Part shown: positions 1 to 64,000 of the stretch, one piece after another
Layout: every line of letters begins with the position of its first letter
How positions within the stretch are numbered: the first letter of the stretch is position 1
Origin: Williamsia sp.
Lineage (GTDB): Bacteria; Bacteroidota; Bacteroidia; Chitinophagales; Chitinophagaceae
Direction: 5' to 3'
Assembly: GCA_015069695.1 (NCBI GenBank)
Contig: JADCRZ010000028.1
Location: 1-64,000, forward strand
DNA length: 64,000 bases
Made by a program: the position numbers and the translations under genes
Notes under the pieces: model-generated
The model's database searches: none
The model's input: the letters and a program-made list of their open reading frames with translations, nothing else
What the model was told of the DNA's origin: nothing

Positions 1-2
1 CC

Positions 3-695
3 AAACAAGTCAAAGATCCGGAACTGCGCAAAAAACTGACACCCCGTTACAAGATCGGCTGCAAACGCATTCTTAAATCAGACGATTACTACCCGGTCTT
101 TAATCAATCCCATGTTTCACTTGTAACAGACCCCATCGAACAGTTCCTGCCGGATGGCATCCTGGCCGGCGGAAAAACTTACCAGGTTGATGCAGCCATA
201 CTGGCTACCGGGTTTGTAGCCGCTGACATTGAGCTGCGTGTGAAGATCATCGGACTGGATGGCGGGGACCTGGTAGAAAAATGGAAGATAAAAGGGGCCG
301 AAGCTTACCTGGGTACTACCGTTGCCGGCTACCCGAACCTGGCTTTTATCCTGGGACCAAACACCGGGCTGGGAAGCAATTCGGTGGTCCATATGATGGA
401 ATCGCAGATGCGCTATATCATGCAATATATTGCGTGCCTGGAGCAGGCCGGTACAGGGAGTTACCTGGATCTGCAGGAAGCCGTGCAGGAGAGTTATAAC
501 AGGAACCTCCAAAAGGATTTCAAGGGAACAGTCTGGAATGCAGGATGCAAAAGCTGGTACATCAACAGGGCCGGCAAAAACACCACCATTTTTCCCCGGC
601 TGAGCGTACGGTTCCGGAAGCTGACCAGGGTATTCGACGTGTCGAAATACAGGCTGGTCAAACAAAAACAAGCAAGCCCTGAAAGGGTCTTATAA
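3..695 (+). CDS. Flavin-dependent monooxygenase (Baeyer-Villiger/FMO type), C-terminal part
   Basis: The reading frame is open from base 3, so the N-terminus with the Rossmann glycine motifs lies outside the window; about 230 residues remain. The visible part has features of class B flavoprotein monooxygenases: a segment LTPRYKIGCKR followed by DDYYPVF, then the ATGF motif near residue 67, and a late LGPNTGLGSNS segment typical of Baeyer-Villiger and 4-hydroxyacetophenone monooxygenases. Such enzymes use NADPH, FAD and O2 to insert oxygen into a ketone. An alpha/beta hydrolase follows after 9 bases and an SDR after that, an arrangement that fits ketone to ester to alcohol processing (inference). 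Substrate cannot be told from sequence. Confidence 0.82.
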   Translation, partial: KQVKDPELRKKLTPRYKIGCKRILKSDDYYPVFNQSHVSLVTDPIEQFLPDGILAGGKTYQVDAAILATGFVAADIELRVKIIGLDGGDLVEKWKIKGAEAYLGTTVAGYPNLAFILGPNTGLGSNSVVHMMESQMRYIMQYIACLEQAGTGSYLDLQEAVQESYNRNLQKDFKGTVWNAGCKSWYINRAGKNTTIFPRLSVRFRKLTRVFDVSKYRLVKQKQASPERVL

Positions 696-704
696 CCTCC
701 AACT

Positions 705-1382
705 ATGCGGATCATTCTGATACCCGGACTGGGCGAAGATGAGTTTATTTTTGATAAGATCATAGCGGAACTGCCCGGTGACAAGCTGGTGCTGAGTCTC
801 TGGAAGCTGCTGCCTGACCGGCATGTTGCTGACCTTAATGTTGTTCAATTTGCCCGTGAGCTGGTTGCGCGTTATAAGATAACAGACAAGGATGTTATGA
901 TTGGTCACTCGGCAGGCGGATGGGTGGCCGTCTATATCAGGCAAATTACAGGCTGTCCGGTCGTGCAGGTTTCTTCCTGGACAGACAGCCGCAAAGTGAT
1001 CGTTCCGGTGCGCAACCGGCACCTGATCTACTTCACCGCAAGAACCGGACTTTACCTGAACCGGCTGGTGCTGTGGTGGAGCGTAAAGAAATATTACAAA
1101 GACAAGCCCTCCCTTCCCGTATTTAGAAAGGTGTTCAACCGGCTTGTCACCGGAAACAGGGCCAATGCCGTGAACCAGCTTCGCCTTATCTTTAATCCCA
1201 GGCCTGAACGGTTGGAGGCTGAGCCCAACCTGCGCATCCATGCCATACAGGACGCGGTGATCCGCTTTCCGGACGGAGAGGTGCAGGAAGTGCCGGGAGA
1301 TCATTTTTCCATCTACACCTACCCGGAAACCGTCATAGATCCTATCAGGAAATTTCTAACAGATCTTTATGCCCATGCCTAG
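705..1382 (+). CDS. Alpha/beta hydrolase
   Basis: A 225 aa cytoplasmic protein. The nucleophile elbow is visible as GHSAGG near residue 68, the likely oxyanion region lies in IPGLG near the N-terminus, and the catalytic histidine is probably in GDHFS near residue 200. The short form resembles compact serine hydrolases/esterases. It sits 9 bases after the monooxygenase and its end overlaps the following SDR by 14 bases, so the three genes are probably co-transcribed and translationally coupled. If the monooxygenase makes an ester, this enzyme is the obvious candidate to open it; this is an inference from order only. Confidence 0.8.
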   Translation: MRIILIPGLGEDEFIFDKIIAELPGDKLVLSLWKLLPDRHVADLNVVQFARELVARYKITDKDVMIGHSAGGWVAVYIRQITGCPVVQVSSWTDSRKVIVPVRNRHLIYFTARTGLYLNRLVLWWSVKKYYKDKPSLPVFRKVFNRLVTGNRANAVNQLRLIFNPRPERLEAEPNLRIHAIQDAVIRFPDGEVQEVPGDHFSIYTYPETVIDPIRKFLTDLYAHA

Positions 1383-2211
1383 CTTCACCGATACGGTATT
1401 CATCATCACGGGTGCCGCTTCCGGCATCGGGCAGGAACTTGCCTGGCAGGCCGCCCGGAAAGGAGCCCATGTGATCGCAACAGACCGCAACGGGGCCGGT
1501 CTTCTTGAAACCGTGCGTCTGGGCGCAGCAGCTGGCATGCCTATCCACTCCGAGCTGCTCGACATCGCCGACCCCGACGCCATTACCCGGTTTGCTGCCC
1601 GGGTAATACCGGTCATGAACAACCGAAAACTGGTATTGATCAACAATGCCGGTACAGCACTGAGCAGCGGTACTTTTCATGACACCGGGCTGGCTGATTT
1701 TGAGCAGCTGATCAACATCAACCTGTTGGGCACTATCCGGATGACAAAAGCTTTCTATCCTTATTTTGTTTCTTCGAACCGGGGCCATATTGTAAACCTG
1801 TCGAGTGTATTTGGCCTGGTGGGTGTGTCGCTGAATGTGCCGTATTGCACCTCCAAGTTTGGGGTGAGGGGATTTACCGAAAGTTTGCGGATGGAACTGA
1901 AAGAGACGGGCATCCGGACCACGTGCGTTCATCCGGGAGGTGTAAAAACCAATATTGTCCGGAATGCAGTTTTAAACAGGGGTGTCGTAACGGTTTCCAT
2001 GCACCAGAAAAGTATTCAGCAGTTCGACAAGCAGGCGTTCACAACGGCAGCCAGTGCAGCCGCGCAGATCCTGAAAGCAGTCGAGCGGAATAAATCACGG
2101 CTGGTAATTGGAATGGATGGAAAAGCGCTGGACCTACTCTCACGCATCTTACCGGTGTCTTATACACGCATCATCAGAAAGATCGCGATGAAGACCTTTG
2201 GGGCCGATTGA
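1369..2211 (+). CDS. Short-chain dehydrogenase/reductase
   Basis: A 280 aa classical SDR. The cofactor motif TGAASGIG is at residues 14-21, NNAG follows in the middle, a serine lies in VNLSSVFG, and the catalytic YxxxK is present as YCTSK. It is likely NAD(P)H dependent and soluble. Translation may start at 1369 or at the ATG two codons later. It overlaps the hydrolase gene and is the last gene of the operon; a convergent LytTR regulator gene ends only 6 bases further on. It could oxidise the alcohol freed by the hydrolase or supply a ketone to the monooxygenase; direction is not known. Confidence 0.85.
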   Translation: MPMPSFTDTVFIITGAASGIGQELAWQAARKGAHVIATDRNGAGLLETVRLGAAAGMPIHSELLDIADPDAITRFAARVIPVMNNRKLVLINNAGTALSSGTFHDTGLADFEQLININLLGTIRMTKAFYPYFVSSNRGHIVNLSSVFGLVGVSLNVPYCTSKFGVRGFTESLRMELKETGIRTTCVHPGGVKTNIVRNAVLNRGVVTVSMHQKSIQQFDKQAFTTAASAAAQILKAVERNKSRLVIGMDGKALDLLSRILPVSYTRIIRKIAMKTFGAD

Positions 2212-2217
2212 AAGACC

Positions 2218-2907
2218 TCACCTTCCTATCAGTGAGAATAATTCCTGTGCATATGCTTCGCTTACCGGTATAATCTTGTTTCCAATGGTCACCTGGGTCT
2301 TTTCCAACTTATCAATTTTATTAACGGCTACTACAAACGAGCGGTGAATGCGCACAAACCTGTTAGCCGGGAGAAGCGCAATGGCTTCGGCAAATGTGCT
2401 GCGCGACAGGAGGCTTTTACTTGGGGTGACAAACGTAACATAGTTGCCTGCAGCTTCAAGGTAAAGAATCTCATGGAGCTCAACCCTGACCTGTTCATGG
2501 CCGGTTTTCACATAGAGGCTTTCTGAGAGTTCCGGCTGGTTGCTGTTGCGGTAATTAAATAGCTCATAAGCCTTGTTGCAGCCTTTGATAAAGCGGGCCA
2601 AGGAAAATGGCTTTAACAGATAATCTATTGCATCCAGCTCAAAACCTGCAACGGCATGTTCGGTGTAGGCTGTGGTAAAAATAACGAACGGTTTTCTAGA
2701 CAAGCTGTGAAAGAAATCGATCCCGGAAATATCCGGCATTTTAATGTCGAGGAAAATAAGGTCGATGGGCTCTTTCTGCAGGTAATCCAACGCTTGGAAA
2801 GCATCCGTGAATACGGCTTTTATTTCAATGAACGGAACCTTGGCAGCATGTGCCTGCACAATATCGAGTGCAATGCGTTCATCATCCACGGCGATAGCTT
2901 TCATCAT
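2218..2907 (-). CDS. LytTR-family response regulator
   Basis: A 229 aa regulator. The N-terminal receiver domain has the acidic pair DD near residue 8, the phosphoacceptor Asp at residue 54 in FLDIKMPD, and the conserved Lys in LLKPF. The C-terminal LytTR DNA-binding domain runs from about residue 130 to the end, with the typical LEAAGNYV and RIHRSFVV segments. It lies 6 bases after the LytS-type kinase gene and forms a two-gene operon with it. A divergent ABC exporter across a 258-base gap is a plausible target. Two ATG codons begin the frame; either could be used. Confidence 0.9.
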   Translation of the reverse strand: MMKAIAVDDERIALDIVQAHAAKVPFIEIKAVFTDAFQALDYLQKEPIDLIFLDIKMPDISGIDFFHSLSRKPFVIFTTAYTEHAVAGFELDAIDYLLKPFSLARFIKGCNKAYELFNYRNSNQPELSESLYVKTGHEQVRVELHEILYLEAAGNYVTFVTPSKSLLSRSTFAEAIALLPANRFVRIHRSFVVAVNKIDKLEKTQVTIGNKIIPVSEAYAQELFSLIGR

Positions 2908-2913
2908 GGCTGG

Positions 2914-3942
2914 CTAAGATAGTTCTATCGTAAGATGTACAAAAAACTCTTTGCCGGTTTCGCGGATTATAAGCTCGTGTTTGTTTGGGTACAGGAGCTG
3001 TAGCCGCTGTCTGACGTTGTTGAGGCCAATCCCGTTCGCATTCTTCTCCGGATCATCATCCGGTTTAGGGTGCCTGGTATTGTAAACATCAAAGTTGAGC
3101 CCATTGTTTTTAACTTCCAGTACAATACGGATAAAGGAAGGCTGCCGGAAGCTGATGCCGTGCTTAAAAGCATTTTCTACAAAAGGGATCAGCAGCATAG
3201 GGGCTATCCGGACGGGCAGGGCGGTGTTTTGTATTTCTGTTTCCAGCCTTACCATGTCACTGCTGTTGGTTCGGAGGCGCTGCAGGCTGATGTAGTTGCT
3301 TAGATAATCTATTTCCCTGGTAAGCGAAATAAACGCCTGCATGTTTTCGTGCATCATAAAACGCATCATATCACCCAACTTCTGCACGGCTTCGCTGGTG
3401 CGCTCAGCCTGCTCCTGTATGGCAGTTCCATAAATAGCATTGAGGGCATTGAATAGAAAATGAGGGTTGATCTGCGAACGGAGAAAGTCAAGCCCTGCTG
3501 TTGACTGACCCAATTCTTTCTGAAGTGTAAGCACTTCTTCATGTTGCTTGTAATGGCGCTTGTAAAAATACCAGGAGATGGGTGAAAGAATACACAGCTG
3601 CAGCAGCATATTGGCGACAGTATATCCCGTATAATCACCTTCTCCGTATATGTATAAACTTATCAATAAACCCACAGGTACAGCTGTGATCAACAGTTCA
3701 AGTAAAACATACAGCAGGTAGCACCAGTCCGGGCGGCGGGTCTTGTAAGCCCGTGGAATAAGAAAGCGGAAACTGAACGTATAGTGGAGAATGCTGAAAG
3801 GAAGCACGATGCCCCAGACCAGTAACAGCTCGCCACCCAGTATGTTGTTCGCGCGCATGGCAATGCTGCTGAGCCAGAGAAGAAAGGCAACCAGGCAGTT
3901 CCGGAAAATTGTACTGTTCCATATTTTTTTGAAGCTTGTCAT
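2914..3942 (-). CDS. Sensor histidine kinase, LytS/YehU-like
   Basis: A kinase of about 342 aa if translation starts at the ATG at 3942; a longer frame reaches 3996. Several hydrophobic segments in the first 140 residues form a multi-pass membrane sensor without a recognisable periplasmic domain. The His_kinase region has SQINPHFLFNAL with the phosphoacceptor His, and the ATPase domain has VENAFKHG (N box) and NGIGLNNVRQRL (G box). It pairs with the LytTR regulator just downstream. The stimulus cannot be read from the sequence. Confidence 0.88.
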   Translation of the reverse strand: MTSFKKIWNSTIFRNCLVAFLLWLSSIAMRANNILGGELLLVWGIVLPFSILHYTFSFRFLIPRAYKTRRPDWCYLLYVLLELLITAVPVGLLISLYIYGEGDYTGYTVANMLLQLCILSPISWYFYKRHYKQHEEVLTLQKELGQSTAGLDFLRSQINPHFLFNALNAIYGTAIQEQAERTSEAVQKLGDMMRFMMHENMQAFISLTREIDYLSNYISLQRLRTNSSDMVRLETEIQNTALPVRIAPMLLIPFVENAFKHGISFRQPSFIRIVLEVKNNGLNFDVYNTRHPKPDDDPEKNANGIGLNNVRQRLQLLYPNKHELIIRETGKEFFVHLTIELS

Positions 3943-4200
3943 GAATGCATTATTTATAGCAGGTGAGTGGCGTTGGTATGCAGCAATGTTAATCAATCCA
4001 ATTTGCCTGCACCTGCGAATGTGACGAAACAGTCCAAATAAGTGTTGGATCTGAAGCGGAAGTATAAAGGCGGCCTGCTTTAAACTTGTATAGATGATTT
4101 TTTGTGATCGCCTGGCTCTCTGTCACGCAGCCACCTGTTTTCAACACATCTCCTCAAACACAGTTGAAATACGGGGTACTGTTGTGAAAAATTTGTAGCA

Positions 4201-5115
4201 ATGAATGAAATTCCCGCAATCAGAACAACGGCCCTTGGCTACAAGTACAGCAAGGGCAATCACACGATCAACAATATCAACCTCCTGGTTCCGGAAGCAA
4301 GTATTTATGGTTTTCTGGGTCCAAACGGCTCCGGCAAAACAACGACCCTGAGCCTTCTTCTTGGCATGCTGCCGCTGCAGCAGGGCCGCATTGAAGTGTT
4401 CGGACTTGACTTCCACCCCAACCGGATCAGCATCCTGCGGCAGGTTGGTTCGCTGATTGAAACGCCTTCCCTGTACGGGCACCTTACTGCGCTTGAAAAC
4501 CTGGAAGTATACAGGCAGGTATATGGGGTTGCCAAAGACCGTTTAGCCGAAGTGCTGAAGATCGTTGATTTGGAAGAAGCGGGTAAAAAGACGGTGGGAA
4601 GGTTTTCCCTCGGCATGAAACAGCGGCTGGCTATAGCCCTGGCTTTATTGCCAAAGCCCCGTCTGCTGATCCTGGACGAGCCTACCAACGGTCTTGATCC
4701 GAATGGCATTATTGAGTTGCGCAAACTATTGAGAAAGCTGAACAAGGGATATGGCATGACCATACTCGTATCAAGCCATTTGCTGTCGGAAGTAGAAAAG
4801 ATGGTTACCCATGTTGGTATCATCAACAGCGGCGAAATGCTGTTCCAGGGAACCCTGCAGGAGCTGCAGCAGGTTCAGAAAAGACAGCACAAACTACAGC
4901 TGCAAACATCCGACAATGAACTGGCTTATAAATTACTCCGACATTATCACCCTGAACGCAACCGGGAAAACCTGTTGGTAACCTACAACTGCAGTGATGA
5001 GATCGCATCGATCAACCAGCTCCTCATGGTCAATGGCCTGCGTGTGTATTTGTTGCGGCCCCAGGAAAACAATCTTGAACAATCATTTATTCAACTTACA
5101 TCTTCCCAACTATGA
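4201..5115 (+). CDS. ABC transporter ATP-binding protein
   Basis: A 304 aa ATPase. Walker A is GPNGSGKTT (residues 40-48), the signature motif is FSLGMKQR (about 135-142), Walker B is LLILDEP (155-161), and the switch His is in VSSHLLSE. A C-terminal extension of about 85 residues is typical of the drug/bacitracin-type exporter ATPases that pair with ABC-2 permeases. Its last codons overlap the permease start by 4 bases (ATGA), so the two are translationally coupled. It is divergent from a LytTR/kinase pair, an arrangement often seen where the two-component system controls the exporter (inference). Confidence 0.92.
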   Translation: MNEIPAIRTTALGYKYSKGNHTINNINLLVPEASIYGFLGPNGSGKTTTLSLLLGMLPLQQGRIEVFGLDFHPNRISILRQVGSLIETPSLYGHLTALENLEVYRQVYGVAKDRLAEVLKIVDLEEAGKKTVGRFSLGMKQRLAIALALLPKPRLLILDEPTNGLDPNGIIELRKLLRKLNKGYGMTILVSSHLLSEVEKMVTHVGIINSGEMLFQGTLQELQQVQKRQHKLQLQTSDNELAYKLLRHYHPERNRENLLVTYNCSDEIASINQLLMVNGLRVYLLRPQENNLEQSFIQLTSSQL

Positions 5116-5873
5116 ACTTGCTGATTTCTTTGCGCGCAGAACTGTTGAAGACAAAACGTACGCCCGCCCTGTACTTCACCGGACTGGCGGCTTTGCTGAT
5201 ACCACTGGTGTTTTTTATTGACGTGTGCACGGACGGTATGGAAAAGGAAAACAGCCTTGATCCGCTGAATGCATTTTTCCGGGAAGGAGCAAAGGGCATG
5301 GGTGTGTTTATCCTGCCCCTGTTCGTGATCCTCCTCTGCACCCTGCTTGCACAGATTGAATACCGCAACAACACCTGGAAGCAACTGTTTGCTTCACCTC
5401 AAACAGGGATGCAGGTATATAGCGCCAAATTCCTGAATATGCAGTTGCTTCTTTTGTTGTTTTTGCTTCTATACAACGGGCTGATGCTGCTGGCACTGGC
5501 AGCTTTGCGCGTAACGGTTCCTGTGCTGGAGTTGGGCAAATATAGACTGGACTGGGGCAGCCTGCTGCATATCAACCTGAACCTGTACGCGTCTGTTCTG
5601 GCCATCAGCTCCATTCAGTTTTGGATAAGTATCCGGTTCAGGAATTTTGTTGTGTCTGCCGGGGTTGGTATTGTGCTTTGGCTGGCAGCTTGCTTTATCC
5701 TGCTGGAGCTGCATTTCACCTATGCAAACCTTTACCCATACACATTGCCTGTCATGAGCGTATTTGAAAGATACCAGCCCAAGCTCTCTTCCATCCAGTT
5801 AACTTCGGTCGCATATGCAGTTGTGTTTTTACTGCTGGGCTGTCTTGATTTCAGCAGGAGAAGCATTCGGTAG
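5112..5873 (+). CDS. ABC-2 type transporter permease
   Basis: A 253 aa integral membrane protein with about six hydrophobic segments: near residues 20-40, 58-78, 108-130, 148-165, 175-195 and 230-248. It begins with LLISLRAELLKTKRTPA, the usual N-terminus of ABC-2 permeases. The start overlaps the ATPase gene by 4 bases. Together they form a minimal exporter, perhaps for a lipid, antimicrobial peptide or drug; substrate unknown. The gene is followed by a long inverted repeat that separates it from the convergent gene at 6047. Confidence 0.87.
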   Translation: MNLLISLRAELLKTKRTPALYFTGLAALLIPLVFFIDVCTDGMEKENSLDPLNAFFREGAKGMGVFILPLFVILLCTLLAQIEYRNNTWKQLFASPQTGMQVYSAKFLNMQLLLLLFLLLYNGLMLLALAALRVTVPVLELGKYRLDWGSLLHINLNLYASVLAISSIQFWISIRFRNFVVSAGVGIVLWLAACFILLELHFTYANLYPYTLPVMSVFERYQPKLSSIQLTSVAYAVVFLLLGCLDFSRRSIR

Positions 5874-5960
5874 GAACGGCCGGTTCAGCGATGTATCGTT
5901 TCAGCGCTTGGATCCAAAATCACCGGTTTACATTGGTGCAGCAAAAGGGTTAAAAAAAGA

Positions 5961-6026
5961 TTCCCCGGAGATAGAAAGGTCCCGCGTTCAAGTAATATCG
6001 GCAAAGACCTTTTTATTTCCGGGGAA
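5961..6026. terminator. Long inverted repeat between convergent genes
   Basis: A 21-base arm at 5961-5981 matches the reverse complement of 6006-6026 at 19 of 21 positions, with a 24-base loop. On the minus strand the stem is followed by a run of seven T (the A run at 5952-5958), so it can act as an intrinsic terminator for the gene at 6047-6457. It may also block read-through from the ABC operon. Confidence 0.7.
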
Positions 6027-6046
6027 GCAGTGGGGGAGCTTGGGGT

Positions 6047-6457
6047 TTAGGGGCTAATCTTGGCGCCGAGTTGAAGCAGCCTTCCCAGATCATTGGCATT
6101 GCGCCAGGTTTCAGCGATCCTGCCGTTCACGATTTTATGGATGAAAATGGCGGTAAAGGTTTGTTGAACCGCTTGCGCAGGTACGCCGAAAAAACTGTCC
6201 TGTCTGCATGTGTTGGTAGCCCGTATCACCACTTTGTCGCCTTCTGCAATCATGTCTTCAACCACCCATTGCTGCTCGATGGAACCAAAGGTGGAAAAAA
6301 GTTCACGAACGCCCTCCGGCCCTTCCGAAAGATTGGGCGGTCCGCCATGCATTCTCCAACCGGGTGACACCATCTTGCAAAGCTCATCCACATTGTGCCG
6401 GCTGACAAGCTGCAGGAACAGGCTGGCAATGATTTTATTGTTCTCAGTTGATAACAT
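6047..6457 (-). CDS. SnoaL/NTF2-like protein (ester cyclase family)
   Basis: A 136 aa protein of the NTF2-like superfamily, starting with a helical segment and the sequence LVSRHNVDELCKMVSPGW, followed by the HGGPPNLSEGPEGVRE region and a final IAETWRNANDLG that is typical of SnoaL/ester-cyclase-like proteins. Members bind or turn over small hydrophobic ligands, but many have no known activity. No signal peptide is seen. It ends close to a strong minus-strand terminator and lies downstream of an MddA-like methyltransferase, with 49 bases between them, so co-transcription is possible. Confidence 0.75.
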   Translation of the reverse strand: MLSTENNKIIASLFLQLVSRHNVDELCKMVSPGWRMHGGPPNLSEGPEGVRELFSTFGSIEQQWVVEDMIAEGDKVVIRATNTCRQDSFFGVPAQAVQQTFTAIFIHKIVNGRIAETWRNANDLGRLLQLGAKISP

Positions 6458-6506
6458 ACCAATTTTCTTTTGAGGGGTTAGATGAGGTGTAGGAGTGGAT
6501 TAGAGA

Positions 6507-7232
6507 TTATTTTGTAAAGGGAATCAGCATGGGTACTTTCTTGCGGTATTCCAGGTACTTGCTTCCATGTTCTTTGATCAGATCTTTTTCCTCAAAGAAT
6601 TTGACAGCAATCAGGATATAGGCTGTTGTGGCAACCGAGAACAGCAGGTGTCCTGCAGTCATCACCGGGGCAGACCAGAACGCGATCAAAAATCCCAGCA
6701 TAAGCGGATGGCGGACGATGCGGTAAAACCAGTTGATCTTGAAATCTGCATCCAGGGCTTGTTTGTTCTTTAAATTATCCACTACCTGTTTCAATCCAAA
6801 CAAATCAAAATGGTTGATCATAAAAGTGGCGAGCAGTACAATGCCCCAGCCAACAAAATAAAGTGATTGAAGAATAACGGCACCGGCACCGGATGATTCC
6901 CAGATCACTCCATCCATGCTTCTCCATTGCCAGAACAGCAGGATCAGCAAGAGGCTGGAAATTAGCACGAAAGTGCTGCGTTCAACAGCGGGGTGAATGT
7001 ACTGGGTGATCCATTTTTTAAACTGGGGCCGGGCCATAACAGAGTGCTGTACGGCAAACAAGCCGAGCAGGATGGCATCTATAACAAATGAGGACAAAGA
7101 GACTGTACCCCCATCGCCATCAATTGTTTTGGGTACAAAGACGTTCCCGACAAAACCAATGGCATATAAAAACGCTACCAGGAAAACAATGTAGGCTATC
7201 AGGCCATAAGTAAAAGCAAGAGACTTTTTCAT
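6507..7232 (-). CDS. MddA-like methanethiol S-methyltransferase (NnrU-like membrane protein)
   Basis: About 241 aa from the ATG at 7232 (MKKSLAF). At least five hydrophobic segments are visible. The segment QHSVMARPQFKKW, then ERSTFVL and LLFWQWRSMDG, closely follows the pattern of MddA, the integral-membrane enzyme that methylates methanethiol with S-adenosylmethionine to give dimethyl sulfide. The later YRIVRHPLMLGF is the isoprenylcysteine-methyltransferase-like SAM-binding signature. Assignment rests on remembered family motifs, not on a search; a general NnrU-like role is the alternative. Confidence 0.72.
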   Translation of the reverse strand: MKKSLAFTYGLIAYIVFLVAFLYAIGFVGNVFVPKTIDGDGGTVSLSSFVIDAILLGLFAVQHSVMARPQFKKWITQYIHPAVERSTFVLISSLLLILLFWQWRSMDGVIWESSGAGAVILQSLYFVGWGIVLLATFMINHFDLFGLKQVVDNLKNKQALDADFKINWFYRIVRHPLMLGFLIAFWSAPVMTAGHLLFSVATTAYILIAVKFFEEKDLIKEHGSKYLEYRKKVPMLIPFTK

Positions 7233-7646
7233 AATTGTATTTTGATTGGTGATTTGATAAATCAAAATTGCGAAGCGGGAAACTGATCAAAAATTTTAAG
7301 AAGGCAGAGTGCAGAAAATCCCGGTTAAAGCGTGGTTACTTATATCCCAACCGGTATGGGCATGTTCTAAGTTTTTACAGCAATCCGCAAATCTTTAGTA
7401 CGGCAATTTCAAGGATCAGGTAAAAGCAGATCACCTGAAACATTGGCTGTTCCTGGGCCGGAGATGTTGTTTTGTTTTGCATAAAATCATTTTTCAGCAA
7501 AGCTGCTACCTGGTTGTTGAAGCGGGAAATAAACCCCTCTTAAGCGTAGCAATGATCAACTGTGCAGTATGATAACACAAGCAGCGTGGCTGGAGGAGAC
7601 TATGGCCAGCACTGGATGAATTAGAGAAGGAAGGTTTACCTCCGCA
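7233..7646. other. Intergenic region, no gene recognised
   Basis: Between the MddA-like gene and the LytTR regulator gene, both on the minus strand. No convincing ORF, RNA gene or repeat was seen. It should hold the promoter of the MddA-like gene. A short plus-strand stretch near 7595-7650 reads like a protein tail (ALDELEKEGLP) but is too short to assign. Confidence 0.5.
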
Positions 7647-8414
7647 TTACCTGTCAAACCATTTTTTGAAAGAAGGGGCTTTTTCCCGGCTGATGTCTAC
7701 TTCTATTTTCAAAGGTGCCTGTAGTGTTACGGTCAGCTTTTGGTTTTCGTGCGGCTTTACACTTTGGATGGCGTGCAGGTGGATGATGTACTGCCTGTTG
7801 GCCCGGTAAAACAACTTGGGGTCAAGAAGCTCTTCTACTTCTTCCAGGGTATTGTAGTCGAGCATGTATTTTTCTCCGGTGAAGCAAAAAAGATAATGCA
7901 GGTTTTCTTTCATGAAGCAGGCGATGTCATTTGTTTTGATGGGCTTCCAGCTATGCCGCACGTTCACGATAAACTGCTCTTTGTACAGGGAAGGATGTTT
8001 GCCGGGGTTCTGCAACACTTCTATAAGTTCCCGTAAATCAGACCCTGTTTTTCCTTGTCCCGCCAGTCGCCTGCATTTGTCGATGGCCTTCTCGAGCTCT
8101 GCATTGTCAACAGGCTTTAACAGGTAATCGGCCCCGTTTACCTTGAACGCGCGGATGGCATATTCATCATAGGCCGTCACAAAAATGACCGGACAAGTAA
8201 GGGTAAACTCATTGAACAGCTCGAAGCTCAGGCCGTCGCCGAGTTGTATGTCCATAAACAGCAGGTCGGGCTCTGCGTGCTGCATAAACCATTTCCGGGC
8301 AGTTTTCAGGCTGGGAAGTACTTCAACAACTTCCACGTCTCCGGCTATGCTGTTGATGCGGCTTTGCAGCTCTTTTGCAATCAGGTGTTCATCTTCTATA
8401 ATAACGGCTTTCAT
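7647..8414 (-). CDS. LytTR-family response regulator
   Basis: A 255 aa regulator. The receiver domain has EDE near residue 8, the phosphoacceptor Asp55 in FMDIQLGD, and Lys in LLKPVD. A LytTR domain fills the C-terminal 100 residues, with FYRANRQYIIHL as a recognisable segment. The start overlaps the end of the large propeller sensor kinase gene by 4 bases (ATGA), so the pair is translationally coupled and forms a cognate two-component system. Confidence 0.9.
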   Translation of the reverse strand: MKAVIIEDEHLIAKELQSRINSIAGDVEVVEVLPSLKTARKWFMQHAEPDLLFMDIQLGDGLSFELFNEFTLTCPVIFVTAYDEYAIRAFKVNGADYLLKPVDNAELEKAIDKCRRLAGQGKTGSDLRELIEVLQNPGKHPSLYKEQFIVNVRHSWKPIKTNDIACFMKENLHYLFCFTGEKYMLDYNTLEEVEELLDPKLFYRANRQYIIHLHAIQSVKPHENQKLTVTLQAPLKIEVDISREKAPSFKKWFDR

Positions 8415-11400
8415 AAAAGGGGAATTTTGATCGTAAAGGATTGCTCATCTTCCCGGATGAGGATAGGATAGCCCGACAGATAACTGTACAAAGATCTCAG
8501 ATTGGCCAGTCCCTGCTTGTTGCTGGTATCGACAAAAGATTTCTTTTGAAGATTGTTTCTTGCTACCAGGTAGTTGTCTTCAATAAAAAAATGGATCACC
8601 AGCGGATTTTCCGCATCAATGCAATTGTGTTTGATCGCATTTTCAATTAAGTTTTGCAGTGTCACGGGCGCGATGCCTGCGTTGTGATATGTTTCCGGAA
8701 TATCGATGTTGATCTCCAATCCCCGCTCAAACCGGATCGTTTGCAGCCTGACGTAATTTTTCGCAAACAGGATTTCTTCGGAGAGCGACACTACCTCATG
8801 GTCCCTGTTTTTTAAAATATACCGGTACATTTTTGACATGCCTTCCAAAAACTCACCGGCCATTTTAGGATCAATCCTGATCAGGCTGCCCAGGGAGGTG
8901 AGCGAATTAAAAAGGAAGTGGGGGTTCAGTTGTTGTTTCAGGCTTTCAAACATCACAACTGCTTTTTCTTTCTCCAATGTCTGGGCCCTGTTTTGCAGGG
9001 AAAATATCCTTCGTTGTTGTTCTATCCGGTACCGGTAGATGCGGTAAAGCAAAAGGCCCGTCAACAAAGCAATGGCAATCCAGAACCAGGGGGCTTTATA
9101 GAACACGGTTCCGATTTTGATGGACAAGCTTTTCTCCGGCACATGCCAGTTGGCTGGATCGCCGGAGGCTTTGTAATGAAAAACATAGTTCCCTCCTGGT
9201 ACATTGGTGTAGTTAACGAGCTTGTTTTTTGTATAGACCCAGTCTTTGTCAAACGGGTCCAGTTTATACGCGTACCAGGTTTGTTCCGGGTTGCTGTAGT
9301 TAAAAGCGGTCAGGTCCAACGAAAAGAAATTCTGATCGTATGACAATGCCACGCTGCTTAGTTCTTCCCAATTGGCTGGCGGCGTGTAATGGCTGCCGGA
9401 TATCTTTAAGCCTGTGAGATAAACAGCGATTTCCTTTCCGTCTTCCCTGTAATGCAGGGGATCAAAAATGATAAAGCCTTTTAAGGTCGGATATATAAAA
9501 CGGCCATCGGAAGCTTTGTAGGCAGGCATATCGGTGAACTCCATGGTGAGCAGCCCATCCTGGAGATCAAAGTTTTTAAAGTTCTTCCGGCTGCTGTCCA
9601 GCATCAGCAAGCCTTTTGTACTTCCTATCCAGAGCCGGTTGCGGGCATCTACCAGCAGGGCAGAGGTTTTCAGGGATGCCAATCCGTTCTTCTGGGTGAA
9701 CCAGCCAAAATGGTCCTGTTTAGGGTCGTAATAAGTCAGACCGGTAAAGCTGCTAAACCACATCATGCCGTTCCGGTCTTCTGCAATCGAGGTGATGGTA
9801 TTGCTGATCAGCGTGGTGTCTTGTTTTTCAGAACGCATCCAGCTTTTCACGGTCTTGCTCGCCGGATCATACATAACAACACCGCTTCCGTTCATGCCAA
9901 ACCACAAGCGGTGCTTGCTGTCTTCAAAGATGCTTCTTACGCCTTTGTGAACAAGCTGCGATAAGAAGGGGTGTGCTCCCATGCTGTGAAAATTCTTATC
10001 GGCGGCATGCATGAAGTAAAACTCACTTTGAAAGCCGAACCAGGTATCTCCCCGGCTGTCTTCCAGCATAGCCCAGCAAAAGCCATTGGGCAAAGAGTCT
10101 TCCTTGCGCGGGAATTCAATTCTGTCTCTTTGCGGATCGTACCAGTTTATACCGGATGCAGTTCCTATCCATACCCTTCCATCCCTGGCCTGCATCAAGC
10201 TCCGGATAGAGTTGGATTGCAGCAGGGGCTTTTTCCCCAGCGTGTTCTGGTATAAGGTCCAGTTCCCGGAAGCATCCGAGCGGATAAGTCCGTCACTCAT
10301 GCCCATCCAGTAATTGTTCTTTTTATCTGTTAAGAAACAACGCGCCCATAAACCGGACAATCTTTTGATAACATCATCGCCGGGCAGCAGCACCTGGATA
10401 AAGTTTTGGTCGGGATGGAAATAATCTACGCCGTTTCCTTCGGTGCCTATCCATACAAAGCCATGCTTGTCCTGAAACAGTTCTGTGGCATGGTTGGCAA
10501 TGATGCTGGATGGCTTGAGGGGATTGTTTTTGTAGAGGATAAACTTCTCTGTTTTGTAATCATACTTTACAACGCCGCTGGTGCTGGTCGTAAACCATAG
10601 TTCCCCCCTGCGGTCGACAAGGAACTGAACAATCCGTTGATCCCGTGTGGCCTGGTTTTGGTTCACAAAGCTGCTGTATATGCTGTAATGACCAAAGGTG
10701 CTGTCTGTTCTGATCAGCAGGGTGCTGTCTTTCCTGCTGGCAAACCAGATATTCCCCCATCCGTCTGCTGCTACCAACTTGACATTGTACCGGGAAGGCA
10801 GGGCAATCTTTTTTACCTTTTGAGTAAGCGTATCGTATACCAGTAAACCGGTGTCTGTTGCCAGGTAAAGTTGATCCTTGTGCAGGAACATATCCGTGGC
10901 GCGCAAGGATAGCAGTTGGCTCTTTACCGGATCTTTGTCATCTTTCAAAAACCGGACGGTTGAAGCAAGCGGGTTGAAAAGGGCCAGTCCCTGGTTGGTG
11001 GCAATAAAAATTTGCCGGGCTGTTTGTTCGATCATCTTGACCACTTCCTTTCCCTTCATCGCCTGAACCGGGAGAAATTTAGCCGAGGCATAATCAAAGC
11101 GCACCAGGTCCCTGTAACAACCGATCCACAGACGGCCTTGGCGGTCAGACAGGATAGACTGTACAATGCTAAAAGGAAGAGAGGTGCTGTCGCGGCTGTC
11201 GTTGTAAAATGCCTGCACGGTATAGCCATCAAACCGGCTGAGTCCGCTCATCGTTCCGATCCAGATGTATCCGTATTTATCCTGTCCGATCGCGTCCACA
11301 ACACCATCGGCCAATCCCTGTGTGGCATTGAGGTGGCGGAAATTGTAATCGGTGGATTGTCCTGTAACGGCCAGGCTTAGCTGCAAATACAGCACAAGAA

Positions 11401-11425
11401 TCAGTATGGACAAACGGGGGCACAT
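8411..11425 (-). CDS. Two-component sensor with periplasmic propellers and LytS-type kinase
   Basis: A 1004 aa membrane sensor. A signal peptide (residues 1-22) is followed by two-component-regulator propeller repeats to about residue 690, with repeated signatures such as GYIWIGTMSGL, GRLWIGCY and NRLWIGSTKGL. A Y_Y_Y domain follows (about 700-765). One transmembrane helix near 775-795 precedes a short coiled coil and a His_kinase domain with LKQQLNPHFLFNSL, then an ATPase domain with LIENAIKHN. Unlike classical hybrid sensors it has no fused receiver or HTH domain; the regulator is the separate overlapping gene. Such sensors usually detect periplasmic oligosaccharides, but no polysaccharide locus adjoins this one, so the ligand is open. 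Confidence 0.92.
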   Translation of the reverse strand: MCPRLSILILVLYLQLSLAVTGQSTDYNFRHLNATQGLADGVVDAIGQDKYGYIWIGTMSGLSRFDGYTVQAFYNDSRDSTSLPFSIVQSILSDRQGRLWIGCYRDLVRFDYASAKFLPVQAMKGKEVVKMIEQTARQIFIATNQGLALFNPLASTVRFLKDDKDPVKSQLLSLRATDMFLHKDQLYLATDTGLLVYDTLTQKVKKIALPSRYNVKLVAADGWGNIWFASRKDSTLLIRTDSTFGHYSIYSSFVNQNQATRDQRIVQFLVDRRGELWFTTSTSGVVKYDYKTEKFILYKNNPLKPSSIIANHATELFQDKHGFVWIGTEGNGVDYFHPDQNFIQVLLPGDDVIKRLSGLWARCFLTDKKNNYWMGMSDGLIRSDASGNWTLYQNTLGKKPLLQSNSIRSLMQARDGRVWIGTASGINWYDPQRDRIEFPRKEDSLPNGFCWAMLEDSRGDTWFGFQSEFYFMHAADKNFHSMGAHPFLSQLVHKGVRSIFEDSKHRLWFGMNGSGVVMYDPASKTVKSWMRSEKQDTTLISNTITSIAEDRNGMMWFSSFTGLTYYDPKQDHFGWFTQKNGLASLKTSALLVDARNRLWIGSTKGLLMLDSSRKNFKNFDLQDGLLTMEFTDMPAYKASDGRFIYPTLKGFIIFDPLHYREDGKEIAVYLTGLKISGSHYTPPANWEELSSVALSYDQNFFSLDLTAFNYSNPEQTWYAYKLDPFDKDWVYTKNKLVNYTNVPGGNYVFHYKASGDPANWHVPEKSLSIKIGTVFYKAPWFWIAIALLTGLLLYRIYRYRIEQQRRIFSLQNRAQTLEKEKAVVMFESLKQQLNPHFLFNSLTSLGSLIRIDPKMAGEFLEGMSKMYRYILKNRDHEVVSLSEEILFAKNYVRLQTIRFERGLEINIDIPETYHNAGIAPVTLQNLIENAIKHNCIDAENPLVIHFFIEDNYLVARNNLQKKSFVDTSNKQGLANLRSLYSYLSGYPILIREDEQSFTIKIPLL

Positions 11426-11514
11426 TCAATCCTGAAAATAAATAGACAGGAGGAAGATAAAAATTTTTACCCGTGACAGGGGCTTTTTTCCGGGTAAGGC
11501 GGGTAGAAAAAGAA

Positions 11515-11943
11515 TTAAAGCGGGTCTGTTCCCGGGACCCGGGCGGCCATTTTCATGCTATTGGCAAGTGTTTGAAAGCAAGCTGTCCAGGCCAGTTTCG
11601 TTTGCTCATCCCAGTCTTTGCCCAGTCCCTGTTCCAGGGTCCAGAGCAGCGCATTGCCTACGGCAGTATAATGCGCGTCCCGCACGCCGTATTGAATGTG
11701 GCCGACCGCCAACCTGTTGATGTCTCCGGTGATCTCATCCAGGCAATGGAGCCGGCTTACGATCATGCTCAGCATGCTGATCAGCTTGCCGGATTGTGCT
11801 TCGACCGGATGCCGGAAAAGGGCTTTGAGCTGCGGTGCGTCTAAAAACAATTTGCCGTAAAACACACCTCCGATCAGGATGGGATCTATGCTGCGCAACA
11901 GTTTCCATGTTTTTTTTACCAAGCTGATTTGAGTTTCTGTCAT
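11515..11943 (-). CDS. Single-domain globin
   Basis: About 142 aa from the ATG at 11943 (MTETQISL); the open frame continues upstream to 12141 but that part does not look like globin. The sequence follows the globin fold: an A helix with LVKKTWKLL, a B/C region with FYGKLFLDAP, the E helix around FRHPVEAQSGKL, and the proximal His in LAVGHIQYGV. It resembles bacterial single-domain globins and flavohaemoglobin N-terminal domains, with roles in NO or O2 handling. It stands alone on the minus strand, convergent to none and about 90 bases after the sensor kinase start. Confidence 0.85.
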   Translation of the reverse strand: MTETQISLVKKTWKLLRSIDPILIGGVFYGKLFLDAPQLKALFRHPVEAQSGKLISMLSMIVSRLHCLDEITGDINRLAVGHIQYGVRDAHYTAVGNALLWTLEQGLGKDWDEQTKLAWTACFQTLANSMKMAARVPGTDPL

Positions 11944-12214
11944 CTGTTCTTTGTTATACGATGATGGGATAAGGTGATAAAGCTTCCTGCTTCGCCGGAC
12001 GCGCCTGTTTTTGCCATGCGGTGCTTGCCAGGCAGGATAGCTTGTTCCGGTGCAACTGTAAAGATTGGCCCATTCAGGATCTTGGCACAATCTGTCTGGT
12101 TCAAGGGGGGTAAAATCCAATTGAGGCGTATGAGAGTCCAAACATGTTTTTGACCGATGTCAAAAATCTGCGTAAGAACAGCCGATAGCTTTGCAAAACA
12201 TCAATTGATTTGCT

Positions 12215-12583
12215 ATGAATACCGCTTTGTGGATTGCGCAGGCAATGCTTTTTATTGTCTTTTTATATTCAGGATTTTACAAATCCAGCAGGTCGGCCCC
12301 GGAGCTGGTAGCCATGGGACAAACCGGCGTAGAAGGGATGCAGGATCCTTTCATCCATTTTATTGGTGTTGTGGAGCTTTTAGGCTGTGCAGGTATTATT
12401 TTTCCCTGGCTCTTGAAAATCGTTCCTGTGCTCACGCCGGTAGCAGCTGTGGGCTTTGGGATCATCATGGTGCCGGCTGGCATCATTCATATCCGGAGGG
12501 GCGAATACGGGGTAGCTGTAGGAAATACGGTGGTTTTGCTGCTGGCAGCGTTCGTGGCCGTAGGGCGGTTTTCTCAGCTTTGA
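12215..12583 (+). CDS. DoxX-like family membrane protein
   Basis: A 122 aa protein with four hydrophobic helices, starting MNTALWIAQAML, with a short FYKSSRS stretch after the first helix and HFIGVVELLG in the second, the pattern of DoxX-like/DUF4267-like small membrane proteins. Function in the family is poorly defined, with links to redox stress and quinone metabolism. A Crp/Fnr-type regulator follows on the same strand after about 140 bases. Confidence 0.82.
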   Translation: MNTALWIAQAMLFIVFLYSGFYKSSRSAPELVAMGQTGVEGMQDPFIHFIGVVELLGCAGIIFPWLLKIVPVLTPVAAVGFGIIMVPAGIIHIRRGEYGVAVGNTVVLLLAAFVAVGRFSQL

Positions 12584-12725
12584 ATGTTATAGGTTGAGAT
12601 TAGGATGAACGTTTTTTCGGGACTGAGCGACTCAATAGAAATCCGGATTGGATTTCGCAATCTATAAAGCAGCCACGCCTGAATAGATTAATTTTGGATT
12701 CAACTTAAAACCGCCGGAAAGTTTC

Positions 12726-13304
12726 TTGGAAGCATTTTTTAAAACGATCGCTGCGTTTATTGAATTGGAGGAAGAGGCCCGGTCTGCCCTGGCAGCCATC
12801 CTTACCTGTGTGGAAGCGCCCAAAGGGCACCTGCTCCTCCGGCCGCATTCGGTGTGTAATCATATTTATTTTGTTGAAAAAGGACTCACACGCACTTTTT
12901 ACACCAAGGATGATAAGGACATCACCGATTGGTTAAGTCCGGAAGGAACCTTTGCGTGTTCTGTAATGAGTTTTATCAACCGCCATCCCGACCGCAGGGG
13001 GATCGAACTGCTGGAAGACGCTACCCTGTGGGCATTGCAATATGATGAGCTGGAGCAGGCTTACCGGCAGCACCACGAACTCGAGAGAATGGGCCGGCTG
13101 ATTGTTGGTTCCGGGCTGGTTCAGGTACAGCAACGTTTTGATGACCTGCATTTCGCGACCGCCGCCGAGCGCTATCAAAAGCTGATGAGCCAATATCCCT
13201 TCCTGATCCAGCGCACACCGCTGGGCATGGTGGCTTCTTACTTGGGCATTACCCAGGAAACACTCAGCCGCATCCGGTCGCATTTTACACCTCATTCATT
13301 ATAA
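12726..13304 (+). CDS. Crp/Fnr family transcriptional regulator
   Basis: About 192 aa, with a TTG start at 12726 chosen because the cyclic-nucleotide-binding-like domain begins at once (EAFFKTIAAFI) and no ATG lies nearby; GGAAAG upstream could serve as a ribosome site. The cNMP-type beta barrel has HLLLRPHSVCNHIYFVEKG and the C-terminal region has the winged-helix part LGMVASYLGITQETLSRIR. It is the common Bacteroidota Crp/Fnr type, probably without an iron-sulfur cluster since there is no N-terminal cysteine group. Target genes are unknown; the DoxX-like gene just upstream is a candidate. Confidence 0.87.
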   Translation: MEAFFKTIAAFIELEEEARSALAAILTCVEAPKGHLLLRPHSVCNHIYFVEKGLTRTFYTKDDKDITDWLSPEGTFACSVMSFINRHPDRRGIELLEDATLWALQYDELEQAYRQHHELERMGRLIVGSGLVQVQQRFDDLHFATAAERYQKLMSQYPFLIQRTPLGMVASYLGITQETLSRIRSHFTPHSL

Positions 13305-13409
13305 CGATGCGACTGAGAGGGCTGAGACAAGACCGAGGTGCCTGATGAATCGATGCACTACGCAATGGCTCACCCAACTAAATTCAGGTTGGTCCAAATC
13401 CACTTCCCA

Positions 13410-14087
13410 TCAGGGTTTCAAGTTGATATCCACAATACCGTTTTTAACGGCAAACATGACGATGCCGGTCCGGCTTTTTATATTCAGTTTTTCGAACAGG
13501 GCATCGCGGTAGCCGTCAATCGTATGTACGCTCAGGCACATCTTGTCTGCGATCTCTCGGTAGGTAAGTTCCGTACAGGCCAGCTTTAAAAATTCGATTT
13601 CCCGTTGCGAAAGGCTCATCACTTCTTTTACGGAAGCGCCCTCATTTTCGCCATCCAGCTTTGAGATCGAATGGATCAGCTTGCCGGTTACCAGGTCAGA
13701 GTAATAATAGCCTTTGCTGACCAGCGAATCCAAGGCTGCTTTTAGTTCTATTTTCCGGATGTCTTTTAAAACATAGCCTTTCACACCCAGGCGCATCATT
13801 CTGATGATGGCATTCTCATTGTCGAACATAGAAAGCACCAGGATCTTGATGCCGGGAAAATATTGTTTTAGCCAGCGGGCCGTTTCGTATCCATCCATTT
13901 CGGGCATGCTGATGTCAAGGATCACAAGATCGGGCGGGTCTTTGTGATGGATGGTTTCAGCCAGCTGTTTGCCGTTGTCTGCTTCCAGCGAAACCTTGTA
14001 GCCGGGAAAGGCGCTGATGAGTTCAGCCAATCCTTCCCGGAATAGCTTGTAGTCATCAACCAGTGCAATTTTAATTTTGGGTGTCAT
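13410..14087 (-). CDS. NarL/FixJ-family response regulator
   Basis: A 225 aa regulator. The receiver domain has VDDY near residue 10, phosphoacceptor Asp58 in ILDISMPEMDGY, and the conserved Lys in GYVLKDI. The C-terminal LuxR-type helix-turn-helix contains LTYREIADKMCLSVHTID. Its start overlaps the end of the upstream kinase gene by 17 bases, so the pair is co-translated. It is convergent with the Crp/Fnr gene, with 105 bases between. Confidence 0.92.
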   Translation of the reverse strand: MTPKIKIALVDDYKLFREGLAELISAFPGYKVSLEADNGKQLAETIHHKDPPDLVILDISMPEMDGYETARWLKQYFPGIKILVLSMFDNENAIIRMMRLGVKGYVLKDIRKIELKAALDSLVSKGYYYSDLVTGKLIHSISKLDGENEGASVKEVMSLSQREIEFLKLACTELTYREIADKMCLSVHTIDGYRDALFEKLNIKSRTGIVMFAVKNGIVDINLKP

Positions 14088-14880
14088 GGGTCGTTTTTTC
14101 CCAGGTTGGGATGATTAACAAAACTGTTGTGCCCTGTGCCGGATCACTTTCAATGTGCAGACTTCCCCGAATCAGCTGCGCCCGGTTCATCATGTTCTGC
14201 AATCCGGTTCCTGATTCGTGGATCGTCACTTTATCCTTTCTTGTAAAACCTTTCCCATTGTCTGCGATCCTCACCTCCAGTTCCTGCGGGCTGTAATTCA
14301 TGACAATGCTGATCTGCGATGCTTTGGCATGTTTGATAATATTATTAATCGCTTCCTGTATGATCCGGTAAACAATGATTTCTTTTGCCGGATCAATCCG
14401 TACTTCTGCGCCGGTGACCTGCAGTGAGGTGCCGAGCTTTCCTGTTCTTTCGATCAGGCCCAGGTCCAGGTTCACTGATTGGATCAATCCAAGCTTGGCC
14501 ATGCTGTCTGCGCTCAACGACTTGGACAGGTTTCTCAGGTCGTGGATCGCCTTGCTCACCAGTTCCATGGCTTTGTCAATTTTGTGGGTTGCATATCTAT
14601 TGTTGATAAGTTCAATGGCTGTCAGTTGCATGTTGGCTAGGGACAGCACCTGTCCGATATTGTCGTGGATCTCCTGCGAGATATTTTGCAAGGTTTGTTC
14701 TTTTATTTCCAGCTGTGTTTTAAATAGCTCCTGCTGGAAATTTTCTTTAATAGCATTGATTTCCTGCAGGTGTTTATAATATTTTTTCTGGTATGCAAAT
14801 ACAACCGACAGCGTAAAGCTGGCCACAAGCATCAAAATAAGTGTGCCTCCGATGATCACGATTACAACTGTGTTATCCAT
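14071..14880 (-). CDS. Sensor histidine kinase, NarX/DesK-like
   Basis: A 269 aa kinase with one N-terminal transmembrane helix (about residues 5-27), a short coiled linker (30-65), then a HisKA_3 dimerisation domain with the phosphoacceptor in QEIHDNIGQVLSL and an ATPase domain with EAINNIIKHAKA (N box), DNGKGF (G1) and GLQNMMNRA. There is no periplasmic sensing domain, so it may sense through the membrane or through partners. It is the cognate kinase of the overlapping NarL-type regulator. Confidence 0.9.
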   Translation of the reverse strand: MDNTVVIVIIGGTLILMLVASFTLSVVFAYQKKYYKHLQEINAIKENFQQELFKTQLEIKEQTLQNISQEIHDNIGQVLSLANMQLTAIELINNRYATHKIDKAMELVSKAIHDLRNLSKSLSADSMAKLGLIQSVNLDLGLIERTGKLGTSLQVTGAEVRIDPAKEIIVYRIIQEAINNIIKHAKASQISIVMNYSPQELEVRIADNGKGFTRKDKVTIHESGTGLQNMMNRAQLIRGSLHIESDPAQGTTVLLIIPTWEKTTHDTQN

Positions 14881-14939
14881 ACAGGATGCGCTGTTTAACT
14901 GTTCCTGGATCGGGCTTGCAGAACGGATTCTGCGCTCTT

Positions 14940-15593
14940 TTACCCTGCAACGCGGCGCCGGAAAATCCGGTCGCAGAACAAGCCCATGTTTATGGTAAGC
15001 AAGGATGTGTATTCAAAAACGTACTGCCATGTATACAGCCTGTTTGCCAGTATCCTGTCCAGCCTGTTCAGGTAATTGAGCAAGCCTTGTAAAAACAAGG
15101 TTCCCCAGAAATAAATCATCAGTCCCGTGTACACCCAGAACAAGGGATCTCTTTGAATGTCCAGGATTTTTTCGGTGGTCGACAGCTCCCTGAAGTAAAA
15201 GAGGATCCAGGTGGTTACCAGCAAAGCTTCTGCTATCCGGGCTACTGCATCATTTTCATCCATTTTATTGACATACCGGGTCAGCAAAATGCACAAGGTG
15301 ATAAAACAGGGCAGGCTCAATAAAATGGCTTTTCTCAGTAAAGGATTGCTGAGTGACCCATGGAATACAATGCACAGGGCAGTGTATTCCATGGGGGTTA
15401 AAAAATGAAACAGCCAAAGATTTTCCTTGTGCAGACAGGCAAACAGGTAAAAGGCGAGTGTGTTGCCAAGGGCTAGATTCAGCAGGTAAAAGATCAGGCG
15501 TTTGAAAGGCTGATCCAGCTGCTTGTACCGGGCAATAAACAAGACAACTGTGGCATATAAAATTCCAAACTCTATGTATTCTACAACTTTCAC
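14940..15593 (-). CDS. Predicted multi-pass membrane protein of unknown function
   Basis: No ATG is near the 5' end of the frame; a GTG at 15593 (VKVVEYIEFGIL) gives about 217 aa, while a TTG at 15659 would overlap the preceding gene. Six or seven hydrophobic segments are visible, with charged loops between, for example the segment RYKQLDQPFKR after the first helix. The family is not recognised. It lies just upstream of the NarL-type kinase gene and just downstream of a secreted hypothetical protein on the same strand, so all four genes may form one transcript. Confidence 0.6.
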   Translation of the reverse strand: MKVVEYIEFGILYATVVLFIARYKQLDQPFKRLIFYLLNLALGNTLAFYLFACLHKENLWLFHFLTPMEYTALCIVFHGSLSNPLLRKAILLSLPCFITLCILLTRYVNKMDENDAVARIAEALLVTTWILFYFRELSTTEKILDIQRDPLFWVYTGLMIYFWGTLFLQGLLNYLNRLDRILANRLYTWQYVFEYTSLLTINMGLFCDRIFRRRVAG

Positions 15594-15631
15594 TCTCTTG
15601 TATTTTTCAGCTGTATAAGTTTTCGTTGTCC

Positions 15632-16420
15632 TTATGATCTTGGCGGAGATTGGCAACAAAGGTCTGCATACAAGGCTTCCAGCTCTACATAGTTATCATC
15701 CTCCCCGTGCGTCTGTGCTGCCTGCAGAAAATAGCTGCCTGGTTGATTGTTTGCCTGCGCCTTGTTCCGGATCTTATGCGAGGTGGCCAGTATATAAGCC
15801 ATTTTGCTTTGGGTATTCTTATGGAAGGCGAACTTGAATGTATAGGGAAAATCTTTTTCCAGCTTTAATTCCTTTAGATACTTTTCAAAGTTTTGAACAT
15901 ACACTGCCAGCCGAGGAATTTTTTCTCCCGTCACGGTATAGCAGGTTGCCTGCTGGCCGGGCCGGCTTCCTGTCAGGTAGGTTAAAACGATAACGGTACA
16001 TTCCCTGATGTCCCTGAGTGCTTCTTTAAAATTGTTTGTAGCGTCGCCGGTATTATAAACTGTATTCCTGCCTGCAGGAAAGAGGATCAACAGGTATTTC
16101 GTTTGTGTGCCTCGTCCTTGCATCCCGATCCAGCATTGATTAGAGTCATACACAACTGTTCTATGGAGGGCAAATGCAGGCGTAAAGGGCAGGTCTCTCT
16201 GCCTGATCCCCTTTTTCTGGATGATCCGGGTGTATCGTTCCCATTTTTGTTTTAGCAAATTGTGTCCTTCCAGCAAGGACGGCATGTTAAAGTAAGCCGT
16301 ATCTGCTTTGTGCTTTAGCTGCCAGCCCTGCTCTTCCTGCAACTTTTCTTGTTGTGCAGAACCAGGAAAACAAAATAACAGGGAGGCGAACAGAAGCAGA
16401 TAGTAGCATAGCTGCTGCAT
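15632..16420 (-). CDS. Exported hypothetical protein
   Basis: About 262 aa from the ATG at 16420, chosen because a clear signal peptide starts there (MQQLCYYLLLFASLL to PGSAQQ, cleavage near residue 20). A longer frame reaches 16486. The mature part is mixed alpha/beta with one region, RDIRECTVIVLTYLTGSRPG, that looks like a beta strand core. No family is recognised. Position upstream of a membrane protein and a kinase/regulator pair hints at an envelope-linked signalling operon, without direct evidence. Confidence 0.7.
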   Translation of the reverse strand: MQQLCYYLLLFASLLFCFPGSAQQEKLQEEQGWQLKHKADTAYFNMPSLLEGHNLLKQKWERYTRIIQKKGIRQRDLPFTPAFALHRTVVYDSNQCWIGMQGRGTQTKYLLILFPAGRNTVYNTGDATNNFKEALRDIRECTVIVLTYLTGSRPGQQATCYTVTGEKIPRLAVYVQNFEKYLKELKLEKDFPYTFKFAFHKNTQSKMAYILATSHKIRNKAQANNQPGSYFLQAAQTHGEDDNYVELEALYADLCCQSPPRS

Positions 16421-16998
16421 TGGCGTTGGATAGGGTGGGAGCAAATCCCTTTTTTCTTTGCGGTGAAACAGGTGTTGCGGGTTCATAGAAGTTAGTTAAG
16501 CGGGTGAGGAGAGCGGAACTGTATAAAGTTACTTATTTGCTGGAAGGCATTTTTCCTCCCAGCCGCTGCTAAAATGGAGGTTTAAAAAGGTGTTCACATA
16601 TGAAAATGAAAATCAATATCTTGAAATTATCCGCAGCTGAAAAACCCCTTTTTTCACCGGCAAATACAGGAAAAACCTCTCCTTTCAAACCCTGCAAGAA
16701 GGATTCAAAAAGCCCTGCTTCCCCTCTTTTCAACCGCACCAGGTTGCTCCATTTTTGTATTGGATATTCATCGATGAAATGTCAAAAGATCAGCCGCCCT
16801 GCAGGTGAGCGCGCAACCAGCGGAGCGGTTGATTTTCCCGATCAGGCCTTGGTGGCCATGCAGGCAGGTGGGTTCTCAGGATGGCACCAAAAACAAAACA
16901 GCCACCCGCCCATGCGCCTGTATGCAGTCTGATAGGGGAATCTTTTCTGCCGCTATCGTCATTTTAAACAATCATCTCAAACCCCAAAACAAATTTTT
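16421..16998. other. Intergenic region between divergent genes
   Basis: About 580 bases between an exported hypothetical protein (minus) and a small beta-rich protein (plus). Open frames here have poor coding character and no recognisable product. It should contain divergent promoters; no convincing TAnnTTTG/TTTG pair was found by eye. Confidence 0.5.
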
Positions 16999-17319
16999 AT
17001 GTCAACAATCACAGGAAACCTCTTTGATCTGGATACCAAGGACAGTTTCGAAACCAGCAAAGCACCCAAAGTGTACAACTACAAGGTAAAAGCTTCCGGC
17101 GGCGGTAAGCTGTCATTTAAAGTAGAGCTGTGTTCGGTTCCGCTGGGAAGTCCGGGCGGCACCTGGAGCACGATCGAAGAAAAATCAGACATCGCATCGG
17201 GTGTCACGGCTTCCGGCCAGTTTAATGCAGCAGCGTCTGGCATGTCCGACAGCCATTTGCGGTTTACATTCACCAGAAAGGTACTTACGCACGGCGTGAG
17301 TTACGAACTCAATTACTAA
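16999..17319 (+). CDS. Small beta-rich protein of unknown function
   Basis: A 106 aa protein, MSTITGNLFDLD at the N-terminus, rich in Gly, Ser and Thr and with alternating hydrophobic residues that suggest a beta sandwich. There is no signal peptide and only one Cys. It is preceded by an A/T-rich stretch and followed by a strong terminator, so it appears to be transcribed on its own. An ABC ATPase and a large membrane protein follow on the same strand. The compact, stand-alone form could be a structural or secreted effector-like protein; no family is recognised. Confidence 0.72.
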   Translation: MSTITGNLFDLDTKDSFETSKAPKVYNYKVKASGGGKLSFKVELCSVPLGSPGGTWSTIEEKSDIASGVTASGQFNAAASGMSDSHLRFTFTRKVLTHGVSYELNY

Positions 17320-17343
17320 CTGCCGGCAGGTAGTTTGATACAG

Positions 17344-17399
17344 ATACATACATGGTATAAAGTTCCATCCGGCTTTATGCTGTGTATGTATTTTCTTTT
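17344..17399 (+). terminator. Intrinsic terminator after the small beta-rich gene
   Basis: Arms ATACATACA (17344-17352) and TGTATGTAT (17383-17391) pair perfectly; an inner ATAAAG/CTTTAT pair extends the structure. The stem runs directly into TTTTCTTTT. It should stop plus-strand transcription before the ABC gene. Confidence 0.72.
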
Positions 17400-17501
17400 A
17401 TGATGGGCAGCGGTTGACAGCAAGCATGCAAGTTGGTGGCATGGCTAGGTATGAAAAATCTAAAACAATCTCTATATTCACCTTCCCTAACCCGATCAAA
17501 C

Positions 17502-18644
17502 ATGCACGAACGCATAGAGGAAATTCAATCCTCCCTTTCCCACCGCGATTACTCCCTTGCCAAACGAAGAATGCTGGACTTAAGCCTTGATACGGGTGAT
17601 ACGTCCCTGCTGAAAGAAGCCATCCGCTGGAGCAAGACCTACCATACACAAGCTGGCACCGGAACGGGGGAAGAAGCGCCTGAAGCTTTCAGACAGGCAG
17701 CCGAAGGACTGCTGAACGGCCTGAGAAATTATCCGCAAACCGGAAATGCCGCACCGCAGCCCTTGTTGATAGCGAATGACATCAGCAAAAAATACAGCAA
17801 GGGAAACTTCAGTTTAAAGCCGATCAGCCTGCAGGTTACTACCGGCAGCGTGGGCGGTGTAGTGGGAGAGAACGGCAATGGAAAAACGACTTTGCTGCGA
17901 TGCCTGGCCGGACAATTAGCGCATGATACCGGAACCATCCAGTTCTCCGGGCTCCGGCAGCCGGATGATTACCAGGTAAAAAATCACGTGGCTTTTATCC
18001 CGCAGCGCATCCCGCGCTGGTATGGCTTCCTGCAGGACAATCTCCATTTTTCGGCTGCATTGTCAGGTGTCAGGGGAGAAGAAAACAGCCTGATGGTATC
18101 GTTTATGCTGGAAAGGCTGAACCTGTCGCAGTATGCCCATCTTACCTGGAACCAGCTCAGCAGCGGCTACCGGACGCGCTTCGAAATAGCCCGCGTGCTG
18201 TTGCAGCGGCCCAGCTTGCTGATCCTGGATGAGCCGCTCGCCAACCTCGACATCAATGCCCAGCAAACCCTGTTGACCGACCTGCGGTACCTGGCCAAAT
18301 CAGTGCGCCACCCTATGGGCATCCTCCTGAGCTCCCAGCAGCTGCATGAAGTGGAAAAGATCGCCGACATTGTTTATTTTATCAAGGAAGGCCATTGCCT
18401 ATTCACCACATCCGATACAGCCGCCCCGGATACCTGCATGATAGAAATTGAAACCACAGCCGGCAGGGAAGCTTTGCAGCAGGTGTTCGGAGAAGGGGAG
18501 ATGCAAGTGCATTATAACGGCAGCTACTATACGCTCACCTCTTCTGCTTTATCGCCTCAGCATCTGTTAACAGCATTGCTGCAGAAAGGGATCTCAATTA
18601 CCTATTTCAGAGACATCACCCGTTCAACCAAACGGTTCTTTTAA
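17502..18644 (+). CDS. ABC transporter ATP-binding protein with helical N-terminal extension
   Basis: About 380 aa from the ATG at 17502 (MHERIEEIQ). The first 100 residues or so form a charged helical extension not found in usual ABC ATPases. The nucleotide-binding domain follows with Walker A GENGNGKTT, signature LSSGYRTR, and Walker B LLILDEPLANLD. A Q-loop is in FIPQR. The following gene, 31 bases on, encodes a large membrane protein and is the likely partner. The N-terminal extension may couple the ATPase to its partner; this is a guess. Confidence 0.87.
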   Translation: MHERIEEIQSSLSHRDYSLAKRRMLDLSLDTGDTSLLKEAIRWSKTYHTQAGTGTGEEAPEAFRQAAEGLLNGLRNYPQTGNAAPQPLLIANDISKKYSKGNFSLKPISLQVTTGSVGGVVGENGNGKTTLLRCLAGQLAHDTGTIQFSGLRQPDDYQVKNHVAFIPQRIPRWYGFLQDNLHFSAALSGVRGEENSLMVSFMLERLNLSQYAHLTWNQLSSGYRTRFEIARVLLQRPSLLILDEPLANLDINAQQTLLTDLRYLAKSVRHPMGILLSSQQLHEVEKIADIVYFIKEGHCLFTTSDTAAPDTCMIEIETTAGREALQQVFGEGEMQVHYNGSYYTLTSSALSPQHLLTALLQKGISITYFRDITRSTKRFF

Positions 18645-18675
18645 ACCCCCACTTCAACGATCGAAACCTTGATCC

Positions 18676-20196
18676 ATGAGCAGTAAAAGACCCCTTGTTC
18701 CCCGCTTTCTCCGCCGCTTCGATCATTATCTCCTGTTAAACAAGCCCGATGTCTGGAGTGCCCGCACGCACCTGGTCATCTATTTCGGAGGATTGTTTAT
18801 AGCTGCGTTGGCACTTGTTTCGTTTGTTATGCCGGACGATCCGCGCAGTTCTTCACCCGCTCCTTACTGGATCGGATATGGTGTGGTTATATCTATCCTG
18901 GCGCTGACGGTCTGGTTGATCTACCTCTTGCGTTTTAATGTATTCAAGCGCTATGGTCATATTACACCGCTCAGCCGGCTCACCACATTTATATTGTATT
19001 TTATTGCTGTAGGCATCATCGCTTTGATTCCCATGGTGATGCCATACGTTGAAAGCGTCCGTGCGAACAAGGCTTACAGTGATCTTGAGATCATCAACGA
19101 TGTCAATTCCATAAACACAAAGATCTGTCAGCTGGAATATGATTCCCTTCCACACAAGCTGAGGACAGACACCATTCTTGTGGTTAACCAATTGCCACAG
19201 CACCGCAGTTTGCCTGATGAGGATGAAGAGGAGGTGGAATATGATGCAGGCGCGACTTACAAGGCAAGACCCCGGTACAGACTGGTAGATACGGCTTCTC
19301 TTCCCGGACGGATTACAGGGGCAGACAGCAGTATCCGTTTGAATGATTCGATGTATGTGTTGTATGCCAGCTATGATTATACATTCGTCAGCTCTTATCA
19401 AACGAGCTCTTTTTATATGGAAGGTCACCGGGTACTGCCTGAGGTTTACTCCAACTATGATTTGTATAAAAAGGTGATCCGTGACTTTGATCATCCCAAC
19501 AGACGGGCGGTCAGGAATGAGCTTTACAAGCTGTTGGATAAGTACAATCTGGAAGCAACAACACCCGGCTGGTATGAGTATGATGAACAGGATCTAAACG
19601 GGGCTGAGCAGATCTCTCAAAAATATAATCTTTACACCATTAATCGCAACATAGACAATGTCTCCTCCAGAAAACTCCGCTGGCGGGATGAGAATGGAGC
19701 GTTTATTATCAGGCTATGGTATTACATCACACTCGGCATTACCCTGCTCGTTTTTGTATACCGGCATTCAACCAGGAAAACATTTTTCCTGTCGCTGCTT
19801 ACAGCTGTTATACTATCCATTCTTACATCACTCTTTGCTGCTTACTTCAATCAACGGGAATCTTCCATGTATGTTTGGCTCATGGCTTATATAGCGCTGT
19901 TTTTTGGCATTTCGCTGTTTGCTTTCAGAAACAAGGTAAGAAGCGGGGTTGCCGGTATTGGTATAAACCTTTTTGTATTGCTGGTTGCCTCTTTGCCTCT
20001 TTGCATGGTAAGTTACTACTACAGCCGGCTGGAAGAAAAGAACCGGAACCTGATAAACCCGCCGCCCATCGATTACGCGTGGAAGTATCAGCTACTATGG
20101 TACGCAGAACTTGCGGGCTCACTGCTCCTGCTCATCTTACTGGCCACCTATATACAAAGGGTATACAGGAAATGGTATGCCCTGCCGGAAGAATAA
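18676..20196 (+). CDS. Large membrane protein, probable partner of the ABC ATPase
   Basis: A 506 aa protein. Hydrophobic segments are seen near residues 33-52, 65-88, 104-125, 354-374, 380-398, 405-422, 428-450 and 472-495. Between the third and fourth lies a soluble domain of about 220 residues, with an acidic patch DEDEEEVEYD, probably outside the cytoplasmic membrane. The layout, three helices then a big loop then five helices, is compatible with a permease, but no family is recognised. It follows an ABC ATPase by 31 bases, which supports a two-gene transporter or signalling unit. Confidence 0.72.
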   Translation: MSSKRPLVPRFLRRFDHYLLLNKPDVWSARTHLVIYFGGLFIAALALVSFVMPDDPRSSSPAPYWIGYGVVISILALTVWLIYLLRFNVFKRYGHITPLSRLTTFILYFIAVGIIALIPMVMPYVESVRANKAYSDLEIINDVNSINTKICQLEYDSLPHKLRTDTILVVNQLPQHRSLPDEDEEEVEYDAGATYKARPRYRLVDTASLPGRITGADSSIRLNDSMYVLYASYDYTFVSSYQTSSFYMEGHRVLPEVYSNYDLYKKVIRDFDHPNRRAVRNELYKLLDKYNLEATTPGWYEYDEQDLNGAEQISQKYNLYTINRNIDNVSSRKLRWRDENGAFIIRLWYYITLGITLLVFVYRHSTRKTFFLSLLTAVILSILTSLFAAYFNQRESSMYVWLMAYIALFFGISLFAFRNKVRSGVAGIGINLFVLLVASLPLCMVSYYYSRLEEKNRNLINPPPIDYAWKYQLLWYAELAGSLLLLILLATYIQRVYRKWYALPEE

Positions 20197-20346
20197 AAGA
20201 GCGGGGTGCAGCGGTGTCTTCTTATGATCGGCAATTTCTTTTGCACAATTCGATCATCCGCGGCAAAGAAAATATATTTGCGTTTGTACCATTTTGAATG
20301 GGCGGTTCAATTTCGCTGCAAAACCAGGAGCTGAAAACAAAACAGG

Positions 20347-21870
20347 ATGCTGAGATCAATCAAACAATTAACGGGCGCTTTGCTGCTACTGACCTTGCTA
20401 AGCAGCACGGCGCGCCTGCCGGAAAAAAAGGCCAAGACCTATGTATCCAACTACGAAAATGTATTGGGTACTTCATTGGAAATAAAGATCATGGCCGGCT
20501 CGCCCGGGCAGGCTGTCCGGGCCGAAAAGGATGTGCTGGCAGAGATAGACAGACTCAACCATCTACTGAGCAGCTATGATCCATCCAGCGAATTCAGCCA
20601 GTGGATGAGGGCCGGCAAAAAGCCCGTAACCATTTCACCTGAATTGTTCCAGGTGCTGCTGTTGTTTGAACAGTGGCGGCTCATGAGCCATGGAGCACTG
20701 GATGCATCAGCTGCATCGGTGATCCAGGTTTGGAAAGCGGCAGCCAAAGCAAACCGGCTGCCCCTGCCTGCTGAAATCAACCAGGCCCTGCAGGCAGTTC
20801 GGCAGGTTCATTACACGCTGGACAAACAAAAGGGAACGGCCCTGCGTACCAGCGACGCACCCCTGGTCCTGAATTCTTTTGCGAAGAGCTATATCATGAA
20901 CAAGGCTGCTGCGAAGGCCATGAATAGAACCGGCATAAACGGACTGGTGATCAATATTGGCGGAGACATCCTGGTGCGGGGTGCGCATACAGAACAGATC
21001 GGCGTGAGCAATCCGGTAGCGGATGCCGAAAACGATCCGCCCGTAGCCAGCATGGTTGTACAAAACAAAACCGTGGCAACCAGTGGAAATTACCGGCGCG
21101 GAGAAATGATCAAGGGAAAATGGTACTCGCACATTGTAGACCCGCGCACCGGCTTTCCGGTAAGCGGGGTCATCAGCGCTACCGTGGTAGCCGATAGTGC
21201 AACAGATGCCGGCGCGCTCGCAACGGCCTTGAATGTACTTAGCCTGGAAGAAGGCAGGCAACTGGTTGCTTCTATCCCCGAGGCCGAGTACATGCTGATC
21301 ACAGCAGATGGCAGGCAGATCCGGAGCAACGGGTGGAAAGAGATCCCGGTACCGGCCCCGAAAGCGGGTGTTGAAGCCGCCGCACGGGTTGCAGGAGATA
21401 AAGGTTGGGATCCCAACTTTGAGCTGGCCATCAACCTCGAACTGGCCCGCTTTGAAGGAATGCGGACCCACCGGCCTTTTGTAGCGGTCTGGATAGAAGA
21501 CGAGCACAAAAAACCGGTCCGGCAAATAGCGGTATGGTATGGCAAGGCAAGATGGCTGAACGAAATGCGCTCCTGGCATTATGCCTATTTTGCCGGTTTT
21601 TCAGCGGGCAATCCCAACATCATGTCTACAACCAGTACCACAAGACCAGCCGGGAAATATACCCTCAAATGGGATGGGAAAGATGACAACGGCAACCTGG
21701 TAGACCAGGGGACCTACACAATTTATCTGGAAGCTGCCCGACAGGAAGGCACACACCAGCTCATGAGCCAGGAAATCACCCTCAAAAAGCCGCAGCACAT
21801 CGACATCCCCGGTGGTGTTGAAATTGCTGCTGCTTCATTGGACTATCGCAAGAAAGCAAATGGAAACTAA
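20347..21870 (+). CDS. FAD:protein FMN transferase (ApbE) fused to a DUF2271 domain
   Basis: A 507 aa protein with an N-terminal signal peptide (to about residue 22). Residues 35-330 form an ApbE domain, with YDPSSEFSQ, a central INIGGDILV segment and the metal-binding/flavin HIVDPRTGFPV motif. ApbE proteins attach FMN from FAD to Ser/Thr of target proteins. The rest, from about residue 340, is a DUF2271-type domain (ELAINLELARF, AVWIEDE, KYTLKWDGKDDNGN). Its end overlaps the next gene, a PepSY-type membrane protein, by 11 bases. This fusion plus partner is typical of periplasmic flavinylation modules in Bacteroidota. No FMN-binding target protein is in the window. Confidence 0.88.
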   Translation: MLRSIKQLTGALLLLTLLSSTARLPEKKAKTYVSNYENVLGTSLEIKIMAGSPGQAVRAEKDVLAEIDRLNHLLSSYDPSSEFSQWMRAGKKPVTISPELFQVLLLFEQWRLMSHGALDASAASVIQVWKAAAKANRLPLPAEINQALQAVRQVHYTLDKQKGTALRTSDAPLVLNSFAKSYIMNKAAAKAMNRTGINGLVINIGGDILVRGAHTEQIGVSNPVADAENDPPVASMVVQNKTVATSGNYRRGEMIKGKWYSHIVDPRTGFPVSGVISATVVADSATDAGALATALNVLSLEEGRQLVASIPEAEYMLITADGRQIRSNGWKEIPVPAPKAGVEAAARVAGDKGWDPNFELAINLELARFEGMRTHRPFVAVWIEDEHKKPVRQIAVWYGKARWLNEMRSWHYAYFAGFSAGNPNIMSTTSTTRPAGKYTLKWDGKDDNGNLVDQGTYTIYLEAARQEGTHQLMSQEITLKKPQHIDIPGGVEIAAASLDYRKKANGN

Positions 21871-22516
21871 TCAATCCGCACAGCCCCGGCAGGCGGCTCA
21901 GCCCGCAAAGAAAAAAGCAAAAGCCGGATGGAAAAGAAGCACAGCGGCATTCTCCCGTTGGCTGCATACCTATCTCTCTATGCTCAGTTTCGTGGTTGTC
22001 TTGTTTTTTGCCCTCACCGGTATTACGTTGAACCATGCCGAATGGTTTGATGGCAAGCAGGTGGAGAACAAGGTTGATGGAACCATCCCGCTCGCCTGGG
22101 TAAAAACACCCGATACAGCGCAGATCAAAAAGCTGGAGATCGTTGAACTGCTCCGCAAAACCTACCACATTCAGGGATATGTAAGCGACTTCCTGATCGA
22201 TGACCAGCAATGCACGCTTTCATTCAAAGGACCGGGCTACAGCGCCGATGCTTTTATCAGCAGGGAGAACGGACAGCTACAGCTCACGGAACTGAAGCTG
22301 GGCCTTGTGGCCGTATTGAACGACCTGCACAAGGGCCGCGACAGTGGCAAGGGCTGGAGCTGGGTGATCGACCTGTCAGCCGGCTTTTTAGCCCTCGTAT
22401 CCCTGAGCGGACTGGTCATGCTTTTCTTTCTGAAAAAGAAGCGCCTCAACGGATTGCTGCTCGCCCTTGCAGGCGGGCTGATCTGTTACCTGATCTATTC
22501 CTTCCTGGTGCCCTGA
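21860..22516 (+). CDS. PepSY-associated transmembrane protein
   Basis: About 218 aa from the ATG at 21860 (METNQSAQ), which overlaps the end of the ApbE gene. A Lys/Ala/Gln-rich cytoplasmic N-terminus precedes a first helix with LHTYLSMLSFVVVLFFALTG, the hallmark of PepSY-associated membrane proteins, followed by a soluble PepSY-like part with NHAEWF and a second conserved block VAVLNDLHKGRDSG. Two more helices end the protein. Such proteins are often flavin- or haem-linked electron carriers across the inner membrane and pair with ApbE-DUF2271 proteins. Confidence 0.83.
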   Translation: METNQSAQPRQAAQPAKKKAKAGWKRSTAAFSRWLHTYLSMLSFVVVLFFALTGITLNHAEWFDGKQVENKVDGTIPLAWVKTPDTAQIKKLEIVELLRKTYHIQGYVSDFLIDDQQCTLSFKGPGYSADAFISRENGQLQLTELKLGLVAVLNDLHKGRDSGKGWSWVIDLSAGFLALVSLSGLVMLFFLKKKRLNGLLLALAGGLICYLIYSFLVP

Positions 22517-22542
22517 ATACTTTCATCTACTTCCACCCATGC

Positions 22543-23490
22543 TCATTCCGCGCTTGCCTTGTCCAGTGCATCTACTGCTGACTGATCCAGTTTTAGGGTG
22601 GTCGCTTGCACCAATGCATCGATCTGTTCAGGACTTGTTGCGCTTACAATAGGTGCTGTAACGGTTGGCTTGGCAAGCAGCCAGGCCAATGCAACGGAAG
22701 CGGGTGTTGTGCTATGTTCTTCGGCTGCTTTATCGAGTGCCTGCAAGATCCGGAGCCCCCTTTCATTCAGGTATTTTGAAATCCCTTGTCCGCGTTTGCT
22801 TTTTGAGAGGTCTTCAGCTGAGCGGTATTTGCCGGACAGAAAACCACTGGCAAGGGCATAGTAATTGATCACCGCAATCCCGTGCTCCCGGCAGATCGGT
22901 TCCAGCTCTTTTTCAAATGCGGCGCGGTCGTACAAATTGTACAGGGGTTGCAAAGTTGCATAGCCACCGATCCCGCTATCGTGGCTGGCCTGTAATGCTT
23001 CCTGTAATTGTGCAGGGGTGTAGTTTGATGCGCCGTAAGCCCGGATCTTGCCTTCTGTTTGCAGCTGTTCAAAAGCTTCCAGCGTTTCGCCGATGGGGGT
23101 TCCGGGATCGGGGTAATGTGCCTGGTACAGATCAATGTAATCTGTCTGCAGTCTTTTCAAGGATTCGTGCGCCGATTCGATCACATATTCTTTGCGGAGC
23201 CCTTTCTTCCCGTTCAGTTCCGACCCCAGTTTTGTGGCTATGATTACGCTGTTTCTATTGCCCCTTTTTTTGATCCAGTTGCCAATGATCGTTTCTGATT
23301 CACCGCCTTTGTTGCCGGGTACCCAGCTGCTATACGTATTGGCCGTATCGATAAAATTCAATCCCTGCGCAGTAAAATGATCGAGCACACCCAGGGATGC
23401 AGGCTCGTCAAGTGTCCATCCAAATACGTTCCCGCCTACTGTTAACGGCGGTACTTCAATGCCGGTTTTTCCTAATCCTCTCTTTTCCAT
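22543..23490 (-). CDS. Aldo/keto reductase
   Basis: About 315 aa from the ATG at 23490 (MEKRGLGKTGIEV); the open frame goes on upstream to 24585 but that is the antisense of the molybdopterin gene. The family signatures are present: GLGKTGIEVPPLTVGGNVFGW, FIDTANTYSSW with the catalytic Asp and Tyr, a Lys in IATKLG, and a His in LYQAHYPD. It is closest to the NADPH-dependent AKR group that includes voltage-channel beta-subunit-like proteins. It is divergent from the molybdopterin subunit gene with about 96 bases between. Confidence 0.9.
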   Translation of the reverse strand: MEKRGLGKTGIEVPPLTVGGNVFGWTLDEPASLGVLDHFTAQGLNFIDTANTYSSWVPGNKGGESETIIGNWIKKRGNRNSVIIATKLGSELNGKKGLRKEYVIESAHESLKRLQTDYIDLYQAHYPDPGTPIGETLEAFEQLQTEGKIRAYGASNYTPAQLQEALQASHDSGIGGYATLQPLYNLYDRAAFEKELEPICREHGIAVINYYALASGFLSGKYRSAEDLSKSKRGQGISKYLNERGLRILQALDKAAEEHSTTPASVALAWLLAKPTVTAPIVSATSPEQIDALVQATTLKLDQSAVDALDKASAE

Positions 23491-23586
23491 GATTGCTGAA
23501 TTGTTTCTGTAGCTATGCCAAAACAATGCCTGCAAGCCTTTACCTTTGAACAAGCCTGATATTTCCCATTTACTTATAATCGCTGT

Positions 23587-25734
23587 ATGCGTAGAGATAA
23601 GCTGTTTGAAACTGCTGTCGGCAAGCCCCTGAACAGGGTAGATGGCGTAGCTAAAGTGACCGGAACCGCAAAATACGCGGCAGAGTACAAGCTCAAGGGA
23701 CTTACCTATGGCGTGTTCGTAACCAGTACTGTGGCAAAAGGCCGCATCCAGCAGATCGACAGCAAGAAGGCCGAAAAATTGCCGGGGGTGCTTGGTGTGC
23801 TCAGTCACCTCAATGTGTCCCGGGTACTGTATAAGATCATAAAAGGCCCGCTCGCTCCCGATCCGGGGGAGGAGTTCAAGCTTTTTCAAAACGACCGGGT
23901 GTTTTTTAACATGCAGCCGGTAGCCCTGGTGGTCGCCACTTCGCTGGAACAGGCGCAGTATGCAGCCTCGCTGGTAAACGTACAGTATGCAGAAGAAGCA
24001 CACCAAACAGACATGGCTAAACGCGTGGGTCAGGCATTTACGCCCTACTATTCCCTCGATTACCTGCGGGGCCGGGCGGGTAGCTGGAAAGCGGCGCCGG
24101 TAAAGATCGAGCAGGAATACCAGACCTCGCTGCAGGTGCACAATCCTATAGAGCCGCATACCGCAACGGCTTACTGGGAAAGCGACGACAAGCTGCTGAT
24201 CTTTAACAAGACACAGGGTGTAAATGGGACCCGGCAGCAGTTTGCAGAATATCTTGGCATGCCGCCGGAGAACATACACGTGCACGCACCTTTTGTGGGC
24301 GGGGCCTTTGGCAGTGCGTCCAGGATGCTGCCCCATGAAGTGGCCGCTGTACTGGGTGCCAGAATGGTCAACCGCCCGGTAACGGTGGCGCTTGAACGCA
24401 GCCAGGTTTTCAACATGGTCGGCTATCGTCCCTACTCCCTGCAGAAGTATGCGGTAGGGGCAGGTGCAGATGGAAAACTGGTTGCCATCGAACACCAGGC
24501 CTGGGGCTCTACCGCCAGTTACGACCAGTTTGTGGAACGCATTGTAGAGCCCACCAAATCCATGTACGACTGTCCGAACCTGCAAGCCATTTACAAGCTG
24601 GTTCCGCTGGATATGAGCATGCCATCTCCTGCCCGCGGGCCCGGTGAAACCAGCGGGTCGTTTGCCATGGAATCGGCTATGGACGAACTGGCTTATGCCC
24701 TCAAAATGGATCCGCTCGAATTAAGGCTGCAAAACTTCGCAGACCTTGACCTGAATAAAAACCTGCCCTGGTCGAGCAACTATTTAAAGGAATGCTATCA
24801 GCTGGGAGCGGAAAAGTTTGGCTGGAGCAAACGCAGTACCACACCCGGTTCGATGAAAAATGGTTCCCTGCTGGTTGGTATGGGCATGAGCGCCGGCATC
24901 TACAAGGCCGAGCGTGCCCCTGCTTCTGCCGGGGTTACTTTGTATGCCGATGGCAAAGTCCAGGTCCGGAGTTCGTTGGCGGATACGGGTCCCGGCTCAG
25001 CTACGATCATGACGCAGATCGCCGCCGATGCGCTAGGTGTGGATGTGCAACAGGTAAGCATTGAGTGGGCCGATTCCACCTTTCCGCAGGCGCCTCCCCA
25101 ATATGCCTCCCATACCACTGCTTCTGCCGGTTCTGCCGTGCATGATGCGGCAGTTGCCTTGAAGAAAAAGTTTGCAGCGCTGGATGGCATGGAAGAGCTG
25201 CCTGCTGCTGTTTCCTACACAGCGCTGCTGAAAAAGCACAGGCTGGAAAAACTGGAGGTTGTATCAGCATCCAAACCCGGTGAAGAAAGTAAAAAGTTCT
25301 CCGGCAAATCATTTGCCGTTCACTTTGTAGAAGTGCATGTTCATCCCCTTACCTGTGAAGTGCGCGTTGCCCGCGTTGTTTCGGTTATTGATGCCGGTAA
25401 GATCATGAATCCAAAGACGGCCCGCAACCAGATCATGGGCGCCGTTGCTTGGGGCATTGGCATTGCCCTGATGGAAGAGGGATTGGTAGATCACCGCTAT
25501 GGGCGTTACATCAACAACAACCTCGCCGATTACCACGTGCCGGTACACGCAGATATTCCTTCTGTCGACATCCACTTTATAGATCAAGGCGACGGACACA
25601 TCAACCCGATGGGTGCCAAAGGCCTCGGCGAAATCGGGATCGTCGGTTTCACCGCTGCCATCGCCAATGCCGTCTATCATGCCACCGGCAAACGCATCCG
25701 GAAGTTGCCTATTACGCTTGACAAGCTGTTGTGA
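23587..25734 (+). CDS. Molybdopterin-binding subunit of a xanthine dehydrogenase family enzyme
   Basis: A 715 aa cytoplasmic protein of the XdhA/CoxL/YagR type. Motifs include the N-terminal RVDGVAKVTGTAKYAAEY, GGAFG for the molybdenum cofactor, ARGPGETSGSFAMESAMDELA around the substrate site, and KGLGEIGIVG with the catalytic Glu near the C-terminus. The length is normal for a YagR-like subunit. Usually a [2Fe-2S] and an FAD subunit gene sit next to it; neither is in the window, since an aldo/keto reductase is on the other side of the promoter and nothing follows for 570 bases. It may take electron partners encoded elsewhere. Substrate, perhaps an aldehyde, is unknown. Confidence 0.88.
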   Translation: MRRDKLFETAVGKPLNRVDGVAKVTGTAKYAAEYKLKGLTYGVFVTSTVAKGRIQQIDSKKAEKLPGVLGVLSHLNVSRVLYKIIKGPLAPDPGEEFKLFQNDRVFFNMQPVALVVATSLEQAQYAASLVNVQYAEEAHQTDMAKRVGQAFTPYYSLDYLRGRAGSWKAAPVKIEQEYQTSLQVHNPIEPHTATAYWESDDKLLIFNKTQGVNGTRQQFAEYLGMPPENIHVHAPFVGGAFGSASRMLPHEVAAVLGARMVNRPVTVALERSQVFNMVGYRPYSLQKYAVGAGADGKLVAIEHQAWGSTASYDQFVERIVEPTKSMYDCPNLQAIYKLVPLDMSMPSPARGPGETSGSFAMESAMDELAYALKMDPLELRLQNFADLDLNKNLPWSSNYLKECYQLGAEKFGWSKRSTTPGSMKNGSLLVGMGMSAGIYKAERAPASAGVTLYADGKVQVRSSLADTGPGSATIMTQIAADALGVDVQQVSIEWADSTFPQAPPQYASHTTASAGSAVHDAAVALKKKFAALDGMEELPAAVSYTALLKKHRLEKLEVVSASKPGEESKKFSGKSFAVHFVEVHVHPLTCEVRVARVVSVIDAGKIMNPKTARNQIMGAVAWGIGIALMEEGLVDHRYGRYINNNLADYHVPVHADIPSVDIHFIDQGDGHINPMGAKGLGEIGIVGFTAAIANAVYHATGKRIRKLPITLDKLL

Positions 25735-26306
25735 GCAGTTGTAATATTTTAAATTTTTTCTCAGGCCTTTTGCAGTTGTATAATACCTATTGAAACTCGG
25801 GCGTGCCTAATAGAGATATTGGTCCATCCTTTGTCATTCTGCCGGGCGCTTCTTGCTGTTGCACTTTCGTTATGATTATGTGCCCCGTGCATGACCTCTG
25901 TGGGGCAGGATGGTATGATTTGCTAACGTCTTTAAACAGAAACTGGCCGCGCTGCAGAGATCCTGTAAGGCGCGGCATCAGCCTGCAAGTGCAACCTTCA
26001 CTGCGCCCTTACAGGATGACAAAAAAAGAGGATGATAAATCCTCCCTCTGTATTGCTGAAGTGAAAACAGCTGCTTGACCTGAATTAGCGCAGTAAAATC
26101 CTCTTTCTCGATTCCTCTTTTCCAGCATCCCTGCAAAGAACTTGAACCCGCTTGCTTTATGATAATATCCTACAAAAAATGGGAAATAACCGATAAATTC
26201 TCCTTTAAAGCGGAGGTTATTTTTGTTTTTATTATCATATCCTGCGGAAAGGTTATTTTGCCGCCGGAACAGTTACACCCTCTTTGCCGACGATTAATGC
26301 TATAAT
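25735..26306. other. Intergenic region upstream of the SusC gene
   Basis: About 570 bases without a gene. It holds the inverted-repeat element at 25830-26023 and a minus-strand terminator-like hairpin at 26021-26044 (GAGGAT/ATCCTC arms, T run on the minus strand). Nearer the SusC gene, TATTTTTG at 26218-26225 fits the Bacteroidota -7 consensus, but no good -33 element is seen. Confidence 0.55.
25830..26023. repeat. MITE/REP-like inverted-repeat element
   Basis: A 194-base element bounded by TTTGTCATTCTG (25830-25841) and CAGGATGACAAA (26012-26023), which pair at 11 of 12 positions. Its right half holds a second, stronger hairpin: ATCCTGTAAGGCGC (25960-25973) pairs with GCGCCCTTACAGGAT (26003-26017) with one bulge. 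No coding sequence lies inside. The form resembles short palindromic elements that occur in many copies in Bacteroidota genomes, but no second copy is in the window. Confidence 0.6.
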
Positions 26307-29300
26307 ATGAAAATTGCAATCCGCCCCTGTCCGGGGAGAACATTCCGCTGGCTCCCCTTGTTTCTTCTTTTTTTATTTCCCGGTTTATTAACGCTGCCTG
26401 CAAGGGCGCAGCAATCCGCTCAAACCGCTGCTCCTGTAAAAGGACTCGTCAGGGATGAAAACGGTACACCCATCTCTGCCGTTACCGTCAACATCAAAGA
26501 CAAGCCTGCTTCCGGCTCCAGCTCCAATGAAAACGGACAGTACCAGATAGACGCCCCTGTGAATGCTGTCCTCGTCTTTTCCAGTGTTGGCTATGTAACC
26601 CAGGAGATACAGGTCGGAACACAGCGTGTGGTAAACGTGACCCTGCTGCGGGATGTAAAGGGACTGGGCGAAGTAGTGGTAGTCGGATACGGAACCGTGA
26701 AAAAGAGTGACATCACCGGCTCTGTAACGGCCCTGCGCCGGGAAGATTTTAACCAGGGAGCGATTACTTCTGCCGATCAGCTCATAGCCGGGAAGGCCGC
26801 CGGGGTGCAGGTGGTCCAGAACAGTGCAGAACCCGGCGGCGGCATATCCGTCAACATCCGGGGTGCAGGCTCTATCAATGCGGATAACAGCCCGCTTTAT
26901 GTAATTGACGGACTGGCACTCGACAATTCCCCGGTGATCAATTCTTCCGGAACCAATTTCCTAGACAGCCGCGCTCCCCACAATCCCCTGAACTCGATCA
27001 ATCCCGCCGACATACAATCTATTGAAGTCCTCAAAGATGCTTCTGCCACCGCGATCTACGGAGCCAGGGGCGCCAATGGGGTGGTGCTGATCACGACGCG
27101 CAGCGGCGCCAAGGGAAAGCTGAAAGTAAATTATGATGCATATGCAGGCATCCAGAACGTAGCCCACAAAATCAGGCTGCTGAACCCGGCAGAGTACATG
27201 ACGGTCATGAACCAGATCATCGATGCCGGCGGCGGAACAGCCGCCCAGAAAGTAACCGGCATCAACAATGGCGGCACAGACTGGCTGGGTCAGGTGTACA
27301 ATCCCAATGCTCCCATACAGAACCACAACCTTTCTTTTTCGGGCGGCAGCGAAAACACGAGCTTCTTGGTTTCCCTGAATTACTTTGGCCAGGATGGCAT
27401 CCTGCTCAATTCCGATTACAGACGCATCGGTGCCCGCATCAACCTCGAGCACCGGGTCGCACAGAAATTCAAGATCGGCGTGAACATCAGCACCACCTAC
27501 GGACGGGACGGGCTCGTATCAAACGGCTTCGACCTGAACGAAAGGGCAGGGGTCATCTACGCAGCGATCAATTATGATCCGACACTTTCTGTAAGAGCAC
27601 CGAGTGGACGCTATACCTTGTCCAACGACCTGAACATCGACAATCCGCTGGCCATCGCCAACGGTAAAAAATCATTCTCCAATCTCTACCGCACCTTTGG
27701 TACGGTATACGGTGAATATTCCATCCTGCCGGAACTAACTGCTAAACTTAATCTGGGCGGCGATATTGTGAACCAGCGCAGGGATGCTTATGTAGACCGG
27801 AGCACCATAGAAGGGTTGGCTGCCGGCGGCATCGCCAGCATCCTCCAGGGCAGGAACAGCAATTACCTCGTAGAAGGCACGCTGAGCTACAACAAAACAT
27901 TTCAGATCCATTCTATCAACGCCGTTGCGGGTATGACGGGTCAGAAGTTTATGTTCGATGACGTGACCACCGAAGCAAGGGGCTTTCCTTCGGACGCGAC
28001 CAGGGCCGACAATCTCTCCCTGGGCAATCCCCTGTACTTTAAATCAACCAGCGGGCGCTCATCCAATTCCCTCCTGTCTTACCTGGGAAGAATCAATTAT
28101 ACCCTGCTCGACAAATACCTGCTGACCACTTCTTTCCGGATCGACGGATCTTCCCGGTTTGGTCCGAACCACAAATACGGTTACTTCCCTTCGCTGGCGC
28201 TGGGATGGAAATTGGACCAGGAAGATTTGCTGAAATCGATCGATGCCATAAGCAGCCTCAAGCTCCGGGCAAGCTGGGGTAAAACAGGTAACCAGGACAT
28301 TGGCAACTATCAATCCCTCGCCACCTTTGCAGCAGGCAACCAGGCTGTTTACAATGATGTGCAGGTATCAACCACCAGTCCGACCCGCATTGCCAATCCC
28401 AACATCAAATGGGAAGCATCCGAGCAGCTAGACCTGGGCGTTGATTTCGGCTTGTTTGGAAACCGGATCACCGGCAGCATCGACTGGTACACCAAGAACA
28501 CACGTGATATGCTGCTGAGCCTGCCCGTAGCCCGCGAAACCGGCTTTACTTCCATGCTCACCAACATCGGCAGTGTTAACAACAAGGGCGTTGATTTCTC
28601 GCTTTCTTCCCGCAATCTAACGGGCAAGCTCAGGTGGACAACCGACCTGACCCTGACCACCCTGAAGAACACGGTCAAAAACCTGGGCGGACTGCCCAAT
28701 ATCATCTCCGGCTCTGCCGGCTCAACCAGCCAGATCGGCATTACCCAGGTGGGTTCACCCATCAATTCATTCTATGGTTACGAGGTGATCGGCATCTGGC
28801 AGAAAACAGACGATTTCAGCCAAACGACTTCCACCACCAAACCCGGCAATTTCAAATTCAGGGATGTGAACGGCGACAAAGTCATCAACGCAAGCGATCG
28901 CGTCGTGCTTGGTAATTCCTTCCCCGACCTGATTTATTCCATGAGCAACAACTTCAGTTACAAAGGCGTGGGACTATACGTTTTTATTGAAGGCATCAAG
29001 GGAATCAGCATGCTGAACAACAACCTGGTGGATACTTATTTCCCGGCCAACCTCAAAAGAAACAGGCTGGCAGAACCCCTGCTGAACCGCTGGACAGAAA
29101 CCAATGCCTCCACCCAATATCCTTCCTTCGTAAATCCCTCTACACAGGGTGCACAGGCAGTTAACTCGGTTACCGTGGAAGACGCTTCTTATGTAAAGCT
29201 GAATACCGTGAAACTCAGTTACACCTTTACCACAAAGGGCCGTGGCATAAAGGGAGCTACCGTATACGTATCCGGACAAAACCTCTATACCATCACCAAG

Positions 29301-29414
29301 TATACAGGTTATGATCCCGCGCTCAATCCCAACGACGGGGCCAATTTCAGGATCGACTGGAATGCGTACCCGACTGCAAAAACCCTTTTACTGGGCGTAA
29401 GCCTCAATCTTTAA
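26307..29414 (+). CDS. SusC/RagA-family TonB-dependent outer membrane transporter
   Basis: A 1035 aa outer-membrane beta barrel. A signal peptide (to about residue 35, ending near ARAQQ) is followed by a CarboxypepD_reg-like domain (VKGLVRDENGTPISAVTV), the SusC-specific motif GLGEVVVVGYGTVKKSDITG, a plug domain with LYVIDGLALD and DASATAIYGARGANGVV, then the barrel. No STN domain precedes the plug, so it is not expected to answer to a FecR/sigma system. It starts a locus of SusC, SusD, FG-GAP protein, symporter and DapA-like enzyme on one strand. The cargo is probably a small acidic sugar derivative or peptide (inference). Confidence 0.95.
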   Translation: MKIAIRPCPGRTFRWLPLFLLFLFPGLLTLPARAQQSAQTAAPVKGLVRDENGTPISAVTVNIKDKPASGSSSNENGQYQIDAPVNAVLVFSSVGYVTQEIQVGTQRVVNVTLLRDVKGLGEVVVVGYGTVKKSDITGSVTALRREDFNQGAITSADQLIAGKAAGVQVVQNSAEPGGGISVNIRGAGSINADNSPLYVIDGLALDNSPVINSSGTNFLDSRAPHNPLNSINPADIQSIEVLKDASATAIYGARGANGVVLITTRSGAKGKLKVNYDAYAGIQNVAHKIRLLNPAEYMTVMNQIIDAGGGTAAQKVTGINNGGTDWLGQVYNPNAPIQNHNLSFSGGSENTSFLVSLNYFGQDGILLNSDYRRIGARINLEHRVAQKFKIGVNISTTYGRDGLVSNGFDLNERAGVIYAAINYDPTLSVRAPSGRYTLSNDLNIDNPLAIANGKKSFSNLYRTFGTVYGEYSILPELTAKLNLGGDIVNQRRDAYVDRSTIEGLAAGGIASILQGRNSNYLVEGTLSYNKTFQIHSINAVAGMTGQKFMFDDVTTEARGFPSDATRADNLSLGNPLYFKSTSGRSSNSLLSYLGRINYTLLDKYLLTTSFRIDGSSRFGPNHKYGYFPSLALGWKLDQEDLLKSIDAISSLKLRASWGKTGNQDIGNYQSLATFAAGNQAVYNDVQVSTTSPTRIANPNIKWEASEQLDLGVDFGLFGNRITGSIDWYTKNTRDMLLSLPVARETGFTSMLTNIGSVNNKGVDFSLSSRNLTGKLRWTTDLTLTTLKNTVKNLGGLPNIISGSAGSTSQIGITQVGSPINSFYGYEVIGIWQKTDDFSQTTSTTKPGNFKFRDVNGDKVINASDRVVLGNSFPDLIYSMSNNFSYKGVGLYVFIEGIKGISMLNNNLVDTYFPANLKRNRLAEPLLNRWTETNASTQYPSFVNPSTQGAQAVNSVTVEDASYVKLNTVKLSYTFTTKGRGIKGATVYVSGQNLYTITKYTGYDPALNPNDGANFRIDWNAYPTAKTLLLGVSLNL

Positions 29415-29424
29415 AATGCATTGT

Positions 29425-30891
29425 ATGAAATGGACTAGATCAATACTGGTTTGTATCCTGGTTTTTGGTTCCCTGCTGGGCTGCAAGAAATTTCTGGAAG
29501 AAGAAGCGTTTTCACAACTGGCCACCGAAAATTTTCTTGCTACCCAGGAAGGCATCGAGTCAACCCTGGCCGGGGCCTATGCTTCTGCTGCCAACATGCT
29601 CACAAACAATTCTATTTACACCCTCGGTCCGCAGGAATTTTCTACTGACATCATGTGGCAGTCTGGCGACAACGTGGAAAGCACCATCGCGCAGTACATC
29701 AATTTTACGCTTACACCGTCTACGGATTTCCTGACCACCAATTACGACCCGCCTTATCAAACGATCCGGAATGCCAATATCCTGCTTGAAAATATAGACA
29801 GGGTGGCCATCAGCGATCAGCAAAAAGAAGCCTACAAGGCTGAATGCCGCTTCCTGCGCGCCGTCAGTTATTATAAACTTTACTTTTTCTTCGGAACTGT
29901 TCCGCTCAGAAAAGCAACGACGGATGAACTCAATATGCCGCGTGCGACGGATGCCGAGATGAAAGCGTTTATCGAAAGCGAGCTGCTGGCCGTTGTGCCC
30001 ACTTTGCCGGCACCCGGCAAGGAAGCTGCCTATGGAAGGGCACACAGTGCGGCCGCGCAGGGTTTTCTGTGCAAATATTATCTGTATACCAAGCAATGGC
30101 AGAAAGCAGCGGACATGGCAAAAAAGATCATGGACCTGAATACATACAGCCTGTTTGCTACATACAAAGACCTGTTTAAAGTAGAGAATGAAAGAAACAA
30201 GGAATACATCTGGATCAGGCCCGCAAAAGCCAGTGCCGACCGGAGAACGGCCAATGGCTGGATGAATGTTTCTTTCCCGGCCAATTTCGCGAAGGAACCT
30301 ATATCCGGTCTTACCTTTTTGTCAACCTGGGTTAATTTCCCGAACGAGTTCCGCCTGCTGGATCCGTTTTACAATTCATTTGAAGCAGGCGATGCCCGCA
30401 AAGACCTGATCATTACAAGCTATATCGACAACACCGGCAAAACCATTTCCCTGCTCAACGACAACAACACCCGTTCTTTCAAATACTGGCCTGATCCGCA
30501 GGCCTCGGGCGCTTCACACGGCAATGATATTCCGGAGATCCGGTATGCCGACATCCTGCTGAGCCGGAGCGAAGCACTCAACGAGCTGAACGGACCCAAC
30601 CAGGAAGCAGTTGACCTGATCAACCAGGTAAGGACCCGCGCAAAGCTGAACCGGAAACTCCTGACTGATTTTCCAAGCAAAGAAAGCCTGCGCGACCATA
30701 TTCTGAAAGAAAGGGGATGGGAATTTTATTCAGAGGGCCACAGAAGGATGGACCTGATCAGGATGGACAAATACATCAGCTCTGCACAGGCCAGGGGTAA
30801 AACAAGTGCCCAGCCCTTTCACGTGCTGTTTCCCATTCCGCAGGTGGCCATCAATGCAAACCCCAAACTGGTGCAGAACCCGGGCTATTAA
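29425..30891 (+). CDS. SusD/RagB-family lipoprotein
   Basis: About 488 aa; the ATG at 29425 (MKWTRS) gives a clean lipoprotein signal ending in SLLGCKKF, although an ATG three codons earlier is possible. The mature protein has the SusD layout, with a helical TPR-like scaffold (YKAECRFLRAVSYYKLYFFFG) and the C-terminal RILKERGWEF-type segment (ILKERGWEFYSEGHRR). It caps the SusC barrel and binds the substrate at the cell surface. It begins 10 bases after the SusC stop. Confidence 0.94.
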   Translation: MKWTRSILVCILVFGSLLGCKKFLEEEAFSQLATENFLATQEGIESTLAGAYASAANMLTNNSIYTLGPQEFSTDIMWQSGDNVESTIAQYINFTLTPSTDFLTTNYDPPYQTIRNANILLENIDRVAISDQQKEAYKAECRFLRAVSYYKLYFFFGTVPLRKATTDELNMPRATDAEMKAFIESELLAVVPTLPAPGKEAAYGRAHSAAAQGFLCKYYLYTKQWQKAADMAKKIMDLNTYSLFATYKDLFKVENERNKEYIWIRPAKASADRRTANGWMNVSFPANFAKEPISGLTFLSTWVNFPNEFRLLDPFYNSFEAGDARKDLIITSYIDNTGKTISLLNDNNTRSFKYWPDPQASGASHGNDIPEIRYADILLSRSEALNELNGPNQEAVDLINQVRTRAKLNRKLLTDFPSKESLRDHILKERGWEFYSEGHRRMDLIRMDKYISSAQARGKTSAQPFHVLFPIPQVAINANPKLVQNPGY

Positions 30892-30929
30892 ATGGCGCTG
30901 TACATTATTACCACCCTACAAACTTTTTA

Positions 30930-32918
30930 ATGAGAAGTATCTGCTGCTTTGTTTTTTCTCTCTCCTTTCCATTTTTGTTGGCTGCACAGGCAGGTAAGCT
31001 GCCTGCTGCAAACCAGGCAGGAGAGCTCCGCATCGTGGAATACAACAATCCCGGTGCGGTGGTTGACCTGGGAGTGGGGCTTTGGGCCTGGCCTGTGCCC
31101 ATGGATTTTGACGGGGATGGTGATAAGGATCTGCTGGTATCCTGTCCGGACAAACCCTACAACGGACTTTATTTTTTTGAGAACAAGAGCGGTTCCAAAA
31201 CCCCTGTCTTTGCTGCGCCGGTCCGCCTGGGCCCTGCCCTGAAAGATGTGCAGGTCTCTTTTATGAACGGCCAGCCCCGGGTACTTGTTCCGGGTGCGGA
31301 GATCATGCAGTTTACAAAATCATTCGGCACAGAAAAAAAAGAGTTGTACCCGGTTGATTCTATCCTGAAGGATTTTAAAACCAAACCCCGGTTTGACCAG
31401 TGGAAGCTGACCGATTATGATGCGGATGGCGACGAAGATATCATTGTGGGGGTAGATGACTGGACCGACTACGGCTGGGACAATGCCTACAACAAGGCAG
31501 GGACCTGGACGAATGGTCCTCTTCACGGTTATGTATACCTGATAGAGAACCTGGGTGGCAAATATATAAACCGGGGCCGGTTAAAAGCCGGTGGTAAAAC
31601 CATTGATGTATATGGCGCGCCTTCTCCCAATATCGCCGACTTTGATGGCGATGGCGACCCTGACCTGATCTGCGGCGAGTTTCTGGACAGAATGACCTGG
31701 TTTGAAAATACAGGAACAAAAGAAAACCCCCGGTATGCAGCAGGCCGGTTTCTTGAAAATGGGGCAGGGCTGATCAAAATGGATCTTGAAATGATTGTGC
31801 CGGTAGCCATCGACTGGAATGGGGACGGGCATACAGACTTAGTTGTAGGAGATGAGGATGGCAGGGTAGCCTTGATAGAGAACACGGGAAAGGTTGTAAA
31901 CAAGATGCCTGTATTTGCTTCGCCGGTTTATTTTAAACAACAGGGGAGAGCGGTCAAATTCGGTGCGCTGGCTACGCCTGTCGGTGTAGACTGGGACGGT
32001 GACGGAGACCAGGACATCATCAGCGGCAACTCAGCCGGGTACATCGGCCTTATCGAAAACCTGGGCGGCTTTCCCGCAAAACTGGCGCCGCCCCGTTACC
32101 TTCAAAGCGATGGAAGGATCATCCGCATCCAGGCCGGTCCGAATGGATCTATCCAGGGACCTGCTGAAGCAAAATGGGGCTACACAACGCTTTCTGTAGC
32201 CGACTGGGATGGGGATGGACTGCTTGACCTGATTGTAAACTCGATCTGGGGAAAGGTGATCTGGTATAGGAACAAAGGAACCAAAACAAAGCCTGTACTC
32301 ACCGCGGGCGGCAACGTGCAGGTAGACTGGGGCGGATCGGCGCCCGCCAAACCGGAATGGATCTGGTGGACCCCGGAACCCCGCTCGCTGGCAACCCAGT
32401 GGCGCACCACCCCCGTTGCCATTGACTGGAACAGGGACGGACTGACCGACCTGGTGATGCTTGACACCGAAGGATACCTCAGTTTTTTTGAACGGACCAG
32501 AAAGGGGAATGAACTGCTGCTAAAACCCGCAAAAAGAATTTTCATGGCTTCTAACCAGGCTACTTTCAATGCCAATCATGCGGCTACAGACAGCACACCT
32601 GGCTTGCTCAGGTTGAACTCGGAAAAGTTTGGCAAGAGCGGCCGCCGCAAATTCAGCATCGCCGACTGGGACGGGGATGGTAAACCGGACCTCCTGGTAA
32701 ACAGCCTGAATGTCACAATCATGCAGAACGGCGGACTGAAAGACGGACAATGGGTTTTCACGAACGGCACACCCCTTTCAACAAAGGCCCTGGCCGGTCA
32801 TGATACCAGTCCGACAACCGTAGACTGGAACAGGGACGGCATCCCTGATCTGCTGGTTGGTGCCGAAGACGGGCATTTTTATTACCTGGCCAATCCGCGT
32901 GGAACCGGAAAACAATAA
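30930..32918 (+). CDS. Secreted FG-GAP/VCBS repeat protein
   Basis: A 662 aa protein with a signal peptide (to about residue 20, LLAAQAG). It carries about nine calcium-binding loops of the type DxDGDGDxD, for example DFDGDGDKDLLV, DYDADGDEDIIVG, DWNGDGHTDLVVG and DWDGDGKPDLLVN, which mark the blades of integrin-like beta propellers. Such proteins can bind carbohydrate or act as lyases, but no catalytic signature was seen. It lies between SusD and a sodium symporter, which makes it part of the same uptake locus, probably periplasmic or on the surface. Confidence 0.88.
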   Translation: MRSICCFVFSLSFPFLLAAQAGKLPAANQAGELRIVEYNNPGAVVDLGVGLWAWPVPMDFDGDGDKDLLVSCPDKPYNGLYFFENKSGSKTPVFAAPVRLGPALKDVQVSFMNGQPRVLVPGAEIMQFTKSFGTEKKELYPVDSILKDFKTKPRFDQWKLTDYDADGDEDIIVGVDDWTDYGWDNAYNKAGTWTNGPLHGYVYLIENLGGKYINRGRLKAGGKTIDVYGAPSPNIADFDGDGDPDLICGEFLDRMTWFENTGTKENPRYAAGRFLENGAGLIKMDLEMIVPVAIDWNGDGHTDLVVGDEDGRVALIENTGKVVNKMPVFASPVYFKQQGRAVKFGALATPVGVDWDGDGDQDIISGNSAGYIGLIENLGGFPAKLAPPRYLQSDGRIIRIQAGPNGSIQGPAEAKWGYTTLSVADWDGDGLLDLIVNSIWGKVIWYRNKGTKTKPVLTAGGNVQVDWGGSAPAKPEWIWWTPEPRSLATQWRTTPVAIDWNRDGLTDLVMLDTEGYLSFFERTRKGNELLLKPAKRIFMASNQATFNANHAATDSTPGLLRLNSEKFGKSGRRKFSIADWDGDGKPDLLVNSLNVTIMQNGGLKDGQWVFTNGTPLSTKALAGHDTSPTTVDWNRDGIPDLLVGAEDGHFYYLANPRGTGKQ

Positions 32919-32984
32919 CTTTATGCAAGGAATGCCTTCCTGTACCCGCCGTCCCCACGCCCGCCCTCACCAACACTGCGCTTT

Positions 32985-34562
32985 ATGAAGAATCTGCCGC
33001 TCATTGACCTTTCTATCATTTTTGCCTATTTGGCCGCAATGGTGCTGGTTGGAGTTTATTTTTCCCGTAAAAATAAAAATGCCGAGCAGTTCACCAAAGC
33101 ATCGGGAAAAGTACCGGGATGGGCGATCGGCCTTTCGATCTATGCGACCTTTCTGAGCAGCAATACCTTCCTGGGCGTGCCGGGCAAGGCTTTTGGAAGC
33201 AACTGGAATTCTTTTGTGTTCAGCCTTTCCATGCCGTTTGCAGCCTGGCTGGCATCCAGATACTTTGTGCCTTTTTACCGCAAAACCGGAACTGTTTCAG
33301 CCTATACCCACCTGGAACACCGCTTTGGGCCCTGGGCCCGGACCTATGCCGTGATCTGCTTCCTGCTTACACAGCTGGCCCGCATGGGCTCGGTCTTTTT
33401 TGGCATCGCACTCAGTCTGCAGGCCCTCACGGGTTTTCCCATGGCAGCCATCATGATCGTAACCGGGATCTGTATCATTGTGTATACAGTGATGGGCGGT
33501 ATGGAAGCGGTGATCTGGACCGAAGTGGTCCAAGGCATTATTAAAACAGGGGGTGCGTTGCTGATCATTTACCTGATTGTTGCCGATATGCCGGGCGGTA
33601 TAGCAAAGATTGCAGAAATCGGGAGCAGGGACGGAAAATTCAGCCTGGGAAGTTTTTCACCCGATTTTACTGAATCTACTTTTTGGGTCGTGCTTTTTTA
33701 TGGGTTCTTTATCAACCTGAACAATTTCGGCATGGACCAGAACTATGTCCAGCGTTATCATACTGCCGCCTCCACGAAGGAAGCGGCCCAATCGCTCTGG
33801 CTTTGCGTTTATATGTATGTGCCGGCGTCCCTTTTGTTTTTTGTAATTGGCTCGTGCCTCTATGCGTACTACCAGGTGCACCCCGAGCTCATTGAAGCGG
33901 TCAAGCTCCAGGTGGCTGGCCAACGGGTACCCGCCAGTGCTTCCCTGCAGCAGCTTTCAGCCGCAGCCGGTTCACTCCAGCCCGCTGAATACGGCGATAA
34001 GGTCATGCCGCATTTTATGGTAACCAAGATACCGACCGGTTTGGTCGGACTGATTGTTTCCGCGATCCTGTCTGCAGCAATGAGTACCATCAGCTCCGGG
34101 ATGAATGCTTCTGCCACCGTGTTCTCGGTAGATATTTACAAACGGTATTTCAGGCCCGACATCAACGAAAAACAAACACTGACCGTATTGTATGTTGCCA
34201 CCGTTGTTTTTGGTTTGCTGGCAATTGCAACCGGTGTGGCCATGATCGGGGTAAAAAGTGTACTCGATATATGGTGGGAATTGTCGGGCATATTTGCAGG
34301 CGGTATGCTGGGCTTGTTCCTGTTAGGGATCATCAGCCGGCGAAGCGGCAATCACGAAGCCCTGACGGCCACCCTGATCGGACTGGTGGTCATCTTGTGG
34401 ATGACATTATCCCGGTTTATTCCTGCCGGGTATGCATTTCTCCGCAGTCCGTTCGACAAGAATATGGTGATTGTAATTGGCACCCTGTCTATATTTCTGA
34501 CGGGTGTTCTTATTACAAAAAAACGAAGCAAAGCATATGAAAAAGGACCGGTGAAAGCCTGA
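32985..34562 (+). CDS. Sodium:solute symporter (SSS family)
   Basis: A 525 aa inner-membrane protein with about 13 hydrophobic helices. It starts LPLIDLSIIFAYLAAMVLVG and has the family segments SGKVPGWAIGLSIYATFLSS and YTVMGGMEAVIWTEVVQG. The sodium-site region SAAMSTISSGMNA is present near residue 370. SSS transporters take up sugars, sialic acids, amino acids or vitamins with Na+. Placed between a SusCD/FG-GAP unit and a DapA-like enzyme, it is likely to move the same substrate through the inner membrane. Confidence 0.93.
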   Translation: MKNLPLIDLSIIFAYLAAMVLVGVYFSRKNKNAEQFTKASGKVPGWAIGLSIYATFLSSNTFLGVPGKAFGSNWNSFVFSLSMPFAAWLASRYFVPFYRKTGTVSAYTHLEHRFGPWARTYAVICFLLTQLARMGSVFFGIALSLQALTGFPMAAIMIVTGICIIVYTVMGGMEAVIWTEVVQGIIKTGGALLIIYLIVADMPGGIAKIAEIGSRDGKFSLGSFSPDFTESTFWVVLFYGFFINLNNFGMDQNYVQRYHTAASTKEAAQSLWLCVYMYVPASLLFFVIGSCLYAYYQVHPELIEAVKLQVAGQRVPASASLQQLSAAAGSLQPAEYGDKVMPHFMVTKIPTGLVGLIVSAILSAAMSTISSGMNASATVFSVDIYKRYFRPDINEKQTLTVLYVATVVFGLLAIATGVAMIGVKSVLDIWWELSGIFAGGMLGLFLLGIISRRSGNHEALTATLIGLVVILWMTLSRFIPAGYAFLRSPFDKNMVIVIGTLSIFLTGVLITKKRSKAYEKGPVKA

Positions 34563-34651
34563 GGGATTGCAGCACGGGACCAGCCCAGGTATAACAAAGG
34601 CCGGAGAGACGAGCGCTTGCCAGATTTATTAGCCAATAAGTAACATGTGAT

Positions 34652-35584
34652 ATGAACCAGAAAGAAAAGGGATTTATCCCTGTGATGCTTACCCCATTCA
34701 AAGAAAATGGCGCCGTTGATTTTGACGGGCTGGATAACCTTACAGACCTCTATCTCGCCAGCGGAGCTTCAGGGCTGTTTGCCAACTGCCTTTCCAGCGA
34801 AATGTTTGAGCTTACGGAAAAAGAGCGTATGCAGACCATAGAACGGGTGGTTAAAAAGACAAATGGAGCCGTACCCGTAGTGGCGACTGGTACATTCGAT
34901 GGCAGTCCTGCGGAGCAGGCCCGGTTTATTAAAAGGGTCTATGAAGCCGGTTGTGATGCCGTTATTTTTATAACCGGCATACTGGCCAGGGAAACAGAAC
35001 CCGACGAGGTGCTGGCTGAACGCATCTACCGTCTTTTTGAGCTGACGCCTGGCATTCCCACCGGCGTCTACGAATGTCCGGTACCGTACAAAAGACTGCT
35101 TTCCCCCACGCTTCTCAAAACGCTGATCGATACGGGAAGGGTGGTATATCACAAAGATACCTCGCTTGACCTGCAGCAGGTAGCCCTGAAAGTAAAAGCC
35201 GGCGAAGGGCATCCGTTTGGCCTGTACGATGCTTATATGGTTCATGCAGTCAAATCGCTGCGGGCAGGAGCGGCCGGCCTTTCCTGCATACAGGGAAATT
35301 ATTTTCCGGAACTGATCGTGTGGCTGTGCAGGAACTACGACGATCCTGCCCAGAGCCGGGAAGTAGACAAGGTGCAGCAGTTTCTTACAGACAACATGGA
35401 TGTAATGCACGATGTATATCCGGCCTCATCCAAGATCTTTTTACAAAAACGCGGGATTGAGATCTCCCATTATACCCGCAGAGACGTTGGCGAACTTACT
35501 GCAGACAAGCTGAACAAGATTGATATACTGTACAAAGACTACGAAGAGCTGCAGCACGAACTGCAGATCCCTGCTGTTTATTAA
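34652..35584 (+). CDS. Dihydrodipicolinate synthase family aldolase/lyase
   Basis: A 310 aa TIM-barrel protein of the DapA superfamily. Signatures are GFIPVMLTPFKENGAVDFDG at the start, the ASGLFANCLSSEM segment in place of the usual GTTGE, and the Schiff-base Lys in VVYHKDTSLD. Genes of this type in uptake loci often cleave 2-keto-3-deoxy sugar acids or N-acetylneuraminate to pyruvate and an aldehyde or sugar. The non-standard GTTGE-equivalent argues against a housekeeping DapA. It is the last gene of the operon and stands 18 bases from the convergent AraC gene. Confidence 0.87.
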   Translation: MNQKEKGFIPVMLTPFKENGAVDFDGLDNLTDLYLASGASGLFANCLSSEMFELTEKERMQTIERVVKKTNGAVPVVATGTFDGSPAEQARFIKRVYEAGCDAVIFITGILARETEPDEVLAERIYRLFELTPGIPTGVYECPVPYKRLLSPTLLKTLIDTGRVVYHKDTSLDLQQVALKVKAGEGHPFGLYDAYMVHAVKSLRAGAAGLSCIQGNYFPELIVWLCRNYDDPAQSREVDKVQQFLTDNMDVMHDVYPASSKIFLQKRGIEISHYTRRDVGELTADKLNKIDILYKDYEELQHELQIPAVY

Positions 35585-35602
35585 GGGGAGGCAAGAAGAA
35601 AA

Positions 35603-36496
35603 TTAGTTTTTCAGGTATTTTCTCTTGTATCCTGACGGCGTCAGGCCGGTTACTTTTTTGAAGTGGCGGTAGAAGTTGGAGACGTTGTTGAAGCCGCATT
35701 CAAAACACACCATGTTGATAGGTACCCTGTCTTCCACCAGGAACCTGCAGGCCATGCTGATCCTGATCTCCACCAGGAAATCATAATAGGTTTTTCGGGT
35801 CAGCAGCTTGAAGTACCTGCAGAACGAAGTAACGCTCAGGTTGCTGAGGGAAGCGATTTCCTTCAAGGTGATGGGCTTGTTGTAATTGGATAGCGTGTGC
35901 GAATATATTTTGTTGAGGCGCATGGTTTCGGATTCGTTCGATTTGTAAAAAGCATGCGCCGAAGCAATGATGCTGTACTCTTCGGTTTCTGTGAGGATCT
36001 TGAAAATAGAAAGCAGCAAAATGAGCCGGTCGATATTGGTGGCATCTACGGCCGATAACATCAGCGCTGCTACCTGCTCGCGGGCCTTGCCTGAAAGAAG
36101 AATGCCCTTCTTAGCCTTTTCAAAGAGCCGGGGAATCAGGTAAGATTCAGGCATATTGAGCAGGTGACGGCCCAGGCACTCGGGAAGAAACTGGATAACA
36201 ACAGCCTGCACTTCCAATGCGGACCCCGGTGCAAAATATTCTTCCTTGCAACGCCATGTATGCGGCAGGTTCTCTCCCAGGAGAATGATTTCACCGGCGG
36301 AGAAATTGCTGACATTGTCGCCGATAAACCGCACGCCTTCCCCTTTGATAACATAGTGCAGCTCCAGCTCCGGATGGTAATGCCATATCTTGCCAAAATT
36401 CGGCTGCACGTCATGCCTCACGCTAAACGAACTCTGCTGCTGAACAGGAACCTTGTGAAAATGCGGCTTCATGATCCGGAAAAAATTGTCCGACAA
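35603..36496 (-). CDS. AraC-family transcriptional regulator with cupin sensor
   Basis: A 297 aa regulator. The N-terminal cupin part has the metal or ligand-binding HYHPELELHYVIKGEG and GEIILLGENLPHTW. The C-terminal region has two helix-turn-helix units, ITLKEIASLSNLSVTSFCRY and the downstream GFNNVSNFYRHFKKVTGLTP. It is convergent with the uptake locus, next to the DapA-like gene, and its own promoter faces the cysteine-leader operon. It is a likely activator of the uptake locus, with a small sugar derivative as ligand (inference). Confidence 0.92.
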   Translation of the reverse strand: MSDNFFRIMKPHFHKVPVQQQSSFSVRHDVQPNFGKIWHYHPELELHYVIKGEGVRFIGDNVSNFSAGEIILLGENLPHTWRCKEEYFAPGSALEVQAVVIQFLPECLGRHLLNMPESYLIPRLFEKAKKGILLSGKAREQVAALMLSAVDATNIDRLILLLSIFKILTETEEYSIIASAHAFYKSNESETMRLNKIYSHTLSNYNKPITLKEIASLSNLSVTSFCRYFKLLTRKTYYDFLVEIRISMACRFLVEDRVPINMVCFECGFNNVSNFYRHFKKVTGLTPSGYKRKYLKN

Positions 36497-36648
36497 TATA
36501 ATGATTTAACGGAACATCTTATCCCCTCCTGGGAGGGGCAGGAGCGGGTTCAGGCCAGAATGTGCCTGACAATTGTGGCTTAATGCAATGCCGCGCCCAC
36601 CCTTAAATCTTCTTATCTAATACCAAAAAGAAAATTTCTCAAATAAAA

Positions 36649-36681
36649 TTTGCTGACTCCAGAATTATTCTATTATATTTG
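36649..36681 (+). promoter_or_regulatory. Bacteroidota-type promoter of the cysteine-leader operon
   Basis: TTTG at 36649-36652 and TATATTTG at 36674-36681 fit the -33 (TTTG) and -7 (TAnnTTTG) elements of the Bacteroidota primary sigma factor, with a spacer of 21 bases. The start of transcription should fall near 36687, inside the palindrome described next. Confidence 0.65.
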
Positions 36682-36699
36682 TCTACTATTTTAGTAGAC
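36681..36699. promoter_or_regulatory. Perfect palindrome at the transcription start, likely operator
   Basis: GTCTACTA, a 3-base spacer TTT, then TAGTAGAC: a perfect 8-base inverted repeat. It begins at the last base of the -7 element, so a protein bound here would block initiation. The size suits a dimeric winged-helix repressor, for instance an Rrf2-type sulfur or iron-sulfur regulator, but the identity is a guess. No regulator gene adjoins it. Confidence 0.6.
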
Positions 36700-36714
36700 T
36701 TAAAATCTTTAGTC

Positions 36715-36831
36715 ATGGAAATAATTATTCAACATCGTTCGCAAAGCTGGCATTTGACAGCTCTGCTTGCTGATGAATTACAATCTTTCTCTTCTCTCCG
36801 TTCTTCCTGCATGTCTTGTTGTTGTTGCTAA
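36715..36831 (+). CDS. Polycysteine leader peptide (38 aa)
   Basis: An ATG at 36715 opens a 38-codon frame ending ...RSSCMSCCCC and TAA. The last six codons before the stop are Met-Ser-Cys-Cys-Cys-Cys, with an earlier Cys at residue 32, so five of the last seven residues are cysteine. The rest of the peptide (start MEIIIQHRSQSWHL) has no membrane or enzyme feature. It is the first frame in the predicted transcript and precedes an operon with a sulfonate-forming gene by 170 bases. A run of rare-supply codons at the end of a short first ORF is the layout of attenuators that sense charged Cys-tRNA, known for cysteine leaders in Actinobacteria. The regulatory role is inferred. Confidence 0.7.
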   Translation: MEIIIQHRSQSWHLTALLADELQSFSSLRSSCMSCCCC

Positions 36832-37001
36832 TCTCCCGTTTGCTGTTCTGCAAACAGCAGCCCGCCCTGTGCTGCAACCTCCTTTTCTTTTTCTATCTAT
36901 TTATTAACCAGTTCACGCGAACCTGTGCTGCCCGGCAGCGAGGTCCTCTTTGTTTTGCCCACGGCAGCAGGAACAGCGGTGATGCTACAACACTATTTGT
37001 C
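36832..37001 (+). promoter_or_regulatory. Leader region between the cysteine peptide and the dioxygenase gene
   Basis: About 170 bases that can fold in more than one way. GTTTGC/GCAAAC and GCTGTT/AACAGC in the first 30 bases overlap and exclude one another, and further on GTTC/GAAC and GCTGC/GCAGC can pair. These could be alternative structures controlled by ribosome stalling at the cysteine codons. No textbook terminator with a T run was found, so the switch may act on translation of the dioxygenase gene or through Rho. Confidence 0.4.
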
Positions 37002-37850
37002 ATGCCCAGATCTGTTTCAACCACTTTTACATTCAGCAATACATTAACCCCCGAACAATCCCGGTTTTTCCAAACCCACGGCGTGCTGCATTTTAAAGGG
37101 TTTGTTTCACCCGAAACAGTTCAACTGTTTATCCGTGAAATCAACCGGGTAAAAGAAGATTTTGTCAGCCGCAACGTTACCAAGGTCAATGGAATACCCC
37201 TGAAGTACGGCTATGAATCAAGCGGCAAGCCTACGATTCAGCGGCTGGCATTTGCTTCCCAGTTCAGTTCCGTGCTCAGCGAGTTCTTAAAAGACCGGCG
37301 GTTCACCAGCCTTCTTCCGCTTTTGGGAGACTACCAGGGACGCATAGGCGAACATGAGAAAGATGGCCTTGTTGTGAATCATTACGAGAACACCCGCTTC
37401 AGCAGCTTTAAGCAATTGGGCTGGCATACGGATAGTCCCAGAGACTTGTTCCTGGGCAGCAGGATCATGCCGATGCTGAATGTAGGACTGCACCTGGATG
37501 ATTGCCCGGTGGAGAACGGCGGACTTCGTGTATTGCCCGGTACCCACAAACAGAATTTGTTCAGCCTGTTCTTTAAGAAAAAATATTTCATCGACAACAA
37601 GCCCGACAAGAACGAAGTAGGCTTTGACATCCATGCGGGCGACCTCACCATCCACAACGGGAACGTCTGGCACCGGGTAGAACAGTCGCCGTTTACCGGA
37701 GAAAAGAGCCGCCGCAGGGTAATGTACATTCCGATTATTACAGGCGAATACAGTCCCAAACATGCAAAAAGCAGCACGCCGTTCTATCACAGACTGGCAC
37801 AGATCAAACTGCCTCAATCAGCCTGGAAGCAGGTGCCCCAGCAGATCTAA
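37002..37850 (+). CDS. Phytanoyl-CoA dioxygenase family Fe(II)/2-oxoglutarate oxygenase
   Basis: About 282 aa from the ATG at 37002 (MPRSVSTTF); a TTG-started extension to 36816 overlaps the leader peptide and is unlikely. The iron triad is visible as GWHTDSPRD (HxD) and the distal His in NGNVWHRVEQ, with the 2-oxoglutarate Arg probably in RRRVMYIP. This family hydroxylates a range of small molecules, not only phytanoyl-CoA. It opens an operon with an SDR, a ComA-like enzyme and an aldo/keto reductase; 38 bases separate it from the SDR. A sulfur-containing substrate is plausible from the context but unproved. Confidence 0.85.
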   Translation: MPRSVSTTFTFSNTLTPEQSRFFQTHGVLHFKGFVSPETVQLFIREINRVKEDFVSRNVTKVNGIPLKYGYESSGKPTIQRLAFASQFSSVLSEFLKDRRFTSLLPLLGDYQGRIGEHEKDGLVVNHYENTRFSSFKQLGWHTDSPRDLFLGSRIMPMLNVGLHLDDCPVENGGLRVLPGTHKQNLFSLFFKKKYFIDNKPDKNEVGFDIHAGDLTIHNGNVWHRVEQSPFTGEKSRRRVMYIPIITGEYSPKHAKSSTPFYHRLAQIKLPQSAWKQVPQQI

Positions 37851-37888
37851 GCTTACTAACCAATCACTCACACGATAAAATCAAGTTG

Positions 37889-38731
37889 ATGAACGCATAT
37901 GCATTGATAACCGGCGCTGCCAAGGGGATCGGACGGTCACTCGCAGCAGAGCTGGCTAAACGGAACTACCATCTTTTGCTGGCAGACCTGGACGGGATCG
38001 GGCTGGCCCAGACGGCTTACAATATCAGGGAGCGTTACAGGGTAGAGGTCAGGCACATTGAACTCGACCTGGCGGAGGAGGGAGCGGCTGCCAAGCTCAA
38101 GCAATGGAGCAAGCCTTATCATGACCAGCTGCAAATTGTAGTAAACAATGCAGGGTATGGATTAAACGGGCAATTTGCGCACATACCCAGCCGTGAGCAC
38201 ATGGATAATATCTATGTGAATGTAAGGGCAGTGGTGGAGATCTCACATGCATTTATCCCTGTATTGCAGCAGCACCCAGCGCAGGCTTACCTGCTGAATG
38301 TGGGCAGCACCACCGCTTATCAAACTGTTCCCTATCTGAACGTGTACGCAGCATCAAAAGCTTTTGTCCTTTCCTTTACAAGAGGCCTGCGGTACGAACT
38401 CAGAAAAAGCAATATTTCTGTAAGCTGTCTGAGTCCGGGCAGTACCGATACCGATTTTGTTAACCGGGCGCGCATGGGCGAGTCCGTGAGAAAGACCGCA
38501 GCCCGCGTGAACATGTCTCCCGATGAGGTGGCCCGCATTGCTGTCCGGGGATTGTTCCGCGGCAACAGCGAGATCATTCCGGGATGGATCAACAAGCTGA
38601 ATGCCTGGCTTCCCAGCTTCTTTCCTAAGAGCCTGGTGGAAAGGATCGCGGGCAACATCTACGAACCAAAGGAAGAAGCGCTGCTCTCCCCGTCGCGACC
38701 TCTCCGGTTGTACCCGGAGCGGTTCTTATAG
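37889..38731 (+). CDS. Short-chain dehydrogenase/reductase
   Basis: About 280 aa from the ATG at 37889. Cofactor motif TGAAKGIG lies near residues 8-15, NNAGYG in the middle, and the catalytic YAASK near residue 150, with the Ser in LNVGSTTAY. The C-terminal part has a basic hydrophobic stretch (INKLNAWLPSFFPKSLVERI) seen in DltE-like SDRs. It lies second in the cysteine-leader operon; 80 bases separate it from the ComA-like gene. It should oxidise or reduce a hydroxyl/carbonyl on the pathway intermediate. Confidence 0.87.
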   Translation: MNAYALITGAAKGIGRSLAAELAKRNYHLLLADLDGIGLAQTAYNIRERYRVEVRHIELDLAEEGAAAKLKQWSKPYHDQLQIVVNNAGYGLNGQFAHIPSREHMDNIYVNVRAVVEISHAFIPVLQQHPAQAYLLNVGSTTAYQTVPYLNVYAASKAFVLSFTRGLRYELRKSNISVSCLSPGSTDTDFVNRARMGESVRKTAARVNMSPDEVARIAVRGLFRGNSEIIPGWINKLNAWLPSFFPKSLVERIAGNIYEPKEEALLSPSRPLRLYPERFL

Positions 38732-38811
38732 CCGGGGAGCCAGCCAATGCAATGGGCAGGCTTGATACAACCCTGCCATTCTATCACCTGGATCAGCCAC
38801 AACTAACTGAC

Positions 38812-39627
38812 ATGAATTTTGGTCTTTCCCAAATGCCTGAAAGAAAGCAAAAGCCAAGAGCAGAAGGCATTACCATGGTAATGGACAAAGGCTTGAGCGT
38901 GGAAGAAGCGAGGAACCTGATGAGCGTAGGGCACCTGCATGTTGATTTTATCAAGCTGGGATTTGGAACCGCTTATGTTACGCCTACCCTGTCTGAAAAG
39001 CTGGAAGTTTACCGCTCCTTTGATGTGCCGGTATTTTTTGGCGGCACTTTGTTTGAAGCTTTTATTATCCGTGACCAGTTCCCTGATTATATAGCCCTGT
39101 GCCGGCAGTTTGGTATTGCGCATATGGAAGTCAGTGATGGTTCAATTGATATTCCGCACCCCGATAAATGTGCGTACATCAGGGAGCTCAGCCGCTATGG
39201 AACCGTGCTGAGCGAAGTAGGCAGCAAGGACGCCAGCCAGGTGTTCCCGCCCGGTAAATGGATCGAGCTGATGCAGGCCGAGCTGGCTGCTGGTTCTACT
39301 TACTTGATTGCAGAAGCGCGCGAAGCCGGCAATGTAGGCATCTACCGGAGCGGGGGCGAAGTCAGGGAAGGTTTGATAGACGAGATCCTGTCTGAAATTG
39401 ATCCTCAAAAAATCATCTGGGAGGCGCCGCTTAAAAACCAGCAGCTCTATTTTCTTTCACTTATCGGCCAGGATGTAAATTTGGGTAATATCGGTCCAAA
39501 TGATATCATAGCTTTGGAGGCTATGCGCGTTGGATTAAGAGGAGATTCATTCTTTTTGTTCCTGGATGGAGAAGGGGCCGCCAGGAACAAAAAGAACAAA
39601 CATGCACAAAAACAACCAAAAACGTGA
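38812..39627 (+). CDS. Phosphosulfolactate synthase family protein (ComA-like)
   Basis: About 271 aa from the ATG at 38812 (MNFGLSQMPE); an upstream start at 38752 is possible. It follows the (2R)-phospho-3-sulfolactate synthase family: MVMDKGLS, DFIKLGFGTAYV, FFGGTLFEAF, MEVSDGSIDI and SEVGSKD are all present. ComA joins phosphoenolpyruvate and sulfite, the first step to coenzyme M in methanogens and to sulfolactate in bacteria. The genes for the next steps (ComB phosphatase, ComC dehydrogenase) are not in the window, although the neighbouring SDR and aldo/keto reductase could replace a dehydrogenase. Control by a cysteine leader suggests a role under sulfur limitation, in which case the enzyme might work in the sulfite-releasing direction. 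Direction and product are open. Confidence 0.85.
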   Translation: MNFGLSQMPERKQKPRAEGITMVMDKGLSVEEARNLMSVGHLHVDFIKLGFGTAYVTPTLSEKLEVYRSFDVPVFFGGTLFEAFIIRDQFPDYIALCRQFGIAHMEVSDGSIDIPHPDKCAYIRELSRYGTVLSEVGSKDASQVFPPGKWIELMQAELAAGSTYLIAEAREAGNVGIYRSGGEVREGLIDEILSEIDPQKIIWEAPLKNQQLYFLSLIGQDVNLGNIGPNDIIALEAMRVGLRGDSFFLFLDGEGAARNKKNKHAQKQPKT

Positions 39628-40586
39628 ACCAAACAGAGAAAACCAAACAGGCTGACGCTTCCGGTGAAGATATTGTCACAAAAAAGAGCAAGGGATTGCA
39701 GAAAGTGTTTCTGAGTGATGCAGGACCTAAAGTGTCTCCGGCAATCTATGGTTTTTACCGCTGGATGGTAGAAAGCTCTACTACACCCGAGGCCATGGAA
39801 AAAACGGTGAACCTGTGTCTGGAAGTGGGCATAAATACATTTGATCATGCAGACATCTATGGTTCATACCAGTGCGAGGAACTGTTCGGAAAGGTTATGC
39901 AGCGCCGTTCGTTCAGGCGGGAAGACGTGGTGATCTTTTCAAAATGCGGTATCCGTGTACCTGCACCCAAGGTGCCCGACGTACGGTTGACGCATTATGA
40001 TACGTCCAGCAAGCACATCCTTGAAAGCGTTGAAAACTCCCTGCGCAACCTGCACACAGATTACCTGGACATTTTTCTGCTCAATCACCTTGACCATGTT
40101 TCCAACCTGGAGGAAACTGCGCTTACCCTGCTGCATTTAAAAGAATCGGGAAAGATCAGGAATATCGGTGTGTGCAACTTCTCTGTTTTTCAGCACCAGC
40201 TCCTGTCGTCATACCTCAATATCCCCATTGTAACCAATCACATCGAGCTCAATCTGTTGAACACCGCGGCCATCGACAATGGCCAGATCGATTACATCAA
40301 ACAGCGGTACATGCGGCCGCTTGCGTCTTCCCCGCTGGCTGCAGGACGCATCGCTTACGGCAAAGACCGGCTGGCCCTGCGCGTGCGCCGCAAGCTGCAG
40401 GAACTAAGCATCAAGTACGGAGCCGACATCGAGTCGATCGCCGTGGCCTGGCTGGTAAAGCTGGGTGCCCTGCCCCTGATCGGCACCACCAGCGAACAAA
40501 GGATCAGGAACATCGTCGGCGCTTTTGAAATTGATCTGGACATCCAGGATTGGTACGACCTGTATAGCGCGTCAAAAAAGTTATAA
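39624..40586 (+). CDS. Aldo/keto reductase (YdhF-like)
   Basis: About 320 aa. The start is a GTG at 39624 that overlaps the stop of the ComA-like gene by 4 bases (GTGA), so the two are translationally coupled. Features are IYGFYRWM at the start, INTFDHADIYGSY with the catalytic Asp and Tyr, and LFLLNHLDHV in place of the usual His motif, as in the YdhF-type predicted oxidoreductases. It ends the cysteine-leader operon. A reductive or dehydrogenating step on a sulfonated carbonyl is a possible role. Confidence 0.86.
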   Translation: MNQTEKTKQADASGEDIVTKKSKGLQKVFLSDAGPKVSPAIYGFYRWMVESSTTPEAMEKTVNLCLEVGINTFDHADIYGSYQCEELFGKVMQRRSFRREDVVIFSKCGIRVPAPKVPDVRLTHYDTSSKHILESVENSLRNLHTDYLDIFLLNHLDHVSNLEETALTLLHLKESGKIRNIGVCNFSVFQHQLLSSYLNIPIVTNHIELNLLNTAAIDNGQIDYIKQRYMRPLASSPLAAGRIAYGKDRLALRVRRKLQELSIKYGADIESIAVAWLVKLGALPLIGTTSEQRIRNIVGAFEIDLDIQDWYDLYSASKKL

Positions 40587-40592
40587 TGCCTG

Positions 40593-40799
40593 TTAGCGGT
40601 GATGATCGCTGACAAGCCTCCGTAGACGTGCATACTTGCCTGGTGTAAACAAATCATCCTGCAAAACCAAATAGCGCTTCCTGTCGTATAATAAAAGAGC
40701 CTGTTTGATCAGGCTTCTTGCTTTTAGACCTGTACAGTTAGCGGGATGGTCTTTTAATAATACTTTATCAAAATAAGATTGTGTTTTTACCGGAATCAT
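40593..40799 (-). CDS. Possible small hypothetical protein
   Basis: A 68 aa frame, starting MIPVKTQSYFDKVLL, in the 320-base gap between the aldo/keto reductase and the next plus-strand gene. It is rich in Lys, Arg and Leu with a plausible helical pattern (ARSLIKQALLLYDRKR) and is not antisense to another gene, which favours it slightly. No family is recognised. The rest of the gap, 40800-40907, should hold the promoter of the gene at 40908. Confidence 0.35.
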   Translation of the reverse strand: MIPVKTQSYFDKVLLKDHPANCTGLKARSLIKQALLLYDRKRYLVLQDDLFTPGKYARLRRLVSDHHR

Positions 40800-40907
40800 C
40801 TCTATACTTACACCGGGCGCCGCTGCATGACCGGCTGCAGGTTATAGGTAACCGTACAAAGGCCATCGGCAAAATAACTAACAATTTAAAAGCGATCAGT
40901 TTTCAGG

Positions 40908-41873
40908 ATGGGTGAACATGAATGGATCCAAACCAAAAAGGAATGTGAAGTAGATGCACAGGGAAATCTTGTTCCCCGGATGATCACGCTCGAACGTTCG
41001 CGGAAGAAGTACCTGGGTTTTGAGAAAAAAGATGCTGTAGACATCCTGCTGCGGGTGGCAAGTTTTTTTGCTGTGTTTATTCCCCTGGGATTGTTTTACC
41101 TGCAGCGAAAAGCTGAAATCAACAAACAAAAAGCCATCTACCAGCTGCAGGTATATGCAGAAGCTACTTCCCTGCTGCACCAGATACTGGAAATGCCGGC
41201 AGATTCAGCCAATTTTTCTTCAGCGACCAATAAATTGTATTTTGATTCCTATCCCAAGCTGCGTATCCTGGGTGAGAACGAAGTGTCGAATAAGTTCAGG
41301 GAAATCAAAAACCAGATTCCTTTGTATTCCTTCCTATACAAGGTTGATGACCACCTCAGCAATTTTTACCAGAATGCATCCCATTTGCTGGATGGAATGT
41401 TGTACATCGACGATACGCATACAGGAGACGACAAAAAAACGATCGAACGTTTTTTCCAGGAAAAAAGGGTGACCGATTCAAGCTATGTTGCTTTTGCCTC
41501 GTTGCAACAAGCCCTGCGCCAGAACTTTGTAAGCAAGGAGCCCGCAGATACAAACGGCTTAAATGCCATTCAGCAATTTGCCAAACGGGAGAAGATCCAG
41601 GTTGATAAGATGGAAGAGTACCATGCCTGGTTCAACAACTTAAGCGATCGGTTTTATACAGATACGCTTATCAGGAACCATGGCTACAATGATGATTATG
41701 ATTATTACTACGTGGGCTTTGCTGAAACATCTGGTGCTGTTACCATGAAAATGAAGGACATGAAGCAGGAACTGACCGGGCACAAAGACCTTATCAGCAA
41801 TTTCAAAAACCATTTGCTGCGGGAGGTAGAACAACTGGATTCCCTGATGATGGTTTCCAATTCGCATCTCTGA
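40908..41873 (+). CDS. Membrane-anchored hypothetical protein
   Basis: A 321 aa protein. A charged cytoplasmic N-terminus of about 45 residues (MGEHEWIQTKKECEV) precedes one transmembrane helix near 46-64 (RVASFFAVFIPLGLFYL). The remaining part is charged and mostly helical, with EIKNQIPLYSFLYKVDDHLSNF and a late acidic NDDYDYYYVG stretch. A QRKAEINKQKAIYQLQ segment after the helix may form a coiled coil. No family is recognised. It is monocistronic and convergent with the lipoprotein gene at 41955. Confidence 0.65.
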   Translation: MGEHEWIQTKKECEVDAQGNLVPRMITLERSRKKYLGFEKKDAVDILLRVASFFAVFIPLGLFYLQRKAEINKQKAIYQLQVYAEATSLLHQILEMPADSANFSSATNKLYFDSYPKLRILGENEVSNKFREIKNQIPLYSFLYKVDDHLSNFYQNASHLLDGMLYIDDTHTGDDKKTIERFFQEKRVTDSSYVAFASLQQALRQNFVSKEPADTNGLNAIQQFAKREKIQVDKMEEYHAWFNNLSDRFYTDTLIRNHGYNDDYDYYYVGFAETSGAVTMKMKDMKQELTGHKDLISNFKNHLLREVEQLDSLMMVSNSHL

Positions 41874-41954
41874 TGCGGGATTGCGTTGATCTGGGATGCA
41901 CAGCATACCAATCCTTTTCGATTGATATTATCTTCGGCTCAAAGCTGTTCATGC

Positions 41955-43064
41955 TTATGGCGCCAGTACAAACCTCCGTTCAATAAAAACATCTTCTTTT
42001 TTTTGCTGTACTGTAATATCACGGTCGAAAACCTTGTTGAGGTTGTTGCCGGCCAGGTCTTCCAGGTAGGTTGCTACCTGCAGCCGGTAGGTGCCTGCTT
42101 GCCAGGCGCGCGCAGGCCGGAACGTGCATCCTGTCTGGGTTTTGTTCAATATGATGTTACCCCGTACGGGTGTCTCTTTTTCATCAACTATCCGCAAGGT
42201 TTCCCCTGCCAGAAAATAATCGAGCGGTTCGTTGAATGCGATCTCCAAGGGTTGCAGCGTCTCGGTGCGTGGCAGCGCCAGCTTCCATTGGCTGGGTACC
42301 GGCGTAGAGCTGTCCCTGCCATTTACATAAAAACTTTTTTTGAATACCTGCCTGAGGGGCAGTCCCCCGGCGCTCTTCCAACCGGCATCAACCAGCAAGG
42401 TATAGCGGGCGCCCTGCTTGAGAGGATTGCCCATGCGCTCGTTGGGGATTAAGCCGCGCTTGATGCGGCCGGGATCAAGCCATATAGTGAGGGCGGTTCT
42501 TTCCCTGTTCCAGAGTTCAGGTTGCAGGTCGAGGAAAATATTGGAAATGGTATCTGCTCTTTCGTTCAGCAGATAGGTATGGTGCAGGGCTTCTCCTTCC
42601 TGCATCGGTGCTGAAAAAACAAGATAGATCTTCAACAGGTTCTCGGGCAGGGAATCGGCAGCGGGGTAGAGGGCCAGCAATACAGGGGCATCGGCCGTGT
42701 CAGGGGAGGGAACCCTGACACGGCCGATCAATTTTTTCTTGAAGAGCACGCTGTACTGCTTGCCGGGGGAGAGGGCGATCAGCGGTTTGAACAGGATGTC
42801 CGGCCCTTCAAAACCGGATGCTCCCAGCATCGGCGTCTGCCCGTTCTCCAGAAAAACCTGCAGACCCGATCCTGGATTTTTATCCTGCTCCCCTTTAACC
42901 AAAGATCCTGGAATACGGATGCCGGTTGCTTGTTTGCCGGTCCATACAAGCCGGATGCTTTGCCTTGCATGTTGCTGGCAACCGGCAAGGATAAAAAAAA
43001 TCAGGTTAAGCAATAGGCTCAACCTGATTATACGTGGGAGGGAGAATTTACAGATCGCTGTCAT
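41955..43064 (-). CDS. Lipoprotein with Ig-like repeats, unknown function
   Basis: About 369 aa from the ATG at 43064. The N-terminus has a lipoprotein signal ending FFILAGCQQH. The mature protein seems to hold bacterial Ig-like (SbsA-type) domains: LLKIYLVFSAPMQEGEALHH and LQPLEIAFNEPLDYF each read like such a domain start, and the end has a YRLQVATYLEDLAGN segment typical of Ig-like folds. It starts within the last codons of the upstream propeller gene (17-base overlap), so the two are co-translated. Likely an outer-membrane-anchored partner of that protein; function unknown. Confidence 0.72.
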   Translation of the reverse strand: MTAICKFSLPRIIRLSLLLNLIFFILAGCQQHARQSIRLVWTGKQATGIRIPGSLVKGEQDKNPGSGLQVFLENGQTPMLGASGFEGPDILFKPLIALSPGKQYSVLFKKKLIGRVRVPSPDTADAPVLLALYPAADSLPENLLKIYLVFSAPMQEGEALHHTYLLNERADTISNIFLDLQPELWNRERTALTIWLDPGRIKRGLIPNERMGNPLKQGARYTLLVDAGWKSAGGLPLRQVFKKSFYVNGRDSSTPVPSQWKLALPRTETLQPLEIAFNEPLDYFLAGETLRIVDEKETPVRGNIILNKTQTGCTFRPARAWQAGTYRLQVATYLEDLAGNNLNKVFDRDITVQQKKEDVFIERRFVLAP

Positions 43065-44136
43065 TGGCTGTCCAAAGATCAACATCACCATTGGCTTTTT
43101 TCTGCACCATTACAACTTGCTTGTCGTCGAGTTTGTCCATTTGCAGCACATTGGTCATGGGCGTGGCTACAAACGGTACGCCTGCTGTGCCCTTCACTTG
43201 TTCGGTCAGGGTTCCTTCGAAACGTTCGATGTTTTTGTAATCTACTTTGGCAACCGGGTTTTTGGTATTGGCCATCATCAGGAAAGATCCGCTGCCCTCT
43301 TGCAGGCTGATCATATCGATGGGGGTATTTCCGCTGCCCATTTCTGCGACGGTTCTTCCTTTTACATGCTGGCCGGCTTTCAGCTCATCCATGGGAAACA
43401 AGACCAGCGGTGTACAGGTATAGCTGGCTACAATGTATTTTTTATTGTTGATGGTAGCCGTCGTAAACGTGCGGATAGGCGCAGTTGTTTCATAGCGGCC
43501 GTGGGAAGCATGATAGATTTCCAGGGTGGCTTCATCCTGCTTGTCTGTAAAAGGATAGGGAATGCTGCGGAGCGATGAACTGAACTGGTGGTTCGACAAA
43601 CCGCTTACCAGCAATTTTCCATCTGCAAAACCGATGTCGGAAATAGAAGAGATGCGCAGGGACCGCCCGCGTCCGTCCTTGGCATCTTCGGCCGGTGCAT
43701 TGTTCAGCACAACCGATGTTGCGGGCATGTCTTTCAGCGAAACAGCTTCCAGCTTGTTGCCTTCTACCCGCAGCAGTACGGGCGTTCCATCATTGCTTTG
43801 TACAGCGATGTACAGCTTTTTGCTGAGTGGATTAACAGCCATGTCGGTGATCGTAATATTGCTTACCTCTGTACCCAGCGCGGCCGCTATTTTCTGGTCG
43901 ATGTTTTTGATGTCGTAGGCGCTTGCTTTGCCTTTTTTCAGGTCTTTGGTGTTTACGGCAAACACAGAGGCTGTTTTGGAATCGCCGATAAACAAAGTGC
44001 CATCAGGCCCGAAAGTAATCGCACTGATCGATTGCACACCGGCAGCGGTGGTCATCTCGTGCTGTGGACGGTTGAATGCGGCAAACAGAAATGCGCCTGC
44101 AAGCAGAACGCTTAAGTAGAGGACTGTTTTCTTCAT
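43048..44136 (-). CDS. Exported beta-propeller-like protein
   Basis: A 362 aa protein with a signal peptide (MKKTVLYLSVLLAGAFLFAA, cleavage near residue 20). The mature part has blade-like repeats: AITFGPDGTLFIGDSKTASVFAV, DMAVNPLSKKLYIAVQS and IGFADGKLLVSG, as in SMP-30/NHL-type propellers. No catalytic residues are evident. Its end overlaps the start of the Ig-like lipoprotein gene. The pair probably acts in the envelope, but the function is not known. Confidence 0.75.
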   Translation of the reverse strand: MKKTVLYLSVLLAGAFLFAAFNRPQHEMTTAAGVQSISAITFGPDGTLFIGDSKTASVFAVNTKDLKKGKASAYDIKNIDQKIAAALGTEVSNITITDMAVNPLSKKLYIAVQSNDGTPVLLRVEGNKLEAVSLKDMPATSVVLNNAPAEDAKDGRGRSLRISSISDIGFADGKLLVSGLSNHQFSSSLRSIPYPFTDKQDEATLEIYHASHGRYETTAPIRTFTTATINNKKYIVASYTCTPLVLFPMDELKAGQHVKGRTVAEMGSGNTPIDMISLQEGSGSFLMMANTKNPVAKVDYKNIERFEGTLTEQVKGTAGVPFVATPMTNVLQMDKLDDKQVVMVQKKANGDVDLWTANDSDL

Positions 44137-44207
44137 ACAAGGATGATTTTAAGTCAGTAAAAGGTTTCTTAGAAAAGCCGGAAGGGAGATGTCTTAAACA
44201 AATATAG

Positions 44208-44237
44208 CCCTTTTGGTCCGTATTGAAACCAAAAGGG
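44208..44237. repeat. 10-base perfect inverted repeat upstream of the propeller gene
   Basis: CCCTTTTGGT (44208-44217) and ACCAAAAGGG (44228-44237) pair perfectly with a 10-base loop. It lies about 70 bases upstream of the start codon of the gene ending at 44136 on the minus strand, where it could be an operator or a 5' UTR hairpin. On the minus strand there is no T run after it, so a terminator is unlikely. Confidence 0.5.
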
Positions 44238-44255
44238 TCAAGCCTTGCCTCTAAC

Positions 44256-44284
44256 AAAAAAGTGGCAGGATGATCCTGCCACTT
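44256..44284 (-). terminator. Intrinsic terminator of the lipoprotein gene at 44326
   Basis: AAGTGGCAGGA (44260-44270), loop TGA, and TCCTGCCACTT (44274-44284) form an 11-base perfect stem. On the minus strand it runs into TTTTG, as expected for an intrinsic terminator 40 bases after the stop codon of the gene at 44326-44853. Confidence 0.8.
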
Positions 44285-44325
44285 CGGGTGTATAGTGGAT
44301 TGATTGTTTTAAAGGGCTGGTTGAT

Positions 44326-44853
44326 TTACCAGTTGGTATTTTTGAAGAGCATGTCTTCGCTGTATTCGTTTGTGCATCCCAGGTAGTTTGTCTGGTTGTA
44401 CTGTTCCAGGTAATAGCTGGAGTAAGCCGGGGCGTACTTGGGATAAAGCCCGTCGCTGTTGATATTGCCGGTTGTTTTTTTGCCGTTCTGGAATTTCTGG
44501 AATGTGCCCGATGCCGGACAGAACTTCCATGTTTTCGAATTGGGATTTACAACGATCGTTCCTTTGCGGTAGGTAAGGGTTTGCAGGTCGGAGCCATCGT
44601 TGGCATCTACATAAATGTATTGCTCAGCGGTTCCGTCGAGAGAAATTTTGTACGCGATGGTGCTGGTTACGTTTGCAGGGCGGGTGCCGTTGTAGCTGGA
44701 AAAATTGCTGATACTGAAATTGCCGATCTGCCATTTGCCAACGAGTTCGTCCGGTACTTCTATTTTTGACTCGGGTACTTTAACAACTTCTTTTTTACAG
44801 GAGGTGGCCAGCAGGGATATAGATGCAACAGCCAGGAAAAATACTTTTTTCAT
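44326..44853 (-). CDS. Small lipoprotein of unknown function (lipocalin-like)
   Basis: A 175 aa protein with a lipoprotein signal (MKKVFFLAVASISLLATSCKK). The mature part begins with VPDELVGKWQIGNFSI, similar to the start of lipocalin-like proteins of Bacteroidota, and continues with beta strands and a short C-terminal Tyr-rich part (YKYAPAYSSYYLEQYNQ-like). Upstream lies a 16-base perfect inverted repeat in the 5' UTR, and a strong terminator follows, so it is a single-gene unit. Function unknown. Confidence 0.72.
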   Translation of the reverse strand: MKKVFFLAVASISLLATSCKKEVVKVPESKIEVPDELVGKWQIGNFSISNFSSYNGTRPANVTSTIAYKISLDGTAEQYIYVDANDGSDLQTLTYRKGTIVVNPNSKTWKFCPASGTFQKFQNGKKTTGNINSDGLYPKYAPAYSSYYLEQYNQTNYLGCTNEYSEDMLFKNTNW

Positions 44854-44861
44854 AAAAAATT

Positions 44862-44942
44862 TTGATAACGGTTTGTTTGATGAATTGCTTTTATTTTTTG
44901 TTTTGATAACACAAAGTTGTGCTCAGAACAAACCGTTATCAA
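44862..44942. repeat. 16-base perfect inverted repeat in the leader of the lipoprotein gene
   Basis: TTGATAACGGTTTGTT (44862-44877) and AACAAACCGTTATCAA (44927-44942) are exact reverse complements with 49 bases between. The arm nearer the gene ends 8 bases before the ATG at 44853, so in the mRNA the structure would lie next to the ribosome site. The spacer holds CACAA/TTGTG, a smaller palindrome, and a second copy of the motif TTTTGATAAC at 44901-44910. Confidence 0.65.
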
Positions 44943-45040
44943 GCAGCTCCGGTATGAACTGTTGCAATAATGCTATGAAACAGATGATTCAATGCATAAC
45001 AGGGATTTTAGCGTGTACGCAGGTTGCAGGCATGTACCCA

Positions 45041-46855
45041 TTATGTTGCAGCAGGTGTTGCTTCCCTTTTCTGCAGCAGGTCAAAGCGGAAATTGGCATC
45101 GATTTCTCCCTTGCCGACTTCTTTTTTCCTTGCCAGCCAATGAAGGGTCTGTCCATCAAACCAACGGACCCGTTTCCATACCATGCTGAGCGCTACGCCG
45201 GTCCGCGGAATCTCTTCTTCGAAGATCAGGAGCGGGGCAGGTTTTTCATTCTCCGGCTTTCCTGTCCATCCCAGCAAACGGGTTCGCGGCCGGATGCGTA
45301 CCGGCTGAAAATCATTTGATACCCGGGGCGTCGCGGCCCTTTGCAGCATGACCTTTCGCCTGCCCGCAAGCTCGAGCTGGGCCGGTTCCACCGACATGGG
45401 AATAAAGGGGATCCTGTTTTCCGCCATGAGGGTGCCTGCCTTGTACGCCCATCCTTCTGAGAGCAGCTTGCCGGGCCCTGCCGGCGACAGCGGCGTTTCA
45501 AGTGATCTGATCCACAGCCCTGTTTGTTTGGCCAGTGTTTCTCCCTCCCGTCCGCCTCCGTACGGACTGGCAATAATTTCTTCCACACCCCATACCATGT
45601 TGGCCATTTCATCGCGTACAAAAGAAACCTTTTCAACCGGTTTGCTTTCTTCCACAAAAGGAGCGGTGTTGGAAAGAAAAAGCCATTGCTTTTTGTCTTC
45701 GCCCTGTGTTTGAAAAAAAGACCAGTTCTTCTCTGGCGGGATTTCTGCCAGCCTGGTTTCTTTGCCAAAAATATCTGTTACTACCATACCTGTTATCCGG
45801 CATATGCTGCCGCTTGGGAACCGGATAGGGGCTACAAACCAATCGTTCCCATATACCAGTCCAAACTCGGCGAAGAGCATCTTGCTCAATTCTGTAGAGG
45901 CAGGCCTGATAGAGCCAAAATCAACCTGTCCGTCTTCCATTTCCCACAACCGTTTGGCAGGCATGCCGCGAAACCGCACGCCGGCAGGGATAACGGTTTC
46001 TGCCGACAGCACGGGGGTTTCTCCGCTCCATGCCGGCACTCTTTGGCTCTCCTGTAAAGGCTTTGCCGTAAACCCATGCCATTCCACGCCATCACCATCG
46101 TATTCTTCTTTCGAAAGCGTTTGTGGTTCCCCGTTAACGCCGCTGAAAAGGAGACTGGGCTGGTATTCCAGGTGCTGTGGATGCCAGCTGGTTTTCTGCG
46201 AAATTTTTTGTCCGAATACCCGCTCAAACCATTGCATAAATTCCTGCCCTGCTGCATCTACAACCGGATTGGCCTGATCCAGAAAACCGGACGCAGGCTT
46301 CCCTGCCCGCAAAGCTAGCAGGAGGGCATAGCCATCGGCGGCCCTTCCGCCCGCTAAGGCACCCGTGAGCCCGATCGAAGTTTCGTCGCTGAATTTTTGT
46401 GCATGCTGGAACAGGTAGGCGCGGTCACCGGTTCCTGTTAAGGGGATAGGAACCTGGAAAGGCAGCCTGCTCCTGAACTGTTGGATCAGTTCCTCCGTTT
46501 GCACACCTGCTCTTTTTCGTAAGATCCTCTCCCAATGCCGTCCCATTTCCAGGCGGTCCGCAACAGAGGGGATAAATTCTTCCCTTTCTATCGGCAGCTC
46601 CAGCGGGCCCTGGTTCAGGTCAAATGGCTGAAAAGGCATACCGGGTGATCCCACCCCTTTTACAGGAGATGCCTGGCCGGTGATGCGTGTAAAAGCGGCG
46701 GTGCCTGCGTCTTCACCGTCCAGTTCTCCAAACTGCCATTGGCGCGTAAGCATCCACAGTGCATCCCGGATCTCGAAACGCAGGGCATTGTCGAGCTGGG
46801 TTTCGTTTCTGGGCGAAGCTTCCAGTCTGTTCCACATCAAAATAGATTCTTCCAT
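45041..46855 (-). CDS. Conserved hypothetical protein, last gene of the large-protein cassette
   Basis: A 604 aa protein without signal peptide or membrane segment, starting MEESILMWNRLEASPR. The segment RDALWMLTRQWQFGELDGEDAG (near residues 30-51) is the most recognisable part; I recall similar segments in large hypothetical proteins of actinobacteria, myxobacteria and Bacteroidota, but know no function. The middle has beta-rich stretches and many Trp. It is the last gene in a minus-strand series, 20 bases after the 323 aa frame. It is likely to act with the other large proteins of the cassette. Confidence 0.8.
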   Translation of the reverse strand: MEESILMWNRLEASPRNETQLDNALRFEIRDALWMLTRQWQFGELDGEDAGTAAFTRITGQASPVKGVGSPGMPFQPFDLNQGPLELPIEREEFIPSVADRLEMGRHWERILRKRAGVQTEELIQQFRSRLPFQVPIPLTGTGDRAYLFQHAQKFSDETSIGLTGALAGGRAADGYALLLALRAGKPASGFLDQANPVVDAAGQEFMQWFERVFGQKISQKTSWHPQHLEYQPSLLFSGVNGEPQTLSKEEYDGDGVEWHGFTAKPLQESQRVPAWSGETPVLSAETVIPAGVRFRGMPAKRLWEMEDGQVDFGSIRPASTELSKMLFAEFGLVYGNDWFVAPIRFPSGSICRITGMVVTDIFGKETRLAEIPPEKNWSFFQTQGEDKKQWLFLSNTAPFVEESKPVEKVSFVRDEMANMVWGVEEIIASPYGGGREGETLAKQTGLWIRSLETPLSPAGPGKLLSEGWAYKAGTLMAENRIPFIPMSVEPAQLELAGRRKVMLQRAATPRVSNDFQPVRIRPRTRLLGWTGKPENEKPAPLLIFEEEIPRTGVALSMVWKRVRWFDGQTLHWLARKKEVGKGEIDANFRFDLLQKREATPAAT

Positions 46856-46875
46856 AGCAATAAGATTTAGCGCGT

Positions 46876-47847
46876 TTAAGATGAAAAAGTTTTACCGGGA
46901 GCGTTCGGCAGATCCACCACGGGGCCGGTGGCGATGGCCGGGCCTGCCATCCTGAAATCAAGATTGGGGGTGTTGTTCCTGGCATCCACGGGCGTCACCA
47001 GCGCAGGCAGGAACTGTCCCAGCCAGGTTTTTTGCAGGGTTTCTGTATCGACGGCTCTTTTTTTCGCCAGGGAAAATGTTTCGGTTACCGTATTCACCAG
47101 TACATTCCAGTCCCAGGCTCCCCTTTGCTCCGGTGTTACCGCCAGCAGCATGCATTGGGGTGCTTCACAGTCTGGTTCATTGTACTTGATGGCTGCGCCT
47201 GCGGTCAGCTCCGGCAGGGGAACCCGCTCGCGCCAGTCGTCCGTCAAAATACCGGCAACGGTTTGGCCTGCATCAAAACTGGCGGAGAATTCAAACGCCA
47301 GCGAAGTTGCCTGGGCAGGTGGAACCCAATTGGCGGGGAACTTACCGCCGATCCAGCAGTTGGGGGCATCAGCAACAAAGGGCAGCTGAAGGATCCTGAG
47401 CCGGCGGGTGCTTGCCGGCGCTCCAAAGACCTCCCGCAGGTTTCCCATCGTCTGGTAGTTGCGTGGGTTTTCCCGGACCAGGGACAAGCCCTGGAGCCAT
47501 TCTTCGGTTCCAAATTCTCCCGCTGCGGCAAGCAGGCCGGTATCATTGCAGGTGGCCGTGAGGGCGGCCGGATCGGGCAAGCGGAACCGGGGCAGTACCA
47601 GAAAATCTTCACCCACCAGCTTGCCGGCGATCTTTTGGAGCAAATCAAACCCTTTTTCCCCCCTGCTTTCAGGGACCAGGGAGCTGGTCCCGCCTGCGAT
47701 ACTTACGGCTTCGGCTAAGCGCTTTTGCATTTGCTCGATTACAAGCACTGCCTGATCAAGCAGCAGCCGGGCATTTGTCCGGTCACATACCCGCAGGCAT
47801 TTCGGGGCTGCATCCCAACAGCCCACCAGGAACCCTTGCAGGAGCAA
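46876..47847 (-). CDS. Conserved hypothetical protein, possibly the severed C-terminus of the 1450 aa protein
   Basis: A frame of about 323 aa that lacks an ATG near its start: the first possible codons are TTG (47847) and GTG (47826), and the first ATG is at 47730. The frame is open back to the TAA at 47908, which is the stop of the 1450 aa gene in the same reading frame. Recognisable blocks are VGEDFLVLPRFRLPDPAAL, GILTDDWRERVPLPELTAG and NTVTETFSLAKKRAVDTETL. Either this is a separate protein with a non-ATG start, or the two are one gene interrupted by a nonsense codon or read through it. No ribosome site is evident. Function unknown. Confidence 0.65.
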   Translation of the reverse strand: MLLQGFLVGCWDAAPKCLRVCDRTNARLLLDQAVLVIEQMQKRLAEAVSIAGGTSSLVPESRGEKGFDLLQKIAGKLVGEDFLVLPRFRLPDPAALTATCNDTGLLAAAGEFGTEEWLQGLSLVRENPRNYQTMGNLREVFGAPASTRRLRILQLPFVADAPNCWIGGKFPANWVPPAQATSLAFEFSASFDAGQTVAGILTDDWRERVPLPELTAGAAIKYNEPDCEAPQCMLLAVTPEQRGAWDWNVLVNTVTETFSLAKKRAVDTETLQKTWLGQFLPALVTPVDARNNTPNLDFRMAGPAIATGPVVDLPNAPGKTFSS

Positions 47848-47907
47848 TTGCAGCAGGCTGTCGAACGCTGCCTGTGAAGCAGCTGAGCTAAAACCGACCG
47901 GCAGGTT

Positions 47908-50900
47908 TTATTCCAGGGTTTGTCGCGCAGCATCCAGCTTTTGCATATAAAAGGGTATCGGACCTTTCTCGCCGGTTTCAGAAAACGCCCTGCAAACGGC
48001 CAGCAGGGCGGTATTCTCATACAGTTCAGCCGTGCCGGGCGTTCCTGTTTCAGCGGGTACCAGCCAGTCCTGCGGGCGCAGGGGACGGCTTTTTTCCAGC
48101 AAAGCGCCGATGGTGCGTATCAGCGGCATCAGCTCCTGCACCGCAAATTCATCCGGGGCGAAATCCGGTTCACGCTGAAAAGAAACTTCCAGCAGGCCTT
48201 TCGCATCCATGCCGGGCAGTTTGCGGGCTGCTTCTGTAAACAACCAGTTCAATCCGCTATCCTGCGGGCGCCCGCCCACTTTTTGCAGGAGATAGTAAAA
48301 ATCAATTGCCTGTATACCCAGCGAGCCAAGGCCGATCTTAACACCGGCATTGTCTTCGCGGCGCACCCACGCAACGATCTTTGCCGGCAGGGGCAGCTGG
48401 TCGGCCAGCCAGCGGTTGAGATCAGGAGAGAGGCGGGCCGCCAGCGACAAGGTTCCCTGGTTGGTCGACCATGTTCTCTCAGGCGCATCGGGTGCATTTA
48501 AAACAAATCCCATCCGGTGGGTGAGCACCCGGCTTTCGGCCGGCACCTGGGCGATTTCAGGCAGAAGAATGTCTGATCCTTCACTGGCGATGCGCAGGGC
48601 AGCCGCAGCGCGGTCCGGGTTTCCCTTCACTGTCTGGAATACACTTTCTGCCAGTACCAGATCACTGACCGCATCAAACTGGTCTCCTGCCTCCCCAACA
48701 ACTTTTTCAAAAGCTTCCTTTGCAGGTTGGTCGGTCTTGAAAACAGCCGTCAGCTTGTCGCTCCAGGTAGGTACTGTAAGCGGTTGCTGGTGTTTGTTCA
48801 CAATGGCAAGACCGTCGGTGACCAATTCCAGGTTCGTGATCTTCGCAGCTTCGTTGATCTGCTGGTAATCATCCCATTCATTGCGTTCGATATGGAGGGG
48901 AAAAGCAGTCCGCAGGTCCGGTACATACTGGGCCAGGGCAAGGTTGTCGTACATCCTTCTTTCGATGAAATAGCCCAACTGTTCGTTCAGCGAATGACCT
49001 TTGTTCACTGCTTTGAGCATGTCTACGGCCTGCCCCGTACGGGTTGCATCCAGGTTGGTGGCCAGGGTGGCGGATCCGGTTCCCTGCGAAAGGGAATGGT
49101 GTTCATAACCGGCCCGCAGGATAGATGCGGTGGCGGCATGCTCCAGCGAAGGTGTCAGTACAAACCCTTCACCGGTTGTAGCGCCGGCAGCCGGCACCTG
49201 CACGAGCTGGTTGCCCGGAAGTGCTTGTTGCAGGGCCGTAGCCGGATCGCTGCCCAGGTATACAAAGACCTGTTTTTTTATTGTGGCTATCTGTGCTGGC
49301 TTGAAAGTGGAAAAATCAAATACCGGCATCACGGCGTTCTCATTTCCTTGCACGCCTGGCACGATCACAGGCGGGGCTTTGATTTCCTGCACTTGTACCC
49401 AGGGCGTAAGGCCGGGTTGCAGGTTCTCCAGGTATCCATAAGCACCGATGTAGATGCCTTTTTCAAACCCGGCCTTTTTTCTTTGCGTGCCGAGCCTTGA
49501 GAGCACCAATCCCTGCAGCCAGGCATCCAGCCGGTAGCTGCACAGATCGATGTGTTCGCAGCTTAAACGTTCCAACCGGTTGATGGGTAAGGAAGCCAGT
49601 TCTGTCAGCGAAGCCATCACTTCTTTCAGGGTGCCGAGCAGATCAAAGAGGTAAAGCGGTTCTTTCATCTTTTCCAGGATGGTGCTGTCAACGCGTTTTC
49701 CGCTGCCCAGGACCTCTTCAAAAAAAGCCCATTTGCCTTTGCGCGTTTCAAACGTGCTGTTGCTGACTCCCAGGGCCTGCAGGAGGGATCTGTGCTCGTT
49801 GGATATCCCTGTACCTCCCAGCACATATTCCATTTCAAAGTCAAGCCGCGCCAGCGGACTTACAAGCTGCCGCTCCAGCTGCACCAGGTTAACTGCTGCG
49901 CTTACCCATCCCTGTAAGAGAGAGAAGCGGGCCATGTAAAACAGGAGCCTGGAGGTGCGTTGCACAACGAACTGGCTAAACCCGGGGATAGTATGGTTCT
50001 TCAACTGCTCCAGGGTTGCGCCCGGCAGCAGGCCCAGGTAGTTCATGCCATTGTCCAGGAGCGGCGTTGCCACGTCCGCATCTTCCAGCGCCTGGTCAGT
50101 CAGCTTGTAATTTTCATCATCAAAGAATTTACCCAGCATCCCTGTCCGGGGATGAACAGGTTCGTTCCAGGCTGTGGCGCTTTCGAGCTTTGTTTTGAAT
50201 GCGCCGGGGTTCAGCCTGATGCCTGCTTTTTCAGCACCCGCAGGATCGTTGCGGTAGTTGATATTCCAAAGCAGGTTCTCGCCGGCAACCAGGCGCCTGA
50301 AATAGCGGGTAGAGCTGGCCTGGTAGGCAAGCAGCTCGCGGAACTCCCTGTTCAGGATCTGCTCGTCCTTGTTTTGAAACACCCCTTTCATGGTTTTTAC
50401 ATTGCTGCTGAGCCGGCCCCATTGGTCATCCAGTTTTTTCAGCCATTTCACCAGCCGGTTTTCCTGGTTGGTTGCGCCCGGGTCTGTTTTCCACGCTGTC
50501 CAGGACGTTGCCGGCACAATGCCATAAGGCTGTTTGCCGATGCGGAAGGAGGGTAGCAGTCCGCGTGCGGTGACCCAGTTCTGAAAAAATGATTTTATAA
50601 AAATTGCATCTGCATCAGTAACACCGGGGCGCAGGTGGTTGTCGAGATAATAGCCCAGGGTGCCCGGCCAGAGTGCCCTGTTCATCAGCAGGGCCTCTTC
50701 TCCCTCCTTGCCGCCGCTATTCGCAGTGTTCTTAAAGATACCTGCGTCAACCCCCAGGGCCGTGGTCAGCCGTTGTGCATCTGAACGAGGGTCTCCTGCT
50801 GCCGGGGCGGAAAATTCCAGCCGGAAGGATTCTTCATCTGTAAGGCCGGCCGAGCTGAAGCCGGCAGGCTGGCCCGGTAAATTGTTGGTGGCCGTGCCTT

Positions 50901-52260
50901 GTGGCAGGAAGGCCAGGCTATCGGGTCTGTAACGGTGGTTGTCAAACAACTTTGTCAGCAGGCGGCCACCCTCCGGTGCATCGGCGCCCATTTTCACCCC
51001 CAGCACAACCAGCCGGTCGATACCAGCCTGGTACTCTGCTTTGGAAAGAGGGAACCGGATCGCCATGCCCAGTTTTTCTGCTTCAGCCAGGTCGGTGAGC
51101 CAGCGGATGGAAGGGGGAAGCGTCAATACCTGGTCCTTTTCTGCAAAAGCCGTTTCTTCTTTTTCGTCGGGGTCAAAACCCAGTTGCAGGTAATCAGGAA
51201 CAGCCGCACCCCCGAGTTCCCGGGCCGCCAGGTTGGGATTCTTAAAATAAACCCGTACGGTGAACTGTTCAGGAAGCAGGTCGGTTTTCGGCGGCAGGGT
51301 CCAGCTCTCGGATTTGATGGAAGGAACAGGAAATTTATCATCGGGTATGGTCACCAGGTCCGGACTGAAATTGTCTGGAAAATCAACCGGGCGCATTACC
51401 CGGGCGATCCAGCTGGCGCGGTGGGCGAGGCATTCAACGCGCAATTGTTTCCAGGCTGTGAGCTGCTTGTCTTCTTTTGTTTTCAGGGCCGTGGGGTCTG
51501 TCCCGTTTTTGCGGAATTCCCTTTCCGCGTCCCACATCTGTTGCCAGAATGCTTTGGCGGCAGCCAGTTCAATGTCGGTGATGGCGGTTTCATGGGTGTG
51601 CAAAAAGATGTCATCCGGAAAGATGCGGATCCACAAAACCCATTCATCTTCTACTTTTTGCCAGCGGCTCTTAGGCGTTCCGGTCGATGTTTGCTGGTTT
51701 AAACTGCTGATCAGGGCCGGCACGCCGGGTGCGGAATTGTGGGAAAGCGAATAGGCCTGCGAGCTGATGGCGGCAAACGGATCTGCTTTTGGCTTCAGGT
51801 CGGGGAACAGGGCCCGGAGGCTCTGGCTTTGTGCAGGTGTGACCTTGTTAATGTCTACCAGCAACTCGTCGGGGATGTTGCGGGCAATGTATTTGGTAGT
51901 GAGAAAACGGGTCTGTATTTTCAGCGGCAGCAGCAACACGGGGGTGGCATCGTTCAGGTTAGACAAGATGCGGCTTTGAATACCGTGTGCTTTAAACTCT
52001 TCCCGCGCAGCGCTCAATCCATTTTGCGCTGCACTCAAGTTTTGCTGGCTGGATGATAACCGCGCCACAAGCTGGTCCCTTTCAAGCCGCAGGGGTGCGT
52101 CAGCAGGCAATTCCGCGAGCAGATTGCTCTTTAGGAAAAACGAGATCTGCTTTTCAAGGGCCAGCATTTGCTGGCGGGCCAGGTAATTTTCCTGAAAAGC
52201 CGCTTCATAGCTGCGTTTGCTTTCAATGTACTTTTTCTGGCTTTCTTTGAACAATGCCAT
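47908..52260 (-). CDS. Very large conserved hypothetical protein (1450 aa)
   Basis: A 1450 aa protein without signal peptide or membrane helices. Residues 1-95 form a charged, Gln/Glu-rich coiled coil. Notable motifs are IRIFPDDIFLHTHE (211-224), QGTATNN (454-460) and IGKQPYGIVPATSW (574-587), blocks I associate with conserved but unassigned large proteins of soil bacteria. The C-terminal third has the long stretch of mixed alpha/beta sequence. The stop TAA at 47908-47910 is in frame with the following 323 aa frame. It starts 35 bases after the 985 aa gene. No enzyme signature was seen. Confidence 0.85.
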   Translation of the reverse strand: MALFKESQKKYIESKRSYEAAFQENYLARQQMLALEKQISFFLKSNLLAELPADAPLRLERDQLVARLSSSQQNLSAAQNGLSAAREEFKAHGIQSRILSNLNDATPVLLLPLKIQTRFLTTKYIARNIPDELLVDINKVTPAQSQSLRALFPDLKPKADPFAAISSQAYSLSHNSAPGVPALISSLNQQTSTGTPKSRWQKVEDEWVLWIRIFPDDIFLHTHETAITDIELAAAKAFWQQMWDAEREFRKNGTDPTALKTKEDKQLTAWKQLRVECLAHRASWIARVMRPVDFPDNFSPDLVTIPDDKFPVPSIKSESWTLPPKTDLLPEQFTVRVYFKNPNLAARELGGAAVPDYLQLGFDPDEKEETAFAEKDQVLTLPPSIRWLTDLAEAEKLGMAIRFPLSKAEYQAGIDRLVVLGVKMGADAPEGGRLLTKLFDNHRYRPDSLAFLPQGTATNNLPGQPAGFSSAGLTDEESFRLEFSAPAAGDPRSDAQRLTTALGVDAGIFKNTANSGGKEGEEALLMNRALWPGTLGYYLDNHLRPGVTDADAIFIKSFFQNWVTARGLLPSFRIGKQPYGIVPATSWTAWKTDPGATNQENRLVKWLKKLDDQWGRLSSNVKTMKGVFQNKDEQILNREFRELLAYQASSTRYFRRLVAGENLLWNINYRNDPAGAEKAGIRLNPGAFKTKLESATAWNEPVHPRTGMLGKFFDDENYKLTDQALEDADVATPLLDNGMNYLGLLPGATLEQLKNHTIPGFSQFVVQRTSRLLFYMARFSLLQGWVSAAVNLVQLERQLVSPLARLDFEMEYVLGGTGISNEHRSLLQALGVSNSTFETRKGKWAFFEEVLGSGKRVDSTILEKMKEPLYLFDLLGTLKEVMASLTELASLPINRLERLSCEHIDLCSYRLDAWLQGLVLSRLGTQRKKAGFEKGIYIGAYGYLENLQPGLTPWVQVQEIKAPPVIVPGVQGNENAVMPVFDFSTFKPAQIATIKKQVFVYLGSDPATALQQALPGNQLVQVPAAGATTGEGFVLTPSLEHAATASILRAGYEHHSLSQGTGSATLATNLDATRTGQAVDMLKAVNKGHSLNEQLGYFIERRMYDNLALAQYVPDLRTAFPLHIERNEWDDYQQINEAAKITNLELVTDGLAIVNKHQQPLTVPTWSDKLTAVFKTDQPAKEAFEKVVGEAGDQFDAVSDLVLAESVFQTVKGNPDRAAAALRIASEGSDILLPEIAQVPAESRVLTHRMGFVLNAPDAPERTWSTNQGTLSLAARLSPDLNRWLADQLPLPAKIVAWVRREDNAGVKIGLGSLGIQAIDFYYLLQKVGGRPQDSGLNWLFTEAARKLPGMDAKGLLEVSFQREPDFAPDEFAVQELMPLIRTIGALLEKSRPLRPQDWLVPAETGTPGTAELYENTALLAVCRAFSETGEKGPIPFYMQKLDAARQTLE

Positions 52261-52295
52261 AACAAGGTTTTTAAAGATGAGGAGGCACGAAAAGA

Positions 52296-55253
52296 TTATT
52301 TTACCAACAGGGATGCATGGATGAAGATCTGCACGGGTCTTTGCTGAAGGATGGCTGCCATCTGGGCCGCATCTCCGGTTCCTGCAGCCGGGTCAGCTGT
52401 AACCACCGCCTGTCCTTTGCCCCACTGCAAGCCATCATTTACAGCAGGTTGGGGAGGGATGTGTTTTTCCAGGTCAAGATAATCCACGCCGGCTGGCAGG
52501 TCGGTCCAGGCCAGGTCGTTCCAGGTGGCCATGCCGCCCGGGGGCCGGCTCTGGTCCAGTCCGAAATGCATCTCACCCGGCCGCTCTGCAATCACAAAAT
52601 ACCAGCTGCCTCCGCCCGGCGTGCCGGCCACCGGGATGCCCAGTGCTTCTTCCCGGGTCAATTCAAAACCTGCCATTAGAAAATCCCCCTGCAAACCGGA
52701 AAGAAAGATGGGTGCTTTAACCGGCACAGCCGGGTCGGGTATGCGGATGCCGTTCGCATCCAACCGGGCCTTCTGCGCATATACAACGAGGTTAGGATAC
52801 TTTGTGATCAGTTCGGCCCTGATCACAAATACCAGGGGATTGGGAAAAACACCTGCCGGCGCGTTCTTACCCAGGCTTTCTGAAAGCGGCCAGGTTCGGA
52901 TCGGCTTGATGTCGCTCCTGTCAGTTCCGGAGGGCGCTGCATCACTGGTATCCCAGAACTGCCGGAAATAAGTGGCATTCAGGTCGGCTGGGTAGCCTCT
53001 CCAGACAAACTCAGCGCCCATTTCATGGTTCATGCCCGCCAGGTAAGCTTCTATAAACGGGGCATTGGCCTGCAGCAGTACAAACGACTCCGGTTCGATC
53101 CGGTCCAGGTTGGGAATAAACAACTCCGGTTTGAGCCGGGCCAGCTTCTCGTATGCAGGATCGGTAAAGGCCGGGTTGAAGCTGTTGGGTGATATCACAT
53201 CGCTTTGGGCCACGGCAGGAGGGGCATCTGCGGGGATCACAGCTTTGTACTGCAACTGAAAACTAAATTCCGGTGTAATTTTCTTCAGGATCTTTTCGCT
53301 GAAAGTGCTCAGCTGGAACTGGGGTGGCATGGTAAGGAGTGGCTTGTTCAGCACTTTGTCCTGGAGGTCTTTCACGATCAACGGCAGTTTGGCCCGGTCT
53401 GTCAGAAAATAGCCGAAATTATCTCCATACCAGTTTGCGTTCTGCAGCGCCAGTGCCACGTTGGGCCAGGGCCCGGGCTGGTACAGGAACCGGGTTGCAT
53501 CGACCGCACCCAGCTGGGAAGAGCCAAAATTTTGAAAAGCAAGGTCGGCAAGTGCCGCTAACCCGATCACGAAAAACTGGGTTTGTCCCGACATCACAGC
53601 CCTGGTGAGTGTATTGGCCAGCTTCACCCGTTTCATCACAGGACCGTTTGCGCGCGTGATGCGGCGGTAACCGGGCTGTACAAAGGCAGCATCGGTTTTT
53701 GAAGCCGCCAGCTTGCCTGCGATCGAGATGTTTGGCTGGTCTGATTTAACCAGGGGCTGGATGGAATGGGTAAGCGCCAGGATCTTGTTGGCGCTGTCTC
53801 CCGTCATGTCTGTTCCCTGCACAAAATGTTTCTGGAAAAGGGCTTTGGTTATTTCCTGGGCAAAATTGAGCCGGTGCAGATCCCTATTGAGCCGGCGCCG
53901 GTAATCAGACAATTGCTCCCAGGCCCGGCTCATATACTCTTCCTGGTTTTCTTTTACGGCTGCCGCTCCCAGTCCGGCCGCTACGCGCATGGCAGGATCC
54001 AGGTTGAGCTGGTCGAGCCAGGTATCGGGAAGCTGGCATTTCACTGTTGCCGTGCCATCCCCTTTTACATACCATCTTCCATAAATGGGCGGTACGATCA
54101 GCGGATCGTCCTCATCGTTGCCCGGCAGGGGAATGCGCTCCTGCAGCTCGGCCCTGGGCCTTCGCCTGTAATCAATGCCTAGGTTAAGGAGTTTGGAAAA
54201 CTGATCCACAAATCCCCGTTCCGCCGGTCCGGTTCTCTGGGTGAGGTTGGGCGTGGCAGCACCGATCAGCCGCAGCGCTCCTTCGAAAGGAAGAAGGCCG
54301 GGTTTGTTACCGGGATGGAGCGATCCATTGTAATCAAACAGGTCTCCGTAGTTGATGTCTGATGCGTCCATCCAAAGTTTTCCGGTATCTGTGCCCGACA
54401 GATCGCGGGGAACGATCTTTTTGGCCAGCTGTTCGAAGCCTTCTGAGCCTGTCTGAAAACTCCATTCGTAATAAACCGGAAAGCGGTCCGCTCCTGCAGC
54501 GCTGCCTTCCCAGGAAACCTGGTAGCGGCCAACGGCTTCGATCTCGCTCTTTTTTCCGCCCAATCCTGCCACCCGTCCCTTTTCAAAACTGGGGATCAGA
54601 AAAGCCCAATAGGTGGTAGCTTGTTTGAGTTTGCGCGGACAAAACAACCGGCATACACCCAGGTTGGGATTTGCTTTCAGCGAAGCTGCGAGCCGGAGGT
54701 TGCGGGCGGCGGGGTCGGCCAGTTCGCTTTTCAGCAGGCTGCCATCGTTGATTTGTACATGGGCCGTTGCCCAAAGCTGGGAGGCAGGCGGAAAAACACG
54801 GGAAAGAGGAGCTGCCAGGATCCTGATCACTTTGTTTCCGGGTCCGCCATTTTGCGGCTGCCGCTCAAACTCCTTTTCTTCCAGGACGATCAGGGTAAGC
54901 CAGGGCCGCAGACGCCGGTCGCCTGCAGCTTTGGCCGGACTGTACCGCCACAAAAAATCTTCTTCATAAAATTCGATATAGGGAAAATAATTGGGTTCAA
55001 AATTCTTTGTTCCTGCGCCGGGGTCGGTCTTTACAATGGCGGACGTGCTGATGCCTGTTATATCGCCGGGGCCGAGCAGGGAAAAAGGCTGGTTAACGGT
55101 CGCTCTTTCCGCATCATCGGCGATGATCCTGATGCCGGCCTGGATGGTGGGGCGGGCATCAGGGTGGGGCTGGGCGGTCAGCGGATCGGGGTCGGCAATT
55201 TGTTGCGCGAGGCCGCGGCGCAGCCAGGGAAGGAAAACATATTGATTGGCCAT
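52296..55253 (-). CDS. Large conserved hypothetical protein (985 aa)
   Basis: A 985 aa protein starting MANQYVFLPWLRRGLAQQI, with no signal peptide or membrane helix. Blocks that look conserved are GPGDITGISTSAIV, NFEPNYFPYIEFYEEDFLW, LRPWLTLIVLEEKEF, and near the end NATYFRQFWD and GSWYFVIAERPGEMHFGLD. The pattern of short hydrophobic strands and Trp/Tyr-rich loops suggests a beta-rich scaffold. I recall the same blocks in unassigned proteins of other phyla but not a function. It is third in the cassette, 26 bases after the DUF6603-like gene. Confidence 0.85.
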   Translation of the reverse strand: MANQYVFLPWLRRGLAQQIADPDPLTAQPHPDARPTIQAGIRIIADDAERATVNQPFSLLGPGDITGISTSAIVKTDPGAGTKNFEPNYFPYIEFYEEDFLWRYSPAKAAGDRRLRPWLTLIVLEEKEFERQPQNGGPGNKVIRILAAPLSRVFPPASQLWATAHVQINDGSLLKSELADPAARNLRLAASLKANPNLGVCRLFCPRKLKQATTYWAFLIPSFEKGRVAGLGGKKSEIEAVGRYQVSWEGSAAGADRFPVYYEWSFQTGSEGFEQLAKKIVPRDLSGTDTGKLWMDASDINYGDLFDYNGSLHPGNKPGLLPFEGALRLIGAATPNLTQRTGPAERGFVDQFSKLLNLGIDYRRRPRAELQERIPLPGNDEDDPLIVPPIYGRWYVKGDGTATVKCQLPDTWLDQLNLDPAMRVAAGLGAAAVKENQEEYMSRAWEQLSDYRRRLNRDLHRLNFAQEITKALFQKHFVQGTDMTGDSANKILALTHSIQPLVKSDQPNISIAGKLAASKTDAAFVQPGYRRITRANGPVMKRVKLANTLTRAVMSGQTQFFVIGLAALADLAFQNFGSSQLGAVDATRFLYQPGPWPNVALALQNANWYGDNFGYFLTDRAKLPLIVKDLQDKVLNKPLLTMPPQFQLSTFSEKILKKITPEFSFQLQYKAVIPADAPPAVAQSDVISPNSFNPAFTDPAYEKLARLKPELFIPNLDRIEPESFVLLQANAPFIEAYLAGMNHEMGAEFVWRGYPADLNATYFRQFWDTSDAAPSGTDRSDIKPIRTWPLSESLGKNAPAGVFPNPLVFVIRAELITKYPNLVVYAQKARLDANGIRIPDPAVPVKAPIFLSGLQGDFLMAGFELTREEALGIPVAGTPGGGSWYFVIAERPGEMHFGLDQSRPPGGMATWNDLAWTDLPAGVDYLDLEKHIPPQPAVNDGLQWGKGQAVVTADPAAGTGDAAQMAAILQQRPVQIFIHASLLVK

Positions 55254-55279
55254 ATGGCTGGTTTATAGAGATGAAACAA

Positions 55280-58200
55280 TCAAACAAGATCCTGTTCCTG
55301 CACGACCTGTATCTTGCTGAAAGGCTTGTCTTTTTGAATTTTCCAAAGCTCGTAATAAGCGTTTGTCATGGATTTAAGCGGCGGTACGGCGCTGATCCTG
55401 TTTCCGCTGACGGCATCTGCCAGTACATAAGCAGGCTCCCGTTGAACGGGTTGGCGTGCCATCACTTCCCGGGCTGCCCGGTCCTGCCGGCCCTGCTCAG
55501 AGCGTCCTGCTGAATTGTTGGATGCCCAGCGTTGGAAATGGGTTTCCGGTAGCGCGGGAGCAGGTGTTGTAACAACAGGGGCCAGGGGATCGTAGAAGGC
55601 ATTTTCGTAGGAAAAAGGACTTACCTGCACCGCACCGGTGCTTACAGTTTCCTGGTCGCTGAAAGCACAGCCGGCCTTCATGCGCTCGAATGATTTCCGG
55701 GAAAGCTTCTGCGCATCGTTCAGGTCAAGAAACAGGGCAGGCGCGAAATAGTCCTGCAATTCTGTTACCTGTATCTGCTGCTGGGCGGAGAGGAAGGGCG
55801 CCAGATCAAATTTTCTGTAGCCCTTTGCGCGTTGAGGACCCCGCTTATCGATTCTGATGGCAAGCGGAACCACTTGCTGCATCAGTTCAAGCCGGGCAAA
55901 CGGGTCTGTTAGAATCGGCTGTACGCCTGGTTGTTGCTGGGAAGTGTCCTGGCTGTCTGCCTCCGTATTGCGCAGTACGATGCCGGTTGAGCGGCCTGAT
56001 GGGAGCGTAGTTTGCCAGCTTGCTTTATCCCTGATCGCAGCCTGCAGCAAGGGCAGTATCTCTGTTTCCTGCTTGCCTTCGGTCAGTTTTTCTCCGGTTG
56101 ATTTATCGAAATCTACTTCGTAATCCCATATCCAGATTTCAAAGCTGGCTTTTCCCTTGATGCGCCAGGGATGGGTGCCCGAGAACTGGCCTTTCACGCT
56201 CACACCGGCCAGCCGGCTATCGCCCCAGAATATGCGCAGCTTTCCCTCGAAATCAACCACAAAATAAAACGGATCAAAATGAAACAGGGCATCTACCGAC
56301 AAGCCTGCTTCGAGGCGGAACTTCGACCAGCGCATTTTAAAGTCAATGGCAAAACCGGCCTGCACCGTATTGGAAGTAAAGGCAATATAACAGGAAAGGA
56401 CAAGCGAAGGATTGGCACCATCCAGCAAGGGCACGGTGATGCGTTGCGGCTTTTGCGGCAGGTTCAATCCGCCCGGCACCTGGAAGGCAGGGTGCCAGCC
56501 GCCTACAGCAAATAAGAACACCGGGTCTGCACCCCAGCGGTAGCGCAGGAACAGCTGTCCCTTGATGTCGAAGACCAGGAACTTGGAATCATAGATGGCA
56601 GCGTCTATTGAGAAGATCTTTTTTTCCAGGTCCAGCGCAACGAGGAAGTTTACCTGGAACCGCAGGATCTTTTTGCCGCCCGCCTCTACAGTCAATTTGA
56701 TCACACCCGCCAGGGCCAGCTTAACAGGATCCGGTACTTCTATCAGCAGGCCGGCTTTTATGTCAACGAGCCCGGAAGTTCCCCAGCCGATGCGGGCCAT
56801 GATGGCAAACACATAGCGCCCCTCGGCAGCCGGGAACAGGGCATTCATGGTGCTTACGATGGCTGGTGCGTTGGCCACAGGGTTGTCCGGGAAAAGGATA
56901 GAATTAAACCGGTCATCCTTCACGGCATTCTGCAAGTTCTCCAGGTTCATAGAACGGTGCAGCGCTACCAGTACGCCTACACCTTTTAGCTTGAATCCAA
57001 AGGGCAGGTCGAAAGCAGGTGTAAACTCAACCGTGGCCAGCAACAGGAATGAAAAGCCTTTTTTTCCATCGGGCAACCGCGTGAGGATAACGGCCACGAC
57101 TTTGAGGGTCAGTCCTGACTCTTTTCCGCCGGAACCCAATTTGACCGACAGTTCGCCGGCTCCGTAATACTGGTGGCTTTGCTGGTCTATGGACAGAAAC
57201 CCGCCTCCCTGTATCTGCGCAGCTTTTACAAGAAAGCCGATGCCGGTAGGCGGTTTCAGGCCAATATCCAGGTTTGCCCCGCCCAGGTTGCCCTTTGCAT
57301 TTTTGGGAAAACCAAGGTTCAGCTGAAAGCCAAGCCGGTCAACAGACAGGGCGAACGGACCCAGCGCGAGGGCTATCATGGCTGAGGATTCCAGGGAAAT
57401 GCCCCGTGCGGTTTTTGCTTCATCCAGCAGGGGTTTTACCCCCATGTAAATGGATGGTATGTTCAGCGCGCCAAACAGTTTTTTGTCTACTTTGAACAGC
57501 AGCAGGAGGCCTTCATTGCCATCCAGGCCCTGTAAGGAAAACTTGTTGAGCAAGGCGCTGTATACAATAGAAAAGCTGGCGTTCACTTTTGCTGCTGCAC
57601 TGTCCGGCAGGATCTTTTGCAAAAAGCCATCCCGTCCTTCTCCCGACAACGAAAGACCGAAATTGTTGAATGCAAGCCTGAACTCCGCATCCTTCTTCGG
57701 TTGTTCCCCAACGATCGTATCCTTGAGCTCGATCACAAATGAGATATCGCCGCTATGAACCGTGTTCGTGCCAGCTGTCTCTGCTGGTTGTGCGCCTGCG
57801 AACCTTGCCACGAGGATGGGTCCTTGTACAGCAGTAGAAGCCGTCGGTTCGATGCCGTGGCCCCACAGAAGGTTGCCGGTTACATTTGCCGGAAAAGAAA
57901 GGCTGAACCGGCCATTCCCCGTTCCGGGTTCTGCACCGCCGCCCACCGGATCACCGGGGTTTAATTCCATGCCCAGCAGATACTGGAAACCGAGCGGCTG
58001 TGCACCGGGTGCATGGTCAGGCGGAAAAACAGGCAGGGTTGCAAAGGATAGGAAAGAGTCCCTGAAAGCAGCGCCAAACAGCTCATCTCCGATCCACTCG
58101 TCCTGTTCCGGGTCAAAGTAAGCACCGGGAATAAACTGCATCTGCATCAGGCGGTCGGCAACACCGGCAGCAAGGGGAAACGGATCTTTTGCCGGAGACA

Positions 58201-58927
58201 GCTCATACCCAAAGTTGAAAAGAAATTTTCCGGCCCCTTTGATCCTTTTCTCCAGGATGGTGGAAATGACGGATAATATGAGGAAGATGCCCCTGGTGAT
58301 CCGCTGGTGGTCGTCAGGTTTTTGATCGCCAGCCGGCCGCAGAAAATCAGTGTTGAAATGGCCATCAAAGATGCCGGTGATCTGGTTGGTAAGTGCGATC
58401 AGCGGGTAAAGCACCAGATCAAGTGCCCGTTTGGTTTCATTGTATTCATCTGAAAAAACACCTGTGGCATCTGCCCAGGCAGCCAGGGCGGGCACTTTGT
58501 TCTTAAACAAGTTCAGGGTAAGAAACCGGGAGACAGCGCGCACCGCATTCACGATGGCTGTTTCCCTGTCTTCATCGGGTGTATCGCCCTCTTCGCTTTC
58601 CAGTCCGAACCAGTCGCATGATTCCAGCATTTCGTAAAGGGCTCCAAACACCTTGTACAGCTCTGCCAGCAGGAGGCCCAGTGCAACGATGTTGCTGACC
58701 TTTGGCGCGAGGTTTTGGCCGGACCCCGTTGCCTTTCGAACATCGTCGAGTACCTGGAGGAGTTTGGTGAGCAGGGCATCTGTTTTGGCCTTGTCCTGCG
58801 GCGATGCTTTTTCGCGCGCGCCGACAGATGCCAGGAGCTCAGCCCGGAAGTGTTCATCTTTGGCCAACTCGGCGAGGGGAGACAACCAGTCGTCTATATG
58901 GTTTACAAGGCGGGTGATCCAGTTCAT
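55280..58927 (-). CDS. DUF6603-like large protein (1215 aa)
   Basis: A 1215 aa protein. The first 250 residues are helical (MNWITRLVNHIDDWL at the start). From about residue 600 to 1010 it is made of repeated beta strands with the pattern of DUF6603: FAIMARIGWGTSGLVDIKAG, EVPDPVKLALAG, IDAAIYDSKFLVFDIKGQL, YRWGADPVFLFAVGGWHPAF and YIAFTSNTVQAGFAIDFK. Such proteins are large, soluble-looking and without known function; the alternating strands suggest a barrel- or solenoid-like shape. No signal peptide is seen. It lies 33 bases after the PhoD-like gene. Confidence 0.82.
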   Translation of the reverse strand: MNWITRLVNHIDDWLSPLAELAKDEHFRAELLASVGAREKASPQDKAKTDALLTKLLQVLDDVRKATGSGQNLAPKVSNIVALGLLLAELYKVFGALYEMLESCDWFGLESEEGDTPDEDRETAIVNAVRAVSRFLTLNLFKNKVPALAAWADATGVFSDEYNETKRALDLVLYPLIALTNQITGIFDGHFNTDFLRPAGDQKPDDHQRITRGIFLILSVISTILEKRIKGAGKFLFNFGYELSPAKDPFPLAAGVADRLMQMQFIPGAYFDPEQDEWIGDELFGAAFRDSFLSFATLPVFPPDHAPGAQPLGFQYLLGMELNPGDPVGGGAEPGTGNGRFSLSFPANVTGNLLWGHGIEPTASTAVQGPILVARFAGAQPAETAGTNTVHSGDISFVIELKDTIVGEQPKKDAEFRLAFNNFGLSLSGEGRDGFLQKILPDSAAAKVNASFSIVYSALLNKFSLQGLDGNEGLLLLFKVDKKLFGALNIPSIYMGVKPLLDEAKTARGISLESSAMIALALGPFALSVDRLGFQLNLGFPKNAKGNLGGANLDIGLKPPTGIGFLVKAAQIQGGGFLSIDQQSHQYYGAGELSVKLGSGGKESGLTLKVVAVILTRLPDGKKGFSFLLLATVEFTPAFDLPFGFKLKGVGVLVALHRSMNLENLQNAVKDDRFNSILFPDNPVANAPAIVSTMNALFPAAEGRYVFAIMARIGWGTSGLVDIKAGLLIEVPDPVKLALAGVIKLTVEAGGKKILRFQVNFLVALDLEKKIFSIDAAIYDSKFLVFDIKGQLFLRYRWGADPVFLFAVGGWHPAFQVPGGLNLPQKPQRITVPLLDGANPSLVLSCYIAFTSNTVQAGFAIDFKMRWSKFRLEAGLSVDALFHFDPFYFVVDFEGKLRIFWGDSRLAGVSVKGQFSGTHPWRIKGKASFEIWIWDYEVDFDKSTGEKLTEGKQETEILPLLQAAIRDKASWQTTLPSGRSTGIVLRNTEADSQDTSQQQPGVQPILTDPFARLELMQQVVPLAIRIDKRGPQRAKGYRKFDLAPFLSAQQQIQVTELQDYFAPALFLDLNDAQKLSRKSFERMKAGCAFSDQETVSTGAVQVSPFSYENAFYDPLAPVVTTPAPALPETHFQRWASNNSAGRSEQGRQDRAAREVMARQPVQREPAYVLADAVSGNRISAVPPLKSMTNAYYELWKIQKDKPFSKIQVVQEQDLV

Positions 58928-58960
58928 GGTGCGTTGATTGAGGGGACTTGGGGTGGGTTC

Positions 58961-61831
58961 TCAGGCGCCTTCCAACGGGAAGGCAGGTCTTTCGGCCAGC
59001 AGCTTCTTTTTCAGGCTGGCCCGGTATTGAACAAAGGGCGTAGCCAGGCTTCCCGGGTTTTTGTTGTCGGGCGGCGGCAGGTCCGGGATAAAAAACATGG
59101 AGTGCAGAACAGACAGCTCTTCTTCCTTTTTCTCAAAATGGATCATGGCTACATGGCTGTACCAGTTCACAAAGCGGTTTATATGGGTGCGGCTAAAGAA
59201 AGCATTCCTTGATAAGATGGTTTGCAGTCCGGCTTTGTACGCATTGCCGCTGTACACATGCGGTGGCAGGTCGGCGGCAAGCTGGGGGAAGGCTGCCGGG
59301 AGCGCTGCAAAGCGTGCTGCATCTGTCCGTTCATCAGGCAGCACTTTCATGCTCCAGCGGAAGGCCGGCTCGGGACAGTCTTGCTTGAAAACGATCCGCG
59401 GCAGGATCTGAACAGGTGCTGCAGGGTCAGCTGGTTGAAATTCTTGGAGCGGCCAGTCACGCAGGGAAACAGAAACCGCTTTTTGCGAAAGCGCATAGGC
59501 ATACCTGGTAGGAAACTGGCCTTGCCTTGCGTCTGCAAACTGACCGGGTTCTGTCTGCACCCGCAGCTTGAGGGCTTTGATCTCTTCTTCTTTTTCCCAG
59601 CCAATAGAAGTAAGGCAGGCAAATTCCCTGTTCAACCCGCCTGCAAGCGCCACCTGCGTAAGGGCGGCAGGCAGAAGGCCCAGCATCTGGCCTTCCGGCT
59701 TGATATTCTTGAGCGAGCTGGAAACCAGTTGCACAAACCTGGCCGCTTCAGGGGCTCCTTTCACCCAGTAGTCCATTTCACTGGTAATGCCATAGTGAAC
59801 GTCACCAGCAAGAAAGACAACTTTTTTGAGCGTGGCACAGCGTTTCAGCACGGCTTCAAAACCGGCCTCGTGTATCGACCAGTGCTCAACATCCAGGCTC
59901 TCCGAACCTGTATGGTGCACTTTCCTTCTTCCGATGTCAAATTTTTCCCGGAAGCTGTTTTTGATTTCCAGCACCCTGGATACAGTCGGCTGCCCGATGG
60001 ATTCCATCACTGCCAGTCCCAACACGGGCGCACCTGAAACAACAAAGGCGAGTTCAGTGCCGATAGGCATGGCATTATCAGGTATTTGTTCTATCAGGGC
60101 CTCTTTGCGGAGCAGGTTGGGTGGCGCGTCCTGTCCTGCTGAAAAGTCGCGGCGGGTGCGGGTATCAAGAACAAATACTTTGGCAGCACCGATGCGCAGC
60201 GAGCAATTCCATTTTACGGGCGGCTTATCGGACTCGTCAAAACCAAGGGCTTTGCGGAATGCGGCCGTGATGGGGGCGTATTGGGCAAGGTCCTTGTTCC
60301 TGTTCACCAGCTCTTCATCGCTGAGTGGTTTGAACAGCTGAACATAGGCCGGTATACTTTCGAGGAGCTTGCCGGGGGCATCGTTGCCAGGCGTTTTGTC
60401 GGACCAGGCTTTGGGATCGTTTCCCCAGGCCTGGAAGAGGGCATAGGCCAGCAACCCGTTGCGGATAATGGTTTCGCCGAGCCGGTTGTTTAACACCCGC
60501 TTAGACCACCGTCCGGTGATATACCAGTCGTCGGTAATATCATGGTCGTCGAAGCTCATGATAGAAGGGGTGTTGGCAAGTACCCTGCGCACGGCTTTTA
60601 GTCCGGCCCTGAATTCCAGTACCCTTTCCCTTGATTTGGGGGCATCGGCTGCTGATTGCTGTTCACGGCTTTCCCCGTATCTTTTCAGGGCGTCTACCAG
60701 CACGGGATCTGTAGGGGAGGGGTTCAGGGCCAGTGTGCGTTCTTCCTCACTCATGGTGTCCCAGCCGGCCGGTACTTCTGCTTTTTCTTTCTCCTGTTCT
60801 TCCCCTTTTTTTACCAGGCCAAAAAGATAAGGGCGGGTTTCGCTATTGTCGTTGATCCGGTCTTTAAAAACGGCCTCGGCAGCTGGCAGCTCGATATACC
60901 GGAAAGCGGCTTGCCGGGTGGCGTCATCAAAATATTTCTCGAGCCAGAGCACATCGCACCATTGAAAAAGATAGGCTGCGCAGAATTCTGCAAAAGAATA
61001 CAGGTGGTTTCCTTCTTCCCCCGTAAAGCCGGAGTAAAAATTGGTGGCCCTGCGCCCGGGCGGAAGAGCAGCAGAGATGGCCTGTATCCATACATAGTTC
61101 GCATGCTGGTCGGCCTGTTTGGAAAAATCAAGTTCAGGGTTGAGGGGAAAAGGCAGCTCTTCTACTTTCTGAAGCAAATAGTTGCCGGCATCCGTGTAAT
61201 GCTGGATCATAAAGTCGGTGCAGTCATCGGCATAGATCTGATCGCCCGTATGGAAGAGGTAATGGGGGCGGGAACGCGGATCATGGATCCTGTCAGGTTC
61301 TATAAAATCAGGCTCCATCACGGTGGCGAGGATGGCCAGCGCATCCCGCCCCCTTCCATGAGGTTTGCGGCAGGAGCCATGGGCGATGCGCAGCTTCTCC
61401 AATTGTTCCGGGGCCGCTACAAAAGAAGGCAGTTGACCTGCTTTAAATCCCAGCAGTTCGGGGCTTTGCAGCAGTCCGAGTGAAACCAGGTTTTCTGTTT
61501 CCTGGGCTCCCTCGAAAAAGAGCAGGTTGTAAGAAAAAATGCTTCCCGGGGTGATCGGTCCGTTTGTTTCAACGCTCAGCAAAGCAAGGTGTAAATGTTC
61601 GCCGATACGGAGGGTAGGGGTTTGGGAGGAAGCAAAAAGAACTTGTTTTTCCGGAAAGGCCGCACCCGATGGTGAACAGTAACCCGCATATATTTCCAGC
61701 ACCACATCACGCTGTGCTTTCAGGGCCACCCATACAGAAATCCTATCCGCTTCTACCCGGCGCAGCATGGGGCCGCAAAGGATCAGGGGCAAGTCGGCAA
61801 ACCGGGTGGACAGGGGATGTTGGAGCGGCAT
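58961..61831 (-). CDS. PhoD-like metallophosphoesterase (956 aa)
   Basis: A 956 aa protein, first gene of the cassette. The metallophosphoesterase core is of the PhoD/alkaline phosphatase D type: HGSCRKPHG (151-159), HTGDQIYADD (194-203), FDDHDITDDW (427-436) and AGDVHYG (675-681), with the metal-binding Asp, Asn/Asp and His residues in place. An N-terminal beta domain (residues 15-130, LILCGPMLRRVEADRISVWVAL) matches the PhoD N-domain. In contrast to secreted PhoD, no Tat or Sec signal is present, and a 250-residue C-terminal extension follows the core. It may act on cytosolic phosphodiesters or on the partners; substrate unknown. Confidence 0.88.
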   Translation of the reverse strand: MPLQHPLSTRFADLPLILCGPMLRRVEADRISVWVALKAQRDVVLEIYAGYCSPSGAAFPEKQVLFASSQTPTLRIGEHLHLALLSVETNGPITPGSIFSYNLLFFEGAQETENLVSLGLLQSPELLGFKAGQLPSFVAAPEQLEKLRIAHGSCRKPHGRGRDALAILATVMEPDFIEPDRIHDPRSRPHYLFHTGDQIYADDCTDFMIQHYTDAGNYLLQKVEELPFPLNPELDFSKQADQHANYVWIQAISAALPPGRRATNFYSGFTGEEGNHLYSFAEFCAAYLFQWCDVLWLEKYFDDATRQAAFRYIELPAAEAVFKDRINDNSETRPYLFGLVKKGEEQEKEKAEVPAGWDTMSEEERTLALNPSPTDPVLVDALKRYGESREQQSAADAPKSRERVLEFRAGLKAVRRVLANTPSIMSFDDHDITDDWYITGRWSKRVLNNRLGETIIRNGLLAYALFQAWGNDPKAWSDKTPGNDAPGKLLESIPAYVQLFKPLSDEELVNRNKDLAQYAPITAAFRKALGFDESDKPPVKWNCSLRIGAAKVFVLDTRTRRDFSAGQDAPPNLLRKEALIEQIPDNAMPIGTELAFVVSGAPVLGLAVMESIGQPTVSRVLEIKNSFREKFDIGRRKVHHTGSESLDVEHWSIHEAGFEAVLKRCATLKKVVFLAGDVHYGITSEMDYWVKGAPEAARFVQLVSSSLKNIKPEGQMLGLLPAALTQVALAGGLNREFACLTSIGWEKEEEIKALKLRVQTEPGQFADARQGQFPTRYAYALSQKAVSVSLRDWPLQEFQPADPAAPVQILPRIVFKQDCPEPAFRWSMKVLPDERTDAARFAALPAAFPQLAADLPPHVYSGNAYKAGLQTILSRNAFFSRTHINRFVNWYSHVAMIHFEKKEEELSVLHSMFFIPDLPPPDNKNPGSLATPFVQYRASLKKKLLAERPAFPLEGA

Positions 61832-62071
61832 ATAAGAGGTTTAGGTGTGAGCAAGGAGGAACAGGCTTGCGTGTGATACGCAGAAACAAAATTGATGCTT
61901 CCGCAAGCGGATTGAAATGGGTTTTACCAAACGGCCGGTTTATTTTACCCTACCGGCACGGCGACCCTATCAACGGTGCGGTTTGATGGCACTACGGCAC
62001 CTGGCAGCATGGCAAAAGCGCGATGCCATCCGGGGCGGATCGCATTGTGCCGGAAAGGAAAACCGTAAAAC

Positions 62072-62106
62072 AAAAAAGCGGACAACCCGCAGGCGCCCGC
62101 TTTTTT
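62072..62106 (-). terminator. Intrinsic terminator of the yellow/MRJP-like gene
   Basis: AAAAAAGCGG (62072-62081) pairs with CCGCTTTTTT (62097-62106), with a GC-rich 15-base loop that can pair internally. On the minus strand it ends in a T run about 20 bases after the stop codon at 62125. It isolates that gene from the PhoD-like gene further on and may act in both directions. Confidence 0.78.
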
Positions 62107-62124
62107 TTAACATGAGAAAACCAG

Positions 62125-63219
62125 CTATAATTTCATCCGGTACACGGTATATGGCGAGGTTCTTTTGTTAACACCTTCGTTGTACTCCGGTTGTTTTTGT
62201 ATCTGGGAGCAGCTTATGTAGAGATAGCCGTCGGCAATGGCATAGCTGTCGGGCCAGATCAATCTTTCATCCTGGATCAGGGTGGTCATGTTCAGGTTCG
62301 GGTCAATTTTGAGCAGGCGGTAATTCTGCGGATCACCAAAATAAAGGTTTCCGTTTTTGTCAAAGATCATTCCGTCGGTAGAAGCAAAATGACCCAGGTC
62401 TTCCACCTTGGTGCCCATATCGGCATCAGACAGGTTCCAGTCGCGCAGGTATTCTGTTTTGATGCGGTACAATTTATCATCGGTAAGCGGCTTGTAGTAC
62501 AGCCAGGCACCATCGGGGGTTAAGGCAATGCCATCTGAATTAAATTTAGCCGGCTTGCCTTCTTTCATCAGTTCTTTGCCATCGATGATGTATTTGTAAG
62601 CAGGATCGGATTTGGTAGAGTAATGCGTGCTCAGCCATCTGCGCATTTGTCCGCTGTTCAGGTCCACCACAATAATTCCTCCGCCCTTTGATTCGGTGAG
62701 ATAGGCAAACTGTTTTTGTACATCTACCCGTACATCGTTCACATAGGCCGTATCAGGTACGATGCCCATAAAAGAATAGGTCCTGTCTACCGTGCGGGTG
62801 GCTTTGTTCATCCGCACCAGCTTGGCGCCATCTCCCTGGATGGTTTTTAACATGGGCGCTGCGGGGTCCAGGATCCAGAGGGTACCTGCATCATCATAAT
62901 AGCTTGATTGCACGCACACCCATTTGTTTTGTCCGGGCTGCCCCGGTTGCCAGCTGTTCATGGCTTCATTGGGATAAGGCAGTATTCCCGGACTTGCTAC
63001 AAATTCGATCACAGCATATTTGTAGATGTCGGACCAGCGGGGATAGTTGACCATCAGCGGGCTGCTGCTTTCTTTGGCAATGCCGGTTAACTGGTAAGTG
63101 CTGTCTGAAAAAACCAGCTCGAGGTCGCTGCTTACAGCTTGCTCCTGTGTGAGATCCTGTTTTTCACAAGCGGTTGTAAATAGAGATGCGAGCGCGATAA
63201 AGAAAAAGATCCTGTTCAT
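62125..63219 (-). CDS. Yellow/MRJP-like (SMP-30-type) propeller lipoprotein
   Basis: About 364 aa from the ATG at 63219, chosen because a lipoprotein signal begins there (MNRIFFFIALASLFTTACEK); the open frame extends to 63450. The mature part has the major-royal-jelly/yellow pattern: NKWVCVQSSYYDDAGTLWILD, AYVNDVRVDVQKQFAYLTES, GGGIIVVDLNSG and NSDGIALTPDGAWLYYKPL. Bacterial members are often annotated as L-dopachrome tautomerase-related, but activity is seldom proved. It is bounded by a terminator and divergent from the GH127-type gene. Confidence 0.82.
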   Translation of the reverse strand: MNRIFFFIALASLFTTACEKQDLTQEQAVSSDLELVFSDSTYQLTGIAKESSSPLMVNYPRWSDIYKYAVIEFVASPGILPYPNEAMNSWQPGQPGQNKWVCVQSSYYDDAGTLWILDPAAPMLKTIQGDGAKLVRMNKATRTVDRTYSFMGIVPDTAYVNDVRVDVQKQFAYLTESKGGGIIVVDLNSGQMRRWLSTHYSTKSDPAYKYIIDGKELMKEGKPAKFNSDGIALTPDGAWLYYKPLTDDKLYRIKTEYLRDWNLSDADMGTKVEDLGHFASTDGMIFDKNGNLYFGDPQNYRLLKIDPNLNMTTLIQDERLIWPDSYAIADGYLYISCSQIQKQPEYNEGVNKRTSPYTVYRMKL

Positions 63220-63562
63220 AAAAGCTTTTTTTATGTGGTTAATTTGATCACGGATAAAAACCCGCTGGCTGCAGAATAGCGGAATCGCGGCAGATCGTAG
63301 CGATAAAGGACTTACACAGATCCCGGCATGGATCGTTGCTATGGTAAACAGAACCATGCCATGCAGAAGAAAAACTTCGTTAGGCAGGGTGGAAGAGGGG
63401 CCTATTTTCTCCTGTGGAATAATTGTTCCATATTTTGCATTTTTTTTCACACTGCAAAGGCTTGTTTATACCTGGCGAGATAAGCCACCATTGCGCCTGC
63501 CAGCTGTAAATTTGCAGCTGGCAGGCTTGTACCAGCCGGAAGCAAAGTTTAAACAGCGTTCT
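63220..63562. promoter_or_regulatory. Divergent intergenic region with a perfect 12-base hairpin
   Basis: About 340 bases between the MRJP-like gene and the GH127-type gene. At 63495-63526 GCCTGCCAGCTG and CAGCTGGCAGGC form a perfect inverted repeat with the 8-base loop TAAATTTG, 37 bases before the glycosidase start. It has no T run, so an operator or 5' UTR structure is more likely than a terminator. No other feature was found. Confidence 0.5.
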
Positions 63563-64000
63563 ATGTACGATCAGCTACAATCATTCCTCCTGAGGGCCGT
63601 TCTGCTCTCTGCTTTTACTGCTCTTGTTTTCTTTGGTAGTTTGCCGGCAAGGGCCCAGTCAGTGCAAGCATTTTCCTTGCAGGATGTCCGCCTGCTCAAC
63701 AGTCCTTTCAAGCAGGCGCAGCAGAAAGATTACGATTATATCATGGCGCTTGATCCCGACCGGCTTTTATTTCCTTTTTTGCGGGAAGCCGGACTGCCCA
63801 CGAAAGCCGGGAGCTATCCCAACTGGGAGAACACAGGGCTTGATGGCCACATCGGAGGTCACTACCTCACCGCGCTTTCTTTGATGTATGCAGTTACGGG
63901 TGATCAGCAGGTGCACAAGCGATTGGTGTATATGCTGGATGAACTAAAGAAATGCCAGGAGGCAAATGGCAATGGTTATATTGGCGGTGTGCCCCAGAGC
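63563..64000 (+). CDS. GH127-type glycosidase (beta-L-arabinofuranosidase family), N-terminal part
   Basis: The first 146 residues of a gene that continues past the window end. A signal peptide (to about residue 33, LPARAQ) is followed by FSLQDVRLLNSPFKQAQQKD, LDPDRLLFPFLREAG, and GLDGHIGGHYLTALSLMYA, the N-terminal motifs of family 127 and related DUF1680 glycosidases. These act on terminal beta-L-arabinofuranose or related sugars in plant cell-wall glycans. The active-site Glu and Cys residues lie beyond the window. It is divergent from the MRJP-like gene. Confidence 0.87.
   Translation, partial: MYDQLQSFLLRAVLLSAFTALVFFGSLPARAQSVQAFSLQDVRLLNSPFKQAQQKDYDYIMALDPDRLLFPFLREAGLPTKAGSYPNWENTGLDGHIGGHYLTALSLMYAVTGDQQVHKRLVYMLDELKKCQEANGNGYIGGVPQS

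What the first reader, a model, noticed from the sequence alone, without database searches (positions are those of the whole stretch)
45041..61831. A 16.8 kb cassette of giant, signal-less proteins led by a PhoD-like phosphoesterase and a DUF6603-like protein
Six consecutive minus-strand frames (956, 1215, 985, 1450, 323 and 604 aa) have gaps of only 20-60 bases and so form one operon. Only two can be placed in a family (PhoD-like; DUF6603-like), and neither has a known role in such a setting. The other four contain distinct, well-formed motif blocks (LWMLTRQWQFGE, FLPWLRRG, IFPDDI, YFRQFWD) that I recall from unassigned proteins in unrelated soil bacteria, which would suggest a conserved, mobile multi-protein system. 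None has a signal peptide or membrane helix, so the complex should be cytosolic or exported by an unusual route. By eye the DNA is richer in G+C than the flanking genes; this was not computed. The whole set may be a multi-component particle, a defence or toxin system, or a storage/assembly system; the sequence does not decide.
Basis: partly seen in the sequence, partly recalled or inferred. Interest (0 to 1): 0.88.

Follow-up and report, generated by a model that had tools for sequence, protein, structure and literature searches.

The report
Enzyme-swapping giant-protein operon of unknown purpose
A set of four giant, previously unstudied proteins travels between distantly related bacteria and archaea as one gene block and is each time paired with a different intact enzyme (a phosphatase here; proteases, a lipase-like enzyme or oxidases elsewhere), which suggests an unrecognised machine that carries exchangeable enzymes.

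Summary
Two corrections. (1) The 1450- and 323-aa frames are one gene in nearly all relatives; here a single in-frame TAA, in a poorly conserved linker, separates them. (2) The PhoD-like gene is one of several interchangeable parts.

The core is DUF6603 (B), C, D+E and F. C-D-E-F occur in that order on one strand in 65 of 66 loci with enough sequence. In 296 Bacteroidota genomes the same six carry F and C, and all six carry B. Haloarchaeal plasmids have the set, one with the same PhoD-like gene. Core proteins are co-inherited (Mantel rho 0.65-0.91), whereas the enzyme upstream of B changes at least 12 times over 25 tree tips. Trypsin-like and subtilisin-like enzymes share a ~125-aa C-terminal domain found almost only at these loci.

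C, D and F match nothing in Pfam, NCBIfam, PHROGs, PADLOC or PDB sequences. B is predicted as a long amphipathic beta-meander resembling outer-membrane barrels, but has no signal peptide and occurs in monoderms and archaea.

Best reading: a four-protein assembly carrying an exchangeable enzyme. Assembly, export and target are inferred.

The parts
58961..61831 (-). A: PhoD-like phosphoesterase, 956 aa, the exchangeable enzyme of this copy
   Evidence: Pfam PhoD 42.6 bits, above cut-off. Aligned with 7 relatives from such loci, incl. a haloarchaeon: C154, D197, Y200, D428-D429-H430 and G676-D677-V678-H679 invariant. No signal peptide.
55280..58927 (-). B: DUF6603 protein, 1215 aa: helical N-terminus and long beta-meander
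   Evidence: Pfam PF20248 E 5.8e-99. AF2 model of a relative (L128 B, 1134 aa, pLDDT 76.6, pTM 0.48) resembles large beta-barrels; strand faces strongly amphipathic.
52296..55253 (-). C: core protein with FLPWLRRG and YFRQFWD blocks, 985 aa, no family
   Evidence: 53-row alignment A3; no PDB relative by profile; present in 52 of 52 F-bearing genomes.
46876..52260 (-). D+E: one core gene (IFPDDI block), about 1794 codons, interrupted here by a single in-frame TAA at 47908-47910
   Evidence: Same frame, one stop; single ORF of about 1640-2380 aa in nearly all relatives; no PDB relative.
47908..52260 (-).
46876..47847 (-).
45041..46855 (-). F: core protein with LWMLTRQWQFGE block, 604 aa
   Evidence: 66-row alignment A1, 28 invariant columns; 0 of 66 members match Pfam; AF2 pLDDT 79.7 with no PDB match at E <= 1e-3.
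62078..62090 (-). Terminator-like hairpin separating the upstream MRJP-family gene from A
   Evidence: consensus match only, and the scan as a whole finds no more sites than shuffled sequence

Best explanation
An exchangeable-enzyme system. Four co-inherited giant proteins (B = DUF6603, C, D+E, F) form the fixed core; the gene just upstream encodes the working enzyme, here a PhoD-like phosphoesterase, elsewhere proteases, a phospholipase-D-like enzyme, tyrosinase or a galactose-oxidase-like enzyme. SHOWN by sequence: fixed core order, co-occurrence and co-inheritance; replacement of the enzyme independent of core phylogeny; a common C-terminal domain joined to two unrelated protease folds and almost confined to these loci; catalytic residues present; no Sec-type signal. 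INFERRED: the four core proteins assemble into one large complex in the cytoplasm; the enzyme is loaded on it, in the protease versions through the shared C-terminal domain; B supplies an amphipathic beta-sheet that meets or crosses a membrane; the particle leaves by lysis or another non-Sec route and brings the enzyme to macromolecules or cells outside. The logic is that of modular payload devices, with unrelated parts.
For: Order C-D-E-F in 65 of 66 loci with enough upstream sequence. In 296 Bacteroidota genomes the same 6 have F and C, and all 6 have B beside C. B and C in 52 of 52 F-bearing genomes. Mantel rho F-C 0.79, F-D 0.79, C-D 0.91, F-B 0.70, B-C 0.65, none of 500 permutations as high. 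Enzyme type needs at least 12 changes on the F tree over 25 tips, close to random (shuffled mean 13.8). Enzymes named by Pfam: PhoD, S8 subtilases, PLD, Nal1-like protease, tyrosinase, galactose-oxidase-like. An HMM made only from trypsin-like C-termini finds subtilase C-termini at E 8e-10 to 5e-21 and two stand-alone 136-138-aa ORFs. That domain lies beside the core in 3 of 4 hits of the phylum sample and in about 20 of 22 hits in 24 core genomes. Archaeal copies: Salinigranum with a PhoD-like gene, Natrinema with another upstream gene. B strands: mean face hydropathy +2.16 / -0.84, difference 3.0 against 1.20 +/- 0.17 shuffled; nearest folds LptD, FimD/PapC, porins.
Against: No physical interaction, export or target is shown. 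The shared C-terminal domain is absent from the PhoD version, so loading of this copy's enzyme is unexplained. F has no informative fold match; C and D were not folded. The B model is of a relative, with pTM 0.48 and rmsd about 10 A to barrels, so 'barrel' is only 'amphipathic beta-meander'. The stop in D could mean this copy is decaying or wrongly sequenced.
Confidence: 0.5

Rival explanations
1. A released or surface-bound polymer-degrading complex for feeding (cellulosome-like in purpose): the core displays whichever hydrolase or oxidase suits the substrate; no attack on cells.
For: All recognised enzymes can act on extracellular macromolecules or aromatics. Hosts are mostly free-living environmental organisms. 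No conserved immunity-like gene at the loci. In a haloarchaeon F carries a lamin-tail domain and D was annotated by RefSeq as a BGTF surface-domain protein.
Against: No carbohydrate-active enzymes seen, few of the enzymes are classical nutrient scavengers, and no signal peptides. A membrane-type beta-meander in B is not needed for this.
Confidence: 0.2
2. An accessory or payload module of extracellular contractile injection systems (eCIS): the enzymes or the whole complex are delivered by the contractile particle.
For: The start of an eCIS operon (Pvc16_N, sheath, tube, CIS_tube, baseplate) follows F on the same strand in three Chitinophaga and one Flavobacteriaceae locus, which lie in two separate clades of the F tree. 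The eCIS marker Pvc16_N is in 17 of 32 Bacteroidota core genomes against 62 of 290 others (Fisher p 3e-4).
Against: No eCIS gene in the window or in the other loci. A complete one-contig genome (G006) has the core but no Pvc16_N.
Confidence: 0.1
3. An intracellular lipid- or membrane-handling complex: B is a hydrophobic beta-groove or belt (LptD and ApoB100 are among weak matches) and the enzymes process lipids or envelope proteins of the cell itself.
For: Amphipathic strands in B; weak Foldseek matches to LptD and ApoB100; PLD and phosphatase enzymes in some loci.
Against: Most enzymes are proteases or oxidases. Patchy, horizontally spread distribution, 2 of 37 genomes of the family, is not that of a core envelope function.
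Confidence: 0.12
4. No joint system: neighbouring genes that travel together by linkage only.
For: No interaction is demonstrated. One locus (L034) has F without the rest beside it, and in three the order is altered (L025, L059, L105).
Against: Fixed order at about 30-38% protein identity across phyla and domains, exact co-occurrence in the phylum sample, and coupled divergence.
Confidence: 0.04

Closest known systems
DUF6603 family (Pfam PF20248)
   Same: B is a full-length member, E 5.8e-99.
   Different: A family of unknown function; no paper in the searched library names it. Pfam says nothing of the linked C, D, F and enzyme genes.
PhoD-like phosphatases (Pfam PF09423)
   Same: A carries the family profile and the conserved C, D, Y, D-D-H and GDVH positions.
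   Different: No Tat or Sec signal, 956 aa with large extra regions, and encoded in an operon with giant core genes. PhoD of Bacillus is a Tat-exported scavenger (own knowledge).
Extracellular contractile injection systems (eCIS: Afp, PVC, MAC)
   Same: Large operon, signal-less exchangeable effectors, patchy spread over environmental bacteria and archaea; adjacent in four loci (PMC8213781).
   Different: No sheath, tube, baseplate, spike or terminator genes in the window or in the loci other than those four; no sequence relation of C, D, F to CIS proteins.
Tc toxin complexes
   Same: Giant subunits plus an exchangeable enzyme (own knowledge).
   Different: No Tc or RHS Pfam family in any core protein at E <= 1; the enzyme is a separate upstream gene; found in haloarchaea.
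Outer-membrane beta-barrels (LptD, FimD/PapC usher, porins)
   Same: Predicted fold of B: many long amphipathic antiparallel strands; Foldseek E down to 2e-5, VIA Z up to 14.5.
   Different: No signal peptide; present in Actinomycetota, Bacillota and archaea, which lack such an outer membrane; low TM-scores, rmsd about 10 A.

Membership tests
DUF6603 (PF20248) | Profile match over the curated cut-off | tested here: met
   332 bits, positions 3-501 of 502
PhoD-like phosphatase (PF09423) | Profile match over the curated cut-off | tested here: met
   42.6 bits, cut-off 27
PhoD-like phosphatase (PF09423) | Conserved metal and active-site residues (Cys, GDQxYAD, DDH, GDVH) | tested here: met
   Invariant in 8 aligned locus members; that these are the catalytic residues is own knowledge of the family
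PhoD-like phosphatase (PF09423) | Phosphoesterase activity | not testable with these tools
   needs an assay
eCIS | Sheath, tube, Pvc16, baseplate genes in the locus | tested here: not met
   phmmer with five eCIS proteins from each of two loci finds none in the window; they lie beside four related loci only
Tc toxin complex | TcA, TcB or RHS-type domains | tested here: not met
   no such Pfam family at E <= 1 in the six frames; sequence level only
Outer-membrane beta-barrel protein | N-terminal export signal | tested here: not met
   N-termini without signal, heuristic scan
Outer-membrane beta-barrel protein | Closed barrel of amphipathic strands | tested here: inconclusive
   amphipathic strands shown; model pTM 0.48, matches at rmsd about 10 A
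Known anti-phage defence system | Match to PADLOC models in core proteins | tested here: not met
   no hit for the six frames; only a generic subtilase model for a relative's enzyme

The most novel reading that the evidence does not exclude
A previously undescribed class of cell-exported nanomachine, shared by bacteria and haloarchaea, in which a four-protein core with a self-inserting giant beta-sheet protein delivers interchangeable enzymes, some loaded through a common C-terminal docking domain.
Probability: 0.33. Interest if true: 0.92.

Novelty: categorically new. Interest (0 to 1): 0.78.

Why it matters
Three protein families of 600-1900 aa, conserved in fixed order over at least ten bacterial phyla and in haloarchaea, have no name, no structure and no paper that I could find. 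The exchangeable enzyme and its portable C-terminal domain give a direct handle: they predict a loading interface that can be tested with two proteins in a test tube. If the core is a delivery or display particle, it would be a signal-less route for enzymes in monoderm, diderm and archaeal cells alike.

Tried and rejected
Pfam, NCBIfam, PHROGs and PADLOC on all frames: nothing for C, D, E, F; Pfam on 66 F relatives: none. Profile searches of PDB sequences: C and F none, B and D only helical or coiled-coil chance hits; the shared C-terminal domain and PhoD: no relative by sequence. Fold search with F: no PDB match at E <= 1e-3, best VIA Z 4.1, an FN3-like stretch only; this does not show a new fold. 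GC excess as proof of recent transfer: dropped because GC3 is host-like. Phage origin: one weak hit in the phage collection and one fragment in viral contigs. A third protease type (L112, L125, L097, L115: 'HG/HA...GC' motifs as in clan CD peptidases): not confirmed. Type II X against D or F by hhalign: no relation. Literature searches found no description; subscription journals are not covered.

Full report
Observation. A is PhoD-like and B is DUF6603; C, D, E and F have no Pfam, NCBIfam or PHROG family. GC is 55.1% against 49.5% in the rest of the window, but GC3 is host-like, so the excess is not good evidence of recent arrival. No frame begins with a signal peptide by inspection and hydropathy.

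D and E are one gene. Relatives encode D+E as a single ORF of about 1640-2380 aa. In the window both parts are in one frame, separated by one TAA at 47908-47910. The stop sits in a poorly conserved linker and the downstream part is still well conserved. The first in-frame ATG of E is 39 codons in, and no clear ribosome-binding site precedes its TTG (by eye). Sequencing error, a young nonsense mutation, a real gene split and read-through all remain possible; I have not altered the sequence.

Conservation. A scan of one genome per species with F returned 80 loci: Bacteroidota, Chloroflexota, Cyanobacteriota, Pseudomonadota, Myxococcota, Actinomycetota, Bacillota, Nitrospirota, Acidobacteriota, Planctomycetota, Verrucomicrobiota and others, including many isolates. 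In 65 of 66 loci with enough upstream sequence, C-D-E-F stand in that order on one strand; B precedes C where the sequence reaches it, with exceptions in L025, L059 and L105. All 52 F-bearing genomes tested have C and DUF6603. These loci were chosen by F, so a sample not chosen by F matters more: of 296 Bacteroidota genomes, the same six have F and C, and all six have B next to C; six more have DUF6603 above cut-off without C or F. The sample includes the window's own genome. The plasmid collection adds haloarchaea: Salinigranum marinum carries PhoD-like / DUF6603 / C / D / F, the architecture of the window, and Natrinema carries the core with another upstream gene.

Horizontal spread. On the F tree the Bacteroidota label needs at least 12 changes forced by well-supported branches, and the two copies in the window's own genome (contigs C144 and C155) lie far apart (a quick tree with some long branches). 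Only 2 of 37 genomes of the window's family have it. Some loci come from MAGs and could be mis-binned, but isolates alone give phylum mixing, for example Paenibacillus with Nitrosomonas.

Exchangeable enzyme. The gene just upstream of B and on its strand differs: PhoD-like in 8 of 50 genomes (most adjacent to B), trypsin-like proteases with His/Asp/Ser blocks visible in the sequence (weakly related to plant NARROW LEAF 1), often two or three in a row; subtilases; a PLD-like enzyme; tyrosinases, one with a galactose-oxidase-like protein; and several unknowns. On the F tree the enzyme class needs at least 12 changes over 25 tips against 13.8 in shuffles, while the core proteins co-vary strongly with each other. 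The core is inherited together; the enzyme is swapped.

A portable C-terminal domain. Trypsin-like enzymes of these loci end in ~125 aa with the block 'LxNxxRxVxVxWHRxxGP'. An HMM built from them alone finds the C-termini of subtilases at E 8e-10 to 5e-21 and two stand-alone ORFs of 136 and 138 aa. In the phylum sample three of four hits lie beside the core; in 24 core genomes about 20 of 22 do. A domain fused to unrelated catalytic folds and almost confined to one locus type is what a docking tag would look like; binding is inferred. The PhoD version lacks it.

Structures. F was modelled fairly well (pLDDT 79.7) but gave no usable match. B, modelled on the relative L128, has a helical N-terminus and a long antiparallel meander. 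Foldseek lists LptD, FimD/PapC ushers, SlpA and porins, VIA Z up to 14.5 at rmsd about 10 A. Its strands (mean 12.7 residues) have one hydrophobic and one polar face far beyond chance. An ordinary outer-membrane role is unlikely: no signal peptide, and DUF6603 loci occur in Actinomycetota, Bacillota and archaea. A soluble protein that meets a membrane, a lipid-binding belt or a hollow shell remain.

Link to eCIS. In three Chitinophaga and one Flavobacteriaceae locus, an eCIS operon follows F on the same strand, and these loci fall in two clades of the F tree. Pvc16_N is in 17 of 32 Bacteroidota core genomes against 62 of 290 others. Genome size and taxonomy confound this (eCIS in 89% of Chitinophaga, PMC8213781), and a complete genome (G006) has the core without Pvc16_N. 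I treat eCIS association as a lead, not the explanation.

A sister system. Genomes with DUF6603 but no F have another order: DUF6603, a ~750-aa protein, a ~1200-aa protein and kelch. The ~750-aa protein is a distant relative of C (hhalign E 1.1e-8, probability 95.6). In L131 a metallo-beta-lactamase-fold gene stands directly upstream of DUF6603. DUF6603 + C may therefore be the ancestral pair.

Verdict. The finding is real and more interesting than a six-gene oddity: a co-inherited four-protein core with a swappable enzyme, spread over two domains of life, without described function in the sources at hand. Assembly, export and target are inferences. Novelty is rated 'categorically new' because no known system shares the core; a description outside the searched library cannot be excluded.

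Noticed in passing
window 47908-47910: Single in-frame TAA splits the D gene; the following part is still conserved, so error, recent mutation, split or read-through.
   Followed up: partly
L129-L134 (e.g. L130:2-10426): A second DUF6603 locus type: DUF6603, distant C relative, ~1200-aa protein, kelch; one DUF6603 protein is 3184 aa (L129).
   Followed up: partly
L085 (own genome contig C155:22000-41999): Second, distantly related copy of the system in the same genome, with a trypsin-like protease instead of PhoD.
   Followed up: yes
L030, L036, L047, L063 downstream of F: eCIS operons directly follow the core on the same strand.
   Followed up: partly
L138:19974-22697: Haloarchaeal F carries a C-terminal lamin-tail domain; its D was annotated by RefSeq as a BGTF surface-domain protein.
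   Followed up: no
L110:755-7420 and L119: Algoriphagus B proteins of ~2200 aa with a long N-terminal repeat of beta-strand units before DUF6603.
   Followed up: no
G137:C1:573382-573744: The shared C-terminal domain at the end of a 482-aa frame in a genome without the core; possible orphan enzyme.
   Followed up: no
window 62125-63450: Major royal jelly/yellow-family (MRJP) protein next to the cassette, apparently a separate unit.
   Followed up: no
window 36816-40586: PhyH-like, short-chain dehydrogenase, ComA-like phosphosulfolactate synthase and aldo/keto reductase genes in a row on the + strand; possible sulfonate-related pathway.
   Followed up: no
L034:9938-11785: F gene separated from the rest of the core, which lies elsewhere in that genome.
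   Followed up: partly
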